NCBI RefSeq assembly: GCF_010078235.1
Contig: NZ_JAABOS010000001.1
Span: forward strand, 434,001-498,000
Direction: 5' to 3'
Origin: Cognatundibacterium crateris
GTDB taxonomy: Bacteria; Pseudomonadota; Gammaproteobacteria; Burkholderiales; Burkholderiaceae_D
DNA length: 64,000 nucleotides
Positions 1 to 64,000 of the stretch are shown one piece after another. Numbering within the stretch: the stretch's first letter is position 1; each line of letters opens with the position of its first letter. A program made the translations under genes and the position numbers. The notes below the pieces were generated by a model. It worked only from the letters and a program-made list of their open reading frames with translations, was not told where the DNA came from and searched no databases.

Positions 1-502
1 CAAGCAAACTATCTATGCCATGACTATCAACTGCGACTGTTTCCACGACTGGGATGCCAAGCTCTGTTTGCAGGCCAGCCACATCAATTTCCAGGTGGTG
101 GCGGCGCGCCACGTCCATCATGTTGACAGCCAGTATGCAAGGCAGATTCAGGCTTTTTAATTCAAATACCAAACGCAAGCCGCGCTTGAGATTGCTGGCA
201 TCAACCACGCACAGTACCGCATCCGGCAACGCTTCATTGGCGCGCTGCCCGGTAATGACTTCTTCGGTGATTTTTTCGTCCGGCGTAATCGCATGCAGAC
301 TGTAAGTGCCAGGTAAATCCAAGACCTGCCAGTGGCGACCGGAAGGAGAAGTAAACTTACCTTCTTTTCTTTCTATGGTGACACCAGCGTAATTGGCGAC
401 CTTTTGGCGTGCGCCAGTCAGGCGGTTAAATAATGCAGTTTTCCCACAGTTGGGATTTCCTACCAGGGCAATACGGGGTGAGGCGAGGGTGGAACTTGTC
501 AT
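1..502 (-). CDS. feoB: Ferrous iron transporter FeoB, N-terminal part (cut by window edge)
   Basis: This is the N-terminal G domain of FeoB, the inner-membrane Fe(II) transporter whose cytosolic GTPase domain precedes a membrane channel. About 167 residues are visible. The G1 motif GNPNCGKT lies near residue 15, the G3 motif DLPGTYS follows, and the G4 motif NMMD comes later. The start ATG (502-500) overlaps the feoA stop as TAATG, so the two genes are translationally coupled and feoA is first. The membrane part lies beyond position 1. Known for the family: iron uptake under low oxygen with FeoA as partner. Identification is secure; completeness of the gene cannot be judged. Confidence 0.95.
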   Translation of the reverse strand, partial: MTSSTLASPRIALVGNPNCGKTALFNRLTGARQKVANYAGVTIERKEGKFTSPSGRHWQVLDLPGTYSLHAITPDEKITEEVITGQRANEALPDAVLCVVDASNLKRGLRLVFELKSLNLPCILAVNMMDVARRHHLEIDVAGLQTELGIPVVETVAVDSHGIDSLL

Positions 503-804
503 TAGCAGCTACCAGGCAGAGCTACACCTATCAGTGCAGCTTCAAAATGTCGTAAAGCAAAAGTGGATTGACCAACCCGAACCGCCAGCGGCTCACCACC
601 AAAATATCCCTTGTGCAAGATCTGCACCGTTTCACCACTGACAAAACCCAGCTCTTTCAAGCGGCGGGCAATTTCAGTATGGCTTCCAGGCTGATCATGC
701 TGCTGACTGCTGACATCGGTCACAACCGCCTGGGTACCAACACGCAAGCGGTCCAGCGTAGTGGGGACGCCGTTCAAAAAAGCTTTCATAGAGAGCCATT
801 CCAA
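502..804 (-). CDS. feoA: Ferrous iron transport protein FeoA
   Basis: FeoA is a small cytosolic SH3-like partner of FeoB. The protein is 100 residues from the first ATG, or 95 from the ATG at 789; FeoA proteins are usually 75-90 residues, which favours the inner start, but neither has a clear ribosome site. The sequence shows the typical FeoA layout: a short N-terminal segment, then RRLKELGFVSGETVQILHKG and a C-terminal strand FALRHFEAALIGV. It sits directly upstream of feoB with a one-base TAATG overlap and downstream of a Fur-like box, the standard feoAB operon. Regulation by iron is inferred from that box. Confidence 0.9.
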   Translation of the reverse strand: MEWLSMKAFLNGVPTTLDRLRVGTQAVVTDVSSQQHDQPGSHTEIARRLKELGFVSGETVQILHKGYFGGEPLAVRVGQSTFALRHFEAALIGVALPGSC

Positions 805-906
805 AGTAGGGTGAGGGAAGCGGATAAAAACTTGATTGCTGTGCGAACAATAAACAACAGACTTTACGCAGACATAACAAATTACTGGTCTTTTCCACTT
901 CTAAAT

Positions 907-925
907 GATAATGAGAATATATCTC
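907..925 (-). promoter_or_regulatory. Fur-box-like operator upstream of feoAB
   Basis: A 19-bp stretch beginning GATAATGAGAAT and ending ATCTC matches the classical Fur consensus at about 14 of 19 positions by eye. It lies about 100 bp upstream of feoA, where a Fur-repressed promoter is expected. The role is inferred from the motif and the iron-transport genes downstream. Confidence 0.6.
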
Positions 926-1035
926 AATATCACTCAGTGTACAACACTTCTATATCGCAGGTTAAAAATGCAGGCCTCATCGCTGGGACAAATGATCTGC
1001 ATCAATAAAAAGGCGCTGCATAGCATCAGGCTGCT

Positions 1036-2118
1036 TTATTTGCCTTGATGGGTGGCTGCGAGTCTGGCTGCTGCAACTGCCATTTCTCTTTGCATTTCCT
1101 GCGTCAGCTTCAGCAGGCTGGCTTCGTACTGACGTCTTTCTACTTCATGCAATTCACGCATTTCCTGTTGTTCTTGCTCTAATTTACGACATTGTTTTTC
1201 TTGCTGTGCATGCATGTGGCGTGTTATTTGCAGCTCGTCATGCAATTGCTGGCGTTTTTGCTCGCTGAACGCCGTCTTTTCCGCCATTCCAGCCAATTCC
1301 TGATCGCGCAACCTGATCGTAAACTGCAACTCTTGCAGGCTGAGCTTGTCTTGTTCTGCGCTGAGTTTTAGTTGCTGATGGCTATTCAATAGTGCTTCAT
1401 ACAATTGCATCAGACTCGATTGCTCAGAGCTTTGACGCGCAAATTGCTCTTGCAATGCCTGCAGTTGCTGGTGGGCATGCTGCAGCTGCACTTCTAAATG
1501 TGATGACCTGGCCTCAAAGCTTGCTCTTTCTTCCTGGCGCTGAGTCAGTGCTGCTTGCTGCAAATGCTCGAATTGCCTGAGTTGCTGCGTATTTTGCTGC
1601 TTCAATTCAGTCACTTGCTGTTCCTTGTCAGTGAAACGCTGCAATAGCGCCTGATGCTCAGCCTGTAGCTGTTGCAATGACTGCGACAGATGCGTGCATT
1701 GCCTTTCTGCATCTCTAGTCGACTGTCGCCATTCCGCCAGCTCTGAGCGAAATTGTTCAGCTGCTGCATGCAATTGCTGTTGCTCGGTCTGCCATGTGGC
1801 GCGTTGCGACGCAAAGTCCGCTTCTTTCTCTGCAAATTCCGCCTCTTGCGCCTGCATATTCAGCGCTGCGTCTTCTTGTAACGTTGCATACAAGGCTTTG
1901 ACCTGATTCAGCAAGCCCTCGGGCAGGCTGGCTTGCTGCAAGCGTGCTTCGCCTTCCTGGCTTTCTTTCCATTGCTTCAGATAGGGCGCAATCGTGCTTT
2001 TGCTGCCGGTATCACCCATGGCTTTTCGCACATTGTCGACCGTCACCGTTTTTCCCGTCGCCAGCAATTCGGTCGCTGCGCGGACTACATCTGAATACAG
2101 TATGCCAGCTCTAGCCAT
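1036..2118 (-). CDS. KfrA-like DNA-binding coiled-coil protein
   Basis: The 360-residue protein starts with a KfrA_N-type DNA-binding domain (about residues 5-60, including TGKTVTVDNVRKAMGDTGSKST). Residues 75-350 are one long glutamine- and glutamate-rich coiled coil. KfrA proteins of broad-host-range plasmids bind operators in their own promoters and help organise plasmid DNA through the coiled coil. The gene is divergent from a tyrosine recombinase, and the 197-bp space between them contains two perfect inverted repeats that are natural operators. Chromosomal KfrA-like genes are common in betaproteobacteria, so this need not be a plasmid remnant, but the pairing with a recombinase suggests a mobile-element origin. 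The family call is fairly sure; the target is inferred. Confidence 0.8.
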   Translation of the reverse strand: MARAGILYSDVVRAATELLATGKTVTVDNVRKAMGDTGSKSTIAPYLKQWKESQEGEARLQQASLPEGLLNQVKALYATLQEDAALNMQAQEAEFAEKEADFASQRATWQTEQQQLHAAAEQFRSELAEWRQSTRDAERQCTHLSQSLQQLQAEHQALLQRFTDKEQQVTELKQQNTQQLRQFEHLQQAALTQRQEERASFEARSSHLEVQLQHAHQQLQALQEQFARQSSEQSSLMQLYEALLNSHQQLKLSAEQDKLSLQELQFTIRLRDQELAGMAEKTAFSEQKRQQLHDELQITRHMHAQQEKQCRKLEQEQQEMRELHEVERRQYEASLLKLTQEMQREMAVAAARLAATHQGK

Positions 2119-2140
2119 GATATCCTCGAATAAAATGTGT

Positions 2141-2159
2141 TATTACGTAATACGTAATA
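2141..2159. promoter_or_regulatory. Perfect 9-1-9 inverted repeat, candidate KfrA operator
   Basis: TATTACGTA, one A, then TACGTAATA form a perfect dyad 23 bp upstream of the kfrA-like ATG. It sits between two divergent genes, one encoding a DNA-binding protein of a family known to autoregulate. Binding is inferred. Confidence 0.55.
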
Positions 2160-2210
2160 GTACATTAATTATCTATAAAAATTCAATTTATAGAAACAAA
2201 ATATAAGATT

Positions 2211-2228
2211 CGATAATGTATATTATCG
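2211..2228. promoter_or_regulatory. Second inverted repeat in the kfrA/recombinase intergenic region
   Basis: CGATAAT, four bases, ATTATCG form a perfect 7-bp dyad about 88 bp upstream of the recombinase start. It may be an operator or part of a recombination core site; the sequence alone does not decide. Confidence 0.35.
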
Positions 2229-2315
2229 TGTGTTATAATCGAATAAGAGGCAAATTCAGGTGTAACGCCTGGCTGCAGAAAAACAAAACCCCATGTTCGG
2301 AATTTTCGCCACAAA

Positions 2316-3341
2316 ATGAAGCTCACGCCGCAATCAAACCAGGAAAATGCCATCCTTCCCGAGGAGAAAGCGGGTATAACGATCGCAAATGGCAGGGCAG
2401 GGGAGTTGGCTTTGCGTCAGGCGGCTTATATTCAGGCAGCCAGTTCAGACAACACCAGGCGTACCTATCAGTCTGCGGTGCGTCACTTCTTGAAGTGGGG
2501 CGGCGTATTGCCTGCGAGTGAAGATCAAATTCGAAATTACCTGCTTGCGCATGCTGAACAGCTGAATCCACGGACCCTGGCATTACGATTGACGGCACTT
2601 TCGCAATGGCATCACCATCAAGGCTTCGCCGATCCGACCGCGCATAGCGGGCTACGCAAATTACTGACCGGCATACAGCGCGTCAGCGGCAAGCCCAAAA
2701 AGAAAGCCAAGGCCTTAGAGCTGGAGCAATTAGAGGTGCTGGTCACTTATCTGGACAGCCGGGATGAACTCAGCGCGCGGCGTGACAGCGCTTTGTTGCA
2801 GCTCGGCTTTTTCGGCGGCTTCCGGCGTTCTGAGCTGGTGAGTTTGCGAGTCGAACACATACAGTGGGAAAAAGCCGGTATACGCATCTTGCTACCACGC
2901 TCTAAGACTGATCAAAGTGGGGAGGGGATAAGCAAAGCCATCCCTTACGGTGAACATATCTGTTGCGCTGCGCGCGCTTTGAAAGTCTGGCTGGCCGCCG
3001 CGGGTATTACGCAAGGCCTGATTTTTCGCGGCATTAATCAATGGCAGCAAGTCGCAACAGCAGGCCTGCATCCAGCCAGCATGAATACTATCTTAAAAAA
3101 ACATGCGGCCAATTGCGGTCTGGGCGAGACAACAGGCTTCAGCAGTCACAGTCTGCGACGCGGCATGGCGACCAGCGCTTATCGTGCCGGCGCCAGTTTC
3201 CGCGACATCAAACGCCAGGGTGGCTGGCGTTTTGATGGCACGGTACATGGTTATATCGAAGAGGCGGATTTGTTTGAAGAAAATGCGATGAAGACTTTAC
3301 TCAGCAAATCAGGCGCAGGGAAGGCTGGTAACAACAAATAA
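2316..3341 (+). CDS. Tyrosine recombinase (phage-integrase / XerC-like)
   Basis: This 341-residue protein has an N-terminal SAM-like core-binding domain (about residues 30-125, with SSDNTRRTYQSAVRHFLKWG) and a C-terminal catalytic domain. The catalytic set is visible: Arg in GGFRRSEL near residue 170, His278 and Arg281 in HSLRRG, Trp304 in QGGW at the usual His/Trp position, and the nucleophile Tyr313 in HGYIE. It lacks the extra helix and motifs of integron integrases, so it is not the IntI of the cassette array 26 kb away. It is divergent from the kfrA-like gene with shared dyads between. Its DNA target is unknown. Confidence 0.85.
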   Translation: MKLTPQSNQENAILPEEKAGITIANGRAGELALRQAAYIQAASSDNTRRTYQSAVRHFLKWGGVLPASEDQIRNYLLAHAEQLNPRTLALRLTALSQWHHHQGFADPTAHSGLRKLLTGIQRVSGKPKKKAKALELEQLEVLVTYLDSRDELSARRDSALLQLGFFGGFRRSELVSLRVEHIQWEKAGIRILLPRSKTDQSGEGISKAIPYGEHICCAARALKVWLAAAGITQGLIFRGINQWQQVATAGLHPASMNTILKKHAANCGLGETTGFSSHSLRRGMATSAYRAGASFRDIKRQGGWRFDGTVHGYIEEADLFEENAMKTLLSKSGAGKAGNNK

Positions 3342-3396
3342 GTGCTACTTCGAGCGGCTGTTCGGAATTTTTGATTTTTTCCAAAGCTTTTCTGAC

Positions 3397-4521
3397 TCAG
3401 CCTGGCAAACGATCAGAGTAGAAAATCCCTTTGAGCCGCTTTCTGAAAATCGCCATCAGCAATGCCAGGCCGAAAAAGACCATATTAAAACCGAGTATCT
3501 TACTGCCGCCATAATCCACAAATGGCACGGAATTCGATGGCATGGTAGCAGCGTTCAATCCGCGGTCATAGCTGGCACCGATCACATGACCCTGATTATT
3601 GATGGCATTCGTCAGATACAGGCTTTTCCCGCTAGGATGCAAAATCATCTTATTGTCACGCCAGACAAAAGCGAGGCGCATATCCGGCACGTCGACGATA
3701 CCAACCACATGGCCCTGATTATTGATGCCGGTCGCAAAGCTGTCCCCAAATCCGATTTTTGCACCCAGATCTACCATGCGTGTGCCATCGTGGATGAAAG
3801 CATGCCAGCGCCTGTCTTTGGTTTCGGAAGAACCGACGACTACGCCATGGTCGTTCAGTGCGGTGGCGGTGCTGAGTTTTCCGCCCAGGGTGCCCAGATC
3901 GCGCATACCTGTCGCTTCATCATACAGAAACGCATGGCGGTAACCCTCGCTATCCATCGCGGTACCGACAACCTGATCACGCGCATTGATGCTGCTGGCG
4001 TAACTGACTTTACCGCCCAGGGTGCCCAGATCTTGTACCGCTTTACCATCTTTCTGAATAAACGCATGCCAGTCGCCATCTGGTGTATCAGAAAAACCGA
4101 CTGCAGTACCGCTGTTATTCAAGGCAGCGCCATAGCTGTGGCGACCGCCAAGGCTGGCAATTTCACGCCTGCCGTTGGCATTACTGTATATAAATGCGCG
4201 CCAAATTCCATCGCGCTTAGCCGAACCGATGATTTCGCCTTTTTCATTGATACGTTTGGCTTCACTTTCAGACTCGCCATCGCCTTCCAGGCGCGTCAGT
4301 TTGCCTTTATCGAGAACGACTGCATGTGAAATGCCGTTTTTTTCCTTGATCACCGCAGCTACCTGACCGGAAGCATTCATGTCATAGGCGATAGATTCGC
4401 CATAGAGCTTGCGTTGTATGCCTAGGGAATGTGTCGTTGCCTGAGATTCGATGCACAGTGCGCTAAGCATCAAAGTGAGCAAGGCAGAGCGGTAAGAATA
4501 GCGGTAAGAATAGCAGCGCAT
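3397..4521 (-). CDS. HAF-repeat extracellular protein with C-terminal membrane segment
   Basis: The 374-residue protein begins with a basic N-terminus and a signal peptide ending near SQATT. At least five tandem repeats of about 40-45 residues follow, each with a GxxxxHAFIY/HAFLY core and a LGTLGGK...A.SIN/ALN segment, the hallmark of HAF-repeat extracellular proteins. A C-terminal hydrophobic helix (GFNMVFFGLALLMAIF) with a basic tail looks like a membrane or sorting anchor, without a PEP motif. The first codons contain a tandem YRYSYR repeat mirrored in the DNA. The function of the family is unknown. It stands between the recombinase (convergent) and urtE (same strand, 137 bp away) and is probably its own unit. 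Confidence 0.7.
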   Translation of the reverse strand: MRCYSYRYSYRSALLTLMLSALCIESQATTHSLGIQRKLYGESIAYDMNASGQVAAVIKEKNGISHAVVLDKGKLTRLEGDGESESEAKRINEKGEIIGSAKRDGIWRAFIYSNANGRREIASLGGRHSYGAALNNSGTAVGFSDTPDGDWHAFIQKDGKAVQDLGTLGGKVSYASSINARDQVVGTAMDSEGYRHAFLYDEATGMRDLGTLGGKLSTATALNDHGVVVGSSETKDRRWHAFIHDGTRMVDLGAKIGFGDSFATGINNQGHVVGIVDVPDMRLAFVWRDNKMILHPSGKSLYLTNAINNQGHVIGASYDRGLNAATMPSNSVPFVDYGGSKILGFNMVFFGLALLMAIFRKRLKGIFYSDRLPG

Positions 4522-4658
4522 AACATCATCCTAAGACAGTTAAGGTGAATTGCTTCGCGCCAAATGATTTGGCAGTTTTACAAATATACTGCGTTTTAAT
4601 TTAATGGCAAGATATTGTCACACTGCAGTTGCCGGGATCTGACACATGTTTAAGCATC

Positions 4659-5357
4659 TCAGACCGCCAGATGGCGTTTGACCTCATCGCTATCCATTAT
4701 CTGTTGCGAACCTGAGGCAACTACCTCTCCACGCGACAACACCACAAAATGATCGGCCAGCTCACGCGCAAAATCAAAGTATTGTTCGCACAGAATAATG
4801 CCCATCTCTCCACGCTCGCGCAGCAAGCGAATCACGCGCGCAATGTCTTTAATGATGGAGGGCTGTATGCCCTCGGTGGGTTCATCAAAAATAATCAGTT
4901 TAGGCTCGGCAAGCAGGGCGCGCGCAATCGCAAGCTGCTGTTGCTGACCGCCCGATAAATCGCCGCCGCGCCGGTGCAGCATCTCCTTGAGTACCGGGAA
5001 TAATTCATACACTTCTGCTTTGATGGTTTTCGCACGCGCAGCAGGCAGCGTCGCCATGCCCATCAGCAGATTTTCTTCAACGCTTAAACGGGCAAAAATA
5101 TCCCGGCCTTGCGGTACATATGCGATGCCGGCCTGGGCGCGCTGATGCGGAGCCAGATGTAATATCGACTTTCCCTGAAACAGAATGTCGCCGCCGGACG
5201 CAGGCAGCACGCCCATCAGGCATTTCAACAGCGTGGTTTTTCCTACCCCATTGCGTCCCAGCAGGGTCAGACATTCACCGCGCTGTACCGATAGCGAAAT
5301 CCCGCGCAGTGTATGGCTGGAGCCATAGTGTTGATGCAGTTGTTTTACTTCCAGCAT
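4659..5357 (-). CDS. urtE: Urea ABC transporter ATP-binding subunit UrtE
   Basis: UrtE is one of two cytosolic ATPases that drive the urea importer. The 232-residue protein has Walker A LLGRNGVGKTT near residue 32, the signature LSGGQQQQLAIARAL, and Walker B LIIFDEPTEGIQPSI, all in the LivF-like form typical of UrtE. It is the last gene of urtABCDE, 73 bp after urtD. Short branched-chain amino acid LivF proteins are the only close alternative, and the urtABCD context rules that out. No urease genes are visible in the window. Confidence 0.95.
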   Translation of the reverse strand: MLEVKQLHQHYGSSHTLRGISLSVQRGECLTLLGRNGVGKTTLLKCLMGVLPASGGDILFQGKSILHLAPHQRAQAGIAYVPQGRDIFARLSVEENLLMGMATLPAARAKTIKAEVYELFPVLKEMLHRRGGDLSGGQQQQLAIARALLAEPKLIIFDEPTEGIQPSIIKDIARVIRLLRERGEMGIILCEQYFDFARELADHFVVLSRGEVVASGSQQIMDSDEVKRHLAV

Positions 5358-5430
5358 AATTTTTCCATGAAAATGATTCGTCTGAGGCTGCTATCTTTGT
5401 CCGTCCCCGATTTATCCGAGGCGCGACAGT

Positions 5431-6285
5431 TCATCGACCAAGATACACTTCGATGACTCTGTCATCCGATTGCACCTGCTGCATGCTGCCCTGGGCCAGC
5501 ACAGCCCCTTCATGCAGCACTGTGACTATGCCTTGCTGTGCAATCTCAGCCACGAAACCCATGTCATGCTCGACCACCATAATGGAATGCTTGCCCCGGA
5601 GTTCATTGAGCAATTCGGCAGTTCTGGCGGTTTCAGCATCTGACATACCCGCCACCGGTTCATCGAGCAGTATCAGCTGGGGCTCCTGTATCAATAACAT
5701 ACCGATCTCCAGCCACTGCTTTTGTCCATGCGACAGCAAGCCTGCCGGTCTGGACTCCTGTCCGGTCAAGCGAATCAACTGCAAGATGGCAGCAATTTTG
5801 TCGCGCTGCTCACTGTTAAGCCGCGCGAACAGGGTAGTGCCGACCCGTTTATCCATCTTCATCGCCAGTTCCAGATTCTCAAACACGGAATGTTGTTCAA
5901 ACACGGTAGGGCGTTGAAATTTTCTGCCTATCCCGGCATGGGCGATTTCGACTTCTGTCATGCGGGTCAGATCCAGGCTTTGCCCGAAGTAGGCTGTACC
6001 GGAGCTGGGCCGGGTTTTGCCTGTGATGACGTCCATCATGGTGGTTTTTCCGGCGCCATTAGGGCCGATAATGCAGCGCAATTCACCAACTGAAATATCC
6101 AGATTCAAATGATTGATGGCTTTAAAGCCGTCAAATGAGACAACCACATCTTCCAGATACAGAATGGCGCCATGGCGGGTGTCGACACCTTCAGGTCTGA
6201 CCCGGCCATACGACACGCCCTGATCGCCAACCGCTGACACATACTGCGCTCCCGGGCGCAAGATGCCACTCATCACATAGCTCAT
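5431..6285 (-). CDS. urtD: Urea ABC transporter ATP-binding subunit UrtD
   Basis: UrtD is the second ATPase of the urea importer, LivG-like. In 284 residues it shows Walker A IIGPNGAGKTTMMD, the family-typical degenerate signature LSHGQKQWLEIGML, and Walker B LILLDEPVAGMS. About 40 N-terminal residues before the ABC core are longer than in LivG, as usual for UrtD. Its ATG overlaps the urtC stop by four bases (ATGA), which indicates translational coupling. A second in-frame Met at residue 5 is an alternative start. Confidence 0.95.
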   Translation of the reverse strand: MSYVMSGILRPGAQYVSAVGDQGVSYGRVRPEGVDTRHGAILYLEDVVVSFDGFKAINHLNLDISVGELRCIIGPNGAGKTTMMDVITGKTRPSSGTAYFGQSLDLTRMTEVEIAHAGIGRKFQRPTVFEQHSVFENLELAMKMDKRVGTTLFARLNSEQRDKIAAILQLIRLTGQESRPAGLLSHGQKQWLEIGMLLIQEPQLILLDEPVAGMSDAETARTAELLNELRGKHSIMVVEHDMGFVAEIAQQGIVTVLHEGAVLAQGSMQQVQSDDRVIEVYLGR

Positions 6286-7367
6286 GCGGTCTCCTTAGAT
6301 TTTTTGAATTGCGCAATCAGACCGAGTATGCCTTGCTGCATAAACAGCGTAACCAGGATGAACAACAAACCCAGCGCATACAGCCAAAGGTCGGGAAAGG
6401 CCGTGGTGAACCAGCTCTTCAGACCATTCACGGTGAATGCTCCGATAACCGGACCCAGCAGGGTGCCGCGTCCACCAACTGCGGCCCAGATCACCATTTC
6501 TATCGAATTGGCAGGCGACATTTCCGAAGGATTGATCATGCCAACCTGTGGCACGTAAAGGGCACCGGCGATACCGCACAACATGGCAGACAGGGTCCAG
6601 ACGAAGAGCTTGAACCACAAAGGGTCGTAGCCGATGAACATCAGGCGTGATTCCGAATCCCTGACCGCCTGCAACACCCGGCCCAATTTGGAGCTCACGA
6701 TCCAGCGGCATAGCATTAAGCTGGCCAGCAATATGCCCAGCGTCACCAGATACAACACTGCCTTGGTATACGGTTCAGTCAGACTGAAACCCAGTATGCG
6801 CTTAAAGTCAGTGAAGCCATTATTGCCGCCAAAGCCAGTATTGTTACGGAAAAACAGCAACATAAAGGCAAAGGTCATGGCCTGGGTGATGATGGAAAAA
6901 TACACCCCCTTAATCCTGGAGCGGAACGCAAAATAACCAAACACAAATGCCAGCACCCCGGGCACCATGACTGCAAGCAGCATGCAATACCAAAAGTGCT
7001 CAGTCAGCGACCAGTACCAGGGATAGGTTTTCCAGTCCAGGAAGACCATAAAATCGGGCAAATCACTCTGATACACACCTTCACGACCTATCGCCCGCAT
7101 CAGATACATACCATGTGCATAGGCGCCCAGCGCAAAAAACACACCGTGACCGAGTGACAAGATGCCGGTGTAACCCCACACCAGATCCAGGGCCATCGCA
7201 GCCAGTGCATAACACATGAATTTGGCGATGATCGCAATCGCATAGCTGGACACATGCAAGGCATGGCCAGTCGGAAAAACCAGATTCAGTAAGGGTAAGC
7301 TTGCTGCAATAGCCGCAATGACTAAGATGCCAGCCCATGCGGGACGGGAAAATAGTTGAGACTTCAT
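6282..7367 (-). CDS. urtC: Urea ABC transporter permease UrtC
   Basis: UrtC is one of two inner-membrane permeases of the urea importer (LivM-like). The 361-residue protein has about ten hydrophobic segments. Family-typical stretches include ALDLVWGYTGILSLGHGVFFALGAYAHGMYL after the second membrane helix and a cytoplasmic loop SKLGRVLQAVRDSESRLMFIGYD, the contact region for the ATPases. It overlaps urtB upstream and urtD downstream by four bases each, so the three genes are tightly coupled. Confidence 0.95.
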   Translation of the reverse strand: MKSQLFSRPAWAGILVIAAIAASLPLLNLVFPTGHALHVSSYAIAIIAKFMCYALAAMALDLVWGYTGILSLGHGVFFALGAYAHGMYLMRAIGREGVYQSDLPDFMVFLDWKTYPWYWSLTEHFWYCMLLAVMVPGVLAFVFGYFAFRSRIKGVYFSIITQAMTFAFMLLFFRNNTGFGGNNGFTDFKRILGFSLTEPYTKAVLYLVTLGILLASLMLCRWIVSSKLGRVLQAVRDSESRLMFIGYDPLWFKLFVWTLSAMLCGIAGALYVPQVGMINPSEMSPANSIEMVIWAAVGGRGTLLGPVIGAFTVNGLKSWFTTAFPDLWLYALGLLFILVTLFMQQGILGLIAQFKKSKETA

Positions 7368-8983
7368 TCCACGCTCCTGCCTTTGAGTGCGAACAGACCC
7401 TGCGGCCTGCGCTGAATAAAGATAATGATAAAGACCAGGATCACGATTTTTGCCATGACTGCGCCCGCCACCGGTTCCAGGAATTTATTCAACTCCCCCA
7501 GGCCAAAAGCTGCGATCACTGTACCCGCCAGCTGACCAACACCGCCCAGCACCACCACCATGAAAGAATCCACGATATAGTTTTGCCCCAGATCCGGTCC
7601 GACATTGCCCAACTGCGACAGCGCGACGCCACCCAGTCCGGCGATACCCGAACCAAGGCCGAAAGTCAGCATATCAATACGCCCGGTCGGCACACCGGTA
7701 CAATCGGCCATACGGCGGTTCTGCGTCACTGCGCGCAGAAACAAACCGAGCCGGGTTTTGTTCAGGATCAGCCAGACTGCCAGCACCACCGCCAGCGAGA
7801 AAGCGATAATGATCAGGCGGTTATACGACAAGACCAGCGAACCCAATACCGTCACACCACCGGACATCCAGCCCGGATTGGACACTTCCACATTTTGTGC
7901 GCCGAACAGGGAGCGTACACCTTGCATCAGTATCAGACTGATGCCCCAGGTGCAGAGCAGGGTTTCGAGCGGTCGTCCATATAACCAGCGGATTACGCTG
8001 CGTTCCAAAATGATCCCAACTCCGCCAGACACCAGAAAGGCTGCGGGCAAGGCCAGTAACAGATACGCATCCAGGGCAGCCGGGAAATAGGTGCGGAACA
8101 GCAGCTGGCACAGATAGGTGGTGTAGGCACCTATCATCAGTAATTCACCGTGGGCCATATTGATGATGCCCATCAGGCCAAAGGTGATTGCCAGCCCGAG
8201 CGCGGCCAGCAACAGCACGCTGCCCAGTGAGATGCCATAAAACAGGTTTCCGGCGAACTCCATTCTGGCCAGCCGGGCTTCTATCGCATGCAGCGTCGTG
8301 ACCGCGGCGATACGTATGCCTTCATCCGCCTCACCATAGCTGCCATCCGCTTGTTGTGCCAACATTGCTTGCAACACCGGGATCAGCTTGGGATTCGAGC
8401 TGTTAACCAAAGTTTTGACAGCCGCTTTTCGTATAGCCGGATCATCTGCCTGCAGATTGGCGGTCGCAATCAGCATTTGCAGCAGATTGCCAATCTCTGC
8501 ATCCGTCTCTTTGACATAGGCCTTATTCAACAGAGGGAGCTGTTCCGGCGTCGCCTCTTTTTGTAAATCCAGTGCCGCTTGCAAGCGCATGCGCCGTTCG
8601 GGGGAAAATAACTTCATGCCAGATAAAGCACTGTCCAGCGCTGCACGCAGACGGTTATTCAGCGCTATCGGCTCGGCACCATCGGGCAGTGCAACGATAC
8701 GTTCATCTGCCAGCGAGGTAACCCGTTCTCCATCGACGATAAATAAAGCGTCGTCTTTCGCATACAGCGCTTCGTTTTTCATCGCATTGAGGATGGCGAC
8801 AGCCTGTACATCAGCCTGGGCCGCCAGTTGACTGACGGCCTGTATGCGCGCATCGGTATCGTCGCCGCTGAGCGCATTGCGCATAGCGGGTGTCAGCATC
8901 GCTGCTGCGTTCGCCCATGTTGCTGTACACAGCAGCACCCAGGTCAGAACCAGCAAGGTAGTACGAAGAGACTTTATAGGCAT
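7364..8983 (-). CDS. urtB: Urea ABC transporter permease UrtB
   Basis: UrtB is the LivH-like permease of the urea importer. At 539 residues it carries the long N-terminal extension that separates UrtB from LivH: a signal sequence (residues 1-27) and a helical, periplasmic region to about residue 245. Roughly eight membrane helices follow. GIINMAHGELLMIGAY and the permease loop RLGLFLRAVTQNRRMADCTGV are visible. It overlaps urtC by four bases and follows urtA after 168 bp that hold a stem-loop. Confidence 0.95.
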   Translation of the reverse strand: MPIKSLRTTLLVLTWVLLCTATWANAAAMLTPAMRNALSGDDTDARIQAVSQLAAQADVQAVAILNAMKNEALYAKDDALFIVDGERVTSLADERIVALPDGAEPIALNNRLRAALDSALSGMKLFSPERRMRLQAALDLQKEATPEQLPLLNKAYVKETDAEIGNLLQMLIATANLQADDPAIRKAAVKTLVNSSNPKLIPVLQAMLAQQADGSYGEADEGIRIAAVTTLHAIEARLARMEFAGNLFYGISLGSVLLLAALGLAITFGLMGIINMAHGELLMIGAYTTYLCQLLFRTYFPAALDAYLLLALPAAFLVSGGVGIILERSVIRWLYGRPLETLLCTWGISLILMQGVRSLFGAQNVEVSNPGWMSGGVTVLGSLVLSYNRLIIIAFSLAVVLAVWLILNKTRLGLFLRAVTQNRRMADCTGVPTGRIDMLTFGLGSGIAGLGGVALSQLGNVGPDLGQNYIVDSFMVVVLGGVGQLAGTVIAAFGLGELNKFLEPVAGAVMAKIVILVFIIIFIQRRPQGLFALKGRSVE

Positions 8984-9113
8984 AAGTGATCGTAGTTTGT
9001 TGGGTTTGCTGCGGCATCAGAACCCCAGCGCACCTGACGTGCATCAGCAGCACTCCGGACATGCTTGATGACTTAGCGCGTGATATCCGGAGCGGGCAGG
9101 GTGCAAGGGAATA

Positions 9114-9145
9114 GCCGGTGATGTGCTTCAAATCACAGCACCGGC
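9114..9145 (-). other. Stem-loop between urtA and urtB
   Basis: On the minus strand GCCGGTG pairs with CACCGGC, extended by an inner TGTG/CACA stem around a short loop. It begins six bases after the urtA stop and has no T-run, so it is not a complete intrinsic terminator. Such a structure may stabilise the urtA mRNA or lower read-through, giving more binding protein than permease; this role is inferred. Confidence 0.5.
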
Positions 9146-9151
9146 AAGGGC

Positions 9152-10405
9152 TTACATTTTTTGTTTGGCTTCATTCCCGGCTATGTAAGGGCTCCAGGGC
9201 TGGGCACGGATCGCTGCCTTGGTTTTGTACACCACACTGAACTGCCCATCTGCCTTGATCTCGCCTATCATCACTGGCTTGTGCAGATGATGATTGGTTT
9301 TATCCATCGTCAGCTCAAAACCCGATGGCGCCTTGAAGGTCTGGCCGCCCATGGCAGCGATGACTTTATCGGTATCGGTGGACTTGGCCTGTTCCACTGC
9401 CTGCTTCCACATATGAATGCCGACGTAGGTTGCTTCCATCGGGTCATTGGTGACGACGGTGGCAGCATTCGGTAGTTTTTTGGCGGCGGCATAGGCTTTC
9501 CACTTTTTGATAAATTCGGCGTTGACCGGATTTTTGACTGACTGGAAGTAGTTCCATGCAGCGAGATGGCCTACCAGCGGTTTTGTATCTACACCGCGCA
9601 ATTCCTCTTCACCGACCGAGAATGCCACCACCGGCACGTCGGTCGCTTTCAGCCCCGCATTACCCAGCTCTTTATAGAAAGGCACATTTGAGTCACCGTT
9701 TATAGTCGAGATCACAGCGGTTTTGCCACCGGCTGAGAATTTCTTGATATTGGCGACGATAGTCTGGTAATCCGAGTGACCAAACGGTGTGTAGACTTCA
9801 TCGATGTCGCTGTCTTTCACGCCTTTGCTATGCAGGAAAGCACGCAGGATTTTGTTGGTCGTTCGCGGATAGACATAGTCGGTTCCGAGCAGCACAAAGC
9901 GTTTTGCTGCGCCGCCTTCCTTGGACATCAGATATTCGGTCGCCGGTATCGCTTGCTGATTCGGCGCCGCGCCGGTATAGAACACGTTTTTCTCCAGCTC
10001 TTCACCCTCATACTGAACCGGATAAAACAGCAGACTGTTCAATTCTTTAAACACGGGCAGTACCGATTTACGTGATACCGAGGTCCAGCAGCCAAAGACC
10101 ACCGCTACTTTGTCCTGGGCGATCAGTTGACGTGCTTTCTCTGCAAACAGTGGCCAGTTTGAGGCCGGATCGACGATCACGGGCTCCAGTTTTTTACCCA
10201 TTACGCCGCCTTTGGCGTTGATTTCGTCTATCGTCATCAAGGCGACATCTTTGAGTGAAGTCTCCGAGATGGCCATGGTGCCGGACAACGAATGCAAAAT
10301 GCCGACTTTGATGGTGTCAGCGGCCAGGGCCTGGGACATCCAGCCGCCGGCGGCCAGTGTCATTGCTGCGACTGCGGTTGCTTTCAGAACGATGCGACGT
10401 GTCAT
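9152..10405 (-). CDS. urtA: Urea ABC transporter substrate-binding protein UrtA
   Basis: UrtA is the periplasmic urea-binding protein that feeds the UrtBC permease. The 417-residue precursor starts with a twin-arginine-like signal (MTRRIVLKATAVAAMTLAAG, cleavage near ALAA). The mature protein shows the family block IKVGILHSLSGTMAISETSLKDVALMTI cut here into its recognisable halves HSLSGTMAIS and DEINAKGG, and VNPVNAEF-type linkers. An AGGAG ribosome site lies seven bases before the ATG. It is the first gene of the operon behind a sigma54-type promoter. Identification is secure. Confidence 0.95.
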   Translation of the reverse strand: MTRRIVLKATAVAAMTLAAGGWMSQALAADTIKVGILHSLSGTMAISETSLKDVALMTIDEINAKGGVMGKKLEPVIVDPASNWPLFAEKARQLIAQDKVAVVFGCWTSVSRKSVLPVFKELNSLLFYPVQYEGEELEKNVFYTGAAPNQQAIPATEYLMSKEGGAAKRFVLLGTDYVYPRTTNKILRAFLHSKGVKDSDIDEVYTPFGHSDYQTIVANIKKFSAGGKTAVISTINGDSNVPFYKELGNAGLKATDVPVVAFSVGEEELRGVDTKPLVGHLAAWNYFQSVKNPVNAEFIKKWKAYAAAKKLPNAATVVTNDPMEATYVGIHMWKQAVEQAKSTDTDKVIAAMGGQTFKAPSGFELTMDKTNHHLHKPVMIGEIKADGQFSVVYKTKAAIRAQPWSPYIAGNEAKQKM

Positions 10406-10461
10406 GGTGACTCCTGAGGGTGGTTGAAAATAAGAGACTGCCGGTTTTCAACTCTCATTTA

Positions 10462-10476
10462 GCAGATAGCGTGCCA
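10462..10476 (-). promoter_or_regulatory. Sigma54 (RpoN) -24/-12 promoter for urtABCDE
   Basis: On the minus strand TGGCACG, four bases, CTGC match the sigma54 consensus (TGGCACG-N4-TTGC) in all but one base, with the obligatory GG/GC spacing of 10 bp. Transcription would begin near 10450, about 45 nt before the urtA start. Nitrogen control of urea uptake through NtrC is well known in proteobacteria. No convincing NtrC site was found by eye. Confidence 0.55.
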
Positions 10477-10920
10477 GCTTTTGTGCGGTGCAATATACAC
10501 CCCCTCTGGCAACGCTGAAATGCCGGATTAAAACATGTCGCTCCAGAGAGAAATGGGAGATAAAAAACTGCCTTTCTCCTAGATAGGCTCAACGTCTACA
10601 TTGCATAAAAGTGGCGTTAATCGCTGTCAGAACGCGGTTCCGCATTGAGGGTGAGCCAAAACAGGGAAGAATATTTCCGGATAAAAATTTTCAAAATTTT
10701 TTCACGAAAAAGCTCTGCATTTCAGTGCAGCTGCGTGCCGAAACTGTGCGAAACCCTGTTCAGCGGTTAGCAATTGCCTGAGCTGGCAAGGGGAAGAGCG
10801 GAGGAGGGAAGTTCTCGCTCGCCCATTGGCACTCACTGTGGCAATGGCCGAGGGTAGTGCAGATAAATCACGATGAAATCATTGTGGGCAGCCTAAATAC
10901 CGACCTGCTTACCTGCTGGT
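10477..10920. other. Intergenic region between urtA and hmp with an imperfect hairpin
   Basis: The 444 bp contain no credible gene. A near-perfect 10-bp stem (CCATTGGCAC, five bases, GTGGCAATGG, one mismatch) lies at 10823-10847, and a short dyad CTGCA-N6-TGCAG at 10715-10730. The first may end hmp transcription, although no T-run follows; the second could be a regulator site for the sigma54 promoter. Both are weak calls. Confidence 0.3.
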
Positions 10921-12099
10921 CTATTGCAAGGCTTCAGCAGGTCCGAAAAATTCATAATGACGATGTTCCTCAGGCAGACCAAGCGCAATCAGGGCCTGAT
11001 GAATGGCACGCATGAATGGCTTAGGCCCCAGAAAATAAGCATGGGACTGCGCCGGTATCCAATGCTTTAAGTGTTCCAGCGATGGTCGGCCACAAACCAC
11101 ATCGCCTGTGCCATCAGCAGCACCATCTTCCAGCACGATATGTTTGCGGAACTGCGGATGCTCACGCTCCCATTGCGACAAAGTGGAGCTGAAAGCCTGT
11201 ACTTCTGCATTCCGAGCATAATGGATGAACACGACTTCGCGTTCTCCTGCCAACAGAGCCGCCTCGCTCATCGCCAGCGTAGGGGTAATGCCGACGCCGC
11301 CAGAAATCAACACCAAGGGCGCCTTGCCGGATTTCAATACAAACTCACCAGCCGGCGGAAACACCTCCAAGACCTGACCAAGCGTTACCTGATCATGCAA
11401 ATAATTAGAAACGACGCCACCGGTTTCTCGTTTGACACTGATGCGCAAAGAGCGGCCATCGGCGTGCTGCGACAACGAGTAATTACGGCGTACTTCCTGT
11501 CCGTCTATCAGTAATTTCAGTCCCAAATATTGGCCGGGCTGATAATGAATCACCGCAGCACCATCCAAGGGCTCCAGGTAAAACGAGGTGATTTCGCTAC
11601 TTTCTGGCTGCTTAGCGACGACTTTGAATTGACGGGTACCACGCCAGCCGCCGGGGGCTGAAGCGAGTTTGTCATATTCACTCGTTTCAGCCGCAATCAG
11701 GATATTCGCCAATTGCCAATACGCCGCACCCCAGGCATCGATCACCGCATCGGTGGCGACTTCCGCGCCCAGCACTTCGCGGATCGCACGTAACAGACAG
11801 GTGCCAACGATAGGGTAGTGCTCAGGCAAAATCTGCAAAGCCACATGTTTTTGTATGATCTGTGCTGGCAAGTTTCCCATCGCAGCCAGATTGTCGATGC
11901 AACGTGCATAGCGCAAAATCGCGTTTGCCAGCGCTCGGGCCTGAGTTCCCTGTTGCTGATGGGCCTGATTGAATAAAGAGCGGACTTCCGGATAGTCGCT
12001 CAACATGATTTTATAGAAGTGCTGGGTCAGCACCTCACCGCCGGTTTCCAAAATCGGTACTGTGGCTTGAATAATAGAGATTTGCTCAGGGGACATCAT
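10921..12099 (-). CDS. hmp: Flavohemoprotein Hmp (nitric oxide dioxygenase)
   Basis: Hmp converts NO and O2 to nitrate using NAD(P)H, FAD and heme in the cytosol. From the tandem ATGATG at 12099 the protein has about 392 residues, the usual length. The frame is open 35 codons further up, but that extension is not family-like. The globin domain (residues 1-135) includes HFYKIMLSDYPEVRSLFNQ. The FAD domain contains RRNYSLSQ, and the NAD domain contains SGGVGITPTLAM and FLGPKPFM. It is the last gene of a three-gene operon (truncated globin, alternative oxidase, hmp), 61 bp after aox. All three are NO-response genes. Confidence 0.93.
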   Translation of the reverse strand: MMSPEQISIIQATVPILETGGEVLTQHFYKIMLSDYPEVRSLFNQAHQQQGTQARALANAILRYARCIDNLAAMGNLPAQIIQKHVALQILPEHYPIVGTCLLRAIREVLGAEVATDAVIDAWGAAYWQLANILIAAETSEYDKLASAPGGWRGTRQFKVVAKQPESSEITSFYLEPLDGAAVIHYQPGQYLGLKLLIDGQEVRRNYSLSQHADGRSLRISVKRETGGVVSNYLHDQVTLGQVLEVFPPAGEFVLKSGKAPLVLISGGVGITPTLAMSEAALLAGEREVVFIHYARNAEVQAFSSTLSQWEREHPQFRKHIVLEDGAADGTGDVVCGRPSLEHLKHWIPAQSHAYFLGPKPFMRAIHQALIALGLPEEHRHYEFFGPAEALQ

Positions 12100-12160
12100 C
12101 GTTGACTCTTTTCTTAATAAACGGAATAAGGGATTAAAGGAATTTGCTGGCATTACATGC

Positions 12161-13159
12161 TCAGGCAGCACGGGGATCGCTGTGATAAAACTCCACACAG
12201 ACACTGACTTTGCCTAAGGGCTCAACAAAGTGATCTTGCTGCGGGGCCAGGTAACCGGGATTGCTGGCATCAAGCACTTGTTCAGAATGGGGTTCCAAAA
12301 AGGTCAGCTTCAACTGGCCCTGTTTCACCCGGATCACGCCCCATACGTCGCTGGCCGTGTTATGGCGTCGTTTCAAAGCGGCCGGCAAGGTCGTTTCATT
12401 GAAATCAGCGGTCTTACGGTAGGGCGTGACAGCTGGTTTTTCAATTTCCAGCGTCGATGCATGCCAGGGGTAGGGTGCCAAATCAGAGTTGAGATCGGGG
12501 CTGAGACCGGAGTTGGCAGCCTGATCACCCAACTGTGCGGCGAAGCCGTGATTCACATCACGATGATGTGCCTCATCTGCCCTGACGACTAAAACTACAT
12601 CGCGCAAAGTCGCATTGGCAGGCAAGCCCCAATACTGCAGCGCGATAGCCGGTGCTGGTACATTGGCACTGCGGCCAGCATCGATTTCGTTCAAATAATG
12701 GGTGTAACTGATGACCGCTTCCTCTTCGAAATAGCCAACCAGCCGGTGCGCGGTACGTGCACTGAACAAATACAAAACAAAGAAGCCGATATAAAACAGC
12801 CATTGCACCAACAGGATCAGCCAGCGCTCAAACAGCGTAGGCTGAGCGACGGCTACGAAGGTCATCAAGTGCATGCGCTCGTTTTCCGCTTCTTCCATTA
12901 AGGTACGGATCCAGCCGCGGTCCGCTTCCAGCTTACGCAAACAACGCAAATGGGTCAGTGTCGCACCAACCATACCGGGCACCGCAGCCACCGTTTCTAA
13001 TACGATCGCTCTGTGACCATAGCGCTTCGCAAAAAAAGTATCCGCACACCAGCGCAACAGCTTGGTCACGCTCAATGCAAAACGGTCAGACAGATCGCCA
13101 GGTTGATGATGTACGGTCAGGTCAACCGCAGGAATGGTGGGGGTATTAGCTTGTGTCAT
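12161..13159 (-). CDS. aox: Alternative oxidase fused to a C-terminal DUF1971-like domain
   Basis: Residues 45-210 are an alternative oxidase: a di-iron, membrane-attached ubiquinol oxidase that bypasses NO-sensitive heme-copper oxidases. All ligands are present: Glu55 in [10 protein letters not shown], Glu94 and His97 in NERMHL, Glu146 in EEEA, and Glu196 and His199 in RADEAHH. Hydrophobic stretches at 110-134 suit its monotopic membrane fold. Residues about 252-328, after a proline-rich linker, resemble DUF1971, a small cupin-like domain found alone or on tellurite-resistance and NO-related proteins. Bacterial oxidases of this class usually end near residue 220, so the fusion is unusual. 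The gene lies 41 bp after the truncated globin gene and 61 bp before hmp. Confidence 0.88.
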
Positions 13160-13200
13160 GATCTTTATCTCTTCATCTCTTCAAATATTCAGTGAATACC

Positions 13201-13650
13201 TCATACCGGTATAGCTGTAGTCGGCGCTGGCGAAATCGGGACAGAACGTGGTATGTCCTGATAAATACCAAACAGTGAAAACTGCAGGCTCTTGGCGATG
13301 TTCTCCGCCTTACTCAGCATCGCCTCTGCCAACTCCGGTACCAGCAGCTCAGTACAGGTTTGCGACCACAGCCCCAGCCAGCTGACAAACATCTCAGGCT
13401 GAATCGACGTGACGTGACGCATATGCGCCTGCACAGGTTTACCGTGATAACGGCCGCTGCTCAGCATGATGGAAGACCAGAAATCAACCATCTGCGCCAG
13501 ATGTTGCGGCCATTTAGCGGCAGGAATAGCTGCTTCGAATACAGCCGATAATTCCTTATCCTGCTGCACCCGCTCATAGAAACGGCGAACAAGCTGAATA
13601 ACTTGTTCTTCGCTCACAGCCTCAGCAGCTTCATTACTTTCAAATGCCAT
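13201..13650 (-). CDS. Group III truncated hemoglobin
   Basis: This 149-residue heme protein has the 2-on-2 globin core of group III: VRRFYERVQQDKELSAVFE, WPQHLAQMVDFWSSIMLSSGRYHGKPVQAHMRH with the proximal His, and FVSWLGLWSQT with the conserved Trp. The start at 13650 was chosen because GGAGG lies five bases upstream; the ATG three bases earlier is too close. It is the first gene of the operon with aox and hmp and lies directly behind an NsrR-like palindrome. Group III globins such as Campylobacter Ctb are linked to NO and oxygen handling; the role here is inferred. Confidence 0.85.
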   Translation of the reverse strand: MAFESNEAAEAVSEEQVIQLVRRFYERVQQDKELSAVFEAAIPAAKWPQHLAQMVDFWSSIMLSSGRYHGKPVQAHMRHVTSIQPEMFVSWLGLWSQTCTELLVPELAEAMLSKAENIAKSLQFSLFGIYQDIPRSVPISPAPTTAIPV

Positions 13651-13675
13651 CATTACCTCCATGAAATTCAAATAC

Positions 13676-13692
13676 ATTCATTTGAAATGAAT
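13676..13692 (-). promoter_or_regulatory. NsrR-type palindrome upstream of the NO operon
   Basis: ATTCATTT, a central G, then AAATGAAT make a perfect 17-bp dyad. It matches the NsrR consensus of two ATGCATTT-type half sites around one base at most positions. It is 26 bp upstream of the truncated globin start, where repressor binding would block transcription. NsrR is the NO-sensing repressor of hmp and, in Vibrio, of aox. Confidence 0.65.
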
Positions 13693-13990
13693 TTTAATGC
13701 GAAAAAGAATTAGATGCAAATTAAATGAATCTTTAAGGACTTGAGACCGGCACCTGCATTTCCTGCGAATGTTCCTAAAACGGGTGTGTTGATTGCTGCT
13801 GGCTAGATACATCAACTTTTAAGCAAAAGATTGATAGCAGTTAGCGTTATTTTCTGATTACGCTGGCTTTCTGGGAATGGGTGTATTGCAATCGAGCGAT
13901 AATATAAGCACAATATTCATTAAGAACAGACTCGGTATACGAGGGATAAATGCAGAACATCAAATATGGTTTCAGTCCAGAGGCACATTG

Positions 13991-14410
13991 ATGGATCTAG
14001 AGCAATGTTTTAAACAGCCGGAGAATCAACGTAAGGAATGTGTAGACTTGGAGCTAAATAACATCAAAGTACGTGCAGAGATTCAGGAGATTCAGGCTAA
14101 GAAGGGGTTTGTTTGGCAGAAATATTTCACCGTATATGAGGCCGCTCCAACTTTTGAGTTTAATTATTTTTACTTTGATGGACGAATTTACTTTGATTTT
14201 TATCCTGCTGCATTTGTTCGCCTTAGATTACCGCAGGAATTGGTCACGGAGTCACCGAAAATACCGCCATATATGTCGGGCATCGAGCAATTATGCGGAG
14301 TTGCAGCACTATCAGTGATGCTGATTGCTTCCGCGCTGATAGCCACGTACAAGCGATATACGTCCCAGACTGGAGCTAATGCTAAAGGCCTGTCTAGTGC
14401 CAACTCATGA
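13991..14410 (+). CDS. Unknown protein with C-terminal membrane helix
   Basis: I do not recognise this 139-residue protein. It has a charged, cysteine-containing N-terminus, an aromatic central part (FEFNYFYFDGRIYFDFYPAAF), and one membrane helix at about residues 96-118 with a basic tail after it, so a tail-anchored topology is likely. The frame is open from an ATG at 13877, but the ATG at 13991 has AGAGG seven bases upstream and is preferred. It stands alone, pointing away from the NO operon. It could be a small envelope protein; nothing points to a specific role. Confidence 0.5.
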   Translation: MDLEQCFKQPENQRKECVDLELNNIKVRAEIQEIQAKKGFVWQKYFTVYEAAPTFEFNYFYFDGRIYFDFYPAAFVRLRLPQELVTESPKIPPYMSGIEQLCGVAALSVMLIASALIATYKRYTSQTGANAKGLSSANS

Positions 14411-14748
14411 GCAGGCGCCTAAAAAAGAGAGATTGCTGATCCTCCAGTGCACAGCAGACTTAGCAGTAAAGTAGGCAAGGATGAATCAAACTACATTTAA
14501 CAATCCAGAACCGTTTCCTGATGTAATTTACTGTAGTTAGTCAATAACGTATTTTACATAATATAAATTATGCGAACTATATGTAGTTTGCCACGTGTTG
14601 CGTTGCCATAAAAACCTAACAAAAAACCAATTTAACAAATGGTGCTTTCTTGTGTTGCTTTTACTAATACAACGCAGAGATGATCATCCAAATCTCAACG
14701 CTTTCAGTTTCGCAAAGCCTGTCCGGACAAGTTTCATGCGATGCTGGC

Positions 14749-15000
14749 CTACATCAGCAATTGCTGACTCAATCTCGAAGCCGGGACGTAATGATTTTGA
14801 AAGTACACTTCAAACCGCTCACCCTGGGTATGATTAGTTAGCGTCTCTCCACCTAACGCAGTGTCGTTTCGCCAGCTTACAACATCTCCCTGTTCAACAG
14901 TATCACCTCCCAACAGCTCAAAGATTGAATACTGACTGTTATCGGTCAACACCGCCACCATGCCCCGAGCATGATTAATATATTTAATTACGCCTTTCAA
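14749..15000 (-). CDS. Small conserved hypothetical protein
   Basis: The 83-residue product (MKGVIKYINHARGMVAVLT, then YSIFELLGGDTVEQGDVVSW and TQGERFEVYFQNHYVPASRL) reads as a compact beta-rich domain and resembles a small family I recall as conserved in betaproteobacteria. The start is a TTG closely preceded by a GGGGGAG ribosome site; no ATG suits better. It is 104 bp beyond the end of the 806-residue gene on the same strand and may be read from the same transcript. The function is unknown. Confidence 0.55.
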   Translation of the reverse strand: MKGVIKYINHARGMVAVLTDNSQYSIFELLGGDTVEQGDVVSWRNDTALGGETLTNHTQGERFEVYFQNHYVPASRLSQQLLM

Positions 15001-15104
15001 TTACTCCCCCACCTTTCAAAACATCTTAAACATTCATTCAGATAAAGCCTAGACGACGCTTATCCAAATTGCTCATGCCCAGCTGCATAGAGTTGGCATA
15101 TACT

Positions 15105-17525
15105 TCAACTACCTTCGCCATATTTGTACTTGCGTAAAGCAAGATCTTCGTCAGCACGCTGCTTCTCGTATTCGATCATGCTCTCCAGATTTTTCGTGAA
15201 CCATCGCGCAAAAATCTGTACATGGGGGGAGTCGCAGGCTTCCCACAACGCGATCTCTGAGCGCTTGTGCTCAAACGCGTTCACCATCCCATATTCCCCC
15301 GACACTACGCCGGTAGATCTAATGCAGACAGCGACTTCGTTCCATTGCTCTGATCCCTCTGGCGTAACTTTGATAATCGCCTTACAAACTTCGAAGATCG
15401 CATCAGATCCATCGTAGGCGCGAAGGATAGCCAATACGAAAGCAATGTCCTCTTCGTTGCCTCCTGCAACGAATTTCAATAGAATCTCTTCTAGAGGCTT
15501 CTCAAATTTTGTGAATGTAGCTGTTATTAGCCTTGCCCCTCGATACGTGAACATTCCTCGTTCTTCTTCGGCAAAGTCACTCCGCATCGCCTCCAATAAT
15601 GCGCTAGGCACGTTAGTAAATACTTTATCTAACATATGAAGGTCGTATGGAATAGCTTCAAATCTTAAATCGTCGGGCGAGCTGCCTGAGCCGCCTGCAA
15701 CTTTCCGACCAAGCTTAGGTTGTTCCCGTGCTCGCTTAAGACGCCCGACAAGATAGTCAAGCACGGATTGCACGTCCTGCTCTGCGATTGCAAACAAGAT
15801 TTCCTCTGCCTGATAATTCAACACTGAAAGCGATGCTAATGATGTCAGCACTTCGGAACGCTCGTCCGAAGACATTGAGCAGACCAAAGAGCGAAAGCTA
15901 CCACTGAACCAAACAATGGTAGCCCATCGTGTATCGCCATGTTTAGCCAATTCACGTAATGCATGCATGAAGATCGCTTTGGCTTCTAAGTGTCCTTCCA
16001 CATATAAACTGGCAGCCACTCCCATTACTTGGACGATTGCACCCGGATCATCAAGCAATACGCTCTTAGTAATTACGGAGTCCAAAATTCCTAAACGAGA
16101 AGCTCCCACATTAAACAGTGACTTGGCAATAACATTCAGATTTACACCTTGCGCAAGCCAGCCCTCTATAATCGATTCAACCCTCTTGGACTCCTCGCTT
16201 GTCCACAGGCCACGTAACAGAGCAACGAGGAATGGTGACATGACCTCCGCGTGTGCAGTTACAAGCTCTAGCGCCAGCACTGGCTTCTCCCGACCAATTG
16301 ACTCTAGGAAATCAAAGTAAACCGGAAAGGTTGCCAGATCATCGGAACGGGTCTTTGAAAATTCTAGGATGCGAGCACGCCAATGTTCACAGGTCTTAGA
16401 ATTAATTTCTTCAACATATTTTTGAGCAGCAGCGCGACGCGTACTATCGGTGTAGTCCCATGCAGATTTGGAACGGCGCAACTCCTCCCAATTACCAAAA
16501 ATACCTTCAAAGCCGATTAGCTGTTTATAGATTTGATACTCAGCATGATCCAACAACACGTCACGCACAGCAAGGGCAGCTACTTCAATTGCGGGCGAAG
16601 CTGCATGATAATAATTCCAATATGCTTGATGTTCAATTTTCTGAACCAGCGGCAATGGTTCATTCGGAACAAGCTGACGAAGAAAGGTCAAAACGTTCAG
16701 AGCATCGCGATCAAACATCGATGTAGTTTCTGAGTCAACAATCGGCCTTTCGTGACGAGTAGCCTCATTGAGTGCATTAAGTACCACCTTTCGATATGCG
16801 ACCGATGCCTCTAGGGAGTACATTCTCTTCAATAATTCAATCGTAGCATCACGCATCTCCGCAATGCCTGCCCCACTCATGATCTCGCCGCGACTTATGG
16901 TTAACGTGCTGTAAGTCCAAGAATGTCCCTCCATAGACGGAGATAACAAATTCCGAAGAACACTCAAAATTGGCTGTGCATTTGCCTTCAACTGAGAGTC
17001 AACCATCAAAGAAAAATGTTTCACAACTCTGGATTGGGGCTCAGCGCCGAGTCCGCGTTCACCATAAAAGACATCTAAATCAAACTTTGCAAGCCTTTCA
17101 AGCATTCGTGCGGCTTTGCCACTGACCGCGTCATCAATGGAGCTGGATAACTCAAGAAGAAAATCAACGACAGACTCAATGTACAGATATCGCACCGGAT
17201 TTAAGACGTCAATGGCTTCGCGAATAAGATGACTAGCCGATCGGTAGCGACGCATTGATTCTGCAATCGGTGTGCCCTTTTGAGTCAGTATCCTTGATGG
17301 AATAGCACGTACAAATGTCAACAACAATGGCACAACTGCCCTATGAAATCTTGGTGCCAGTACTGCTGCTGTCTTTAGCGCCCAAAAAAGTTCATCGTAA
17401 TCTGCGCTGTTTGTAAGGACGGTTTCTACTCGGCGATATTCTTCGCTCAGGCGAAGCGCTACGGCCTCGGATCTGTTGTCTATCAGGTGAGAAAGTGCCG
17501 CTAGTCGTAATTCAAAGTCAATCAT
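15105..17525 (-). CDS. Large helical-repeat protein paired with a PIN-like nuclease
   Basis: This 806-residue protein has no motif I recognise. Almost all of it reads as paired amphipathic helices of HEAT/ARM character (for example LFWALKTAAVLAPRFHRAVV and AKAIFMHALRELAKHGDTRW), without signal peptide or membrane segments, so a large cytosolic scaffold or sensor is likely. Its ATG overlaps the end of the PIN-like gene by eight bases, so the two are made together. The tight pairing of a nuclease-like and a repeat protein, without housekeeping neighbours, suggests a toxin-control or defence module. That is inference; an unknown regulatory pair is equally possible. Confidence 0.65.
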   Translation of the reverse strand: MIDFELRLAALSHLIDNRSEAVALRLSEEYRRVETVLTNSADYDELFWALKTAAVLAPRFHRAVVPLLLTFVRAIPSRILTQKGTPIAESMRRYRSASHLIREAIDVLNPVRYLYIESVVDFLLELSSSIDDAVSGKAARMLERLAKFDLDVFYGERGLGAEPQSRVVKHFSLMVDSQLKANAQPILSVLRNLLSPSMEGHSWTYSTLTISRGEIMSGAGIAEMRDATIELLKRMYSLEASVAYRKVVLNALNEATRHERPIVDSETTSMFDRDALNVLTFLRQLVPNEPLPLVQKIEHQAYWNYYHAASPAIEVAALAVRDVLLDHAEYQIYKQLIGFEGIFGNWEELRRSKSAWDYTDSTRRAAAQKYVEEINSKTCEHWRARILEFSKTRSDDLATFPVYFDFLESIGREKPVLALELVTAHAEVMSPFLVALLRGLWTSEESKRVESIIEGWLAQGVNLNVIAKSLFNVGASRLGILDSVITKSVLLDDPGAIVQVMGVAASLYVEGHLEAKAIFMHALRELAKHGDTRWATIVWFSGSFRSLVCSMSSDERSEVLTSLASLSVLNYQAEEILFAIAEQDVQSVLDYLVGRLKRAREQPKLGRKVAGGSGSSPDDLRFEAIPYDLHMLDKVFTNVPSALLEAMRSDFAEEERGMFTYRGARLITATFTKFEKPLEEILLKFVAGGNEEDIAFVLAILRAYDGSDAIFEVCKAIIKVTPEGSEQWNEVAVCIRSTGVVSGEYGMVNAFEHKRSEIALWEACDSPHVQIFARWFTKNLESMIEYEKQRADEDLALRKYKYGEGS

Positions 17526-18450
17526 GAATAGCTTTCATCAGAAGCTCCAGCACCAATGGCTCTTGTGCTGCCTGCTTAGCCAGCGCTCTATTTGTTGGAA
17601 TGAGGTGGCTTCCAGTGTCCACCATGACTTCAGAAAGAACGAGAGTCTTCGCTTCATGCTCGGCGAATAATCGGTTAACGCCAACTCGCTCAAGCGTTGC
17701 AAACAGCTTTTCTTTGCTCGGTGAACCAAGCACCTCGTTCATGCCCAGCACGATAATATCAACTTTATCAAAGGATAAGCTCCGAAGCTGATCCAACGGA
17801 ACCATCGCCGCTGTCGGTACTGGCATACGTATTGGCGAGACAGCGGTAGCCCTCTCAATTTCCGCATCCAGCTTCTCAACGTCATCCCAAAGTTCAAACC
17901 CGGCATCGGCAAGTGCGGCTTCAAGTTTGCCGTCTACGATCAAAACACAGTGTCGGCCAGTCTTTGCCTTTACATCCAGTGCCGCCTCTAAAATCCATGA
18001 ATCGGGTATATCCTTCCGCCTGTTTTCACGAATTTCTCGATGATTGAAGGGTGGTTTTACGCCAAAGTAGCGTCCCCATGCATTACTGGCATGGTCGGAC
18101 GTGATCGGCAATATCTCAACCTTATTATCAGCCAGATATTTCCCGAATACTCTGCACGAATTTCGGTCCACGTCTTCCTTAGTTGGCAGCAGCAAATCAG
18201 GCTCTGGAAGACCGTCAATGAGCATTGCTATTTGGCCGCGTTGCATTTCCCTAAGTGTAGTCCGCATTTTTTCTGCCAGTTGGGCGTGCTCGTCCACAAG
18301 TTGAGTCCGACGCTCCTCCAGAGCTATATATGGGATATAAACCTTGGCGACGCCTTGCTGCACACGCTGAAGAAGTCGTTTGAAATTAGGGTGGCCGAAT
18401 GGTGTCTTACGCAAAACGCTGGTGTCGAAGATAACGTGGAATACATTCAT
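17518..18450 (-). CDS. PIN-like domain protein (DUF4935-type), putative ribonuclease
   Basis: The first 190 of 310 residues look like a PIN-fold nuclease. An N-terminal FDTSVL contains the first acidic residue. A helical insertion with LEERRTQLVDEHAQLAEKM follows, then DIPDSWILEAALDV and CVLIVDGKLEAAL, which supply further acidic residues at the positions expected for metal binding. The C-terminal 110 residues (SLSFDKVDIIVLGMNEVLG onward) are unassigned. The gene overlaps the 806-residue gene downstream. PIN-like proteins of this kind occur in toxin and defence loci. RNase activity is inferred from the fold; the family assignment is moderate. Confidence 0.6.
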   Translation of the reverse strand: MNVFHVIFDTSVLRKTPFGHPNFKRLLQRVQQGVAKVYIPYIALEERRTQLVDEHAQLAEKMRTTLREMQRGQIAMLIDGLPEPDLLLPTKEDVDRNSCRVFGKYLADNKVEILPITSDHASNAWGRYFGVKPPFNHREIRENRRKDIPDSWILEAALDVKAKTGRHCVLIVDGKLEAALADAGFELWDDVEKLDAEIERATAVSPIRMPVPTAAMVPLDQLRSLSFDKVDIIVLGMNEVLGSPSKEKLFATLERVGVNRLFAEHEAKTLVLSEVMVDTGSHLIPTNRALAKQAAQEPLVLELLMKAIHD

Positions 18451-19203
18451 TTTTTATTAGCGTGTCTTTTTTTAATGGATCTAGAGCGATCTAGCAGCAA
18501 CATTAGTCCAGCTAAACATCGCCGGCGTCAGCACAGACACGCCATAGCGCAAATGGAAAGCGTTTTGGAAGATGCTGCTGCAGCATCGTCACCCTCTCAT
18601 GGAGTATTCAAACACCACTGATATTCATCCTTTTGTACATGGAGGGTCTGGAAGCTGGATTCGAACCTGCGCCCTTATGTTAAAGGCCAGAATTCATTCG
18701 CTGAACTTCCTTGGAGTTGCCATTCTCCTTCCCTATTTTTGTATGAGAATGAAATCCTTTCGAAAGGGCAAAGATAAAGACGTTAAATTACAGATAAATT
18801 AAATAGTTGGCAATATCGAGTGCATTATTTTTAAATTGTGGCTTCAACCAAGTCGTGTTGCTTGAAGCGGACAATTTCATTTATTTGTGCGACAACACGC
18901 AACATATGGAGTGAGTTTCTCTGAAAACCATTGAACTGCCTGTTGCGTGAGCCCTCATATCAAGAGCAACAGGTTGAAATAAATGTGGGTAGCAACAAAA
19001 ACGACAAAATTTTGTTGGTAATTTCTGCTCTAAGGCGTTGAAAAATAAAAAGAATCTTAAAATCAAAAACAACGCAACAGCATCCTAAACTACCAAGATT
19101 CCGAAATATTAGCCATATTTAAAATGTTGCGGTTTGATAAATAATTCCCACCACTCGCTTAGAGTTACTGCGCCGGCAGCTTTAATCCGCTCAATATGTC
19201 AGC
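18451..19203. other. AT-rich gene-poor region with a tRNA-like fragment
   Basis: No credible gene was found in these 753 bp. On the minus strand about 18650-18715 contains a T-arm-like segment (GGTTCGAATCC) with a CTTCC/GGAAG pair around it, but the anticodon and D arms do not fold properly. It may be an old tRNA fragment at the edge of the PIN/helical-repeat module. The call is weak. Confidence 0.25.
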
Positions 19204-19269
19204 ACAGCGTTTTATCCCAGGCTCAAGGTGTTTGCTTATCAAACACCGGTTCAACACCTTGAACGCTGT
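19204..19269. promoter_or_regulatory. Nested inverted repeats upstream of a sigma54 promoter (candidate enhancer site)
   Basis: Three dyads overlap here: GGTGTTTG-N5-CAAACACC (19227-19247), CAAGGTGTT with AACACCTTG (19224-19232 and 19253-19261), and ACAGCGTT with AACGCTGT (19204-19211 and 19262-19269). They lie 200-270 bp upstream of the sigma54 promoter, the usual distance for enhancer-binding-protein sites. Because the expected transcript starts further downstream, a DNA-level role is more likely than an RNA switch. Confidence 0.45.
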
Positions 19270-19470
19270 AGAGCTTAGAAAAATCCTGCCTGGAAAAATC
19301 ATGAAGTGCTGGCCGGTTTTGGACTCTGCTCAACGACCAAGCGTAAATACAGGAATACCTCATGTGATTGCATGGAAAATTACACGTAAAACGCTGCTTT
19401 TTCCGGCCTATGTCCTCCAAACTCATCTCAAAACCGCTCAAAACAGTATTTTTAACAGTATTTAATAGTT

Positions 19471-19486
19471 GGCATTAAATTTGCTG
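19471..19486 (+). promoter_or_regulatory. Sigma54 -24/-12 promoter for the nucleoside hydrolase gene
   Basis: TGGCATT, four bases, TTGCT fits the sigma54 consensus with correct GG/GC spacing. The expected start is near 19498, about 30 nt before the nucleoside hydrolase ATG. Confidence 0.55.
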
Positions 19487-19528
19487 AAACTCAATTTAAT
19501 TAAATTTAATTTGAGGGAGGGATTTTTA

Positions 19529-20554
19529 ATGGATACCAAAATAAAAGTCATTATCGATACCGATGTGGACTTCGACGATTACATGGCGATGGTCTATTTG
19601 CTGCAGAACCCGGAAATTGAAGTAATCGCCATTTCTGTCACAGGATGCGGTGCTGCGCATTTGAGCAAAGGTGTAAATAATGTCGCCAATTTGCTCACGT
19701 TGTTTGGAAGCCGGGAGCAAAGAATTCCTATTTTACGAGGTGCTAAGGCCCCTCTTCTGTACAGTAATGTTTTTCCGGCTTATGTAAGATCTGACGCAGA
19801 CATTCACTACGCCGCCCAGTTTCCGGGGACAAATCGCAATCCGAATATTTTTGACGCTCAGGAGTGGTTACGCAACTATTTTCTCGATACCACTGATGAA
19901 GTGACAGTGCTGTCGATTGGTGGCGGCACCAATTTTGGACGCTTGTTTCAAAGCGCGCAAACCAATGAACTTTTAAAAGCAAAAATACAGAAACACATCA
20001 CGCAAATTGTGATGATGGGTGGAAATCTGCTTGAAGAGTATTTCACGCCTGGTGCCGCTGGCAACATCGAGCCGACTTTAGGAAACAATGTCTACTACCA
20101 AAACAAAGTCGCTGAGTGGAATATCTTTATCGATCCGCTTGGCGCCAAGCTCATGTTTGAATTTGGAGTTCCAATTCGCCTGATCGCGCTAAATGCCACT
20201 AATTATGTCCCGATAGAGCAATCCTTTGTGGATAGTTTAAAGGCGATCAACACGCCGCAAGCACAATTTATCAGCGCAATCCTGGCCTACCCTGCTAACG
20301 CTGCGGGTATCGGCACCTTCCTCTCATTTTGGGATCCCTTAGCAGCCTGCACGATCACCACACCCTCTTTAATCACTGCTGAAACATTTAATCTTTTGGT
20401 GCATCAGGAACTTGATGAAGAAGATGATCAGTCGGCCAAGATCGTCGTCGACGATGCCAAAGGCATTGCCATTGAAGTGGCCACTTTCGCTAATAAAGAT
20501 GAGGTATACGCAGAGTATTTGCGCGTACTTAGTCTGCCCGTGCCAATGGAGTAA
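19529..20554 (+). CDS. Inosine/uridine-preferring nucleoside hydrolase family protein
   Basis: The 341-residue product belongs to the nucleoside N-ribohydrolase family, which splits nucleosides into base and ribose with a calcium-bound aspartate cluster. The N-terminal motif is DTDVDFDDYMA instead of the common DTDPGxDDAxA: the aspartates are kept, while Pro-Gly is replaced by Val-Asp. A mid-protein IVMMGGN and the late WDPLAA block are also typical. The ATG at 19529 follows GAGGGAGG; an upstream in-frame start lacks one. There is no signal peptide. A sigma54 promoter precedes it and a c-type cytochrome gene follows 68 bp later. The altered motif and the neighbour suggest an unusual substrate. 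Confidence 0.82.
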   Translation: MDTKIKVIIDTDVDFDDYMAMVYLLQNPEIEVIAISVTGCGAAHLSKGVNNVANLLTLFGSREQRIPILRGAKAPLLYSNVFPAYVRSDADIHYAAQFPGTNRNPNIFDAQEWLRNYFLDTTDEVTVLSIGGGTNFGRLFQSAQTNELLKAKIQKHITQIVMMGGNLLEEYFTPGAAGNIEPTLGNNVYYQNKVAEWNIFIDPLGAKLMFEFGVPIRLIALNATNYVPIEQSFVDSLKAINTPQAQFISAILAYPANAAGIGTFLSFWDPLAACTITTPSLITAETFNLLVHQELDEEDDQSAKIVVDDAKGIAIEVATFANKDEVYAEYLRVLSLPVPME

Positions 20555-20622
20555 GCACAGTGTAGTAGTCCCTTGCAGCTGCAGCACATTAAATAAACAC
20601 AAACAATAGGGAGTAATCGTCC

Positions 20623-22242
20623 ATGAAAAAAATAGCGCATGCCATCGTCTTAAGTATGATGGGTATCTCAGGTGTGTCTTTCGCAGAAAACACAAAGCCA
20701 TATACACCAGTGGATACGTGCAGCGGCACTTATCCAAGCTACTGGCAAGATATTAATCCGAAGTTTGCTGAAATGTGGAAGGGTCAAGACGTGAGCAATG
20801 CGCCCTCAGGTGCATATTCTGGCCCCGTATTTAAATTGGCGGATGATTATCCCCGACAGCCTGTCGATGATAAGGCCAACCAGCCTTGGCGGGCGGCAAA
20901 GTTTGACGCGATGTTCAAGCCCTCCACCAGCAAAGAATTAAAAGCTAAGCTTGCCAAGGAATATGCCTGGTTAGTCTACAACTATGCATTGGCGGGAAAT
21001 ATTAATCAAAAAGGACAGTCGGACTTCGATGTTTGTAAAAACCCGGTTCGCCCTTGGTATCACATCGCCTTTCAAACTTATGATCCATTAAGTGGCCGCG
21101 AATTCATTCATGGTTTGACACGTGAAGCACCTGTGACCTTCTCCATTAAATCTGGAACAGGAACAGCAGCGACAACGATGTGGGCTGTGGCAATTTACAA
21201 TCCGACTGCAGCCTACACACTAGGAAAAGTCTGGCAAAAAGACGGTACCGCAAAGGTGCCGACAGCCAATATCCGGTTTGACGAGGGTTCTGTGATTGCC
21301 AAGCCCCTCTTCAATACCGCGACCATAGATCAGTTACCCGTATTGGCCAATATGCCGATGTGGAATGCGAATATTTCTGATCCAAGCTTTTGCAAAACGG
21401 CTGAAACCACCCTCGTCGGTCAAGCTAACGCTTGCCCGCGCAGCTATGCACAATGGAGTGACGTACGTTTGATGCAGTTTGATATCTCGATTGCTGATAG
21501 TCGCGCGCCCGGAACTGGATGGGTATATGGTACGTTTGTCGCGGATGGCCGACGCAAGGCATCAACCAAGGAACAATGGCAACGTGTGAGTTTGTTAGGA
21601 CTGATGTGGGGAAATGACACCCCGCCACAAGGGCAACTCGCTTATAACTATCCCGTCGACCCACGCAAGAACGGCTTCAAGGAAGAAGTGGTGTTTTGGG
21701 ATGTCGTTGATGAACTTAACTCGTATGGCGGAACGGGAATGGTTCGCAAAATGGGCCATCTGGGATCCAATCAGCGTTTGAATGGCCCTGCCGACAATGC
21801 GAATAGCTCATGCATTTCTTGTCACGGAACCGCATCTGTGCCGGACAGCAATTTTACGACACCGCCATTATTGGCACAGTTTTCGAGTATGACACCACAA
21901 TCCGTTGCATTGATAGATGGCCTGAGGGCCAAGGGTATGCAACGTAGTGGAGAAGTCGCTACTGAAAACGATGGTGTGACTTTCTCCGAAATGGATGCTA
22001 TCTATTTCGCGAATGTCATGGCCGGTACGTCTTTCAACATGACGACACCGGGCGGCAAAAACGTGATGGGTGAAGGTGTGCCGAACTATCCAAACCCAGC
22101 ACAGAAAGCGTGGATATCTTTAGATTACTCCTTGCAACTGTCTATGTCATTAACCCAATGGATGCAGTGGCAGGCTGATCATAAAGCACAAACCCCACCG
22201 CAGAACCGAAAGTTTGTGAAAGCCTTGCGTCGTCTTCAGTAA
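20623..22242 (+). CDS. Periplasmic mono-heme c-type cytochrome, unknown function
   Basis: This 539-residue protein has a signal peptide (MKKIAHAIVLSMMGISGVSFA) and one heme c motif, CISCH at residues 397-401, in a large domain I cannot name. Several cysteines (residues 33, 138, 257, 271) could form disulfides. One heme at the C-terminal third of a big periplasmic protein suggests an oxidoreductase that passes electrons to the heme. It is probably co-transcribed with the nucleoside hydrolase gene. The reaction is unknown. Confidence 0.7.
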   Translation: MKKIAHAIVLSMMGISGVSFAENTKPYTPVDTCSGTYPSYWQDINPKFAEMWKGQDVSNAPSGAYSGPVFKLADDYPRQPVDDKANQPWRAAKFDAMFKPSTSKELKAKLAKEYAWLVYNYALAGNINQKGQSDFDVCKNPVRPWYHIAFQTYDPLSGREFIHGLTREAPVTFSIKSGTGTAATTMWAVAIYNPTAAYTLGKVWQKDGTAKVPTANIRFDEGSVIAKPLFNTATIDQLPVLANMPMWNANISDPSFCKTAETTLVGQANACPRSYAQWSDVRLMQFDISIADSRAPGTGWVYGTFVADGRRKASTKEQWQRVSLLGLMWGNDTPPQGQLAYNYPVDPRKNGFKEEVVFWDVVDELNSYGGTGMVRKMGHLGSNQRLNGPADNANSSCISCHGTASVPDSNFTTPPLLAQFSSMTPQSVALIDGLRAKGMQRSGEVATENDGVTFSEMDAIYFANVMAGTSFNMTTPGGKNVMGEGVPNYPNPAQKAWISLDYSLQLSMSLTQWMQWQADHKAQTPPQNRKFVKALRRLQ

Positions 22243-22359
22243 GAAATGAACCTCTTGATCTGAGTTGTTCAAAATGCGGACAAGCGCTTAATTGAGAGCG
22301 AAACCATTGGCGCGGCAACGCGCCAATTCCACATCATTACCACTCAACTTAGCCTGAAA

Positions 22360-23268
22360 TCAAGCCTTTAGCATTTCCTCAAAACGACGCTGTAGAAATT
22401 CTCTGAGTAACTGTACCGCAGGACTCAGTTGCCGACGATCCGTGCAGAGTAAATGCAATGGCGTCGCCTCGCCTTGCCATTGCTCGCATAAAGCGACCAG
22501 ACGTCCGGTCCGGATGTCGTCCCATACATCCAGTTCAGACTTAAAGGCAATTCCGCGCCCGGCCAAAGCCCAACGGCGTACCGCATCGCCATCATCACCG
22601 ATGCGGTTTCCACGCACATGAACCGTTATAGACTGCTGGTCACGCTGAAATTGCCACTTGTCGTGTACATAGTCGCCCAGCATGAAACAAAGGCAGTTAT
22701 ACCTGACCAGATCGTCAGGCGTTTCCGGTCTGCCGTGTTGAGCCAGGTATTGAGGCGATGCGCATAATATCCGGCGGTTGTCGGCAACAAGTGGCAGCGC
22801 CACCATCGTCGAATCGGATAACTCGCCATAGCGGATGGAGATATCTACCGGTTCTTTGTAAAGGTCAGCAATCCGGTCAGACAGTTGTATGCGCAGTTGT
22901 AAATCGGGATGTCTTTCCATGAAGTCATCCAGCCACGGCAACAGGCTGTTACGCCCGATATCTGAAGGGATAGACAATTGAAGACTGCCTTTCACCACTG
23001 TTTTACCGACAACCAGCGCTTCTTGGCCGGATGTCAGCAGTTGCAAGGCTTCCTGACAGTGGCGCAGATAGATTTCGCCTTCATAGGACAGGCGCTGACT
23101 ACGTGTCGAGCGTATAAACAATTGCATGCCCAAATGTTCTTCCAGCCGTTTCAGTGAGGCGCTGGCAGCGGCTGGTGACAGGTCAAACATCCGTGCAGCG
23201 GCGCTCAGACTGCCGGACTGGGCAGTGCGAACAAAGATTTCCAGATCTCGCAAACTAATCATTTTCAA
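22360..23268 (-). CDS. LysR-family transcriptional regulator
   Basis: A 302-residue LysR regulator. The N-terminal winged HTH (residues 4-62, LRDLEIFVRTAQSGSLSAAARMFDLSPAAASASLKRLEEHLG) and the effector domain with FIRSTRSQRLSYEGEIYL are of the CrgA/DsdC-like kind. It is divergent from an alcohol dehydrogenase-like gene with 194 bp between, the classic arrangement for a LysR protein controlling its neighbour. The inducer is unknown. The family is certain; the target is inferred. Confidence 0.92.
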   Translation of the reverse strand: MKMISLRDLEIFVRTAQSGSLSAAARMFDLSPAAASASLKRLEEHLGMQLFIRSTRSQRLSYEGEIYLRHCQEALQLLTSGQEALVVGKTVVKGSLQLSIPSDIGRNSLLPWLDDFMERHPDLQLRIQLSDRIADLYKEPVDISIRYGELSDSTMVALPLVADNRRILCASPQYLAQHGRPETPDDLVRYNCLCFMLGDYVHDKWQFQRDQQSITVHVRGNRIGDDGDAVRRWALAGRGIAFKSELDVWDDIRTGRLVALCEQWQGEATPLHLLCTDRRQLSPAVQLLREFLQRRFEEMLKA

Positions 23269-23462
23269 ATTTCATTTGTAAGTAATTCACAGATATCCTC
23301 ATTTATCAAACAAATCTAGTCAAGGATAATGTGCACATTGATTGATGCAGCGACCGAATTGCAATCGAACCAGCGTAATTCTGCCCTGCTCCGGCGTCAG
23401 TCGATTCAGTCAAACTGCTGTTTTATGCGACAGCTTACCTACTCATTTTTTGGGAACTCTTT

Positions 23463-24485
23463 ATGAAAGCCATTGCTTATCAACATGCATTACCGATAGC
23501 CGAACCGCAATCCCTGGTCGACATCACACTGCCCGCCCCCGTTGCAAGCGGGCATGACTTATTGGTCGAAGTGCGCGCCATCTCTGTCAACCCTGTCGAT
23601 GCTAAGGTGCGCGCCAACGTGAGCCCGGAGCCAGGTGAGTGGAAAGTGCTGGGATGGGATGTGGCTGGCGTAGTTCAGGCTGTGGGGCCGGATGTCACGC
23701 TGTTTAAACCTGGCGACCGCGTCTGGTATGCCGGTGACATTTCCCGTCCTGGTGCCAATGCGGAGTTGCATCTGGTGGATGAAAGAATCGTCGGACATAT
23801 GCCAAAGTCGCTCAGCTTTGCGCAGGCTGCCGCCCTGCCGCTGACCACCATCACCGCATGGGAGCTGCTATTTGATCGCCTGCAAATCGTGCCGGGTAAA
23901 CGCCCAACGCATGAAACGCTGCTCGTCACAGGCGCAGCTGGTGGAGTGGGTTCCATTCTGACGCAACTGGCCAGCAGGCTCACTGCAGTGACGGTAATCG
24001 GAACGGCATCCCGTGCAGAGACCAAAGAGTGGGTGAAAAGCCTTGGCGCCCACCACGTGCTGGATCATAGCCAGTCTCTTGCTACTCAAATCAAAGAAGC
24101 CGGATTAGGACCAGTCACGCATATCGCCAGCCTGACCCAGACGGATCAGCATTATGCAAAACTGGCTGAATTGATTGCCCCACAAGGCAAACTGAGCCTG
24201 ATTGATGACCCGGCTGTCCCCATCGATGTGATGAAGCTGAAACGTAAAAGCGTCTCGCTACACTGGGAATTCATGTTCACCCGCTCTCTGTTCCAGACCA
24301 GCGATATGCTCACGCAGCATCGCTTACTGACTGAAGTTGCCGCGCTGATAGACGCAGGCGTCATACGCTCCACGCTGGGTCAGCATTTCGGCAACATCAA
24401 TGCGGGCAATCTGAAACGTGCACATGCTCTGCTGGAAAGTGGCAAAGCACGTGGAAAAATTGTGCTGGAAGATTTTGCAGATTAA
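23463..24485 (+). CDS. Zinc-type alcohol dehydrogenase-like oxidoreductase (quinone reductase type)
   Basis: The 340-residue medium-chain reductase has an N-terminal GroES-like fold (SVNPVDAKVRANVSPEPGEWKVLGWDVAGVV) and a Rossmann domain with GAAGGVGSILTQLA for NADPH. The catalytic zinc ligands of true alcohol dehydrogenases are missing, as in the zinc-binding-dehydrogenase-like quinone reductase family. It probably reduces quinones or enals with NADPH in the cytosol. It is divergent from a LysR regulator, likely its controller, and ends at a strong terminator. Confidence 0.88.
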   Translation: MKAIAYQHALPIAEPQSLVDITLPAPVASGHDLLVEVRAISVNPVDAKVRANVSPEPGEWKVLGWDVAGVVQAVGPDVTLFKPGDRVWYAGDISRPGANAELHLVDERIVGHMPKSLSFAQAAALPLTTITAWELLFDRLQIVPGKRPTHETLLVTGAAGGVGSILTQLASRLTAVTVIGTASRAETKEWVKSLGAHHVLDHSQSLATQIKEAGLGPVTHIASLTQTDQHYAKLAELIAPQGKLSLIDDPAVPIDVMKLKRKSVSLHWEFMFTRSLFQTSDMLTQHRLLTEVAALIDAGVIRSTLGQHFGNINAGNLKRAHALLESGKARGKIVLEDFAD

Positions 24486-24511
24486 ACCCTGTTGACACCG
24501 CCGGGTCTGGC

Positions 24512-24544
24512 AAAAAAAAGCCGCTGATTGTTGTCAGCGGCTTT
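24512..24544. terminator. Bidirectional intrinsic terminator
   Basis: GCCGCTGA, six bases, TCAGCGGC (24520-24541) form a perfect 8-bp stem with an A-run on the left and a short T-run on the right. It can end both the oxidoreductase gene and the convergent phytase-like gene. Confidence 0.85.
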
Positions 24545-24562
24545 CCGGAAAAACTATTCGTA

Positions 24563-26650
24563 TCAGGATGGAGTATTCAAATCCGCCAGTTTTTTATTGA
24601 ACTTGAACAGCCAGATACGGTTAGGACGTTCACTGTCCGCGCCGCGCGCAACGCGCATGGTGTTGCCAGCGGTACAGCCCAACGCACCGGCGGTCGTCGT
24701 CAGCGCACCATTTGCATCAACGGTACATTTCGTGACATCAGCACCCGGAATGATCGCACCATTAGGATCAACGATGACGGTCTTCATGCCAAAGTCATCG
24801 TCATTGGTCAGCGCCAGGGTGTAGTCATCGACCAGAGCCAAACCTTCGGCTTTTTCTGCCAGCCAGCCTGCATTGTTCAGATCAAACAACTGCGTCTTTT
24901 TAAGCAGCACAATGTTTGCGAAATTCACGCCATTCACCGCTGCACCGGTCATGCTGCTCTTTTCCAGATCGGTACCCATGGCCGCAATATCCGTCACATT
25001 GGCCGGGACCTGAACCAGCATCAGCTTATTGAAGGCTTTGCCATTCGGGTCTGTGCCCTGCTCGATGACGATGAATTTGCCATTGCCCAGCGAGACCATG
25101 TCGCCCAGTTTGGCATTACCGGTTTTGCCTGCGGTGTATTGCGTGCTGTCGATAGGATAGGCATACAGCCTGGTTTTTTCAGTGGCTGGATCAAACTCTA
25201 CCCAGCGGTTGAATTTTGCGTAATCCTTGATGCTTTCATTGGTCGCGACACTGGCACCGGGGAGGATATAGCTGGCTTTACCATCATCTAATGGGCTTTG
25301 TATGAAGCCATTGAGCTTACCGGTTGCCACGTCCAGCGACAGACCTTCCATGCCACGGTTAGCACGGCGTTTCAGCAGTACCGCAGGCAAATCACTTGCA
25401 TTGCTGCCTGGCTGATATTTTTTCTGGATGATGCCGGTATTCACATCGATCTTCAAAATAAAGGGACCGTATTCGTCGGATACCCACACCACACCGCGCG
25501 CCGCGTCATAGACGATGGATTCGGTATCGAGGCCATAATCGCTGAACGTCGTTTTGCTGTTAGGATCAAATCGCGCCGCGTCATTCAAGGGCACTTCAGC
25601 CGAAGAGCCGACTTTGCCAGCAGCGATAGACAGGCCAGATGCATTGATGGTGCTGCTGAACTTAATCGGTGTGCTTGATTTCAGAACTGCACCATCTTTA
25701 CCTATGCTGATCAGACCAAACGAAGGCGTAAAGCTTGGCGATGGAAAGAATTTCGCATCGCTGGTCCCAGTTGCACCCGGCGTCACGACAGAATTCGGCA
25801 CTTTAGGGCCATCGCCATTCGGACCACGGTCGGTGATGCCGTAAAACTCCAGTGAGCCATCGGCCGCCTTGCCTTTGAAAGTCAGGCCAGATCCATAAGA
25901 AGGCAGGAAACCCTTAGGAAACGCCGCCTTGACCGCGGCATTACTGCCTTCGTAAGGAACGAAGAAATTATCTGCAGCCTGTATCTGATAACGGGTGACA
26001 CTGGCACTGATACTACCCAGCGCATTGGTCTGGGTTACCGTATGCACCACAGGTGCGCCCAGTTTGGACGCCAGAGTGTCTTCAAAATGCTCACGTACCA
26101 GGGTGCGGCGATCGGCATCGACACTGGGCTTTTGTACATTCGCTGGCAGCTTGTCCAGCGTTGCCGTCAGCGCGGCGTTGAAAGCAGTTGCACCGGCATT
26201 GAAATCCAGGGTTTGTGTAGCCAGTGCTGTTTTGACTGCAGCCGGGATTTTAATGCCAGTCGCCGTATCATTATCCTCATCCAGCAATTGCAGGAACAAC
26301 AGACGATTCACCACATTGTCATCCATCACATTGTTGGATGACGCCAATGTCAGTGGCGTGATGCTGGCAGCGCAAGGCGCAGAACCGAGTGCGACGCCAC
26401 CAACAGAAAACGTAACCGTTTCACCCTGATTGCAGCTAAAGCCGCCATTGGCCGTAGTGCTCAGTTTGCTGCCTGCGCCTGCCGTATAGTCCAGGCCTTC
26501 TACTGCGGCATCCAAAAATACGCCATTCACAGCAACAGGCGGTGTCGCTGGCGTGCTGTTAGAGGTGCTTGTATTGTTGCTGCCACAGGCCGTCAGCAGT
26601 GTGGCGGCGGCCAGGCTGCTCAACATCAGGGTCTTACTGCTTTGCTTCAT
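24563..26650 (-). CDS. Phytase-like / esterase-like beta-propeller lipoprotein
   Basis: The 695-residue precursor has a lipoprotein signal ending LLTAC (Cys22), then a low-complexity Thr/Ser linker, a region of about 200 residues, and a phytase-like domain from about residue 230. Family signs are KGKAADGSLEFYGITDRGPNGDGP, DTESIVYDAARGVVWVSDEYGPFILKID, and RANRGMEGLSLD. Members are secreted and annotated as having esterase-like activity, but few have been tested. It is expected at the outer membrane or cell surface. It ends at the shared terminator and is a single-gene unit. Confidence 0.82.
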   Translation of the reverse strand: MKQSSKTLMLSSLAAATLLTACGSNNTSTSNSTPATPPVAVNGVFLDAAVEGLDYTAGAGSKLSTTANGGFSCNQGETVTFSVGGVALGSAPCAASITPLTLASSNNVMDDNVVNRLLFLQLLDEDNDTATGIKIPAAVKTALATQTLDFNAGATAFNAALTATLDKLPANVQKPSVDADRRTLVREHFEDTLASKLGAPVVHTVTQTNALGSISASVTRYQIQAADNFFVPYEGSNAAVKAAFPKGFLPSYGSGLTFKGKAADGSLEFYGITDRGPNGDGPKVPNSVVTPGATGTSDAKFFPSPSFTPSFGLISIGKDGAVLKSSTPIKFSSTINASGLSIAAGKVGSSAEVPLNDAARFDPNSKTTFSDYGLDTESIVYDAARGVVWVSDEYGPFILKIDVNTGIIQKKYQPGSNASDLPAVLLKRRANRGMEGLSLDVATGKLNGFIQSPLDDGKASYILPGASVATNESIKDYAKFNRWVEFDPATEKTRLYAYPIDSTQYTAGKTGNAKLGDMVSLGNGKFIVIEQGTDPNGKAFNKLMLVQVPANVTDIAAMGTDLEKSSMTGAAVNGVNFANIVLLKKTQLFDLNNAGWLAEKAEGLALVDDYTLALTNDDDFGMKTVIVDPNGAIIPGADVTKCTVDANGALTTTAGALGCTAGNTMRVARGADSERPNRIWLFKFNKKLADLNTPS

Positions 26651-26808
26651 TTGATTAACCTCAAGAGTAGATAAGCTTGCACAAAAATGAATGCCCGCAA
26701 TGTACCTTGACTGGATGACGGCGCGATGACAAACCCCGACGGAACTGTCATCGCCAAGTCACCTTAGGCTCTTACAGTGTGCGCTCCTCATTCTATGGAG
26801 TCGCTGCC

Positions 26809-27666
26809 ATGTCGAATTCTGCTTTCCCCCGTGTTCTTTACAGTGCCGCGCTGAGCTTAGCGCTCAACGTCGGGCTGCCACTCTGCCCTGCTGTCGCCGC
26901 CAGCAATATGGTGCCCGACTACGAAGTCAAGTTACTCATGAATCCGAATGTCGTGCTGGATGCTGACCACAAACTCAAGAGCACAGTCCTGGCCACCTTC
27001 AATATGCCCACCAGCGTCACCAAAATGAACGTGCAGTTCATGGATACCAATGGCAAAGACATTTATAACAATGGCTGGATCGCGCGCATACGCAAAACCG
27101 AGGGCGACAAGGATTTTGAACTGAGCTATAAAAAACGCTACGCCATCGATAATGGCAATATCAATGAAGCCCTGTACAAGGCCAACGCAGAAGGATTTGA
27201 CGCATCGGATAAAAATTACGAAGCCCAGATCGAGTGGGGCTACCAGAAAAAAACCTTGAGTATTACTAACAGCAAGATGGATAGCAAAGCCGGTTACAGC
27301 GGCATGGACCTGCCATCCAATAGCGATGCACGCAGCCTGCTCAAAAAGAATATACCGGGCAAAATGAATAACTGGCTGTACCCGGGCTGGGGCCTATCCA
27401 TGCTCGATAACTCGCGTAAGTACGGCCCGGTCCTCGCCAAACGCTCAGTCGGCAGCTGGAGCGGCATGACCCTCTATATCGAAGTCTGGCCCATCCTGAA
27501 CGCATCCGGCACAGGCACCGACTACATCGTGGAAGCCTCGTTCAAGACCAAAAGCGAAACCACCGCATCGGCCAAACACGACGAGTTACAAGCCTACCTG
27601 ATCGCCCGCGGCTGGTTCATCGCCGAAGACTCCCTGAAAACCCAACTCATCATGGACCGCTACTAA
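26809..27666 (+). CDS. Secreted unknown protein, possibly CYTH-like
   Basis: The start at 26809 has GGAG eight bases upstream and opens a signal peptide ending PAVAA; an in-frame ATG 30 bp earlier is less likely. The mature 260 residues begin YEVKLLMNPNVVLDADHKLK, and WIARIRKTEGDKDFELSYKKRY follows. Alternating charged residues in these strands recall CYTH/triphosphate-tunnel proteins, but I cannot confirm the full ExExK motif. The gene is divergent from the phytase-like gene, so a shared role in phosphate-ester breakdown is conceivable. That link is inference. Confidence 0.55.
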   Translation: MSNSAFPRVLYSAALSLALNVGLPLCPAVAASNMVPDYEVKLLMNPNVVLDADHKLKSTVLATFNMPTSVTKMNVQFMDTNGKDIYNNGWIARIRKTEGDKDFELSYKKRYAIDNGNINEALYKANAEGFDASDKNYEAQIEWGYQKKTLSITNSKMDSKAGYSGMDLPSNSDARSLLKKNIPGKMNNWLYPGWGLSMLDNSRKYGPVLAKRSVGSWSGMTLYIEVWPILNASGTGTDYIVEASFKTKSETTASAKHDELQAYLIARGWFIAEDSLKTQLIMDRY

Positions 27667-28037
27667 GCCTGCGCTGGTCTGCGCTAGCCTGCGGCACAAA
27701 CAGCGACCTACGTGATCAGAAACCGGGCCAGCTCAGGCGGGCCGGTTTGTCAGGTGCCTGCCCCTATCATTGAGTCGTGGCGCACTTTGCGTAGTGCTTA
27801 TATGTGATCTGGCAGACTGTCGATGCCACATTCGCATGTCCCAATCACTCCTGCATCGTGCGTATTTCGTGCGTATATCCTGCCCACGCTGAACAAATGG
27901 GGTGCAAAGTCAAAGTGCGAAGGCTGAAGAAATCTTAAAATCTTTGACTGGTAACGATGGCAGTGCAGACATTGGCCGCTTGTGGCTCTATGTCAAACCA
28001 GGCGCAGCTATATAATTCAGAAAAATCAGTTCAACGG
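27667..28037. other. Intergenic region, nothing recognised
   Basis: These 371 bp hold no convincing gene. The first 100 bp are GC-rich and repetitive (GCCTGCGCTGGTCTGCGCTAG type), possibly a weak end signal for the preceding gene. Confidence 0.3.
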
Positions 28038-28061
28038 GCCGCAAACTTGCGGCGCGTTTTT
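28038..28061 (+). terminator. Intrinsic terminator-like hairpin
   Basis: GCCGCA, four bases, TGCGGC are followed three bases later by a run of five T. It would end plus-strand transcription just before the convergent gene at 28061. Confidence 0.6.
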
Positions 28062-29161
28062 CATCCCAAACTACGTTTCTCCAGTCGTCCCTGTTCATCA
28101 ACCAAGACAACATGCGTCAAGCCAGAAAATCGGTGGCGTTTAATGTCTTCTTCAACTCCTTCGCCGTGCGTCAAGTTGACCCATAATTGATTTGCTTCGA
28201 CTTGCACCAAAGCTTGCATGTGTTTAAGTATATCGGAGCGTTTGGATTCAGCGATATGTAAGGCATAACGATGTAAATCTGCGTTGGGCGTGAAGTGTGC
28301 TCCCCAACTAGCTTTATACCAAACTATGCCGTTCCCAAACACGGGTGGCGTAATACCCAGATTAATCGCTGAAAAACCTAGCTCTATGTTTAGGCTGATC
28401 ATCTTGTGATACAACAAGGCATTCAATTGACGCATACGCTCTTTGTCCGCATACACTGCTGGATGTAAACCCAATTTATTGAAATATGTCGCCCCTGAAA
28501 TACGCGGTTTAAGCAATAGAAAACCACCCAATCTCTGTCCATTTTGCGTAACAAAAATCAAATGCGAACGTTCAGCTTGCGCATACAGATTTTCAAGCGT
28601 ATCCAAATACGCATACTCGCCATGACGTGTACGCAAATAAGGAATCAACATTTGTGTATGAAATTCACGATAATCATCTAAGCTCAGGCCTTCCTCAAAG
28701 TAAACCTCGCTTTTCAATGCCTGCTGTACGCTACGCCGCATATTGCCGCGCAATTGCGCCATGAAACTCTCCATGTTGGCTGGTAGCGGCAAAATCGCCT
28801 CTAAATAGTCGGGCAACAGCAATGTTGGACGCGTTTGCCAAGGCAGATGCGGAGTCAAGACTACATCAGCGGAACCATAACGTTGCATTGCAGCTTGCAA
28901 GCGTAAAGGCTGAAAAGAACCCAAGGACTCTTGCTGATAGCCAGGATTCAAAAACGCATCGGCTAATAAATTGCTGGAGCCATAGAACAATAAATTCAAA
29001 GGCTGATCGGTTTGCCTTAAGCTACCCGTAAAACGGGTGACGCTCCATTCAGATCTGCTCAATAAACTTTGAGCGTAGCGCAGGTATTTGCGTAATTCCA
29101 ATAAGTATGCCTGCATAAAAATCCGTAAAAAAAATTGATCGAATAACTTGCGAGCATTCAA
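28061..29161 (-). CDS. FemAB/GNAT-like acyltransferase protein
   Basis: The 366-residue protein resembles the FemAB/BioF2-like branch of GNAT acyltransferases: an N-terminal half with FYGSSNLLADAFLNPGY, then LRGNMRRSVQQALKSE and a C-terminal GGFLLLKPRISGATYFNKLGLHP with KERMRQLNALLYHKMI. A second in-frame ATG at 29116 is an alternative start. It lies on the minus strand immediately left of the cassette array, the place where a divergent integrase gene is normally found, but it is clearly not a recombinase. The substrate is unknown. Confidence 0.6.
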   Translation of the reverse strand: MNARKLFDQFFLRIFMQAYLLELRKYLRYAQSLLSRSEWSVTRFTGSLRQTDQPLNLLFYGSSNLLADAFLNPGYQQESLGSFQPLRLQAAMQRYGSADVVLTPHLPWQTRPTLLLPDYLEAILPLPANMESFMAQLRGNMRRSVQQALKSEVYFEEGLSLDDYREFHTQMLIPYLRTRHGEYAYLDTLENLYAQAERSHLIFVTQNGQRLGGFLLLKPRISGATYFNKLGLHPAVYADKERMRQLNALLYHKMISLNIELGFSAINLGITPPVFGNGIVWYKASWGAHFTPNADLHRYALHIAESKRSDILKHMQALVQVEANQLWVNLTHGEGVEEDIKRHRFSGLTHVVLVDEQGRLEKRSLG

Positions 29162-29276
29162 GCTGGATTTGGATACGAGTCAAAGTCCTGTTCGAGAAAA
29201 TTCACAATACTTGAGTCGCATTTTAAAGAAGCTTGGTGTAAATTTTCAATCCCCTACGCTTCAGGTGTAGATAAAC

Positions 29277-29283
29277 GTTAGGC
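29277..29283 (+). other. Unpaired R' box, left boundary of the array (attI-like)
   Basis: GTTAGGC preceded by AAAC is the first recombination box. No matching R'' lies in the 115 bp upstream, so it resembles the simple core site of an attI rather than an attC. Confidence 0.4.
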
Positions 29284-29440
29284 ACATCGTATTGATTGAG
29301 TGAGTTTTCAGGCCATCAGTCAAAACACACCGGTTTCCACTGCTCCACCTGCGGGAAGTACTACGAGGAACTACCGCTAGCGCTCGGGGCCCCGGCACCA
29401 GCTTTTGACACAAGCAAACCGGTGACACCCTGTTTCTTTA

Positions 29441-29469
29441 TTGCCAATCTCATCACCCCGCTTTACAAT
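29441..29469 (+). promoter_or_regulatory. Sigma70-type promoter of promoter cassette 1 (model for all copies)
   Basis: TTGCCA, 17 bp, TACAAT is a good housekeeping promoter. The same elements and exact spacing recur in all other copies. The expected start is about 28 nt before the leader ATG. A perfect TTGACA also occurs at 29405-29410 but lacks a matching -10. Confidence 0.75.
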
Positions 29470-29503
29470 TAGTCATTATTTTTTATCAGGTTCAGCGTGC
29501 GTG

Positions 29504-29581
29504 ATGTCTCACTACTCAACTACCAACCTAACGAACCGTTGCAGCGGATCGCCTGCGGCGCCCGCTGAACTCAAACGTTAG
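29504..29581 (+). CDS. Leader peptide of promoter cassette 1 (25 residues, spans attC)
   Basis: The frame starts MSHYSTTNLT and continues NRCSGSPAAP before its stop TAG in the attC R' box. Only five bases separate it from the next gene's ATG, which has no ribosome site. Translation is inferred from the retained ATG and open frame in all recognisable copies. Confidence 0.4.
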   Translation: MSHYSTTNLTNRCSGSPAAPAELKR

Positions 29582-29583
29582 AG
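29526..29583 (+). repeat. attC of promoter cassette 1
   Basis: R'' ACCTAAC and R' GTTAGAG flank a 58-bp imperfect palindrome, the size of a classical 59-base element. Confidence 0.8.
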
Positions 29584-29586
29584 TCC

Positions 29587-30072
29587 ATGTCCACACCGCG
29601 CACGAAATCCACGCTTGCTGGAAAACTCGGAAAGTTCGTCCAGGAGTATGGCCGAAAAGCGCAGAAGGGTTTGGACCCCAATGATCGAAATTACGACCGA
29701 AAGATCGAAGAGAAGATGAAGCGACTGCCTCCTGATCAACTGTCTGAGCTTCTTACGGGTGAAGACGCATTGATCGAGCCAATTACACAGATCGAACTTG
29801 AAGCCTTACTGCAAAAAGAGATCGAGCGCTGTTCCCCAAACCAGCAGCAGTTCTTTGAGACTCATCGCGTCCCGCTCTACTTGGTACCGATTCACCGCTT
29901 CCGCACTGTCGAACAGGTGTTTGTTCTCGCCGAGATCAAGGAAGATGTCCTGTACTACGAGGACGTTGAGGAAGGGTTTGAGATTGCGCACCTTGGCCCG
30001 GATGGCGCAATTCCCGAGCAAGGGTGCAACCAATACGAGCTCAAGCATGTACTTACCCAACTTGGGCTCTAA
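29587..30072 (+). CDS. Cassette-encoded unknown protein (161 aa)
   Basis: I do not recognise this soluble, charged protein (MSTPRTKSTLAGKLGKFVQEYGRK; later VPLYLVPIHRFRTVEQVFVLAEI). It has no signal or membrane segment. The TAA stop lies in the R'' box of the following attC. There is no ribosome site, and the leader stop lies five bases upstream, so coupled translation is likely. It is the first gene of the unit behind promoter cassette 1. Confidence 0.65.
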   Translation: MSTPRTKSTLAGKLGKFVQEYGRKAQKGLDPNDRNYDRKIEEKMKRLPPDQLSELLTGEDALIEPITQIELEALLQKEIERCSPNQQQFFETHRVPLYLVPIHRFRTVEQVFVLAEIKEDVLYYEDVEEGFEIAHLGPDGAIPEQGCNQYELKHVLTQLGL

Positions 30073-30153
30073 CCTGACGATCAACCTCGCTCCTTTCAGT
30101 CGCCGGACGCTGCGCGATAAAGCCGCGCAGCTCCTGTTAGCTCTACGTTAGCC
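30067..30153 (+). repeat. attC of the 161-aa gene cassette
   Basis: R'' CTCTAAC (contains the gene's stop) and R' GTTAGCC, 87 bp, with inner arms CTGCGCG and CGCGCAG. Confidence 0.75.
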
Positions 30154-30172
30154 GCTTGAAAGGAATCACATA

Positions 30173-30568
30173 GTGTTTCTTCTAGTACTAAATGAAAATC
30201 AATCTTCTGCATTTCTAGGCAGACCTTGGATATCCATAGCTTTGGGAAGCGCGCTTACCGGAATAGCCGCACTCTTTGGTGGGCTCTCTCTATATTTGGC
30301 CGCTGCTCTGATACTTCCAATTCTTGAGTGCGCGCTTCGGTATGGGGCGCGACCTCGGTTGCCAAGCGCAGCACTGCTTCCGTTGGCGGTAACTGTATTT
30401 CTCGCTCACGCAGCATTTCTCGCCTTTATGCAAGAGGGCGCGGTTGGTGCGCAGAAACTAGCTGTTAACATTGCCTATGTATTTACTATCGTTGTCGGTG
30501 CTGGAGTAGGCGGCTTGTTATTTCGGCGCGCAATCGTTGCTGCAAAGCTTCCTGAACATGCCGAGTAA
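30173..30568 (+). CDS. Cassette-encoded membrane protein (131 aa)
   Basis: A small integral membrane protein with about four hydrophobic helices (residues 19-55, 65-88 and 100-120). The start is GTG at 30173, with AAGGA eight bases upstream; no ATG fits better. It is the second gene behind promoter cassette 1. No family was recognised. Confidence 0.65.
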   Translation: MFLLVLNENQSSAFLGRPWISIALGSALTGIAALFGGLSLYLAAALILPILECALRYGARPRLPSAALLPLAVTVFLAHAAFLAFMQEGAVGAQKLAVNIAYVFTIVVGAGVGGLLFRRAIVAAKLPEHAE

Positions 30569-30583
30569 CTCAATGGCACAGCG

Positions 30584-30646
30584 GGCTAACCTGTCGTTCG
30601 AGCGGGACGCCGCAAAAGCGCGGCGCCCCTCAACTTTACGTTAGGC
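30584..30646 (+). repeat. attC of the 131-aa membrane protein cassette
   Basis: R'' GGCTAAC and R' GTTAGGC, 63 bp, with the arms GGGACGCCGC and GCGGCGCCCC. Confidence 0.8.
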
Positions 30647-30656
30647 CGTACAAAAC

Positions 30657-31097
30657 ATGCAGTTCCGCTCTCCTACATTTCTAGTAGCCGCCACGCTTGC
30701 GATCACAGCTTGCGCTCCAGACCTTCCTAAACCGAACCCGAGTGATCCGTTGGTCGGCTGTTGGTCAGGCGAAGACTTTCAACCAGTCTTTCAGCGCAAA
30801 GCGAAGTGGTTCATGAACCGAAAGCCTGACGGTACTTTCACAATCGAGTTTTCAGCCACCGAACGAGGAGTCGAGTTACCGATTCAAATCGAAGAAGGCA
30901 AGTGGAGCCACAAGGATGGCGGGTACACAACGCTGACACTGCGAGTTGCTGGGAACTCCATTGACCCAAAGGATCCACAGTACACAGACACATACGAGGT
31001 CAAATCTATAGCTGATGGGCTTTTCACCTACTACCATCCAAAGATGAAGCTTGCGTTTACGTCCAAGAAGGTCGCGTGTGAGCGCGGTGCGGCCTAA
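30657..31097 (+). CDS. Cassette-encoded lipoprotein (146 aa)
   Basis: The N-terminus is a lipoprotein signal with lipobox AITAC (Cys near residue 19) followed by APDLPKPNPSD. The mature part (VGCWSGEDFQPVF, then MNRKPDGTFTIEF) looks like a lipocalin-like or stress-lipoprotein beta sheet. The protein ends in Ala-Ala because the last codon and stop are read from the attC box GCCTAAC. It is the third gene behind promoter cassette 1. The function is unknown. Confidence 0.68.
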   Translation: MQFRSPTFLVAATLAITACAPDLPKPNPSDPLVGCWSGEDFQPVFQRKAKWFMNRKPDGTFTIEFSATERGVELPIQIEEGKWSHKDGGYTTLTLRVAGNSIDPKDPQYTDTYEVKSIADGLFTYYHPKMKLAFTSKKVACERGAA

Positions 31098-31220
31098 CCC
31101 CTCACTCAAGCGGAGCGCCAACGGCAGGCCACCAGGCCCGGTCTGGTGGTACGCGGTACATTTTCACCAGCCTGGGCCTAGCGTCCTGCCCTTGTCGCCC
31201 GCTTAGCTCGAACGTTAGGC
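31092..31220 (+). repeat. Long attC (129 bp) of the lipoprotein cassette
   Basis: R'' GCCTAAC and R' GTTAGGC with long inner arms (GGCCACCAGGCC... and ...CAGCCTGGGCC), the longest clear site in the array. Confidence 0.75.
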
Positions 31221-31400
31221 ATATCGTATTGATTGAATGAGTTTTAAGGCCTTTAGTCAAAACGCTACCTTTAATTTTTCACACCAGACTCATCTTCGCT
31301 TTTGACACAAGCAAATTACTGATACCCTATTTCCTTATTGCCAATTCCACTTCCCCGCTTTACAATCAGTCATCAATTTTTATCAGGGTCAGCGTGCGTT

Positions 31401-31478
31401 ATGCCTCACCGCTCAACTACCAGCCTAACGAACCGTTGCAGCGGATCGCCTGCGGCGCCCGCTGAACTCATACGTTAG
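31401..31478 (+). CDS. Leader peptide of promoter cassette 2
   Basis: 25 residues starting MPHRSTTSLTNRCSG; the stop TAG is in the R' box, 12 bases before the next ATG. Confidence 0.38.
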   Translation: MPHRSTTSLTNRCSGSPAAPAELIR

Positions 31479-31480
31479 GC
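31423..31480 (+). repeat. attC of promoter cassette 2
   Basis: R'' GCCTAAC, R' GTTAGGC, 58 bp, nearly identical to the other promoter-cassette sites. Confidence 0.85.
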
Positions 31481-31490
31481 GTCTCGCGCG

Positions 31491-31961
31491 ATGATTCCAG
31501 AGTCCACCACATTTCTGTTTCGCAGCGACCTCTTCCTGATTGATCCTAAGGAAGACGAGGAGACCAACCCGTTCTGCTATGGCAAGTCGTTAGCTGAGTG
31601 GGTGCGCATCAAATTCAAGGAGCTTGGGTACCAACCCGAGCCAGTCATTGCGGAAGATTGGGGATGGTGTGTCATGCTGATGCGCGAACCCTTTATGTTG
31701 TGGGTCGGCTGTGGAAACGATAGGTCTGAGTTCTATGGCAAAGTCACTCCAGAGCAGAAAGAATCATTTGCACCAGATGGGCGAGAGGTTGAGTGGAGCT
31801 GCTTTGTCGGAAGTGACACCCCGATTTGGACGTCATTCTTTTGGAAGAAGCTCGTTGGTCGGGCAAGCGCGTACGAACAAGTCGATTCGGTCACTCATCA
31901 GCTTCAAGGCATTCTCAGCAATGAGCCACGCATACAGGTCGCTGCACAACCAGCCGCCTAA
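31491..31961 (+). CDS. Cassette-encoded unknown soluble protein (156 aa)
   Basis: An acidic, tryptophan-rich soluble protein (PVIAEDWGWCVMLMREPFMLWVGCGND, later SDTPIWTSFFWKKLV). This composition is common among small single-domain cassette and immunity-type proteins, but I cannot name a family. It ends Ala-Ala through the attC-encoded stop. It has no ribosome site and follows leader 2 by 12 bases. Confidence 0.65.
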   Translation: MIPESTTFLFRSDLFLIDPKEDEETNPFCYGKSLAEWVRIKFKELGYQPEPVIAEDWGWCVMLMREPFMLWVGCGNDRSEFYGKVTPEQKESFAPDGREVEWSCFVGSDTPIWTSFFWKKLVGRASAYEQVDSVTHQLQGILSNEPRIQVAAQPAA

Positions 31962-32027
31962 CCCTTCCATCGAGGGGGACGTCCAAGCGCTATCGCCCTC
32001 GGACGTCCCTCATGTCAAACGTTAGCC
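31956..32027 (+). repeat. attC of the 156-aa gene cassette
   Basis: R'' GCCTAAC and R' GTTAGCC, with arms GAGGGGGACGTCC and GGACGTCCCTC. Very similar to the site at 35472, so these cassettes share an attC lineage. Confidence 0.8.
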
Positions 32028-32032
32028 CTCTT

Positions 32033-32269
32033 ATGTTTCTCGGCTCCCGTAATCGTCTGACCGTTCACGACTGGATATTCGTCCTTTCTGGTACCGTTTC
32101 CGGGACGATTTTTTACAGCACAGTGATCGTACTTCTCCTTAAGCCCTTCGTGTCAGAACCTGTGTTCGACTTCCTAAACATTTGGGTCACAGTCGCCTGC
32201 GTTCCATTCCTCATTTGGCTTGGACGAAAATATATTCTCTCTCAGCGCAATGATGAGGTTTCGATGTGA
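32033..32269 (+). CDS. Cassette-encoded small membrane protein (78 aa)
   Basis: Two membrane helices (about residues 15-38 and 45-66) with a basic tail. The ATG at 32033 lies just after the R' box; an earlier in-frame ATG at 32012 is inside the attC and is not favoured. No family was recognised. Confidence 0.55.
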   Translation: MFLGSRNRLTVHDWIFVLSGTVSGTIFYSTVIVLLLKPFVSEPVFDFLNIWVTVACVPFLIWLGRKYILSQRNDEVSM

Positions 32270-32478
32270 ATGCTTTTTTCGCTAAATGGTTCGCCGCTTT
32301 ACATAGCGCAGTGAGTGTTTGGGAACATTCGTCAGTTACAGAGCATGTCGCATCGAATGCACAATTCAACCTTGCTCCCTCTAAAGCATCGTCATTGCTT
32401 CTCGGCGCTCAGAGGGCTAACCCGGCGTTCGAGCGGAGCTGCGCAAACAGCCGCGCAGCACGCTCAACTCTACGTTAG
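32266..32478 (+). CDS. Doubtful short frame ending in an attC
   Basis: A GTG-started frame of 70 codons overlaps the preceding stop (GTGA) and runs through the attC to TAG in its R' box. About 50 codons lie before the attC. It has no recognisable domain and may be a remnant or simply spacer DNA. Confidence 0.22.
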   Translation: MNAFFAKWFAALHSAVSVWEHSSVTEHVASNAQFNLAPSKASSLLLGAQRANPAFERSCANSRAARSTLR

Positions 32479-32480
32479 GC
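32415..32480 (+). repeat. attC following the 78-aa membrane protein
   Basis: R'' GGCTAAC and R' GTTAGGC, 66 bp, with inner arms GCTGCGC and GCGCAGC. Confidence 0.8.
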
Positions 32481-32659
32481 ACATCGTCTTGATTGAGTGA
32501 ATTTTCAGGCCATCAGTCAAAACACTACCCCGACTTTTCACACCAGACTCATCTTCGTTTTTGACACAAGCAAACTACTGATACCCTGTTTCTTTATTGC
32601 CAATTCCATCGTCCGACCCTACAATCAGACTTCATTTTTAATCAGGGTCAGCGCGCGTT

Positions 32660-32737
32660 ATGTCTCTTCGCTCAACTACCAGCCTAACGAACCGTTGCAG
32701 CGGATCACCTGCGGCGCCCGCTGAACTCAAACGTTAG
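32660..32737 (+). CDS. Leader peptide of promoter cassette 3
   Basis: 25 residues starting MSLRSTTSLTNRCSG; TAG in the R' box lies seven bases before the next ATG. Confidence 0.38.
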   Translation: MSLRSTTSLTNRCSGSPAAPAELKR

Positions 32738-32739
32738 GG
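32682..32739 (+). repeat. attC of promoter cassette 3
   Basis: R'' GCCTAAC, R' GTTAGGG, 58 bp. Confidence 0.85.
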
Positions 32740-32744
32740 CCCCA

Positions 32745-33260
32745 ATGAATACACACCATCTACTCGCCATTGTTCTTGCTGCACTGTTGCATCTTCCAAT
32801 GGCAGCGCATGCAGAAGAGGTTGGCATTCTTCATTTGCGCCCACTGCATCTCCAACTGCCTCCTACTTGGCAATTTGACGGCAAAAAAAACCCTATAGAG
32901 GGATATGGGCCAAATGGTGAAAAAGTCCTCATCACAATAATGCGCCGCAAAAATGAGTCCGTCCCTCTGTTTACTGAAATTGCAAAAGGGTTTGCGGAAA
33001 GTCAGATGAAAAAACTAGGCGAGAAGGGTAATCTTTCAATTAGCCGTCCCCTTGCCCAACTGCCTACGCCTACGGGAAAAATTGGCTTTTCTGTTGCATC
33101 CGAAGGCACCTCTCCCTTGGGTGGGAACCTATATTTTATTCAATACCTTCTTGCAGGTGAGTCCGCTCTGTTTTATCTCACGGTAGAAGGACGCGGAGAT
33201 GTTGCGCCAATTGTTGAGCAATTCAATTCGTATATTGCTACTCATGTTTGGGACAACTAG
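32745..33260 (+). CDS. Cassette-encoded periplasmic protein (171 aa)
   Basis: The signal peptide is clear (MNTHHLLAIVLAALLHLPMAAHA). The mature protein (LRPLHLQLPPTWQFDGKKN, then KVLITIMRRKNES and FIQYLLAGESALFYLTVEGRG) looks like a beta-rich stress or lipid-binding domain of the kind that begins with a predicted strand after a proline-rich lead. No family was named. It follows leader 3 by seven bases. Confidence 0.65.
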   Translation: MNTHHLLAIVLAALLHLPMAAHAEEVGILHLRPLHLQLPPTWQFDGKKNPIEGYGPNGEKVLITIMRRKNESVPLFTEIAKGFAESQMKKLGEKGNLSISRPLAQLPTPTGKIGFSVASEGTSPLGGNLYFIQYLLAGESALFYLTVEGRGDVAPIVEQFNSYIATHVWDN

Positions 33261-33356
33261 GCGATACATTACGGTCAAGGCCGCTAAGGCTTTCAGCCTC
33301 CGCTGGACGCTAGGCGATAAAGCGCAGCGTAACGCCCCTTACCTAAAATGTTAGAT
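33255..33356 (+). repeat. Eroded attC of the periplasmic protein cassette
   Basis: R' GTTAGAT is visible, with inner arms CGCTGGACGCT and GCGCAGCG. The R'' box has changed to ACTAGGC and no longer fits the consensus. Confidence 0.5.
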
Positions 33357-33376
33357 TATTGATCATAAGCAACAAT

Positions 33377-34075
33377 ATGGATTTATTTAAGAAGGAAGTC
33401 CGCCCTCCAGTCACTGCCATAAAGTTGTATGGTCTTCGGGAGCCAGCCGATCGAGAGGTGCTACTTTCTTCCATTCTCGATTCTATAAGGAGTACTTTTG
33501 GCGCCTTGCCTGTCGAGTATGACATTTGTGGCCCCTATGGCATAAAGAAAGGCACAACTGTTGGGCTCAAAGCTTTCCAAAACACGCTTGCCAAACGAGG
33601 ACACGACAAGTACTACACTCTCAGCGGTGCAACTAGCGGTCAGTTCGGATTTAACTTACTATTGGGCGCCCGAATTAATGGAACGGCTTGTTCGACATAT
33701 TCAGAGTTAATTGTCTGGTACGCATCCGACAACTACTCAGTCGACTTTCTCGAACTTGTAATACCGCTTCTCGAACCGCTTGATGCCGTATGCGGCTTTG
33801 ATATCGACATTCCAGCCAGTGACAACATATCTACTGAAACAAAAATCAAGAGAAGTGTTTTCGGTTCTATTTCGGTTGATGTGAACCACAAGCATTTGGC
33901 TTGGTTGTCCTCCATCCATGAGGGTGCCGTTCGTGGGGTGTTCCGAAATAACGTCGTCAACGATCAACAACTCGCCAGCCTATCTGGCAATGGAATAACG
34001 GTTTTTCAAACACTACCCAATGGCCTGCACTACTTCCACTTACCCAATGCGCGACACCAACATGGCCGCTTCTGA
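33377..34075 (+). CDS. Cassette-encoded unknown protein (232 aa)
   Basis: A soluble protein (MDLFKKEVRPPVTAIKLYGLR; later ELVIPLLEPLDAVCGFDIDI and VNHKHLAWLSSIHEGAVRGVF) with no domain I recognise. The ATG at 33377 is preferred over a TTG at 33359 that lies at the edge of the attC. It is the second gene behind promoter cassette 3. Confidence 0.62.
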   Translation: MDLFKKEVRPPVTAIKLYGLREPADREVLLSSILDSIRSTFGALPVEYDICGPYGIKKGTTVGLKAFQNTLAKRGHDKYYTLSGATSGQFGFNLLLGARINGTACSTYSELIVWYASDNYSVDFLELVIPLLEPLDAVCGFDIDIPASDNISTETKIKRSVFGSISVDVNHKHLAWLSSIHEGAVRGVFRNNVVNDQQLASLSGNGITVFQTLPNGLHYFHLPNARHQHGRF

Positions 34076-34081
34076 CTACGA

Positions 34082-34176
34082 ATCTAACCCCAAGCTCAAC
34101 CGGACCATCCAAATGCTGCGCTTTTGGATTCCATCCGAGCTTCGCGCTCCGGCGGCCAGTTAGCTTCACGTTAGAG
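34082..34176 (+). repeat. attC of the 232-aa gene cassette
   Basis: R'' ATCTAAC and R' GTTAGAG, 95 bp, with inner arms CCAAATGCTGCGC and GCGCTTTTGG type. Confidence 0.7.
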
Positions 34177-34178
34177 GT

Positions 34179-34667
34179 ATGGCTCGGACAATGGTCGCTT
34201 ACGACATAACTCGGGATGGAATCACGAACGGCTTGTGGTTCTTTGCACTGTGGGCACTTTTTGCTACAGGAATGTTCGTCTTTTCAGCGAAAAAAGTGAA
34301 AACGGCAGCTGCTTCAGATCGTCCATATTTACTGCTCGCGATTTCTGCGCTTTTTATAACTATTTCTATCGTTGTGTTTGTGAGTGGGTTTTCTCGCCGT
34401 CAAGCTTGTCTTAAGAGCGTTCGCGCCGGCAAATTCGAAGTTACTGAAGGGGTTGTATCGCAGCTTGAGCGATTCGGGCGCTCTGCTCCATATACTTACT
34501 CCTTCGTGCTAGGTGATAAAAAGTTTGTATTTGAGCGAGCGTTGTTAGGTTCATGCGGTCTCGCCGAAAGACCGAACTTTCAACTAAGACTTACTGAGGG
34601 AAGCCGTCTAAGAATTGAGCACAATGATGATGAAATCTACCGCGTATTTCTACAGAAAGACCTGTAA
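34179..34667 (+). CDS. Cassette-encoded membrane protein (162 aa)
   Basis: Two membrane helices (about residues 17-36 and 49-70) are followed by a soluble domain with EGVVSQLERFGRSAPYTYSFVLGDKKFVFERA and LRIEHNDDEIYRVFL. This arrangement is common among small membrane proteins with a beta-rich cytosolic or periplasmic tail. The ATG comes three bases after the R' box. No family was named. Confidence 0.62.
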   Translation: MARTMVAYDITRDGITNGLWFFALWALFATGMFVFSAKKVKTAAASDRPYLLLAISALFITISIVVFVSGFSRRQACLKSVRAGKFEVTEGVVSQLERFGRSAPYTYSFVLGDKKFVFERALLGSCGLAERPNFQLRLTEGSRLRIEHNDDEIYRVFLQKDL

Positions 34668-34723
34668 CCAAATTGCTTGAGCCGACTCGCATCTGCAAGC
34701 TGCCATTGGCGATTCAGTTTGGG
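34662..34723 (+). repeat. Degenerate attC before promoter cassette 4
   Basis: R'' CTGTAAC (contains the gene's stop) and R' GTTTGGG are both off consensus, but the position and 62-bp length fit. Confidence 0.45.
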
Positions 34724-34980
34724 ACACCGTATTAATTGCGTGATTTTTCAGGCCATCAGCCAAAACAATACCCTGAAAATTTCACGCCAGGCTCACCTTT
34801 GTTTTTGGCACAAGCAAGATGATACCCTGTTTCATTATTGCCAATCTCACGACCCCGCTTTACAATCAGTCATTAACTTTTCACCAGAGTCAGCGCACGT
34901 TATGTCTCATCGCCCAACAACGAGCCTAACGAACCGTTGCAGCGGATCGCCTACGGCGCCCGCTCAACTCAACGTTAGGC
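34717..34980 (+). repeat. Promoter cassette copy 4
   Basis: 257 bp between cut sites, with a small deletion in the middle. The promoter TTGCCA 34838-34843 and TACAAT 34861-34866 have 17 bp spacing. The leader ATG is at 34902 and the attC at 34924-34980. One base is missing before the R' box, so the leader frame does not stop there. Confidence 0.82.
34924..34980 (+). repeat. attC of promoter cassette 4
   Basis: R'' GCCTAAC, R' GTTAGGC, 57 bp; one A fewer than the other copies next to R'. Confidence 0.85.
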
Positions 34981-34985
34981 CTCCA

Positions 34986-35468
34986 ATGCTACGAACAATC
35001 GTCCTATCTCTCTCCGCTCTCATGATCGCCCTGCCATCGCAAGCCGGCATCGTTGACATGTTTAACGGAGTCACCGTCGGAGACCCGCTCCCGAAGAACA
35101 ACATCGTGTTTCTTAGCGCCCCTCCGCCAACGACGAACAACGTTCAGTTAATCGATTTCTGGGCGACCACATGTGCTCCGTGCAGAACGTCCATACCCAA
35201 ACTCAACGCACTTCACCATAAGTATTCACCGAAGGGCTTGGTCGTGATCGGTGTTTCGGAGGAGCCGCGAGAAGCGGTGGTTCCGTTTCTGGAGAAAGTG
35301 CCTATGCACTATTCGTCCGCAGTTGAAGGAACAGCCAGCCTTCACAAGGCCTTGCGAATACGTGCCTTGCCCTATGCCATCTTCGTCAACCGTTCCGGAA
35401 CCATTGTCTGGCGAGGTCAACCCTCAGAAATCACTGGAGAACTCATTGAGTCCCTGCTTACCCCTTGA
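34986..35468 (+). CDS. Cassette-encoded TlpA/ResA-like thioredoxin
   Basis: A periplasmic thioredoxin-fold protein of 160 residues: signal peptide MLRTIVLSLSALMIALPSQA, active site CAPC in DFWATTCAPCRTS, then GLVVIGVSEEPREAVVPFLE and the cis-Pro loop RALPYAIFVN. TlpA/ResA proteins reduce disulfides of exported proteins or apocytochromes. The leader peptide of promoter cassette 4 is in the same frame without a stop, so a longer fusion from 34902 is possible; the start at 34986 is chosen because the signal peptide begins there. It ends just before an attC. Confidence 0.82.
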   Translation: MLRTIVLSLSALMIALPSQAGIVDMFNGVTVGDPLPKNNIVFLSAPPPTTNNVQLIDFWATTCAPCRTSIPKLNALHHKYSPKGLVVIGVSEEPREAVVPFLEKVPMHYSSAVEGTASLHKALRIRALPYAIFVNRSGTIVWRGQPSEITGELIESLLTP

Positions 35469-35471
35469 GAG

Positions 35472-35543
35472 GCCCAACCCTTCCATCGAGGGGGACGTCC
35501 AAGGGCTATCGCCCTCGGTCGCCCCTCATGTCAAACGTTAGAC
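35472..35543 (+). repeat. attC of the thioredoxin cassette
   Basis: R'' GCCCAAC and R' GTTAGAC with arms GAGGGGGACGTCC and GGTCGCCCCTC, close to the site at 31956. Confidence 0.8.
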
Positions 35544-35558
35544 ATAGTTAAATTGGCG

Positions 35559-35816
35559 ATGATTAACAAACAAAACAATCCAGTTGGTTGGGCTATGCTT
35601 ATGTATGAGTTGGAAGATGCAAAAGAACACCTAAGCAACCTTATCACTGAGATTGAAAGTGACCCTGAGTATGAGGAAGCAAATTTACGCATTGACCTTG
35701 GTCATGTTTACTCTCACTTAAACCGAGCATGGCATAGACGCGATAAAGTCGATGATGTTTCAGAACAAGAATGGATTGAAGCATCAAAGTTTCCTAGTGA
35801 TTTGGAGCCTATCTAA
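35559..35816 (+). CDS. Cassette-encoded small acidic protein (85 aa)
   Basis: A short, acidic, helical protein (YELEDAKEHLSNLITEIESD, then LRIDLGHVYSHLNRAWHRRD). The in-frame TTG two codons earlier is possible but less likely. It is the second gene behind promoter cassette 4. No family was recognised. Confidence 0.6.
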   Translation: MINKQNNPVGWAMLMYELEDAKEHLSNLITEIESDPEYEEANLRIDLGHVYSHLNRAWHRRDKVDDVSEQEWIEASKFPSDLEPI

Positions 35817-35826
35817 GTGCAATGCT

Positions 35827-35884
35827 GCCTAACCCATCCATCAAGCGGGACGCCTTGCAGCGCCCCTTTTGTCAAACGTTAGGC
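35827..35884 (+). repeat. attC of the 85-aa gene cassette
   Basis: R'' GCCTAAC, R' GTTAGGC, 58 bp, arms GCGGGACGCC and GCGCCCC. Confidence 0.82.
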
Positions 35885-36064
35885 ACATCGTCTTGATTAA
35901 GTGAGTTTTCAGGCCATCAGTCAAAACATTACCCGGAACTTTTTACACCAGGCTCACCTTAGTTTTTGACGCAAGCAAACCGGTGACACCCTGTTTCTTT
36001 ATTGCCAATCTCATCACCCCGCTTTACAATCAGTCATCATTTTTTATCAGGGTCAGCGTGCGTT

Positions 36065-36142
36065 ATGTCTCACCGCTCAACTACCAGCCTAACGAACCGT
36101 TGCAGCGGATCGTCTGCGGCGCCCGTTGAACTCAAACGTTAG
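36065..36142 (+). CDS. Leader peptide of promoter cassette 5
   Basis: 25 residues starting MSHRSTTSLTNRCSG; TAG in the R' box, 11 bases before the next ATG. Confidence 0.38.
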   Translation: MSHRSTTSLTNRCSGSSAAPVELKR

Positions 36143-36144
36143 GC
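36087..36144 (+). repeat. attC of promoter cassette 5
   Basis: R'' GCCTAAC, R' GTTAGGC, 58 bp. Confidence 0.85.
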
Positions 36145-36153
36145 AAAATACTC

Positions 36154-36693
36154 ATGAACCGCGAATTGATCACTTGGATGCAAAAAAGGGCCGCGAATGG
36201 CGCAGTTGGCGCATCAACGATTAGGGGAATGGCTCCGGCTGGAACTGCGACAATAATCAAAGACTATTTACGCAGAATGGACATCAAATTCGTCAAGGCA
36301 CGTACTGAATCTAGTTTTGAAAAAAAACTTGATGTAGTTACTGATGGGCTTCTGAAGGCTCTCCCTCATGGTTCAAAGCATTGGGGCATGGCCAGAAAGT
36401 GTGTGAATATCTTTTTACGCAACTGCCTATACAATAGATATTTATGCAGCCACTACAAATTAGAACGGCTAGAAGAGTGGCTCGAAATCCCTTTGGATAG
36501 TCATGTCGGAAAAGGCCTCATCGCACATACGGAAAAAGGTTCTTTGCCGAAGTGGGAAAAAGTGATTGCGCTGACTCGCGAGCAAAGCAACCAATATCAA
36601 CAAGCCGCTCGTAATCTGGCCAAGAAGAAACGTGTTTGCCGGGTTCATCTTGATGATTGGCTATACAGAGGCGAGCATGTCACTCAGGCCTAA
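36154..36693 (+). CDS. Cassette-encoded basic unknown protein (179 aa)
   Basis: A basic, mostly helical soluble protein (MNRELITWMQKRAANGAVGA, then GSKHWGMARKCVNIFLRNCLYNRYL and LAKKKRVCRVHLDDWLY). The charge suggests nucleic-acid contact, but no domain was recognised. It ends QA with the stop in the attC R'' box. It is the first gene behind leader 5 and has no ribosome site. Confidence 0.65.
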   Translation: MNRELITWMQKRAANGAVGASTIRGMAPAGTATIIKDYLRRMDIKFVKARTESSFEKKLDVVTDGLLKALPHGSKHWGMARKCVNIFLRNCLYNRYLCSHYKLERLEEWLEIPLDSHVGKGLIAHTEKGSLPKWEKVIALTREQSNQYQQAARNLAKKKRVCRVHLDDWLYRGEHVTQA

Positions 36694-36772
36694 CCCGGCG
36701 CTCGACCTAGCTCCCTTCGGCCGCTGGACGCTGCGCGAAAAGCCGCGCAGGCTGGTTATTTCTACGTTAGGA
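36688..36772 (+). repeat. attC of the 179-aa gene cassette
   Basis: R'' GCCTAAC, R' GTTAGGA, 85 bp, arms CTGCGCG and CGCGCAG as in the sites at 30067 and 38492. Confidence 0.8.
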
Positions 36773-36777
36773 CTCTC

Positions 36778-37254
36778 ATGCACCTACTGAGCCCGAGCGA
36801 ATACCAACCGATCGCTGCCCAAGTGGTCGAGGAGGTCGCTCGAGAAGTCACGCGGCTAATTCCAGGCTGCCGAGTCGAACACGTAGGCTCGTCTGCTATT
36901 CCGGGCGTTGTCTCGAAGGGCGACATTGATGTTTGCGTTGTCGTTCCTGCACAACAACATCAGAGTGTCGTCACAGCTCTTGAATTGGCCGGCTACGCTG
37001 TGAAGCGCGATACGCTGCGCACACCGGAGCTCTGTATGTTGCTGAGCCCTCGTGCCAACGTTGACGTTGCACTTCATGTGGTAGCGGAGGGCTCCCGCTT
37101 CGAGTTCTTCATGCGTTTCCGGGACGCGTTGCTGGCAAGTCCAACGCTCGTCAAGCAATACAACGAGGTAAAACAAAACGCCTGTGGCATGAGTCCCGAA
37201 GAGTACCGAAATGCAAAGTCTGCCTTCATCGCGTCCGTCTTGCGCACGGCCTAA
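36778..37254 (+). CDS. GrpB/UPF0157 nucleotidyltransferase-like protein
   Basis: A 158-residue member of the GrpB family (nucleotidyltransferase fold). Its hallmark VEHVGSSAIPGVVSKGDIDVCV is at residues 34-55 and contains the GSS and DID catalytic elements of the fold. EFFMRFRDALLASPTLVKQYNEVK near the C-terminus is also typical. The substrate of the family is not established; these proteins are often found in cassette arrays. It ends TA with its stop in the attC. Confidence 0.88.
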   Translation: MHLLSPSEYQPIAAQVVEEVAREVTRLIPGCRVEHVGSSAIPGVVSKGDIDVCVVVPAQQHQSVVTALELAGYAVKRDTLRTPELCMLLSPRANVDVALHVVAEGSRFEFFMRFRDALLASPTLVKQYNEVKQNACGMSPEEYRNAKSAFIASVLRTA

Positions 37255-37338
37255 CCAGTCCGTCAACGGAACGCCAAAATGCTGCGCATTTTGGTTCCCT
37301 CCTCTGCACTCCGGCGCCCGTTACGTCCAACATTAGGC
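37249..37338 (+). repeat. attC of the GrpB cassette
   Basis: R'' GCCTAAC, R' ATTAGGC, 90 bp, arms CCAAAATGCTGCGCATTTTGG forming a local hairpin. Confidence 0.78.
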
Positions 37339-37344
37339 ATTTCA

Positions 37345-37671
37345 ATGACGACTGCATTTGAATATGAATCATGGCTAATTGAAACAGGCGATATCGTTAT
37401 TAGCAAAGAAGTACAAAGCAGCGCTGCAAGCCTCACGCCTCATGAAAGGCTAATTTACTGTGTTTGGGTCGCAGACTATGGGATGCGAAATGCCGGCGAC
37501 TTAGAGACTGCAAGGGAGTTATACCCTTTTTTTCAAAGCGAGGCATGCACACTTGCAAGAAAATTATCACTCCAATACACATTGGACACTTTTTCTTTGT
37601 CAGAAAATGAATTGTGTTCGCAATATTTTGATCGTTTTGAGGGTGTCTGCAATGAACTTAAAAATGCCTAA
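37345..37671 (+). CDS. Cassette-encoded unknown acidic protein (108 aa)
   Basis: A soluble acidic helical protein (TPHERLIYCVWVADYGMRNAGDLETARELYPFF). The layout recalls small domains with a conserved YGxRNAGDL turn, but no family is named. The start at 37345 follows the R' box by six bases; an earlier ATG at 37279 is inside the attC and was rejected. It ends NA through the attC-encoded stop. Confidence 0.62.
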   Translation: MTTAFEYESWLIETGDIVISKEVQSSAASLTPHERLIYCVWVADYGMRNAGDLETARELYPFFQSEACTLARKLSLQYTLDTFSLSENELCSQYFDRFEGVCNELKNA

Positions 37672-37725
37672 CCAATCATTCAAGCGGGACTGGCTAAAGC
37701 CAGCCCCTTAATTCAAACGTTAGGC
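37666..37725 (+). repeat. attC of the 108-aa gene cassette
   Basis: R'' GCCTAAC, R' GTTAGGC, 60 bp, arms GGGACTGGCT and AGCCAGCCCC. Confidence 0.85.
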
Positions 37726-37985
37726 ACATTGTATTGATTGAGTGAGTTTTCGGACAATTAGTCAAAACACTACCCGAGATTTTTCACACCAGGCTCACCT
37801 TCGTTTTTGACACCAGCAAACCGGTGACACCCTGTTTCTTTATTGCCAATCTCATCGCCCCGCTTTACAATCAGTCATCATTTTTTATCAGGGTCAGCGT
37901 GCGTTATGTTTCACCACTCAACTACCAGCCTAACGAACCGTTGCAGCGGATCGCCTGCGCCGCACGCTGAACTCAAACGTTGGGC
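37719..37985 (+). repeat. Promoter cassette copy 6
   Basis: 260 bp. The promoter TTGCCA 37843-37848 and TACAAT 37866-37871 have 17 bp spacing. The leader starts at 37906 and the attC is 37928-37985. The R' box is GTTGGGC, so the usual leader stop is lost. It precedes genes at 37996 and 38582. Confidence 0.87.
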
Positions 37986-37995
37986 GATTCTGTAA
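37906..37995 (+). CDS. Extended leader peptide of promoter cassette 6, abutting the next gene
   Basis: TAG to TGG in the R' box lengthens the peptide to 29 residues. It now stops with TAA at 37993-37995, directly followed by the ATG of the next gene. This is the tightest leader/gene junction in the array. Confidence 0.42.
   Translation: MFHHSTTSLTNRCSGSPAPHAELKRWAIL
37928..37985 (+). repeat. attC of promoter cassette 6
   Basis: R'' GCCTAAC, R' GTTGGGC, 58 bp. Confidence 0.82.
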
Positions 37996-38484
37996 ATGGC
38001 CGTTTGGCAATTCACCACCTGCCTGGTCCCGAAAAGTTGGGCCACCGCCAACGCTGGTAACGCAAGTTTGCTTTCCAGTGATGACGGTTTTGATAGCTCG
38101 ATTGCATGGATGGATTTGACTATTGATCGCTGTAGCTTCGATGAAGCGTTCGACAAAGTTCTTGGCAGACGCAAAGCCTGGCACGAAAATCAAACTGCGT
38201 GGGGTGACGAGCAACGAACTGATATCCAGCTGTGGATCGAGCAAGGACGTATTGAAGAAATCCAGCTTCGACTGAACCTAAATGAAGACTTGGAACCATT
38301 TCTTTCCAGGTTCTGCGAAGCACTAGATGGACTCGACTGCATTGTCTTCGTACCTGAAACGAAACAACTACTTCCTCTTGCACCGGATACAATAATCCGA
38401 GCAGCTTTAGCATCAACGGCCGCATCGTTCGTCAAAGACCCACATGCCTACTTGTCAAAACTCTCAAGGGAAACGAGTTCGTGA
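37996..38484 (+). CDS. Cassette-encoded unknown protein (162 aa)
   Basis: A soluble protein (MAVWQFTTCLVPKSWATANAG, then DIQLWIEQGRIEEIQLRLNLNEDLEPFL and PHAYLSKL) resembling small immunity-type domains in overall layout; no family was named. Its ATG directly follows the leader stop TAA, with no separate ribosome site, so coupling is very likely. Confidence 0.66.
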   Translation: MAVWQFTTCLVPKSWATANAGNASLLSSDDGFDSSIAWMDLTIDRCSFDEAFDKVLGRRKAWHENQTAWGDEQRTDIQLWIEQGRIEEIQLRLNLNEDLEPFLSRFCEALDGLDCIVFVPETKQLLPLAPDTIIRAALASTAASFVKDPHAYLSKLSRETSS

Positions 38485-38491
38485 ATATATT

Positions 38492-38578
38492 GCCTAACCT
38501 GGCGTTCAACCCTGTTCGCATCACTCTCTGGACACTGTGCGATGAATCCGCGCAGCGCTGGTTAGCTCTACGTTAGCC
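38492..38578 (+). repeat. attC of the 162-aa gene cassette
   Basis: R'' GCCTAAC, R' GTTAGCC, 87 bp, similar to the site at 30067. Confidence 0.8.
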
Positions 38579-38581
38579 TCT

Positions 38582-39022
38582 ATGAGACGACTCGCAACCG
38601 ACATACTCTTCTTTACCCTAGCACTAGTTGGAACAGCTTGCCTGCGGCTTCAAATCGAACTGCGTCTTAACCAATTAGAGCTTGATTACTTGTCTGATGC
38701 CCTCTTTCCCGTCCTTGACGTCTACACAATGCTCTCTGCGCTCTCGTATGCAATAGCATTCTTTCTTGGCGGAGCAATGACTTGGATTGTTCTTCGACGG
38801 AGACCGTCAGCGGTGTGGGTGGCGGTTACCGTTGGAGTCATTTTTATCGCAGCTTGCGCTGCGGTCAGATTGCCAGAACCTCTGACTTCGCACGCTCCCG
38901 CGACTAAATTCGGCATTTGGGTTCTGTATTGGACAAATCTATGGGGGCCGCCATCATTTGCATTCGTCGGCGCAATTTCCATGCGCGGCCTGTATAAGGT
39001 TTTGCCGAAAAATGTGGGCTAA
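38582..39022 (+). CDS. Cassette-encoded membrane protein (146 aa)
   Basis: About four membrane helices (residues 7-22, 48-72, 78-98 and 107-135). The ATG follows the R' box by three bases. It is the second gene behind promoter cassette 6. No family was recognised. Confidence 0.62.
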   Translation: MRRLATDILFFTLALVGTACLRLQIELRLNQLELDYLSDALFPVLDVYTMLSALSYAIAFFLGGAMTWIVLRRRPSAVWVAVTVGVIFIAACAAVRLPEPLTSHAPATKFGIWVLYWTNLWGPPSFAFVGAISMRGLYKVLPKNVG

Positions 39023-39079
39023 CCGATCGTTCGAGCAAACTCGCGTAGGCAAGCTGCTACGAGCCTGCTCAGGTTAGGC
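39017..39079 (+). repeat. attC of the 146-aa membrane protein cassette
   Basis: R'' GGCTAAC (contains the stop), R' GTTAGGC, 63 bp. Confidence 0.8.
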
Positions 39080-39259
39080 ATACCGTATTAATCGAGTGAG
39101 TTTTCAGGCTATTAGTCAAAGCACTACCCTGAACTTTTCACGCCAGACCCATCTTCTTTTTTACACAAACAAACTACTGACGAGCTGTTTCTTTATTGCC
39201 AATTCCATTGGTCCACTTTGCAATTAGCTATCATTTTTTCATCAGGACCAGCGCACAGT

Positions 39260-39337
39260 ATGTGTCTCCACTCAACACCCAGCCTAACGAGCCACTGCAG
39301 CGGATCACCTGCGGCGACCGCTGGACTCAAACGTTAG
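39260..39337 (+). CDS. Leader peptide of promoter cassette 7
   Basis: 25 residues starting MCLHSTPSLTSHCSG; TAG in the R' box. The next gene starts 50 bases further on, too far for direct coupling. Confidence 0.32.
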   Translation: MCLHSTPSLTSHCSGSPAATAGLKR

Positions 39338-39339
39338 GA
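39282..39339 (+). repeat. attC of promoter cassette 7
   Basis: R'' GCCTAAC, R' GTTAGGA, 58 bp. Confidence 0.82.
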
Positions 39340-39387
39340 CGCTTTGACGCGGTCATAAAATTAATTTTTTGCATATATAGGTGATAA

Positions 39388-40026
39388 ATGGAAAAGCAGA
39401 ATTATTTAATTGAACAACTAATAATGCAGAATCGTTTGTTGAAGCTAATATTGACTGTGCTGGTTGTAACTCTAACAGCCATCGGCTTAATGGCAGCAAG
39501 GGCGCCAGAGGGTGTAACCGAGTCCATTCGAACCAGGGAATTATTGGTGGTCGATAGCAATAACGTAATTCGAGCCAGAGTATCGGGGGATATGCCAGAT
39601 GCGATGATGGCAAACGGCCATGTGTCTAAACGCGGGGCCAAGGCAGCTGGCTTTATGATATATGACCAAGAGGGAATAGAACGGGGTGGTTATGTGACGT
39701 TTGACCATGGCAATGCAATGCTTTCCTTGGATTCAAAATATCGCATGGTTGCCAATCTTATTGCTGGCCCTGAAGAAGATGGCGTTTCTGTCTTAAATTT
39801 GCATACAAAAAATTCCTCGTTGGAGCTGCGATCTGACCCTGAAGGTTCAAGATTGAGCGTCTCAAAGGCGAAACGGGTAACCTATCAACATCCGGAGATT
39901 GACACACTTAGTCAGGGCAAGTGCAGGAGCTACAAAGATTTGGAAAAGAAATATCCCGGCGAGGGAGTATGTCTTGATCGATTCTCTCAAGCTACGTGTG
40001 ATAGATGTTTCAAATCTGAACAGTAG
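39388..40026 (+). CDS. Cassette-encoded single-pass membrane protein (212 aa)
   Basis: One membrane helix (about residues 17-37) follows a short cytosolic lead; the rest is a beta-rich outer domain with repeating short strands (RTRELLVVDSNNVIRARVSG, GFMIYDQEGIERGGYVTFD, VLNLHTKNSSLELRS). The C-terminus has four cysteines (CRSY, CLDRF, CDRCF). The pattern of short repeated strands recalls right-handed beta-helix-like envelope proteins. No family was named. Confidence 0.65.
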   Translation: MEKQNYLIEQLIMQNRLLKLILTVLVVTLTAIGLMAARAPEGVTESIRTRELLVVDSNNVIRARVSGDMPDAMMANGHVSKRGAKAAGFMIYDQEGIERGGYVTFDHGNAMLSLDSKYRMVANLIAGPEEDGVSVLNLHTKNSSLELRSDPEGSRLSVSKAKRVTYQHPEIDTLSQGKCRSYKDLEKKYPGEGVCLDRFSQATCDRCFKSEQ

Positions 40027-40096
40027 CTCTCATACTTTTCTCATCTTTTGGCTGGTTTTCTTCGAGTTGGCGTTGTTCTTCGTGGCCTAAATTCAG

Positions 40097-40175
40097 GCCT
40101 AACCTTGCGCTGAAGTGGGATGCCCAAACAGCTGCGCTATTCGGGCTCCGGCGCTGCTTAGCTTTGGCGCTATGC
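40097..40175 (+). repeat. attC with mutated R' box
   Basis: R'' GCCTAAC is intact, but R' reads GCTATGC. Arms GGGATGCCC and GGGCTCC are visible. Confidence 0.65.
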
Positions 40176-40355
40176 ATATCGTATTGATTGAGTGAGTTTT
40201 CGGGCCATCAGTCAAAACACTACCCGGGATTTTTCACAACAGGCTCACCATTCTTTTTAACCCACGCAAACTGCTGATAGCTCGTTTCTTTATTGCCAAT
40301 TCCATCGTCCCACTTTACAATCAGTCATCATTTTTTATCAGGGTCAGCGCGCGTT

Positions 40356-40433
40356 ATGTCTCATCGCTCAACAACCAGCCTAACTAACCGTTGCAGCGGA
40401 TCGCCTGCGGCGCCCGCTGAACTCAAACGTTAA
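40356..40433 (+). CDS. Leader peptide of promoter cassette 8
   Basis: 25 residues starting MSHRSTTSLTNRCSG; the stop is TAA in an R' box altered to GTTAAGG, seven bases before the next ATG. Confidence 0.38.
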   Translation: MSHRSTTSLTNRCSGSPAAPAELKR

Positions 40434-40436
40434 GGC
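40378..40436 (+). repeat. attC of promoter cassette 8
   Basis: R'' GCCTAAC, R' GTTAAGG (one inserted A), 59 bp. Confidence 0.78.
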
Positions 40437-40440
40437 TAGC

Positions 40441-40863
40441 ATGTCAGCATCACCGCAATTCACTCGCTCAATCTGGTTCACAACCGTTTTGGCATTGCTG
40501 GTCGCCTTGGGTACGCAAGTGTTGATCGGCTCCTTGTTGCCCCTCTTTGCTTTTGAGTGGTTCTACGAAATGCCGCCCATGAACCATCCCGTGCTCATCG
40601 CCGGAGAAACATCCTTTTGGCGCGTAGACGCGCTGATTCGCGCGATGTCCTTTGCTATGGGTGCCTTCATTGCTCACCTACTTGCCAAGTCGCACTCTTG
40701 GCAATTGCTTGCCAGTCTCGTGGCAATTTCTATAGCAGACACCTTTTTTGAACAATTCCCTATGCCAGCGACTCCGTGGCAGCTTGGAATTTGGGCTTCA
40801 GCGGCGCCCGCAGGAGCACTACTAGTCGGCGTCCTTTTCCAGACTAGGAAGACCAATGCCTAA
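40441..40863 (+). CDS. Cassette-encoded membrane protein (140 aa)
   Basis: Four membrane helices (about residues 11-37, 64-82, 86-104 and 112-132). It ends NA through the attC-encoded stop. AAGG lies six bases before the ATG. No family was recognised. Confidence 0.64.
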   Translation: MSASPQFTRSIWFTTVLALLVALGTQVLIGSLLPLFAFEWFYEMPPMNHPVLIAGETSFWRVDALIRAMSFAMGAFIAHLLAKSHSWQLLASLVAISIADTFFEQFPMPATPWQLGIWASAAPAGALLVGVLFQTRKTNA

Positions 40864-40905
40864 CTGGTCGGTCAAACTGATGCAGCCTGCCTAGGTAGGT
40901 AGACA
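40858..40905 (+). repeat. Short eroded attC
   Basis: R'' GCCTAAC is intact; R' has become GTAGACA, and the site is only 48 bp. Confidence 0.55.
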
Positions 40906-41161
40906 CACCGTATTAATTGCGTGAGTTTTCAGGCCATCAGTCAAAACACTACCCTGAACTTTTCACATCAGGCTCACCTTCGTTTTTGACACAAGCAAAC
41001 TGCTGATAGCTTGTTTCTTTATTGCCAATTCCATCTCCCCGCTTTACAATCAGTCATCATTTTTATCAGGGTCAGCGCGCGTTATGGCTCACCGCTCAAC
41101 TAGCAGCCTAAGGTATCGTTGTAGCGGGTGGCCTGCGGCGCCTGATGAACTAAAACACCAG
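40899..41161 (+). repeat. Promoter cassette copy 9 (attC decaying)
   Basis: The promoter is intact: TTGCCA 41022-41027 and TACAAT 41045-41050, 17 bp. The leader ATG is at 41084. The attC (41106-41161) has lost its boxes (GCCTAAG and AACACCA), so the leader frame runs on to overlap the next gene. Confidence 0.8.
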
Positions 41162-41168
41162 ATCGCTT

Positions 41169-41873
41169 ATGACGAAGCCAGCACCACATTGTCGAATATC
41201 ACTTATCTTCGCTGAAGAAGCGCCGATTGCAGTCATACTTCGGAAAGGGCCAAGTAAGTGGGTCGAGATGATCAAATGGCATACCCAAGAAGATCGCTTT
41301 GAACATGGGCAATGGTTCAATGGGCGGATTTATAGCGAGCGTTGCGGACTGTCTCCAGACGGAACATTGCTTGTCTATTTTGCGGCCAAGTACGGCACGC
41401 GCAAGAGAAACCCTGAATATAGCAATACGTATACCGTGGTAAGTAAGCCCCCATTTTTTACGGCGCTCGCTATGTGGTCTCAAGGCCATACGTGGGGTGG
41501 TGGCGGTAAATTTATTGACAATAAAACCCTTCGTCTAGCCTATGCGGGCGGAGGATACACCGTCACCCCGCATTCTGGTAAAACAAACCTATATATGGCG
41601 CCAATTAGGGAGCATCATCCGAATCATCCCCCTGGTCCTTTGAACATTGAATTCAATTTGGAAGACTACGACCCAGATAAGAAATTCCGTGACGCCCTCA
41701 ATCCCTATCCGGATTGCGAGTGGTCAGGTAAGGATCAAAGCGGGCGAGGCATTTTTGTTCGATCAGGGGTGCTGTATGCCATCGGCAAAGATGGAGAAGA
41801 GCTCGAACTTAATGATTTCAACCCCGACGCTCCAATGGAAATGCCATCGCCTGAATGGGCAAAGGTTTGGTAG
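41169..41873 (+). CDS. Cassette-encoded unknown protein (234 aa)
   Basis: A soluble protein (SLIFAEEAPIAVILRKGPSKWVEMI, WNTQEDRFEHGQWFNGRI-like strands, CGLSPDGTLLVYFAAKYG). The SPDGTLLVYFA stretch resembles one blade of a WD40-like repeat, but no full propeller is present. It is the first gene behind promoter cassette 9 and has no ribosome site. The family is unknown. Confidence 0.65.
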   Translation: MTKPAPHCRISLIFAEEAPIAVILRKGPSKWVEMIKWHTQEDRFEHGQWFNGRIYSERCGLSPDGTLLVYFAAKYGTRKRNPEYSNTYTVVSKPPFFTALAMWSQGHTWGGGGKFIDNKTLRLAYAGGGYTVTPHSGKTNLYMAPIREHHPNHPPGPLNIEFNLEDYDPDKKFRDALNPYPDCEWSGKDQSGRGIFVRSGVLYAIGKDGEELELNDFNPDAPMEMPSPEWAKVW

Positions 41874-41996
41874 GAACCCGGCGGATCTTGAGCACCCGAT
41901 CTCATCCAACCATCAACACGGACGCCGGGCCAAAAAGCTGCTGTGCGCCGCCGATGTCACACCTTATGTGTCAGCTGATTTTGAAAGGATTGGATA

Positions 41997-42488
41997 ATGC
42001 CGGATAAAAGTCTACATTCACGTATACCCGCCTATAAAGCGGCATTCTCCAGTGGAGAACTCCAAAAGACCTATCAAGATCTGGTTGGCATTGTTCAAAA
42101 TTTAAGAACTGAATTCGCTAAGAAATACAAAAGTGAATACTCGACTGCGAATGTGTTGCATGGATATATAGATTTCACCTACTTCTACTTGCAAAATGAC
42201 TACCTCAAGAAGAAAAAGCTCAAGCTTGCGATTGTCTTCAAGCACCAAAATACAAATTTTGAGCTATGGCTTCTTGGGCAAACAAAGGATGTACAGATTC
42301 TCTATTGGAAAAAACTAAGAGATGTGAAGTGGGTCAATCAGGAAGCAATGCCAGCGTATTCAATTTTTGAAGTTCCCCTGCTTTTGGCTCCAGACTTCGA
42401 TAACTCAACCAAGCTATCGGAATCCATACACAGTCAATTTAAAACGCTGTCACAGGAAATTTTCAATACGCTGGCAGCCTATGAGTAA
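41997..42488 (+). CDS. DUF7000-like protein (163 aa)
   Basis: A soluble protein with GELQKTYQDLVGIVQNLRTEF, then HGYIDFTYFYLQNDYLKKKKLKLAIVFKHQN and FELWLLGQTKDVQILYWK. This order resembles a small family I recall as DUF7000, found in diverse bacteria and of unknown function. The ATG lies two bases after a TAA; AAGGA is 10 bases upstream. A decayed attC follows. Confidence 0.65.
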   Translation: MPDKSLHSRIPAYKAAFSSGELQKTYQDLVGIVQNLRTEFAKKYKSEYSTANVLHGYIDFTYFYLQNDYLKKKKLKLAIVFKHQNTNFELWLLGQTKDVQILYWKKLRDVKWVNQEAMPAYSIFEVPLLLAPDFDNSTKLSESIHSQFKTLSQEIFNTLAAYE

Positions 42489-42492
42489 TGCC

Positions 42493-42550
42493 ACATAACA
42501 CTGCATTCAAGCCGGACGCCTAGCGGTGCCCCTTAATGCAAACTGATCTT
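42493..42550 (+). repeat. Eroded attC after the DUF7000-like gene
   Basis: ACATAAC is recognisable as R'', and the arms GCCGGACGCC and GGTGCCCC remain; the R' box is lost. Confidence 0.45.
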
Positions 42551-42616
42551 CCCCGTGAATGGTACGAGCAGGAAATCGCGAATGTCCGCGCGGAGATCAG
42601 GAACCGTCAGCCCTAA
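42551..42616 (+). pseudogene. 3' remnant of a cassette gene
   Basis: An open end of about 20 codons (LPREWYEQEIANVRAEIRN) runs to a TAA at the R'' box of the next attC, with no start. It looks like the surviving tail of a deleted gene. Confidence 0.4.
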
Positions 42617-42707
42617 CCCACAGGTCGAGGGGAGCGCTCAACAGAGTGGCCGTTGTTCGGTATCCGTCGGACTGCGTACGCCACCCACCACACCCGCAAG
42701 CTTAGGC
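42611..42707 (+). repeat. attC of the deleted cassette
   Basis: R'' CCCTAAC and R' CTTAGGC, 97 bp. Confidence 0.55.
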
Positions 42708-42710
42708 AAA

Positions 42711-42990
42711 ATGGACATGAGTCACTGGCAAACAATTTCTCTTACTTTGCCAGGTGTATTCCTTGTGGGCCGTGATGTCAAAGTGAACGCAGCTTATTTC
42801 GACAAGAATAAAGTCAATGCGCTTTCAGCCGCGAGCAATTCATTACTGCCGCACAGGCTTCTTCAGTCCAATCGGGGAAATTTAAATCGTCTACGCTCAT
42901 GGCTACTTCTTGCTTTCCGAATGAAGTGCACTTGGTGTATCCCTCAGAGTATGAGAAGGGAAATATGACCGAGTCGATGGTTTGATCAGT
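42711..42990 (+). pseudogene. Frameshifted cassette gene
   Basis: From ATG 42711 (or 42717) the frame reads SHWQTISLTLPGVFLVGRD and VNAAYFDKNKVNALSAAS. The plausible continuation, FITAAQASSVQSGKFKSST and EVHLVYPSEYEKGNMTESMV, is in another frame after about position 42835. One indel therefore breaks the gene. The family is unknown. Confidence 0.5.
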
Positions 42991-43197
42991 GTCCGACAAC
43001 AAAACGCTTCTGGTTCTTTATCGGATTTCACCCAGCTACGACGAGTTCAAGAAGGAATCACAGCTGGCTTGTCCGTCCTGACTTAATGTTTGAGGATGAA
43101 ACTGTGATAATATTTTATCTATTGTACGCTGTACTTCGCAGCCCAATTCAACTTTACCTTAAGCTATTTATTCCACACCGGCCTTGCAGGAGAATCC

Positions 43198-43485
43198 ATG
43201 AATCGTTGGCTCGATCTCAATACGAAAAACCGTGTGCAATTCATCATCTTTGTAGCGTTAGGCTGTTTCTTTATTGCTGTACCTTTGATGATACAACAGC
43301 CAGCTTCCACACTTTTGCAACAGTTACCAATTGGCTTCACTATCACCGCTGTGGCGGCAAATCCGGCGAACTATGAAAACGGCGCCGTTCTTAGCTGGTC
43401 GGCGCAACCCATTCATTGCAAGATACTCCTTGTCCTTGCGGCAGTATGTTTCCTTACTTCTATCCCTCTCAAGTGGTTTGTATAG
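43198..43485 (+). CDS. Small membrane protein (95 aa)
   Basis: Two clear membrane helices (about residues 14-32 and 73-92) and a weaker central one. AGGAG lies five bases before the ATG. No family was recognised and no attC was found after it. Confidence 0.58.
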   Translation: MNRWLDLNTKNRVQFIIFVALGCFFIAVPLMIQQPASTLLQQLPIGFTITAVAANPANYENGAVLSWSAQPIHCKILLVLAAVCFLTSIPLKWFV

Positions 43486-43642
43486 CAGATAACCACGCAA
43501 GTGCCCTTCTGCCCATAGTTTAAGCAAGTGCCGGCCGACAGTGTCGCTCTTGGGCGCACTCTGCACTTTGCGCCTGGCCGGTATTGCATCTGCTTTGCTT
43601 ACAAACTGGTTTGCTTTGTTCTATGTCGCCGATTAGAGTCAG

Positions 43643-43704
43643 CGGCCAGGATTTCACCACTTCAATCGTGGTGAATTTTCTGATCATTTGATCCATCCTG
43701 GCCG
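43643..43704. repeat. Nested inverted repeat (cruciform-like)
   Basis: CGGCCAGGAT and ATCCTGGCCG (10 bp perfect) enclose TTCACCAC-N7-GTGGTGAA (8 bp perfect). It lies 90 bp upstream of the 316-residue gene. It could be a structured transcript end, an operator or the remains of an unusual attC-type hairpin. Confidence 0.5.
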
Positions 43705-43794
43705 GAAAATATGAAAAGAATATTTTAGTGAAAGTGAGTCAATTTCTATTCTCGATGCAGATGTGTGCATAAACTTAAATGAGAGGAAAACCAC

Positions 43795-44745
43795 ATGGGT
43801 AAGGAAAAGAATATCGGTAAGCTACGTCCCTTTGTGCATGATGTCGATGGTAAGGGTACTGCAGGCAAGAAGACGGTCAATGTTGACACCCGTAGACTTA
43901 TTTCAGGCTCCACACCCGACAGCTATCGCGCGTTTAGCACCGTATTCGCCCCAGTCCGGCCTGGTCAGTCCTTCAAAGATATCCATGAGGGTCCGGGTGG
44001 TAAGATCGTCCCCGCGGAAGGCCCTACCAAGCAGACCTGGATCAATTTCGGCGATGCCAAGCGCGCACAGCATTACGTAGCCACTTACGCGCAACAACAC
44101 ATTCAGTCTGACCTCAAGCAAACATTTAACGTTGCGCAGCAAGCAGCCGAAGTCGGCCGGATTATGCAGCAGCGCAAGGCGCAACAAAACAAGAGCGAGG
44201 GGTTTTCATCACTCAAGACCGCGCTCAAAACAATGGAGGCGCGTAAGACACCGCTGGCTGAGCCCACACTGTTCGGCAAAGCATCCGAGCATACCCGCAA
44301 GAAAATAGCTGGCCAACGCCTGAATGCATGGGGTGACACCGGACCAGTAATACGCGGCTTCGATGTGCACAAACAAACCGCCAAACAGATACTGAAGTCG
44401 TCGGTCGTGGAAGACGACAAGAAAGTCACGCGCTCGAAGGTCATCAATGTTGATCAGACTAAGGCCGCCAACCAGGTCGGGGTCTCTGATCAGGCAAAGC
44501 GGCATCTGTTCAAGGGTGCCAAGCCCGGCACCTTGGGGAGTGTGGTGTTCAATCCTACGAAAGTGGGCGACAAGTTCCTGGAAACCTCAGGCAAGGTCAC
44601 CAGCCTGAGCAGCTTCGAGAGACAGCATAGGCTGGAACCGACAATCAACGTCATCGCGCGCAAACAAGCCAGGGATGGCGATAAGATGCCTACCCCTAAA
44701 TCGGTAGTGAATCGGCGTGGTAAAGGGCCAAAAGCGAAACCTTAG
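43795..44745 (+). CDS. Basic unknown protein (316 aa), possibly toxin-like
   Basis: A lysine-rich soluble protein with AGAGGA seven bases before the ATG. The middle shows TWINFGDAKRAQHYVATYAQQH and, later, GDTGPVIRGFDVHKQTA and KVINVDQTKAANQVGVSDQ. These spacings recall the folds of some polymorphic-toxin or ADP-ribosyltransferase-like domains, but I cannot identify catalytic residues, so this is a weak suggestion. It has no signal peptide or visible partner gene. It is one of the larger genes in the array region and no clear attC flanks it. Confidence 0.55.
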   Translation: MGKEKNIGKLRPFVHDVDGKGTAGKKTVNVDTRRLISGSTPDSYRAFSTVFAPVRPGQSFKDIHEGPGGKIVPAEGPTKQTWINFGDAKRAQHYVATYAQQHIQSDLKQTFNVAQQAAEVGRIMQQRKAQQNKSEGFSSLKTALKTMEARKTPLAEPTLFGKASEHTRKKIAGQRLNAWGDTGPVIRGFDVHKQTAKQILKSSVVEDDKKVTRSKVINVDQTKAANQVGVSDQAKRHLFKGAKPGTLGSVVFNPTKVGDKFLETSGKVTSLSSFERQHRLEPTINVIARKQARDGDKMPTPKSVVNRRGKGPKAKP

Positions 44746-44995
44746 GCAGACGCGCTTCTACACTGCCCTGACGTCTGGCTCCATTGATGCCGGTATGAAC
44801 GCATTGATCTTTGGTTGGGGGCTAGTGCAGATATTGAGCTTGACTTCAATATATCTGTCGAATGATGCGTGTCATTCTGTTTGTGTTTCTGTTATTGCTT
44901 GTTTTTGAAGAAACTTTATTTAAATACCTAATGAGGTATTCCAGTGGACAGCCTTGACTTGCCGCTCCTGCGCGGGGGTGCCGCTGAATTCCAAC

Positions 44996-45496
44996 ATGAG
45001 TCGACACAGAAAGGCAACCGTGAGACCGTACGACAGCGTTGACTATCAGTACACCAACAATGACAGGGACAAGGAGAAGTCCTTAGTTCTTATTTCCAAC
45101 CTGATTGGCTTCAAACCGCCTTTAGAACAATTGCGCTATGCATTGAACTTTTATGCCGGAGGCACAGGGGTAGATGACCGTCTGGCTATCCGATGCCAGT
45201 TTTCTCAAGCAGATTGGCCCTCCGTTGTTCAAAGACTTCGCCTTCAGCATCTTCAAGAGGCAATTGGCAATGCTGACTGGGAAGAAGAATTACGGTGGTT
45301 CATTGAAGCGGAAGGGAAAGACGGCGCACTCGACGAACATTGCCATCGCTTCATCAATAGCAACAAGCATGACTTTCAGGATGGTGCCAGCGAAAAATGG
45401 GAGGTATTTTTCTCCCATGAAAGCGATGTCAACACATGGTGTGTAGTGTGGAGAACCAACGGCTGTATGAACTACCTCAGCTTTGATCATGGCTGA
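44996..45496 (+). CDS. Cassette-encoded unknown acidic protein (166 aa)
   Basis: A soluble acidic protein (SLVLISNLIGFKPPLEQLRYALNF, WEEELRWFIEAEGKDG, WEVFFSHESDVNTWCVVWRT). Composition is typical of small immunity-like proteins; no family was named. The start at 44996 is preferred over an ATG at 44954 inside a likely attC remnant. Confidence 0.58.
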   Translation: MSRHRKATVRPYDSVDYQYTNNDRDKEKSLVLISNLIGFKPPLEQLRYALNFYAGGTGVDDRLAIRCQFSQADWPSVVQRLRLQHLQEAIGNADWEEELRWFIEAEGKDGALDEHCHRFINSNKHDFQDGASEKWEVFFSHESDVNTWCVVWRTNGCMNYLSFDHG

Positions 45497-45550
45497 CATG
45501 AAACAGCATTTAGACAAGGCCATAGTGTTCAATTTCACAAGGAACGAACA

Positions 45551-45982
45551 ATGCCATTAGTCTGGTCATCCTCAATCGACAATCTCGACTGGACAGAGCT
45601 TGCCGCGCTGTATCGTGCCGCACCGCTCGGAAACAAGACGCCTGAAGGGCTGAGAACTGCGTTCACGAACAGTATGTTCAAGTGCTTCGTCTATGAGGAC
45701 GACAAACTAGTGGGTGTAGGCCGCGCCCTGGCGGATGGCGTTGACTGTTCGTATATTTGCGATGTCGCGCTGCTGCCCAGCCATCAGGGACTGGGTCTGG
45801 GTAAACAAATCGTCGCTAAGCTGGTCAGCTTATCCAGTGGTCACAAAAAAATTATTCTGTACGCGGTGCCGGGTAAAGAGCCGTTCTACAAAAAATTCGG
45901 CTTCAAGCGCATGAGCACTGCAATGGCTATCTTTGAAAATCAAGGCGAAGCTCAGGAGCGAGGGTATGTGAATGAAACCTGA
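45551..45982 (+). CDS. GNAT-family N-acetyltransferase
   Basis: A 143-residue GNAT enzyme. The acetyl-CoA motif HQGLGLGKQIVAKLV (near residue 77) follows the strand YICDVALLP, and KIILYAVPGKEPFYKKFGFKRM is the usual C-terminal block. AAGGA lies eight bases before the ATG. It transfers acetyl groups to an unknown amine in the cytosol. GNAT enzymes are common integron cargo. Confidence 0.85.
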   Translation: MPLVWSSSIDNLDWTELAALYRAAPLGNKTPEGLRTAFTNSMFKCFVYEDDKLVGVGRALADGVDCSYICDVALLPSHQGLGLGKQIVAKLVSLSSGHKKIILYAVPGKEPFYKKFGFKRMSTAMAIFENQGEAQERGYVNET

Positions 45983-46074
45983 GTCAGCTCCCAACTTCTC
46001 TCCCTCTTGTCGATGGACTCTGCATGATAAAACCGCGTAATACCGTTTTGCTTCATAACAGGCCTGGCAAACTG

Positions 46075-46344
46075 ATGTACATACAGACACTGATTCCGGA
46101 CCCTGGTTCACCCTGGTTATTCGTTTTCTTTTTAGCCATTGGGTTCACGATCACTAGATTGATGAGCACGCTATCGGGTTGGCGCAGCATGGCTACCAAC
46201 TGGCGGGCGCAGGGGCAAGATTCAGGCAAGTCCCATTGCTTCGTATCCGGTGCAATTGGTGCCAAGTTGTTTACGGTGAGGTACGGCAGGGTTGTTGAGC
46301 AAATACTGAGTTCGAGTTCTGGACGCTTATGGAATACAGCTTAA
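46075..46344 (+). pseudogene. Truncated small membrane protein gene
   Basis: The 89-residue product begins MYIQTLIPDPGSPWLFVFFLAIGFTITRLM, SGWRSMATNWRAQ and FVSGAIGAKLFTVRYGR follow. Relatives I recall continue with a hydrophobic C-terminal strand region after the RYG motif; here the frame changes into unrelated sequence. A truncated gene is likely, though a short working version cannot be excluded. Confidence 0.45.
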
Positions 46345-46415
46345 TACTGTTGTTGAACCGGTTGAGTGTCGCGGATCGAACGCCGCGCCCGTTGGACTTA
46401 TACATTAGGACGACT

Positions 46416-46853
46416 ATGTCTGCTCGCAGCTACCTACTCATGGCACTCATCGTGATTAGTTCGATATCGCAATCTCACGCTACATCGATCGGGTTCACCG
46501 ACGTTAGTGTCCTTATTTTCTCGCCGCGCGAATCAATGCTTCAAGCCGGGCACAACTCACAGCTTTCGCGCGCGACCCATATTATCCATAGTAAGTGCGC
46601 GTCAAAGCTACTTCCCGTCGTTGTCCTGACAGGCATTATCCCCGATGAAAACGCTCCTTTCGAGACTGAACTCGCACGTAGTCGTGTAGCGAACGTCAAG
46701 CATGAACTTCAGATTCTGGGGCTTCCCGAAAAGGCTATCTACGATGCCATCTATACAGAGAGCGAATACAGGGAAAACTGGCGTCTGGCTCCAGAGCGAG
46801 CACAAGCGTCGGCCCACTCCGTTGAGGTCGAGCTTGTTTGCCACGCTAAGTAA
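46416..46853 (+). CDS. Cassette-encoded secreted protein (145 aa)
   Basis: The signal peptide is MSARSYLLMALIVISSISQS. The mature part (VSVLIFSPRESMLQAGHNSQLS, LPVVVLTGIIPDENAPFETELARSRVANVKHEL) carries the spacing of an OmpA-like peptidoglycan-binding fold (hydrophobic strand, then LARSRVANVKHEL), but the match is partial. The start follows an R' box ATTAGGA. Confidence 0.58.
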   Translation: MSARSYLLMALIVISSISQSHATSIGFTDVSVLIFSPRESMLQAGHNSQLSRATHIIHSKCASKLLPVVVLTGIIPDENAPFETELARSRVANVKHELQILGLPEKAIYDAIYTESEYRENWRLAPERAQASAHSVEVELVCHAK

Positions 46854-46939
46854 ACCGTCGCAGAACTGCACAACCAGTCACTGATACAGAGTGTTGAAAC
46901 CGCGTAGTTCCAGTTCACTTGACATTAGCCACACTCAAA

Positions 46940-47200
46940 ATGAATCGGATTTCGTGCAACTTACTGCCCTTTTACTTGTCCAGATATGAGCAAGCTGTGG
47001 ACACATTGCCCCACTCTGATAGGACGGTAATTACCCATGACAGTGGATTGATGATCCGGATGAAGTCACGCTTCCGCATCACCAAAGACAAGGTAGATGA
47101 CGAGTTCCTGTACCTGAGTCCCAATGTTTTTACGCCAACTCCACTAAATTTCCTCCTTAGCAAACTGCCTGCACGCCGTTTCATCATTGCCAACTCCATA
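46940..47200 (+). pseudogene. Gene fragment running into a diverged promoter repeat
   Basis: An ATG at 46940 opens MNRISCNLLPFYLSRYEQAVD, then RMKSRFRITKDKVDDEFLYLSP. Past about 47160 the frame reads through the -35 region of repeat copy 10, so the 3' end appears to have been replaced by the repeat. The family is unknown. Confidence 0.35.
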
Positions 47201-47232
47201 GCACAGTTTTACAATCAGTCATCTTTTTTGGG
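47164..47232 (+). repeat. Diverged promoter cassette copy 10 (core only)
   Basis: Recognisable around TTGCCA 47187-47192 and TACAAT 47210-47215, 17 bp apart, followed by CAGTCATC as in the other copies. The cassette ends and its attC are not recognisable. It lies 150 bp before the gene at 47366. Confidence 0.62.
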
Positions 47233-47365
47233 TTACGGTATGCGAAGGGTTTTCACCCTACTTCACCTTAGCCAAAACCTTCATTGCAGCGAATAAAGCG
47301 CGGTCCCCCGCTGAGCTGACACCTTAAGTTTTAAGAAAAAATACAACACCCCATAAGGAGCATCG

Positions 47366-47782
47366 ATGTCAGATTCAAATCCAAATTCGCCAATAAGTTC
47401 ACCTGTCTCTGAATCAGTCAGACCGCGAGTGCCGCGTACCCTCATTGCGTTCCTCGCCTTTTACTTCTTTTGTACAATCGTAAGTAATTTATTTGAGGGT
47501 AATGTGCCAGCTCTTGTGCTGACAGGAATCATCGCGATTGCCACATGGCGAACATTTCAAGGTAGCCGTTCAGCATCCAGATATCTGGGCGGTCTGTTCA
47601 GCTTAGCGACACTGATTTGCATGAGGTCTGCCTACCTCAACTGGAGTCCAAGCCGGGAAACTGCCGTTATTGCACTGCTCACAGCGGTGTATATGGCTGT
47701 TATCGTTGGCTACCTGTTTTTAAGTCCAAGCATGCGAGCCCTCTATATTCAAGGTGATAAAGAGAAGTGGGCTGGCCGCTGA
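47366..47782 (+). CDS. Membrane protein (138 aa)
   Basis: Four membrane helices (about residues 26-44, 47-62, 72-90 and 100-118) after a Ser/Pro-rich N-terminus. AAGGAG lies six bases before the ATG. No family was recognised. Confidence 0.62.
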   Translation: MSDSNPNSPISSPVSESVRPRVPRTLIAFLAFYFFCTIVSNLFEGNVPALVLTGIIAIATWRTFQGSRSASRYLGGLFSLATLICMRSAYLNWSPSRETAVIALLTAVYMAVIVGYLFLSPSMRALYIQGDKEKWAGR

Positions 47783-47882
47783 CCAGAATGCCATCCGTGG
47801 CGCAAAGCATATATGTGAGAGGACATGCTGACGTAAGTCTCTCATCTCAAATCTCAATCGGAATACGCCCAGGAATTTTCAT

Positions 47883-48209
47883 ATGTACTCTCAAATCAAA
47901 CTTGATCAGCTAAGTGCCGGGTCGATTTACAAAATTACTTTCCTTGGTCTGGCTTTTTCATTGATGCCGTTGTGCCTGGTCTTCGGTGTTTTCGCAGTGT
48001 TTGGATTTAACACCATTATCTGGAACGGCCAGCCAGTTCACGGCCTGAGTGGCCTACTTCTCTCACCAATAATTGCAGCAATAATCGCTTCACTCCTGGG
48101 AGGCTTCGTTGGAACAGCCTGTGTGGCGGGTCTTTGGCTGCACTCCAAATTTCGACCACTCACACTGTCTGGCAAGAATATCTCGCACGACCAGCAAAAT
48201 GTCAGCTGA
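47883..48209 (+). CDS. Membrane protein (108 aa)
   Basis: Two or three membrane helices (about residues 19-45 and 56-88) with a short basic tail. Such short cassette membrane proteins recur in arrays of related bacteria; no function is known. Confidence 0.58.
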   Translation: MYSQIKLDQLSAGSIYKITFLGLAFSLMPLCLVFGVFAVFGFNTIIWNGQPVHGLSGLLLSPIIAAIIASLLGGFVGTACVAGLWLHSKFRPLTLSGKNISHDQQNVS

Positions 48210-48338
48210 GCAATCAACTGAACGGAGATGCGGCGGTTCGGCTTCAAGTTTGAGCTGCAAGGAGCTAATACACTAGCTTGAAGAATCTTGGAAAAGCATG
48301 TGATTTTGGAGTGACCAGATGACTGATTCAGAAACGAT

Positions 48339-48689
48339 ATGAGCCGCCTCTTTAGCAATTCGACATGGTCACTATGGTGTTTACTTTTGCTTGTACTTAC
48401 CCTGAAAGCGGCGCAAGCAGCGGGGCTTGATTCGCACTTGCCGCAAGGTGTCGCTTTTGGCCGCCTGATTTTGCTCGATGCGGTCACATTTTCAGAAGTG
48501 TTACTTGCAATCGGAATGTTAGGCGCCGTGTCAATTTCCCGCTCAAAGCCAGATTGGATAGTCGTCGCTCTATCCTTAGTAGCCATAGCGTGCGCGCTCT
48601 ACCATATGTTCTACTTTTTAATTGGCATTGAATCGCTCCTCCTGTATGGCGCTTGTTCATTAATTCGGGAATACTGTCGCCGTACATAA
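48339..48689 (+). CDS. Membrane protein (116 aa)
   Basis: Three or four membrane helices (about residues 8-28, 42-64, 70-92 and 95-108). The TAA stop lies in the R'' box of the following attC. No family was recognised. Confidence 0.6.
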   Translation: MSRLFSNSTWSLWCLLLLVLTLKAAQAAGLDSHLPQGVAFGRLILLDAVTFSEVLLAIGMLGAVSISRSKPDWIVVALSLVAIACALYHMFYFLIGIESLLLYGACSLIREYCRRT

Positions 48690-48749
48690 CTCCGCAATCA
48701 ATCGGAGCTGCGCGAAGATCTGCGCAGCCCGCTTATTTCAGCGTTAGCC
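48684..48749 (+). repeat. attC after the 116-aa membrane protein
   Basis: R'' ACATAAC, R' GTTAGCC, 66 bp, arms GCTGCGC and GCGCAGC. Confidence 0.75.
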
Positions 48750-48766
48750 CTCAGGAGCCCTCTGCC

Positions 48767-49294
48767 TTGTTTGGATTATTTAAAAAAAAGCCACTGCCAC
48801 CAGAGCCACCCACGCAGTTTCCGCCCACTCCAGATTGGCAACCTCAAATCAGTCAACCGCTGGATCGCATCGCAGAACGCATTCGCTGCTATACAAATGG
48901 GACGCGGGATTTTGCTGTTTTCACGCATGGTACAGTGGCCATACTTCCGCATGGTCTGAACGACATCAATGCAAAGGAACATGCGACCCAAGCACTGCAC
49001 CAAGTCTTACATTCACACCCGGATATGAATCCGCTGAGCATGAAAGACGGAAATATCCTGATTCAGTACAAGCACGATATTGCAAGTCTGGTGCTGTCGG
49101 ACATCGCCGATCAGAACTGGGCTGAAATCGACAAGCAATACCTGCGTGCTCTTGCCACTTCCGAAGTGTTAATCACGCCACTAGGCCATAACACGTTTGA
49201 CGATTTCGGAAAGAAAGCACTTTTTGGACGATGCTTTATGTTTATGGATGCGCAGGCACCCAAAATCGTACACATTGAGCGGCATGATGGCTAA
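48767..49294 (+). CDS. Cassette-encoded unknown protein (175 aa), TTG start
   Basis: The product starts LFGLFKKKPLPPEPPTQFPPTPDW, a proline-rich lead, followed by ISQPLDRIAERIRCYTNGTRDFAVFTHGT and a globular remainder. The TTG at 48767 has AGGAG nine bases upstream, and starting there gives a clean N-terminus; earlier in-frame codons lie in the previous attC. No family was recognised. Confidence 0.6.
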   Translation: MFGLFKKKPLPPEPPTQFPPTPDWQPQISQPLDRIAERIRCYTNGTRDFAVFTHGTVAILPHGLNDINAKEHATQALHQVLHSHPDMNPLSMKDGNILIQYKHDIASLVLSDIADQNWAEIDKQYLRALATSEVLITPLGHNTFDDFGKKALFGRCFMFMDAQAPKIVHIERHDG

Positions 49295-49345
49295 CTACTC
49301 ATTTAACAAAACGCCTGCCGGCGTCCATCAATTCGGATGTTAGAC
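49289..49345 (+). repeat. attC of the 175-aa gene cassette
   Basis: R'' GGCTAAC (contains the stop), R' GTTAGAC, 57 bp, arms GCCTGCCG and CGGCGTC. Confidence 0.78.
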
Positions 49346-49351
49346 AAGACT

Positions 49352-49750
49352 ATGTACGACGAAGATAAACACAAGCGCGCAGTCAAGGCAGAGTTGACAA
49401 AACGAGGTCTGGGCTCGCTCATGAATGACACAAAATGGCGCGAGCTGCTTGCTGAGATAAACAAGCTACCCTTTCCGCCGCCTTACCAGAGAAAGGACCT
49501 GCTGCAATCTGAGCCCGCTCCAGCCAGCTTTGATTCAGATGTTTGGTACCATGGGGATTGGGATGAAGGAACGCATCCTCTGTTTTCTATAGAATGGATA
49601 CGAATCCGTCCCAGATATCTAAAACATCTCGCGAACTTGCTACCGAAAGCTACGGTCAGTTGTGAGGCTGAACTTGAGCAAGCATTGCAGTCGATTGGGC
49701 AGGCATATGAAAAATCCGATGACTCGATCTGGATTTATGCTTACCGATAA
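49352..49750 (+). CDS. DUF6678-like protein (132 aa)
   Basis: The sequence MNDTKWRELLAEINKLPFPPPYQRKDLL, then SDVWYHGDWDEGTHPLFSIEWIRIRPRY matches my memory of DUF6678, a small soluble family often seen as single genes in accessory regions. The ATG at 49352 follows the R' box; an earlier one at 49337 is within the attC. The function is unknown. Confidence 0.72.
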   Translation: MYDEDKHKRAVKAELTKRGLGSLMNDTKWRELLAEINKLPFPPPYQRKDLLQSEPAPASFDSDVWYHGDWDEGTHPLFSIEWIRIRPRYLKHLANLLPKATVSCEAELEQALQSIGQAYEKSDDSIWIYAYR

Positions 49751-50012
49751 AATGGTGGTGGCCTGTGGCCTAAGCTCTCGGTCAATTGAGATCGCCTTAT
49801 CGCATGCAAGTTCTGCGCGATCCAGCACCCTTAGGCATTCTTTTGACTGAGTGTGTTTTCGGGCTATCAATCAAACACTACCCGGAAATTTTCACGCCAG
49901 GTTTATCTTGGCTTTTACTCCAGTCAAACTGCTCAAAGCCTGTTTCATTATTGCAAACTCCATCGCCCCGCTTTACAATCAATTATCATTTTTTATCAAA
50001 GCAGCATGCGTT

Positions 50013-50090
50013 ATGTGTCATCGTTCAACAACCTGTCTAACCAATCGTTGCAGCGGATCGCCTAGAGTTTACGCTCAACTCGAACATTAG
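50013..50090 (+). CDS. Leader peptide of promoter cassette 11
   Basis: 25 residues starting MCHRSTTCLTNRCSG; the frame is still open despite about ten substitutions relative to the other copies, and it stops TAG in the R' box. The next gene starts 52 bases on. Confidence 0.38.
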   Translation: MCHRSTTCLTNRCSGSPRVYAQLEH

Positions 50091-50092
50091 AC
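50035..50092 (+). repeat. attC of promoter cassette 11
   Basis: R'' GTCTAAC, R' ATTAGAC, 58 bp. Confidence 0.72.
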
Positions 50093-50142
50093 TGACCACC
50101 ACAAAGCATTAACAAATCAAAATTGTTTTAAATACAAAAATC

Positions 50143-51420
50143 ATGCAAGAAAAACTCACGATCAGCAATTTTTTGGTAATCAAAAATGCAGCCATTGAAG
50201 TACGACGCATAAATGTAATTATCGGTCCACAAGCCAATGGCAAAAGCCTTATTGCAAAACTACTCCACTACTTTAAATCAATTGGCGGGGAAATACTCGA
50301 AGGCATCCGAAAAGACAAGGGGAAGAGAGAGCTAGATAAATCGTTAATTGAGTTCTTTGAAAAGAGGTTTCCAAGATACACCTGGGATGGGTCTAGCTTT
50401 ACAATCAATTACGAAGTGGACGCTACTTTTATCCGAATCATTGGAAAGAAAAATTCGTCCGGAAAAACAAGTATTTCGATTCGTTACTCGGATGACATCA
50501 CAAAAATATACAATTCAAAGCGCAAGCTATTTATAAAGAAACTCGATGAAGCTCACACAACTGTACGACCAACACAGCAATTTAATCAACCCGAATCGGA
50601 AATATTTTACGAAAACGTAATCGCTCCTCTGCGCCGTGGCGAACTTTCTTATATATTTGGGTCCCCAATATTTATTCCGGCAACCCGCTCATTTTTCGCA
50701 AATCTGCAGAAAAACATTTTTACATTTCTTGCATCAAATCTTGATATCGACCCTTATCTGAAAGAATTCGGGAGCCTGTACGAAACATCAAAGCGTTGGT
50801 ATAAAGAAGGTCTTTTATTTAACAGAATCAAGCATAAAAATTTACTTGAAGAGACATACAGGGCAGTAGAAGCAATTATTGTGGGCGACTACGAGTCTCA
50901 AGATGAACAAGACTGGATAATTAGTAGGGGTCGGAAGACAAATTTAGCGAACGCATCTTCAGGTCAACAGGAAGCACTCCCAATGCTATTGACTTTGTGC
51001 GTTTGGCCTATTTTGCGGGAACATGAGGACGGCAGCATGTGCTTTATCGAAGAACCAGAAGCCCACCTCTTCCCAACCTCACAAGGCCACATCGTCTCAA
51101 TAATCTCGCAGTTTTACTCAAAGCTCGGTACAAAATTCTTTATAACGACGCATAGCCCTTACATCATCTCGGCACTCAACAATTTCATATTGGCCGCAGA
51201 CAAAGTAGCAGAAGCGGCCATGACCGAAGGTGATTTTATAAAAATAAATGGGGGTGGGCGCCCAATAAAATTTTCCGACATATCAGCGTACAGCATGGCC
51301 AATGGCGAAGCTCTGCCCATATGCGACGCAGAGTACAGAATGGTTGGTGCCACAATGCTTGATAGTATCTCAGAGCACTTTGAGTCCGTGATGAACAAAA
51401 TGCTTTCCTCGGAGGCCTGA
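50143..51420 (+). CDS. AAA-family ATPase (OLD/AAA_15-like), candidate defence ATPase
   Basis: A 425-residue ABC/SMC-like ATPase of the OLD-type AAA group. Walker A is GPQANGKS at residues 28-35; the signature ASSGQQEALPMLL, Walker B MCFIEEPEAHLFP and the switch FFITTHSPYII follow in the usual order. There is no C-terminal TOPRIM domain, so the nuclease must be elsewhere; the next gene, one base downstream, supplies a PD-(D/E)XK-like protein. ATPases of this type power several anti-phage systems. The pair sits behind promoter cassette 11. The ATPase call is secure; the defence role is inferred from the fold, pairing and array context. Confidence 0.86.
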   Translation: MQEKLTISNFLVIKNAAIEVRRINVIIGPQANGKSLIAKLLHYFKSIGGEILEGIRKDKGKRELDKSLIEFFEKRFPRYTWDGSSFTINYEVDATFIRIIGKKNSSGKTSISIRYSDDITKIYNSKRKLFIKKLDEAHTTVRPTQQFNQPESEIFYENVIAPLRRGELSYIFGSPIFIPATRSFFANLQKNIFTFLASNLDIDPYLKEFGSLYETSKRWYKEGLLFNRIKHKNLLEETYRAVEAIIVGDYESQDEQDWIISRGRKTNLANASSGQQEALPMLLTLCVWPILREHEDGSMCFIEEPEAHLFPTSQGHIVSIISQFYSKLGTKFFITTHSPYIISALNNFILAADKVAEAAMTEGDFIKINGGGRPIKFSDISAYSMANGEALPICDAEYRMVGATMLDSISEHFESVMNKMLSSEA

Positions 51421-51421
51421 A

Positions 51422-51841
51422 GTGGATTACAGCAAATGCACAACATTCACTATGGCCCCCGTAATTGTCGTTGAAGAAAATCGTAGCAAACTGATAGTAA
51501 ACAACTCTGGGAAACGACCACTGAACAAAATTAAAGTTGATGGTTGCCTTATATCACAGGAACATGAAAAGTGTGATTGGCTTGTGGCCACAACCGATGT
51601 ACCACTTCGCGCGCTTTACATCGAGCTCAAAGGTTGTGATGTTACAAAAGCTGTTTCTCAATTAAAGAATACAGTAAAGTTAACTGAGGCAACTTTCAAA
51701 GATCATGGCAAGGAATGCTATGCAATCACCACTCGCGTCCCTAAACACGGAACAGATATTCGTAAGCTTGCGATGGATTTTTACAAAGAAACCAAAGCAA
51801 CTCTTAGTGTAAAAAATGTCCAATGCAGCGTCGAGATTTGA
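51422..51841 (+). CDS. PD-(D/E)XK-like protein, probable nuclease partner of the ATPase
   Basis: The 139-residue product starts at a GTG with GGAGG six bases upstream. Asp52 in CDWLVAT and the E-x-K in YIELKGCDVTKAVSQL (Glu68, Lys70) fit the metal-binding core of PD-(D/E)XK nucleases, with the following helix carrying conserved Lys and Gln. The gene lies one base after the ATPase, with its ribosome site inside the ATPase end, so both are made together. No known two-gene system was recognised exactly. Nuclease activity is inferred from three residues only. Confidence 0.65.
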   Translation: MDYSKCTTFTMAPVIVVEENRSKLIVNNSGKRPLNKIKVDGCLISQEHEKCDWLVATTDVPLRALYIELKGCDVTKAVSQLKNTVKLTEATFKDHGKECYAITTRVPKHGTDIRKLAMDFYKETKATLSVKNVQCSVEI

Positions 51842-51847
51842 GTACAT

Positions 51848-51965
51848 TCCGCAGCGCCTAAAATGACATGACGAGATACTCATATAAGACACCAGCGCAG
51901 GCCATACCTTGAGCATTCTCATGGCCTGTGCTGGAATCCTATGCACATTAGATTGTCCGGCACTG
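51848..51965 (+). repeat. Hairpin-rich attC-like site after the ATPase/nuclease cassette
   Basis: An R''-like GCCTAAA and an R'-like ATTAGAT flank a strong stem CCAGCGCAGGCCAT / ATGGCCTGTGCTGG (51892-51934, one G-T pair). It may act as attC, terminator or both. Confidence 0.45.
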
Positions 51966-52019
51966 CATTCCTTTGACATTTGGAATGGTAAATACATCAT
52001 CCCCGTCAGTCACTCCCCC

Positions 52020-52262
52020 TCACGAAAAACTCAAATCTAGTCCTATCATCCTGCAAAAAACAAAGGTCGAGAACCCCAGCGCCAGCAGGCTTAGCACGAA
52101 GATGACGGTGACCTTGCGGCCCGCGCGCAGTATGGCGCGCTTCTCATCTGCCCACTCCTTTTCCTTTGTACCTTGATCGTAATGCCACTTGATGGCGAAG
52201 TACATGCCCGTGCCGAGCACGAGCAGTTTGAACGTCACGAGGACGACAGGGGTCCATTCCAT
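52020..52262 (-). CDS. Small membrane protein on the opposite strand (80 aa)
   Basis: MEWTPVVLVTFKLLVLGTGMYFAIKWHYDQG and a second helix near residues 52-70 give two membrane segments with a charged loop between. It is the only likely minus-strand gene in the array. It resembles short conserved membrane proteins, but none was named. Confidence 0.6.
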   Translation of the reverse strand: MEWTPVVLVTFKLLVLGTGMYFAIKWHYDQGTKEKEWADEKRAILRAGRKVTVIFVLSLLALGFSTFVFCRMIGLDLSFS

Positions 52263-52809
52263 TTCCGTATTTCCAGACTAAGTTGACACTAAAATCATTG
52301 GGCGCAAGCGTTTCAAACGCTGCATCAGCAGTTGTATTTGCTGTTCATTCGATTTGCTCAGGCCTGCTGCCTGAATCTGCATTCACTCAGCCGTATAAAT
52401 TTGCATGGCATCCAGCGCAGATAAGAGAAAAAACGGTCACGACAGCCATACCGGTATAGAGTTGCTGCGCGCCCTAAGGCATACTACTTTAAAGCAATAT
52501 CCATACATAGTGACAAAATGTCCCAGTCGAAATACATAGCATCATAGACCGCGGCTGCTTACAGGCGAACTGCAGCACTTCTCTCACCTGTTCGCCCAAC
52601 GGCCTGAATCTCTCAATGCTGCGGTGGTTTAACTGGGTTGGAGTATCTGTATTTCTCGTGAGCGCTCTCCATCCAGTAGCGGGCTAAGTCAGTTGATTCG
52701 CTGTGTTTTTTATCGCTGCAGCTTCCAGCCCCCCCCACCATCCTCACTATCACTAAACTCAGCAGTGATTTCCAAGCTGATTTCACGGCATTTTCCACCT
52801 CAAGCAATC
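52263..52809. other. Gene-poor stretch in the distal array
   Basis: These 547 bp hold no convincing gene or attC pair. The short frames on the minus strand are probably chance. Confidence 0.3.
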
Positions 52810-52900
52810 TACCGGAACACCGTTTCATGATTGCCATTTCCTCTACCCAGCTTTACAATCTGCCATCATTTTTGTAGAGCTGGCTTGTGCCGGGAATCTT
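52810..52900 (+). repeat. Highly diverged promoter cassette copy 12 (core only)
   Basis: TTGCCA 52831-52836 and TACAAT 52854-52859 are intact with 17 bp between; GTTTCATGA upstream and GCCATCATTTTT downstream align to the family. Leader, attC and ends are not recognisable. It lies 120 bp before the gene at 52983. Confidence 0.58.
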
Positions 52901-52982
52901 CCTCGAACAAAGCGCCTGATGCATCATCACTGTTGCTGCGCTTAGCCTGCTTCATTTACTCAATACCTATAAGGACAACAAA

Positions 52983-53303
52983 ATGAATGCCCTTAATACA
53001 AACCGAAGAACTGACTTCATCATCGGTGTTTCACAACTTAGTTTCGCAGTCTTGATCGGCATTCTCGCGCTGGGTGTGTCTGTCACTGCGCTGATGCATG
53101 CCGTTGATCCCGAACACTTTGGTCTGTGGGTATCCCAAACAATGTTTGTGTTTGGCGGCTTGGAAGACCCGACACTGGCACGTGAAGTACTCGGCGACAA
53201 AATCTATTTATATGCTGCTGCAGGGTCACTGATCGCTATCCCTACTATCTGGGAACTGAGTCAGGCGGCGCTAAGGCGCTTTAAACAAACAGCCGGTGTT
53301 TGA
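52983..53303 (+). CDS. Membrane protein (106 aa)
   Basis: Two membrane helices (about residues 14-40 and 72-92) around a short soluble segment (DPEHFGLWVSQTMFVFGGLEDP). AAGGA lies seven bases before the ATG. No family was recognised. Confidence 0.58.
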   Translation: MNALNTNRRTDFIIGVSQLSFAVLIGILALGVSVTALMHAVDPEHFGLWVSQTMFVFGGLEDPTLAREVLGDKIYLYAAAGSLIAIPTIWELSQAALRRFKQTAGV

Positions 53304-53351
53304 CCGGAATGCGCTATTGGTCGCGTTTTATACTGGCTCATCTTCTATGAC

Positions 53352-53397
53352 GGCTAACGCTTCATTCAACGGCACTCGCTGAATTCAAACCTTAGGT
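53352..53397 (+). repeat. Short attC in the distal array
   Basis: R'' GGCTAAC and R' CTTAGGT, 46 bp; shorter than usual. Confidence 0.5.
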
Positions 53398-53407
53398 TGC
53401 ACACACC

Positions 53408-53983
53408 ATGCTCTTTCGTCGCATTCTAATTACCATCGGTGCGCTTTCTCTAGTCTTGTTGGTGGGAGCATGGCTACTGTTGAAGTATGCACCCGAGGTC
53501 ACGCTCAAGCTAACGCAGGCTCAGTTACAGGCGCAAATTGAACCTCACTTCCCTGCTAAGAAATGTGTACTGGGTGCGTGTATTGAACTTCTGGCGCCGC
53601 GCCTGGCGCTGACCAACGGCTCCGACCGCATAGTCATAGAGAGCGCCTTTGTAGCTACGCTCGGCAATCGGGCCATGCCAGGTTCTGCTCAGCTCAGCGG
53701 CCGACCGCACTACGAACAAGCGTCAGGTAACTTTTACCTGGCAGACGTTCAGGTCAGCCATTTCCAGATGACCGGCGCCGCACCGGACCTCAATGAAGCA
53801 ATCAAGCTTCGTGGCCCCGGCATCATGGCTGCCATCATGAATCGCTTCCCTATCTACTCAGTCCAGTCTCATCAGGAATATGGCCGCATAGCTAAGCTCG
53901 CGCTCAAATCAGCAAACATTGTGGATGGACAGTTGCAGTTAGTCTTCGTCAACCCACTCCTGATTTTTAACAAAAGCAAATAA
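53408..53983 (+). CDS. DUF1439/YceB-like membrane-anchored protein
   Basis: A 191-residue protein with an N-terminal membrane anchor (RILITIGALSLVLLVGAWLLL). The body LTQAQLQAQIEPHFPAKKC, IELLAPRLALTNGSDRIVIESA and SAQLSGRPHYEQASGNFYLADVQV is typical of the DUF1439 (YceB) beta-sheet fold, a periplasmic lipid-binding-like domain. YceB proteins are usually lipoproteins; here the anchor is a helix without a lipobox. The ligand is unknown. Confidence 0.72.
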   Translation: MLFRRILITIGALSLVLLVGAWLLLKYAPEVTLKLTQAQLQAQIEPHFPAKKCVLGACIELLAPRLALTNGSDRIVIESAFVATLGNRAMPGSAQLSGRPHYEQASGNFYLADVQVSHFQMTGAAPDLNEAIKLRGPGIMAAIMNRFPIYSVQSHQEYGRIAKLALKSANIVDGQLQLVFVNPLLIFNKSK

Positions 53984-54092
53984 CGCTCATTCAGTGGTAC
54001 GCCTTGCTCGCAACGGCATGCAAGATGCGGCCCTCACACCATGCCAGCCGTGCGCTCCCCTGCTGGCGCGGGTCGGTTAGCTTCAACCATAT
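53978..54092 (+). repeat. Decayed attC of the DUF1439 cassette
   Basis: R'' AAATAAC and a former R' (ACCATAT) flank 115 bp with palindromic arms; the sequence before R' matches functional sites elsewhere in the array. Confidence 0.4.
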
Positions 54093-54107
54093 TTCTCAAA
54101 GTTTCCT

Positions 54108-54548
54108 ATGCAAATCAACACAGCTACAAAAGACGACTACTTAACTTTAATCGAAATCTGGGAGTCATCTGTGCGCGCCACTCACGAATTTCTGAGTGAA
54201 GATCATATTCAATCGCTTAAGCCCCTGATACTTGAGCAATACTTTGACGCCGTAGACTTGCGCGTAGCCAAAGGTGAGGACGATCAGATCGTCGGCTTCA
54301 TAGGCGTCGCGGAACAAAATATTGAAATGCTTTTTATATCCCCATCGCATAGAGGCAAAGGAATCGGGGCGCTCTTAGTAAGAAACGCCATAAAACATCA
54401 GCACGCACGTAAAGTTGATGTCAATGAACAGAATCCGAATGCGGCCGGCTTCTATCAGCACATGGGATTCTGTGTCGTTGGTCGTTCGCCTTTAGATGGA
54501 CAGGGCAAGCCATTTCCTTTGCTGCATTTGGAGTTAAGCGAAGTATGA
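54108..54548 (+). CDS. GNAT-family N-acetyltransferase
   Basis: A 146-residue GNAT enzyme with the acetyl-CoA motif HRGKGIGALLVRNAI (near residue 83), strand IEMLFISP before it, and VDVNEQNPNAAGFYQHMGF after it. The order fits small cytosolic acetyltransferases of the PhnO/YjaB kind. The substrate is unknown. It is distinct in sequence from the GNAT gene at 45551. Confidence 0.85.
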   Translation: MQINTATKDDYLTLIEIWESSVRATHEFLSEDHIQSLKPLILEQYFDAVDLRVAKGEDDQIVGFIGVAEQNIEMLFISPSHRGKGIGALLVRNAIKHQHARKVDVNEQNPNAAGFYQHMGFCVVGRSPLDGQGKPFPLLHLELSEV

Positions 54549-54600
54549 CAATGCGCCGTGAACTGACGAAAACCATCGTCATACCTTAACGCTAAGACCT

Positions 54601-55035
54601 ATGAAGAACCTTGTGGACTATTCATATCTCTGGAACAGCACAGACGATGGCTGGGTTCTGCTTTACATTAATCGCGATGTGCTCTTACTGACAGTTAAGT
54701 TCTCCGCTGAAGGACCGAGCCTTAAAGAGGTGGCCGCCCTACGCACTGCAATACCCGAATTCCGCTCAATGTCACCAGCAAAGGCATTTGCCGCGCTTAA
54801 GGGAAAAACTGAAGTTTCGCTCGGACAGTTCGAGTCGAAAGAAGGCCGACACCTTGTGGAAAGGTGCAAGGCCTGCGGACTAGTGCTCGATACGGTAACA
54901 AAAAACCAATCCGGGTACCTGCCGTTGAACGAAAAGACAAACATGGCTCTACTCATCGAAGACAATTCGCTTGCAGAGCAGGTGTACCTGGAAGCGCTCG
55001 CACATGGCATTCGAGTAAGGCATGTTGAGGCATAA
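54601..55035 (+). CDS. Unknown soluble protein (144 aa)
   Basis: A soluble protein (SYLWNSTDDGWVLLYINRDVLLL, later VERCKACGLVLDTVTKNQSG). Two CxxC-like cysteines (Cys-Lys-Ala-Cys) could bind metal, but no domain was recognised. The ATG follows an R'-like GCTAAGAC. Confidence 0.55.
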   Translation: MKNLVDYSYLWNSTDDGWVLLYINRDVLLLTVKFSAEGPSLKEVAALRTAIPEFRSMSPAKAFAALKGKTEVSLGQFESKEGRHLVERCKACGLVLDTVTKNQSGYLPLNEKTNMALLIEDNSLAEQVYLEALAHGIRVRHVEA

Positions 55036-55122
55036 TTTATATGCAGAATACTTCCATCGAAAGGACGTTTATTAGCCTATGGCTTACAAGCTCCTCTCTT
55101 TTCAAAGCTAAAGATTTAAAGT

Positions 55123-55557
55123 ATGAGCGCCATGTATTCGGTTTTTCCCTTATCCGCGGAAATCAAGCTTTGGCTTGATGAAATGTCTGTTGAGTACCCG
55201 CGAAGTGCAGACGGACGCAATCCGCAGCTTGCGGAAATACAAGCTGCATTCGCCCAACTCAAAGGCTACTCCATCAAAGAATCTGATGCTGAGCTCGGAG
55301 AAGCTTGGCAAGCTTTCATACAAAAGACAGAAGAAGCTGAAGAAAATAGCTGGGCACTTCTCAACATTCTTCGGTTAATCGATGGTCCAAATGAGTTTTA
55401 TTTTGAAAAAGGCTGGCCAGATCTGATCGTCAACATCACCCATCTCATTAGCCGATTCTCTGGTCCATTAGTACTTATTTGCGACAGCGGCGGCCTCCCC
55501 TTAGTTGTTAGCGCGGATAGCGATCCTACCGCCTTATCTGAAGCATGGTGTACATGA
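55123..55557 (+). CDS. Unknown soluble protein (144 aa)
   Basis: An acidic soluble protein (IQKTEEAEENSWALLNILRLID, WPDLIVNITHLISRFSGPLVL). The architecture is like small immunity proteins, but no family was named. It overlaps the upstream extension of the next frame, which was therefore shortened. Confidence 0.55.
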   Translation: MSAMYSVFPLSAEIKLWLDEMSVEYPRSADGRNPQLAEIQAAFAQLKGYSIKESDAELGEAWQAFIQKTEEAEENSWALLNILRLIDGPNEFYFEKGWPDLIVNITHLISRFSGPLVLICDSGGLPLVVSADSDPTALSEAWCT

Positions 55558-55645
55558 ATATCCGCCGATGGAATTCGCTTTTAGCAAGTGCCTGCCATTG
55601 GCCGCATTAGCTTGTCCAGCATCATTAAATTCAAACGGACATACG

Positions 55646-56002
55646 ATGAACTTCCTCTCCCGCATTTTTGGACGACCTGCCGCGCAGCCTGTACAGGATC
55701 AGGCGGTCCTTATTTATCTCGATGGGCAAGGCTTGCCGGAAGAGGTTTACGCTGATTGCGATCTGATGACGCTGGAAGAACAGCTTGAGCATGCGCTTGG
55801 TTTTGGCAAGCTGGGTGTTGTTGATGGCAACGAAGTTGGCCCGAATGAAGTCCAGCTATTTCTGTACGGTGCAGATGCCGAAGCGATGGTTCGAGCCATA
55901 GAACCAGTCCTGCGCGCCTACCCGCTCTGCCAAGGTGCGAGGGTTGTTGTTCGCCGCGGCGCGCCGGGTGCAGAGCAGCGGGAATTTTTAGTCACGCCCT
56001 GA
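55646..56002 (+). CDS. Unknown small protein (118 aa)
   Basis: A compact soluble protein (LIYLDGQGLPEEVYADCDLMTLEEQL, then LFLYGADAEAMVRAIEPVLRAYP and VVVRRGAPGAEQREF). It reads like one alpha/beta domain of a known hypothetical family in proteobacteria that I cannot name. The start at 55646 was chosen; the frame is open far upstream into the previous gene. Confidence 0.58.
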   Translation: MNFLSRIFGRPAAQPVQDQAVLIYLDGQGLPEEVYADCDLMTLEEQLEHALGFGKLGVVDGNEVGPNEVQLFLYGADAEAMVRAIEPVLRAYPLCQGARVVVRRGAPGAEQREFLVTP

Positions 56003-56179
56003 GCAGGCGCTCAAACTACCGCCGCCAGTTCAACAAACGCTTCAACGTTGGCAATCGCTCAGACAATACGAACCGGAAATTCAGCAAATAATGCGTTGGT
56101 AAATATTCGACCAAAATTGCCATTTTCATATGTGCATGTTAGCCTTGAACGTCAACACAACATTTAGGTCGTAATCAAA

Positions 56180-56749
56180 ATGCATGTCTCGCCTCCCCCT
56201 CCAAGATTCACCACAGAAGCGGTACCGGGCGGCATACGTGCCAGCATACCGTATCGTCAAAACTGGTTAATCATACTTTTCTTGAGCGCATGGTTAGTTG
56301 GCTGGGCATTTGGCGAGGTTCAAGCTGCGACAGAACTGCTAAATCCTTCCGAAAATTCACCCTCACTTTTCATGGTGGCATGGATAACTGGCTGGACGCT
56401 GGGCGGAATATACGTCTTTAGCACCATTATCTGGCAGCTCGCGGGCAGGGAGATTATTACGCTGGATTCGACCACCTTCGAACATCGTTTGGAAGCCTTC
56501 GGTCTGGGATGGTCAAGGCGCTATGCCCTCGCTGAAATCAAACATCTTCGCGTCACTGAATACGCGCGCGCGAGCTTCACCAATCAATCAACATGGGCTC
56601 CACCGCTCATAGGCTCAGGACATGGGCCACTGGCATTTGATTACGGTGCCAAGACCTTGCGCATCGGTGCCGCACTGGAAGAGGCTGAGGCCAGGCTGCT
56701 TTTGGCCCAGCTTGAAGCCCGGCTTCCGCGCAGGTTGAATGAGGACTGA
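56180..56749 (+). CDS. Membrane protein with a C-terminal PH-like domain (189 aa)
   Basis: Two membrane helices (about residues 28-46 and 63-88) are followed by LDSTTFEHRLEAFGLGWSRRYALAEIKHLRV and ALEEAEARLLLAQLEARLP, the pattern of bacterial PH-like domains in small membrane proteins. The function is unknown. Confidence 0.6.
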   Translation: MHVSPPPPRFTTEAVPGGIRASIPYRQNWLIILFLSAWLVGWAFGEVQAATELLNPSENSPSLFMVAWITGWTLGGIYVFSTIIWQLAGREIITLDSTTFEHRLEAFGLGWSRRYALAEIKHLRVTEYARASFTNQSTWAPPLIGSGHGPLAFDYGAKTLRIGAALEEAEARLLLAQLEARLPRRLNED

Positions 56750-56822
56750 CCAACGCTAATTAAACCGACTCTGTAGCACAACAATCATAAGCTGCAGACA
56801 CCATTCAACATAGGCGTTAGGA
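56748..56822 (+). repeat. Last recognisable attC-like site
   Basis: GACCAAC and GTTAGGA, 75 bp; the left box is off consensus. Right boundary of the visible array. Confidence 0.4.
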
Positions 56823-56829
56823 GACACCA

Positions 56830-57075
56830 TTGATATTCTTCGCTATTTCATATGCTGCATTCGAGAGCTATAGCCAACTTGGTTTAGACAACATCCCGCT
56901 CTGGGTATCGGCTGATGTACTTCAAGACGAAGAACTAGTCAGCTTACGAGCCAAAGGAGTCGATGTTTCGGTTTTCAATTATCCGCTTGATCAAGATGAT
57001 CATTTGGGGACAGAGGCCGCACTGGAAACCATTAGAGATCACCATCCGGATCACACAGTTTGGGTGGGACTTTGA
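56830..57075 (+). CDS. Unknown small protein (81 aa), TTG start
   Basis: A small soluble protein (FFAISYAAFESYSQLGLDNIPLW and LETIRDHHPDHTVWVGL). The start is TTG with AGGAG six bases upstream. It is the last cassette-like gene; no attC follows. No family was recognised. Confidence 0.55.
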   Translation: MIFFAISYAAFESYSQLGLDNIPLWVSADVLQDEELVSLRAKGVDVSVFNYPLDQDDHLGTEAALETIRDHHPDHTVWVGL

Positions 57076-57221
57076 TGATAATGTTTGTGCGTCAGACTTC
57101 TCGCCTTCTCGTCAAGCGCACTACCCGTGATCCAGCCAAACCTAAATAGACACAGATCAACTTAGAATCAAAAATTCAACAAATCTGCCAAGATTGCCAT
57201 CAAGCATGACTGACTATTCGA

Positions 57222-57227
57222 TATAAT
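57222..57227 (+). promoter_or_regulatory. TATAAT -10 box seven bases before the DUF2946 gene
   Basis: A perfect TATAAT ends seven bases before the ATG at 57235, so transcription would begin at or next to the start codon, giving a leaderless mRNA. The -35 is poor (ATCAAG at 17 bp). Confidence 0.4.
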
Positions 57228-57234
57228 TCAGACC

Positions 57235-57651
57235 ATGCACCCCTCATTTTTTCTCCGTCAACTGATTTCCTGGATAGCTTGCTTGGCCTTGCTGTTCAAT
57301 GGATTTGCACCCGCCCTGGCGGCTGCTTTTCCCGGGAAGCAAGCGGATGGCTTGTGGGTGGAAATTTGCAGTGCCAACGGCAATAAAGCGCTCAAGCTGA
57401 TTGCGGTTAGCGCGGACGCTGATCAGAAAACGCCAACGGATCAGATGCAGAATCCGCAGAGTAAAGCGCATAAAGGGCATTGTGCCAACTGTCTGCCGCA
57501 TGCCGATCATGCCGTGTTGATCAATACCTCGCTCAGCGATATACAGCCTGCCGACATTGGCGCATCTTTCCCGCCACTTTTTTACCATTCTCCCAAACAG
57601 CTTTTTTCCTGGGCCAGTGCGCTGCCCAGGGCACCGCCTTTCCTGGCCTGA
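57235..57651 (+). CDS. DUF2946-like secreted protein
   Basis: A 138-residue protein with a signal-like N-terminus (SWIACLALLFNGFAPALAA) and the metal-ligand-like cluster HKGHCANCLPHADH, which is the core of the DUF2946 family often found beside copper genes. It is the first gene of the cluster leading to MbnP and MbnH. Metal binding is inferred from the Cys/His set. Confidence 0.68.
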   Translation: MHPSFFLRQLISWIACLALLFNGFAPALAAAFPGKQADGLWVEICSANGNKALKLIAVSADADQKTPTDQMQNPQSKAHKGHCANCLPHADHAVLINTSLSDIQPADIGASFPPLFYHSPKQLFSWASALPRAPPFLA

Positions 57652-57917
57652 GTCCTTCAGGCATCTGATTTCACTTTGCTTCTTTGCGTAAGCTGCTGAC
57701 AGCACGGTCTGCTGCTGTCTTTGCGCGCGGCCATACCAGCATTCGCACCAGCATTTTCGCTGTGTTCTGCGTCTGCACCGCCTTGTGAATCAATGTGTGT
57801 CATCCAGCCTGAAGGCTGCTCTTATCTCCTGCTTGTTTCAATTAACCATAGAGCCGTGCATGGTGCTCGTCTGTCTGCAGGCGGCATCAGTCACTGCTAA
57901 GCGGTACAGAGGGAAAT

Positions 57918-58124
57918 ATGTCTGCTTCTTTGAAAAAGTCTGAAGTCTGTTTACTGGCGCTGCGCTGCTTTAACGTGGCAGCGATTTGTGCTTTGGGGGT
58001 GTGGCATGCGTATGTCTTTATGAGTGTATCCAAGGCTGGGCAACAGGGCATCCACATGGAACCATTGAAGCTGATTCCAGCCGAGGTGTCCCGCCCTGCG
58101 TTCAAGGCACCGACTCAACTCTGA
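57918..58124 (+). CDS. Small single-pass membrane protein
   Basis: A 68-residue protein with one membrane helix (about residues 12-34) and a Pro-rich tail; AGGGA lies five bases before the ATG. It sits between the DUF2946-like and the outer-membrane gene and is probably in the same transcript. The function is unknown. Confidence 0.5.
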   Translation: MSASLKKSEVCLLALRCFNVAAICALGVWHAYVFMSVSKAGQQGIHMEPLKLIPAEVSRPAFKAPTQL

Positions 58125-58172
58125 GTATGTATTTTGTTTTGTTCCTATTTTGTTCCTAAAAAAGAAAAATCC

Positions 58173-59144
58173 ATGTCTACTTCGAATTTATGCAGCACAG
58201 TCAGGCGCCCTGCTTTTCTGATGCTGTCCACGCTTGCTTTTTTCGCTGCAAGCAATGCGCAGGCATCTTGCGGCAGCAGTTTTTGCCTGGTCAATACTGA
58301 CTGGTCGGTACAGGGTGCCTGGCTGGAACGCGGCACCCGGCTTGATTTGCGGTTTGAGCAGGTGAATCAAAATCGCTTGATGTCTGGCGCAGACAAAGTC
58401 ACGCCATCGAATGCCAAAGAGGTCGAGCTGGAAACGATCAGCCGGCGCTGGGTGTTCAATCTGGATCATGCGTTTCATGACAACTGGGGCGTATCCCTTG
58501 CCCTGCCCTTTATTGATCGTTCACACGTGCATACCGAAAGCGGTGAAAGGGTCAACTGGACGTATCGCCAGATTGGTGATGCTCGCGCGGCCTTACGCTA
58601 CCAATCCGGCATACAAGAGTCAGCAAACGGTAAAAACGCTGTCGTGGGTGCGACGCTGGGACTCAAACTGGCTACCGCGAAAACCAATATCGCGAATAAC
58701 ACTGGCACACCCGCTGAGCGCAGTCTGCAAGCCGGCAGCGGCACCACCGACCTGATCGGCAGCGCCTACTACCGGCGTGTGTTGCCGGATCTGGCAAGCA
58801 CCTGGTTTGTGCAGCTCAATACAGAAATCCCGCTCAATGAAAAAGATGGCTATCAGCCGGGTGCCACTGTTGGTGTGGATCTGGGGCTGCGTACCGATTG
58901 GAAGTATGGCATCTCGCCCATGCTGCAACTGAATTTCCAGCATAAGAAACGCGACTCGGGCGTTAAGGCTGAGCCAGACAACTCTGGTGGCCGCTCGCTC
59001 TCGATCAGTCCTGGCCTGAGTTACCGCATCAATGCGCGCAGCCATCTCTACGGCTTTGCACAACTGCCTGTCTGCCAATACGTCAATGGCATGCAACTCG
59101 CACCGAAATGGGCATTTACTGTGGGCCTGCAATCGTCTTTCTAA
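58173..59144 (+). CDS. Outer-membrane beta-barrel protein of the MbnP/MbnH cluster
   Basis: A 323-residue precursor with signal peptide (FLMLSTLAFFAASNAQA). The mature protein consists of alternating amphipathic strands (WLERGTRLDLRFEQVNQNRLM, WVFNLDHAFHDNWGVSLALPFI, LSYRINARSHLYGFAQLPV) and ends in a phenylalanine, the outer-membrane insertion signal. Transporter-like barrels of this kind accompany MbnP/MbnH pairs. The ATG at 58173 was chosen at the start of the signal sequence. Substrate unknown; copper handling is suggested by the neighbours. Confidence 0.7.
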   Translation: MSTSNLCSTVRRPAFLMLSTLAFFAASNAQASCGSSFCLVNTDWSVQGAWLERGTRLDLRFEQVNQNRLMSGADKVTPSNAKEVELETISRRWVFNLDHAFHDNWGVSLALPFIDRSHVHTESGERVNWTYRQIGDARAALRYQSGIQESANGKNAVVGATLGLKLATAKTNIANNTGTPAERSLQAGSGTTDLIGSAYYRRVLPDLASTWFVQLNTEIPLNEKDGYQPGATVGVDLGLRTDWKYGISPMLQLNFQHKKRDSGVKAEPDNSGGRSLSISPGLSYRINARSHLYGFAQLPVCQYVNGMQLAPKWAFTVGLQSSF

Positions 59145-59175
59145 TCTTTTTAATTTCTTAATTTAGGCAATCAAT

Positions 59176-60141
59176 ATGAAAACATTCCAAACAATCCAAA
59201 CATCGCGTACTGCAGCACTGTCCTTACTGAGCTTGTCTGCACTGACATTGCTCAGCGCTTGCGGTGGTTCCGGTGGCAGCACGACGCCTGTAGTCACCTA
59301 TCCGGCAGTGATGCCGGTATCGATCAACTTTGAATTACTCGCCAATGGCGTACCCGTGAAATGCGGTTCCAGCATCACCGGTTTAGGCAGCAAAGCCAGC
59401 ACTGCAGAATTGAAAGATGCGCGTTTTTACATCTCCAATGTCAAGCTGATCGATGCCAACGATAAGCTGGTACCTGTCACCCTGACTGCGAACGACTGGC
59501 AAAATGATCAGGTCAGCCTGATCAGCTTTAACGATGGCAGCACGACGGCCTGCGGCGGCACCGCTTTACCAACCAATAGTGTAATCAGCGGAACCGTTCC
59601 TGGCGCGGCTTATAAGGGAATCAGCTATGAAATCGGTGTGCCTGAAACGCTGAACCATACTGACTACGCGACTGCGACCAAACCAATGAATGTGGCTGCG
59701 ATGGCTTGGAGCTGGACCTCGGGCCGCAAATTCATGAAGCTGGAATTAAACCCTGTTGGTGGTGTGAATGTCACCCGCATCAACAATACCACCGTGCCAC
59801 CGACCACCAGCAACAGCGTGTCGTCAACCTGGAATCTGCATTTAGGCTCAGTCGGCTGCACGACCAATGCAAGCAATGGCAGCTATAGCTGCACGAATTC
59901 GAATCGTATGGTGGTCAAGCTTGCTAACTTTGATGCGGACAAACAAAAAATCTCGCTGGATATGAACGCCTTATTTACAGCGACCGATCTGAAAAGTGAT
60001 ACAACTGGCGCAGTTGGCTGTATGTCAGGCACCACTGATCAGGAATGCAAAGCGATTTTTGACAGCTTTAAAATTGATCTGAGCACCGGTAATCCAACTA
60101 CCGCCGGTGTGCAATCCGTATTTGTGGCACGTAATAAATAA
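59176..60141 (+). CDS. mbnP: MbnP-like copper-binding lipoprotein (metallo-mystery pair four-Cys protein)
   Basis: A 321-residue precursor with lipobox LLSAC (Cys29). The mature protein has paired-cysteine segments (KCGSSITGLG, TTACGG, GCTTN, YSCTN, GCMSG) and MKLELNPVGG, the pattern of MbnP / four-Cys proteins. In MbnP, MbnH converts a tryptophan to kynurenine, creating a copper site. Candidate tryptophans include those in AMAWSWTSGR. The gene overlaps mbnH by one base (TAATG). Identification rests on the cysteine pattern and the partner gene. Confidence 0.85.
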   Translation: MKTFQTIQTSRTAALSLLSLSALTLLSACGGSGGSTTPVVTYPAVMPVSINFELLANGVPVKCGSSITGLGSKASTAELKDARFYISNVKLIDANDKLVPVTLTANDWQNDQVSLISFNDGSTTACGGTALPTNSVISGTVPGAAYKGISYEIGVPETLNHTDYATATKPMNVAAMAWSWTSGRKFMKLELNPVGGVNVTRINNTTVPPTTSNSVSSTWNLHLGSVGCTTNASNGSYSCTNSNRMVVKLANFDADKQKISLDMNALFTATDLKSDTTGAVGCMSGTTDQECKAIFDSFKIDLSTGNPTTAGVQSVFVARNK

Positions 60142-61316
60142 TGGCAGCCATCTTCAGCCGTTCCAGGCTGTCTGGACTCACACTGTTAGCAAGCACCGTG
60201 ATGGTGCTTGCCTGTGGTTCAGGCGGTTCTGGTGGAGGTGGCCCCTCCTCAACCCACAATCATGCAACGCCAGTCACCCCGGCACTGAATGGCTTTCCGG
60301 CAGCCGTCATTCCGGCATCAAATCCCTATACCGAGGAAAAAATGCAGCTCGGGCGTCAGCTGTTTTATGACACCCGGCTATCCGGTAATGGCAGCCAGTC
60401 CTGTGCCTCTTGCCATCAGCAAGACAAGGCATTTACCGATGGCCGCCCGCTCGCAATCGGTTCGACCGGCGAAACCCATCCACGCAATTCGCAAGGTCTG
60501 GCCAATGTGGTGTACCACGCGACGCTGACCTGGGCCAATCCGGCATTGACCGAGCTGGAACGACAGATGGAAGTGCCGTTGTTTGGCGAACATCCGGTAG
60601 AAATGGGGATCAATGACCTGAATAAAAACACCGTGCTGTCACGCTTCCGGCAAGATCCGGCAGTGATGAGGCAGTTTCAGGCGGCGTTTCCTAAGGATGC
60701 AGATCCTGTCAGCTTCGCCAATATCATTGCAGCGATTGCGAGCTTTGAACGGGCGCTGGTATCGAGCGATTCCCGTTACGACCAGTTCCTGCAGAAAAAA
60801 GCGACACTGAGCGCATCCGAATTGCGCGGCATGAATTTGTTCATGGGAGAAAAGGCCGAGTGCTTCCATTGCCATGGCAGTTTTAACTTTAATGATCAGG
60901 TGAAGTTCCAGGGATTGTCGCAAATCGACACGCCTTTCCATAACACCGGGCTGTATAACATTGATGGCAAAGGCGGCTTCCCCTTCCCTAACCGCGGCTT
61001 ATTTGAAAGCACTTTACGGGCGCAGGATATGGGTGCATTCCGCGCCCCCAGCTTGCGCAATGTGGCAGTGACTGCGCCGTATATGCATGATGGCTCCATC
61101 GCGACGTTGAAGGATGTGCTGGATTTTTATGCCGCCGGTGGACGGCATATCACTACCGGGATTTACGCCGGAGATGGCAGAACAAATCCGTATAAGAGCG
61201 ATTTAATCACCCGAATCAATCTGAGTGAGCAGGATAAATCGGATCTGATCGATTTCCTCGGCACGCTGACGGATGAGAAATTTCTCAGGAATCCAAGATT
61301 CTCTAATCCCAACTAA
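60141..61316 (+). CDS. mbnH: MbnH-like di-heme peroxidase (MauG family)
   Basis: A 391-residue protein with a lipoprotein-like signal (Cys25) and two heme c motifs, CASCH at residues 88-92 and CFHCH at 241-245. RNSQGLANVVYHATLTWANPALTELERQ and FRAPSLRNVAVTAPYMHDGS are typical of the MauG/CcpA fold. MbnH oxidises a tryptophan in MbnP in the periplasm. It is translationally coupled to mbnP. Secure by motifs and context. Confidence 0.9.
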   Translation: MAAIFSRSRLSGLTLLASTVMVLACGSGGSGGGGPSSTHNHATPVTPALNGFPAAVIPASNPYTEEKMQLGRQLFYDTRLSGNGSQSCASCHQQDKAFTDGRPLAIGSTGETHPRNSQGLANVVYHATLTWANPALTELERQMEVPLFGEHPVEMGINDLNKNTVLSRFRQDPAVMRQFQAAFPKDADPVSFANIIAAIASFERALVSSDSRYDQFLQKKATLSASELRGMNLFMGEKAECFHCHGSFNFNDQVKFQGLSQIDTPFHNTGLYNIDGKGGFPFPNRGLFESTLRAQDMGAFRAPSLRNVAVTAPYMHDGSIATLKDVLDFYAAGGRHITTGIYAGDGRTNPYKSDLITRINLSEQDKSDLIDFLGTLTDEKFLRNPRFSNPN

Positions 61317-61335
61317 AGCCTGAACGACATCAACT

Positions 61336-61357
61336 CCGGGGCCAGTCCCCGGGTTTT
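61336..61357 (+). terminator. Intrinsic terminator after mbnH
   Basis: CCGGGG, five bases, CCCCGG, followed by GTTTT. It lies just before the regulator's ribosome site, so it may limit read-through into it. Confidence 0.55.
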
Positions 61358-61366
61358 GGAGTATGC

Positions 61367-61981
61367 ATGAATTTCCCCATTTGCAATCACACCGCCATCT
61401 TTCTGGCGGCACGGACAGAAATGACAGAACAGCAGGCAGCAAAGCTCTGGTGTGTAAAAAGTGGCGCGATCCGGATTGATACCCTTACACCCGAAGCAGG
61501 AACATGCAAGCCCAGATTTCTGAGGCTGGCGTTGAAAGGAGACCTGATCGGCGTTGAGCGTCTGGCGGCGATGCCGGAACAGCTAAGACTCACTGCAATT
61601 ACTCCAAGCTGTCTGAGTCCGGTGAATTTGGCCGATGAGCAGCAATGGCAGCAATGCGTAATGCAGGCGCTGCTCAGCGCGCACCAGCGTCATCGCGAGG
61701 CGATGGACTTACGTTGCGGCACGGTCGAGGAAAGGGTACGCAAGCTGCTGCAATTGCTAGCCGACTCTGGGCGCGAAGATACGGATACAGATTTACCTTG
61801 TACCTTGCCCAGTCTGGGAAACATGGCGGACATCCTGCTGTCGACGCGTGAAACAATTTGCCGTGCGCTGACGCACTTACGCGATACCCATATGCTGGAA
61901 GACCAAAACCCGGCGCAGTTGAAAAGACGCAGGCTGGAAAACCGCTCCCATCTGATCCGTAATATACAGGCGCTGCAATAA
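61367..61981 (+). CDS. Crp/Fnr-family transcriptional regulator
   Basis: A 204-residue regulator with a short cyclic-nucleotide-binding-like N-terminal domain and a C-terminal Crp-type winged HTH (LPSLGNMADILLSTRETICRALTHLRDTHML). The N-terminal domain lacks the usual cAMP or iron-sulfur cysteine set, so another ligand is likely. GGAG lies five bases before the ATG. It follows mbnH on the same strand and may control that cluster or the NRPS gene after it. Confidence 0.82.
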   Translation: MNFPICNHTAIFLAARTEMTEQQAAKLWCVKSGAIRIDTLTPEAGTCKPRFLRLALKGDLIGVERLAAMPEQLRLTAITPSCLSPVNLADEQQWQQCVMQALLSAHQRHREAMDLRCGTVEERVRKLLQLLADSGREDTDTDLPCTLPSLGNMADILLSTRETICRALTHLRDTHMLEDQNPAQLKRRRLENRSHLIRNIQALQ

Positions 61982-62029
61982 ACTTCATTTCCACGCCCGG
62001 ATTGTTTACTTTTTGGGTTCAACGCAGAG

Positions 62030-62067
62030 ATCCCCAGCGCCTGCAATGTCGCCAGGCTGGGGATTTT
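62030..62067 (+). terminator. Intrinsic terminator after the Crp/Fnr gene
   Basis: ATCCCCAGC and GCTGGGGAT form a 9-bp stem with a GC-rich inner part, followed by TTTT. Confidence 0.7.
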
Positions 62068-62269
62068 GTCGATTTATGTTGAATTTCTGAACTGAATGTG
62101 ACGTTTTACTACATTCCAAGCTTATCAGGATGATAAACTTGACCACGCGCTGCATGTGCCGCCCAGGCAGCTTGTTTAGTATCAGAATCAGCTCCTCACC
62201 AGCAGAAAAAGAAAGAAAATCTGTTGAGCCAGACCTGTTCTGTGATGGTGGTTCCCAAATTGAAACTTT

Positions 62270-64000
62270 ATGTCTTTATCCAGTAGTCCGAACACAGTAA
62301 AACAGATTTTATCCGGCGATATACGCCCGGATCTGCTCCGCCAGGAAGTACTGGCAGATATTCTCGAAGCAACAGCCGACGCACGGCCAGAACACACCGC
62401 GTTGATTTGTGGCGACCTTAGCCTGAGCTATGCCGAATTAAATGCGCGTGCTGATCTGGTCGCTCACCACTTACACCAAGCGGGCGTCGTTCCCGGGCAA
62501 ATTCTGGGTTTGTGGTTGCCGCGTGGGATAGACCTGCTGGTGATGCAGGCCGGGATCGCAAAGACTGGCGCAGCCTGGTTACCCTTTGATGCCGATACAC
62601 CGCCAGAGCGGGTTCTGGTCTGCCTGCAAGATGCGCAGGCATTTGGCTTATTGAGCACCCCGGCCTTAGCGCAGTCCTTAGCTGGCGCAGGTTTGACGAT
62701 CTGGGATAGCGCTGACTTGCTGGTCCCTGCACAGACTACGCTGCAAAGGCGGCAGGGATGTGCAGCAAGCGATCCGGCCTATGTGATTTACACCTCAGGC
62801 TCGACTGGCAAACCCAAGGGCATACTGGTCAATCAGGGCAGTATTTGTCATTTTTTACGCAGCGAAAATGCTGTACTGGGCATACAAGCCAGCGATAAAG
62901 TGTATCAGGGCTTTTCTGTGGCCTTTGATATGTCCTTCGAAGAGATCTGGATCAGTTATCTGGTTGGCGCCAGCTTGTGGATCGCGCCTAAGGAAATCAC
63001 TGGGGACCCGGATGCACTGCCACTGGCATTGGCGGCAAACCAGATCACGGTACTGCACGCTGTCCCTACCCTGCTGGCCTTATTTACTCAGGACGTACCC
63101 AGCCTGCGCTTAATCAATCTGGGCGGTGAAATGTGCCCGGAATCGCTGGTGGCGAAATGGAGTCGTACTGGCCGCCAGATGTTTAACACCTACGGCCCGA
63201 CTGAGGCCACGGTCTCTGCCAGCCTGGCGCAACTGTATCCGGATCAGCCTGTCACGATAGGCAAGCCGCTGCCTAACTATTCCATGATGGTGATTTCCAC
63301 TGAGCTGGAGCAAGGCCTGCGTTTATTGGATGTGGGTGAAACCGGAGAACTGTGCATTTCCGGACCCGGTGTTGCATGCGGTTATCTGGGCCGCCCTGAT
63401 CTGACGAAGGAAAAATTCCTGAGTAATCCCTGGTCGCAATCTGAGCACGATCAGCGCCTGTATCGTACCGGTGACCTGGCAATTATTCAGGCAGATGGCA
63501 GTATTCAATGTCTGGGTCGGGCCGATGATCAGGTGAAGATACGCGGCTTCCGCGTCGAACTGGGTGAAATCGAAACTCTGCTGGCGCAACAGCCAGGCGT
63601 AGGAACAGTCGCCGTCGTACTTAGAAAAGACCAGGATATTGATCAGATCGTCGCTTTCATCGTGCGCGATACTGCACATGTTGATAATGAAGATCATGCT
63701 GCCTTTGTAAGCCGTTTGCGTCAGCAACTGGCAACGGCGCTGCCGCCTTACATGCTGCCAGCGCGTTTCGAATTACTGGAAGCTGTGGTGCGTCTGACCT
63801 CAGGAAAAATCGACCGCAATCATTTGAAACGCCTGGAACTGAGCGCAGCCCTTGCGACTGGAGAATCAGACCTTCCTGAAAATCCGGCTGAAGCATGTCT
63901 GTTCCCGGCCTTAGCGCATTTGTTCCCCGGGCAAGCCATCCTGCGCTCAGCTGACTTCTTCCGTGATCTGGGCGGTCACTCCTTACTGGCAGCGCGTCTG
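62270..64000 (+). CDS. Pls/PosA-like NRPS, N-terminal adenylation domain and start of carrier domain (cut by window edge)
   Basis: The visible 577 codons begin at an ATG at 62270. An adenylation domain spans residues about 30-520, with VIYTSGSTGKPKG (A3), FNTYGPTEATV (A5), YRTGDLA (A7), GRADDQVKIRGFRVELGEIE (A8) and LTSGKIDR with the catalytic Lys (A10). A carrier-domain motif DLGGHSLLAAR follows and the window ends. Adenylation first, without a condensation domain, fits the Pls/PosA single-module NRPS family, whose unseen C-terminal part is membrane-bound. Substrate residues were not read. A terminator precedes it, so it has its own promoter. Confidence 0.88.
   Translation, partial: MSLSSSPNTVKQILSGDIRPDLLRQEVLADILEATADARPEHTALICGDLSLSYAELNARADLVAHHLHQAGVVPGQILGLWLPRGIDLLVMQAGIAKTGAAWLPFDADTPPERVLVCLQDAQAFGLLSTPALAQSLAGAGLTIWDSADLLVPAQTTLQRRQGCAASDPAYVIYTSGSTGKPKGILVNQGSICHFLRSENAVLGIQASDKVYQGFSVAFDMSFEEIWISYLVGASLWIAPKEITGDPDALPLALAANQITVLHAVPTLLALFTQDVPSLRLINLGGEMCPESLVAKWSRTGRQMFNTYGPTEATVSASLAQLYPDQPVTIGKPLPNYSMMVISTELEQGLRLLDVGETGELCISGPGVACGYLGRPDLTKEKFLSNPWSQSEHDQRLYRTGDLAIIQADGSIQCLGRADDQVKIRGFRVELGEIETLLAQQPGVGTVAVVLRKDQDIDQIVAFIVRDTAHVDNEDHAAFVSRLRQQLATALPPYMLPARFELLEAVVRLTSGKIDRNHLKRLELSAALATGESDLPENPAEACLFPALAHLFPGQAILRSADFFRDLGGHSLLAARL

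What the first reader, a model, noticed from the sequence alone, without database searches (positions are those of the whole stretch)
50143..51841. AAA ATPase plus PD-(D/E)XK-like protein: candidate anti-phage cassette
An OLD-type ATPase without a nuclease domain is followed after one base by a 139-residue protein with Asp52, Glu68 and Lys70 spaced like a nuclease core. They share a cassette behind promoter copy 11. ATPase plus nuclease pairs are a recurring defence layout, and integron cassettes elsewhere are known to carry defence genes. I could not match the pair to a named system.
Basis: partly seen in the sequence, partly recalled or inferred. Interest (0 to 1): 0.75.

Follow-up and report, generated by a model that had tools for sequence, protein, structure and literature searches.

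The report
WonAB-like anti-phage ATPase–nuclease gene pair
These two adjoining genes very probably form an anti-virus defence system, a molecular sensor paired with a small nucleic-acid-cutting enzyme, of a kind first shown to work in cholera bacteria in 2025; finding it beside an integron gene array is a useful extension, not a new kind of system.

Summary
ORF A (50143-51420, 425 aa) is an ABC-type ATPase with no nuclease domain detected. ORF B (51422-51841, 139 aa, GTG start) is modelled confidently, with a fold best read as PD-(D/E)XK. D52, E68 and K70 are kept in 88, 89 and 89 of 89 aligned sequences. The genes travel together: in the 80 genome loci fetched (of 144 found), B has A or part of it directly upstream in 79, and in the last B lies at a contig end. 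It also fits the validated WonAB system of Vibrio cholerae, a sensor ATPase plus nuclease that aborts phage infection by stopping translation. All five residues shown to be essential there have counterparts here. WonAB sequences were not held, so direct homology was not measured. [quoted passage not shown] No convincing attC follows B closely, so 'its own cassette' is only half supported. New member of a known kind.

The parts
50143..51420 (+). ORF A, OLD/Rad50-type ABC ATPase (sensor), 425 aa, no nuclease domain detected
   Evidence: model pLDDT 88.0 / pTM 0.89; VIA-align Z 17.9 retron PtuA, 16.3 AriA, 16.0 Rad50
50224..50247 (+). Walker A, GPQANGKS (G28-S35); K34 corresponds in number to WonA K34
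   Evidence: K34 in 77 of 78 A sequences, 1 gap; WonA K34A abolishes defence (PMC12137116)
50686..50688 (+). Arg182 of A (counterpart of WonA R182)
   Evidence: 78 of 78; WonA R182A abolishes defence
51049..51054 (+). Walker B acidic pair E303/E304 (E304 taken as counterpart of WonA E300)
   Evidence: 78 of 78 each; E-to-H spacing 33 as in the published WonA numbering
51151..51153 (+). H337 switch histidine of A (counterpart of WonA H333)
   Evidence: 78 of 78
51411..51415 (+). GGAGG ribosome-binding site, 6 nt before the GTG start of B, inside the end of A
   Evidence: read from the sequence
51422..51841 (+). ORF B, small PD-(D/E)XK-fold protein (putative nuclease effector), 139 aa
   Evidence: model pLDDT 89.8 / pTM 0.86; the top VIA-align rows are largely enzymes that I recall as PD-(D/E)XK, Z up to 6.8
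51575..51577 (+). Asp52 codon of B (active-site Asp, next to strand 53-57)
   Evidence: 88 of 89
51623..51631 (+). E68-L69-K70 of B (E-x-K; K70 counterpart of WonB K71)
   Evidence: 89 of 89 each (residues 66-74 were fixed by the search pattern); WonB K71A inactive
51659..51661 (+). Gln80 of B, in the helix after the E-x-K strand
   Evidence: 89 of 89, outside the search patterns
50035..50092 (+). attC-like site in front of A
   Evidence: 63.2 bits, E 7.4e-15, with a model of the window's own attC-like sites, of which it is one
49843..50034 (+). 11th copy of the repeated promoter-like unit; TTGCAA-17-TACAAT at 49951-49979
   Evidence: blastn and alignment of copies; promoter scan (over the whole region it found 2 sites against a mean of 5.0 in shuffles, so the scan alone is no evidence)

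Best explanation
[quoted passage not shown] Shown here: an ABC-type ATPase and a small protein modelled as a PD-(D/E)XK fold with conserved active-site residues, encoded together as A then B wherever B was found with enough upstream DNA, and with correlated divergence. Inferred from WonAB: A dimerises around ATP at its Walker A/B, signature and H motifs, holds and licenses B through its C-terminal extension, and senses an event of phage infection. B is then activated and cuts a nucleic acid, most likely tRNA or rRNA, so that translation stops and the infected cell stalls or dies before new phages form. The ribosome site of B inside the end of A and the 1-base gap may couple translation and so limit excess B. 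Here the pair would be transcribed from the repeated promoter-like unit in front of the attC at 50035-50092.
For: PADLOC: PDC-M29A 2e-21 for A (second to an AriA model at 7e-24) and PDC-M29B, the only hit, 2.3e-6 for B; of 25 aligned B sequences 21 hit PDLC04563 and 4 hit PDLC04564 at E 0.01, rows may overlap. Co-occurrence: of 80 genome-contig loci, 77 have A directly upstream of B on the same strand by start-to-stop ORFs, two more (L025, L062) by stop-to-stop frames, and in L040 B lies at the contig end. Pairwise distances of A and B correlate (Spearman 0.64; 0 of 2000 permutations as high; 70 of 78 pairs kept after thinning). A's K34, R182, E304, H337 and B's K70 match WonA K34, R182, E300, H333 and WonB K71, each essential for defence; spacings 148/122/33 against 148/118/33 from the published numbers. 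B is modelled with PD-(D/E)XK topology. Some relatives appear to sit as cargo among phage genes (my reading of the ORFs, no profile search run on them). GC of 0.39 and 0.44 in the two kilobases holding the pair against 0.47-0.52 in the three before and after, and no B match in any of the 12 other family members listed in the order search, point to horizontal gain.
Against: The WonA and WonB sequences were not held, so the link is by layout, residue numbers and spacing, not by alignment. The PDC-M29B match is modest: in a whole-genome search the same model did not ring in the window's own genome at E 0.001, and L006 B and L007 B hit no PADLOC family. B's fold matches are modest too (Foldseek best E 0.034, none at 0.001; best Z 6.8, under the tool's caution line of 8; acetyl-CoA carboxylase domains also appear). 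Flanking genes in 19 relatives show no clear defence-island pattern: of 129 flank ORFs at E 1e-15, 82 PADLOC families matched and the 25 shown matched one ORF each, chiefly PDC-S05 and GajB models (no control run). No convincing attC close behind B. Translation arrest is inferred from one characterised relative.
Confidence: 0.75

Rival explanations
1. Same sensor-effector pair, but B cuts DNA (phage or host) rather than RNA, so that defence is by DNA degradation or nicking, as in Septu, Gabija or restriction-like systems.
For: The nearest solved folds to B are mostly DNA enzymes or mixed nucleases (names: Can2, Card1, FokI, EndoMS, EcoT38I, BamHI; their substrates recalled). The nearest folds to A include PtuA, AriA and Rad50.
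Against: WonB, the characterised counterpart, stops translation without genomic DNA degradation (PMC12137116, passages). PD-(D/E)XK folds also include RNases (recalled).
Confidence: 0.2
2. A toxin-antitoxin or plasmid/prophage maintenance pair, with A as antitoxin of nuclease B, not primarily anti-phage.
For: Compact two-gene unit; one relative is on a mobilizable plasmid, others on contigs of the viral collection; this one is beside an attC array, where toxin-antitoxin pairs are common (recalled).
Against: In WonAB, WonB overproduction was not toxic without WonA, which the authors took to rule out simple sequestration. The conserved ATPase motifs in A are not typical of an antitoxin (recalled).
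Confidence: 0.07
3. A decayed passenger: once a defence pair, now not functional or not expressed at this site.
For: No strong ribosome site seen before A; in 4 of 80 genome loci A is in pieces or cut short away from contig ends (L018, L019, L037, L031); the array has no integrase over the curated cut-off in this genome.
Against: Both reading frames are full length with the conserved residues intact; a promoter-like unit lies before A and a good ribosome site before B.
Confidence: 0.1

Closest known systems
WonAB (V. cholerae WASA-1 prophage; Adams et al. 2025, PMC12137116, passages seen)
   Same: Two-gene operon; OLD-type ABC ATPase followed by a small PD-(D/E)XK protein; counterparts of all five residues shown to be essential (K34, R182, E300, H333; K71); near-identical motif spacing.
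   Different: Direct sequence identity unknown (sequences not held). Here the pair lies beside a chromosomal attC array, not in a WASA-1 prophage; phage range and target untested.
PADLOC candidate PDC-M29 (PDC-M29A/B)
   Same: Both proteins hit the two models: A 2e-21, B 2.3e-6 and its only hit.
   Different: As I recall, PDC names mark predicted, untested candidates. The window pair scores far below the faecal relative L003 (A 1.8e-46, B 3.3e-10), so it is a diverged member.
OLD-ABC ATPase + novel REase operons (Krishnan et al. 2020; known to me only through PMC12137116 and PMC12409358)
   Same: The wider group that, according to PMC12137116, encompasses all WonAB homologues detected there.
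   Different: The 2020 paper was not held, so its own definition could not be checked.
PD-T4-4 (E. coli; Vassallo et al. 2022, PMC9519451)
   Same: Found by functional selection against phage (title and passage); listed with PF13175 and a PD(D/E)XK nuclease in the table of PMC10952713; A hits PD-T4-4_A 1.9e-15.
   Different: B hits no PD-T4-4 model, though I did not verify that the library holds one for the nuclease; PMC12137116 describes different inserts, C-terminal extensions and in some cases a different nuclease.
Septu / retron PtuAB and PARIS AriAB
   Same: Similar ATPase fold and the sensor ATPase + nuclease plan (recalled).
   Different: Their effectors are HNH (PtuB) and TOPRIM-type (AriB) proteins; B has no such profile hit and is modelled as PD-(D/E)XK.

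Membership tests
[quoted passage not shown]
   1-bp gap in the window; A or part of it directly upstream of B in 79 of 80 genome loci, the last having B at the contig end, and in 15 of 15 further loci
[quoted passage not shown]
   K34, R182, E304, H337 present, conserved 77-78 of 78; spacing 148/122/33 against 148/118/33. Correspondence by number and motif, not by aligning to WonA
[quoted passage not shown]
   E68-x-K70 in 89 of 89, D52 in 88 of 89; confident model with the expected order of elements; fold comparison modest, best Z 6.8. Nuclease activity itself untested
[quoted passage not shown]
   425 aa; no TOPRIM family among the four Pfam hits up to E 10; the chain ends in a helix, 88 residues after the H motif
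[quoted passage not shown]
[quoted passage not shown] both genes needed | not testable with these tools
   needs bench work
PADLOC PDC-M29 | Hits to both PDC-M29A and PDC-M29B in neighbouring genes | tested here: met
   2e-21 and 2.3e-6 by hmmscan; only an AriA model scores higher for A. Against: the PDC-M29B model did not reach E 0.001 in the own genome in the whole-genome search
PARIS | AriB TOPRIM-type (DUF4435) effector next to AriA | tested here: not met
   B's only hits up to E 10 are a sub-threshold F-93_WHD in Pfam and PDC-M29B in PADLOC. The AriA hit of A seems to be the generic AAA_15 profile (length 373 against 374; inference)
Septu | HNH nuclease PtuB | tested here: not met
   no HNH family for B in Pfam up to E 10; predicted topology is PD-(D/E)XK
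Gabija / OLD class 1 | TOPRIM nuclease fused to the ATPase (plus UvrD-type GajB in Gabija) | tested here: not met
   A is 425 aa with no TOPRIM hit
PD-T4-4 | PD-T4-4_A and its nuclease partner both present | tested here: inconclusive
   A 1.9e-15 to PD-T4-4_A; B hits no PD-T4-4 model at E up to 10, but it was not verified that the library holds a model of the partner
Integron gene cassette | attC on both sides of the unit | tested here: inconclusive
   attC in front at 50035-50092 (E 7.4e-15, one of the model's own seeds); behind B only a weak candidate at 53352 (E 0.01), beyond a stretch conserved in two of three congeners

The most novel reading that the evidence does not exclude
The pair is a diverged subtype of the WonAB kind that was captured by an attC array and is expressed from a repeated, itself mobile, promoter unit, so that an integron-like array both stores an abortive-infection system and supplies its promoter; its nuclease may recognise a different RNA or DNA target from WonB.
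Probability: 0.3. Interest if true: 0.45.

Novelty: new member of a known kind. Interest (0 to 1): 0.32.

Why it matters
It links three things that were separate in what I could read: a PADLOC candidate that no paper of the searched library names (PDC-M29), the validated WonAB system, and attC arrays as stores of defence genes. Only one Pfam family matches any of 25 B relatives at E 0.01, and that in one member, and no PDB chain matches their profile by sequence at E 1. Yet the family is spread across many phyla, so a small set of bench tests on one environmental pair would inform a whole family.

Tried and rejected
Considered and rejected: PARIS, Septu and Gabija/OLD membership; PD-T4-4 left inconclusive (see Membership tests). 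L002 and L005, weak whole-genome hits, lie in what reads as an M48-type peptidase frame and in a stretch with a stop inside and were dropped. L016 (G217) is a cousin pair whose B hits PDC-M47B; it was in the seed profiles but left out of the 89- and 78-sequence counts. L014 was not aligned, as its pair is almost the same as that of L013; L012 and L013, about 99% alike, were both counted. The one B without D52 was not looked at. Of the 144 relatives found in genome contigs only the best 80 were kept by the tool. Single-protein scans of viral contigs with window B, window A and L006 B found nothing. Plasmid searches with window B at E 0.01 and window A at E 1e-10 found nothing. In the class, the four-row B profile A4 rang in 2 of 369 genomes, one being the own genome and the other L016. 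No Rfam family in 49000-53500. Defence islands: 129 flank ORFs of 19 of the 50 loci with long flanks were scanned (only the first 25 families of each table shown; no control set). 'PDC-M29' is in no paper of the searched library; WonAB is in two. In the fold second look, families not listed are not thereby excluded. The 3D clustering of D52/E68/K70 could not be measured, as no model coordinates were in the script box.

Papers: PMC12137116 - passages found by search terms, including abstract and legends; PMC12409358 - two passages; PMC10952713 - five passages including its table; PMC9519451 - two passages, one of them in the reference list. Krishnan 2020, Darracq 2024 and the source of PADLOC's PDC names were not read (seen as citations or recalled). 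All other papers were seen in search listings only.

Full report
What is there. On the + strand, ORF A (50143-51420, 425 aa, ATG) is followed after one base by ORF B (51422-51841, 139 aa, GTG). B has a GGAGG ribosome site six bases before its GTG, inside the end of A. The pair occurs once in the 4.31-Mb assembly. GC is 0.39 and 0.44 in the two kilobases that hold it, against 0.47-0.52 in the three before and after.

A. Pfam gives AAA_15 (7.9e-22) and AAA_21 (2.6e-12) and no nuclease domain. A model built on 30 sequences (pLDDT 88.0, pTM 0.89) resembles retron PtuA (Z 17.9, 319 residues aligned, rmsd 4.7), AriA of PARIS (Z 16.3) and Rad50 (Z 16.0). In 78 aligned sequences K34 is kept in 77 (one gap), and R182, E303, E304, H337 and D407 in all 78.

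B. No Pfam or NCBIfam hit above a cut-off and no PDB sequence match, alone at E 10 or as a profile at E 1. The only PADLOC hit is PDC-M29B, 2.3e-6. A model on 25 sequences is confident (pLDDT 89.8, pTM 0.86): strand 53-57 begins just after D52, strand 63-69 ends at E68-x-K70, and Q80 sits in the next helix (74-87), the order of a PD-(D/E)XK core. Foldseek has no match at E 0.001 or better (best 0.034, Can2). The second aligner puts Can2, VC1899, FokI, Card1, EndoMS, EcoT38I and BamHI among the best (Z 5.5-6.8), together with acetyl-CoA carboxylase rows that I take as unrelated. These Z values are below the tool's caution line of 8, so the fold assignment rests on the combination of model, topology and conservation. 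That most of these enzymes are PD-(D/E)XK nucleases is recalled. In 89 sequences D52 is kept in 88, E68, K70 and Q80 in 89, D40 and C51 in 88. The genome scan fixed residues 66-74 and the viral scan used that stretch or residues 34-42; C51, D52 and Q80 were fixed by neither.

A and B belong together. A genome-contig scan found 144 relatives of B and returned the best 80, from Pseudomonadota, Cyanobacteria, Bacteroidota, Bacillota, Verrucomicrobiota, Acidobacteriota, Planctomycetota and others (phyla inferred from the record titles). By start-to-stop ORFs my B profile found B in 79 of 80, and 77 of these have A directly upstream on the same strand (gap -152 to +11 bases, many -4 or -1; the extremes depend on my choice of the earliest start codon). 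By stop-to-stop frames L025 also has B with an A frame before it, L062 has the last codons of A at the contig end, and L040 has B at the contig end without room for A. So A or part of it precedes B in 79 of 80. Eight of the 77 A frames are shorter than 330 aa: L028, L044, L045 and L066 are cut by contig ends, in L018, L019 and L037 A lies in two or three frames, and in L031 only about 120 codons remain. Distances in A and B correlate (Spearman 0.64; best of 2000 permutations 0.12; 70 of 78 pairs after thinning); this does not correct for a shared species tree. The closest relatives with both genes are Oceanospirillum beijerinckii (A 55%, B 50%), Pseudomonas grimontii (54%, 53%) and Cyanobium sp. 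(52%, 45%), a pattern that suggests lateral spread. The B profile rings in 8 of 398 genomes of the phylum and 9 of 399 of the order, the window genome included, and in none of the 12 other family members listed in the order search, three of them of the same genus.

What it is. PADLOC names the pair PDC-M29: A 2e-21, second to an AriA model that seems to be the generic AAA_15 profile, and B 2.3e-6. L003 from human faeces scores 1.8e-46 and 3.3e-10. The match is modest for the window pair: the PDC-M29B model did not ring in the own genome at E 0.001 in the whole-genome search, and the B of L006 and of L007 hits no PADLOC family. The validated system with the same anatomy is WonAB of V. cholerae (PMC12137116; passages): an OLD-type ABC ATPase needing K34, R182, E300 and H333, and a PD-(D/E)XK nuclease needing K71. 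Both genes are required. Defence is lysis-independent abortive infection; WonB overproduction stops translation without genomic DNA degradation, so the authors suggest rRNA or tRNA as target. WonB overproduction is not toxic without WonA. The authors place WonAB in a wider 'OLD-ABC ATPase + novel REase' group present in 0.96% of the bacterial genomes they examined and note its likeness to PD-T4-4. The window pair has counterparts at all five positions, with spacings 148/122/33 against 148/118/33. Direct alignment to WonAB was not done. I therefore claim that it works like WonAB (likely) and is a member of the same wider family (probable, untested by direct homology).

How it most likely works. 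Shown: two-gene unit, motif conservation, predicted folds, correlated divergence. Inferred from WonAB: A is an ATP-driven dimeric sensor that binds B by its C-terminal extension; infection triggers B; B cuts RNA; translation and phage assembly stop. The DNA-cutting alternative is kept as the main rival because B's nearest folds are mostly DNA or mixed nucleases (substrates recalled).

Setting. Seventeen attC-like sites (E below 0.001) lie between 29.5 and 41.2 kb, and a strong one at 50035-50092 directly before A (ten of the seventeen and the one before A are the model's own seeds). The repeated ~200-base unit in front of A is the eleventh of twelve matches; its most conserved part contains TTGC(A/C)A-17-TACAAT. 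No integron integrase reaches the curated cut-off in this 42-contig assembly or in three congeners. To the right of B there is no convincing attC for 1.5 kb, and a stretch at about 52031-52291, over the next ORF (52020-52262, - strand), is conserved at 73-75% in two of three congeners, so the pair appears to form the right edge of the array. That attC arrays can store defence genes is suggested by work cited in PMC12137116 (Darracq et al., seen only as a reference).

Evidence against and limits. Flank genes of 19 relatives show no clear defence-island pattern (129 ORFs; no control). Phage protection, target and trigger are untested for this pair. Verdict: real, most likely functional, a new member of a recently described kind.

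Noticed in passing
window 29401-41163: Gene cassettes alternate with a repeated ~200-base promoter-like unit ending in its own attC; in at least four places (left attC at 31092-31220, 32415-32480, 35827-35884, 37666-37725) the unit is bounded by attC-like sites on both sides, as if a promoter cassette had been inserted again and again.
   Followed up: partly
G1044:C1:1252455-1252670 and 1250942-1251001 (same genus; attC in L121): A fragment resembling the start of an integron integrase, with a stop inside, lies about 1.5 kb from an attC-like site in a congener, while none of the four genomes examined has an integrase over the curated cut-off: the genus may carry integrons that lost their integrase.
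   Followed up: partly
L006 (MT836320.1) 980-2605 and 2682-4004: Upstream of a distant A-B pair lie a SIR2-like ORF and another ORF that looks like a sporadically distributed defence-type protein (my reading of the translations, no profile search run).
   Followed up: no
L016 (G217:C74): A cousin ATPase + small CDYL...VEIKG protein pair whose small protein hits PDC-M47B: ATPase + small nuclease-like pairs may form several related PADLOC candidate families.
   Followed up: no
L114 (G903:C6) 2010-3308: A second A-like frame (E 1.9e-25) lies just downstream of the A-B pair on the same strand.
   Followed up: no
PADLOC PDLC02979 / PDLC02980 (model-library remark): Two 'AriA' models have nearly the same lengths as Pfam AAA_15 and AAA_21 (373/374 and 304/304) and score high on A proteins of this non-PARIS pair; a PARIS call based on them alone could mislead.
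   Followed up: no
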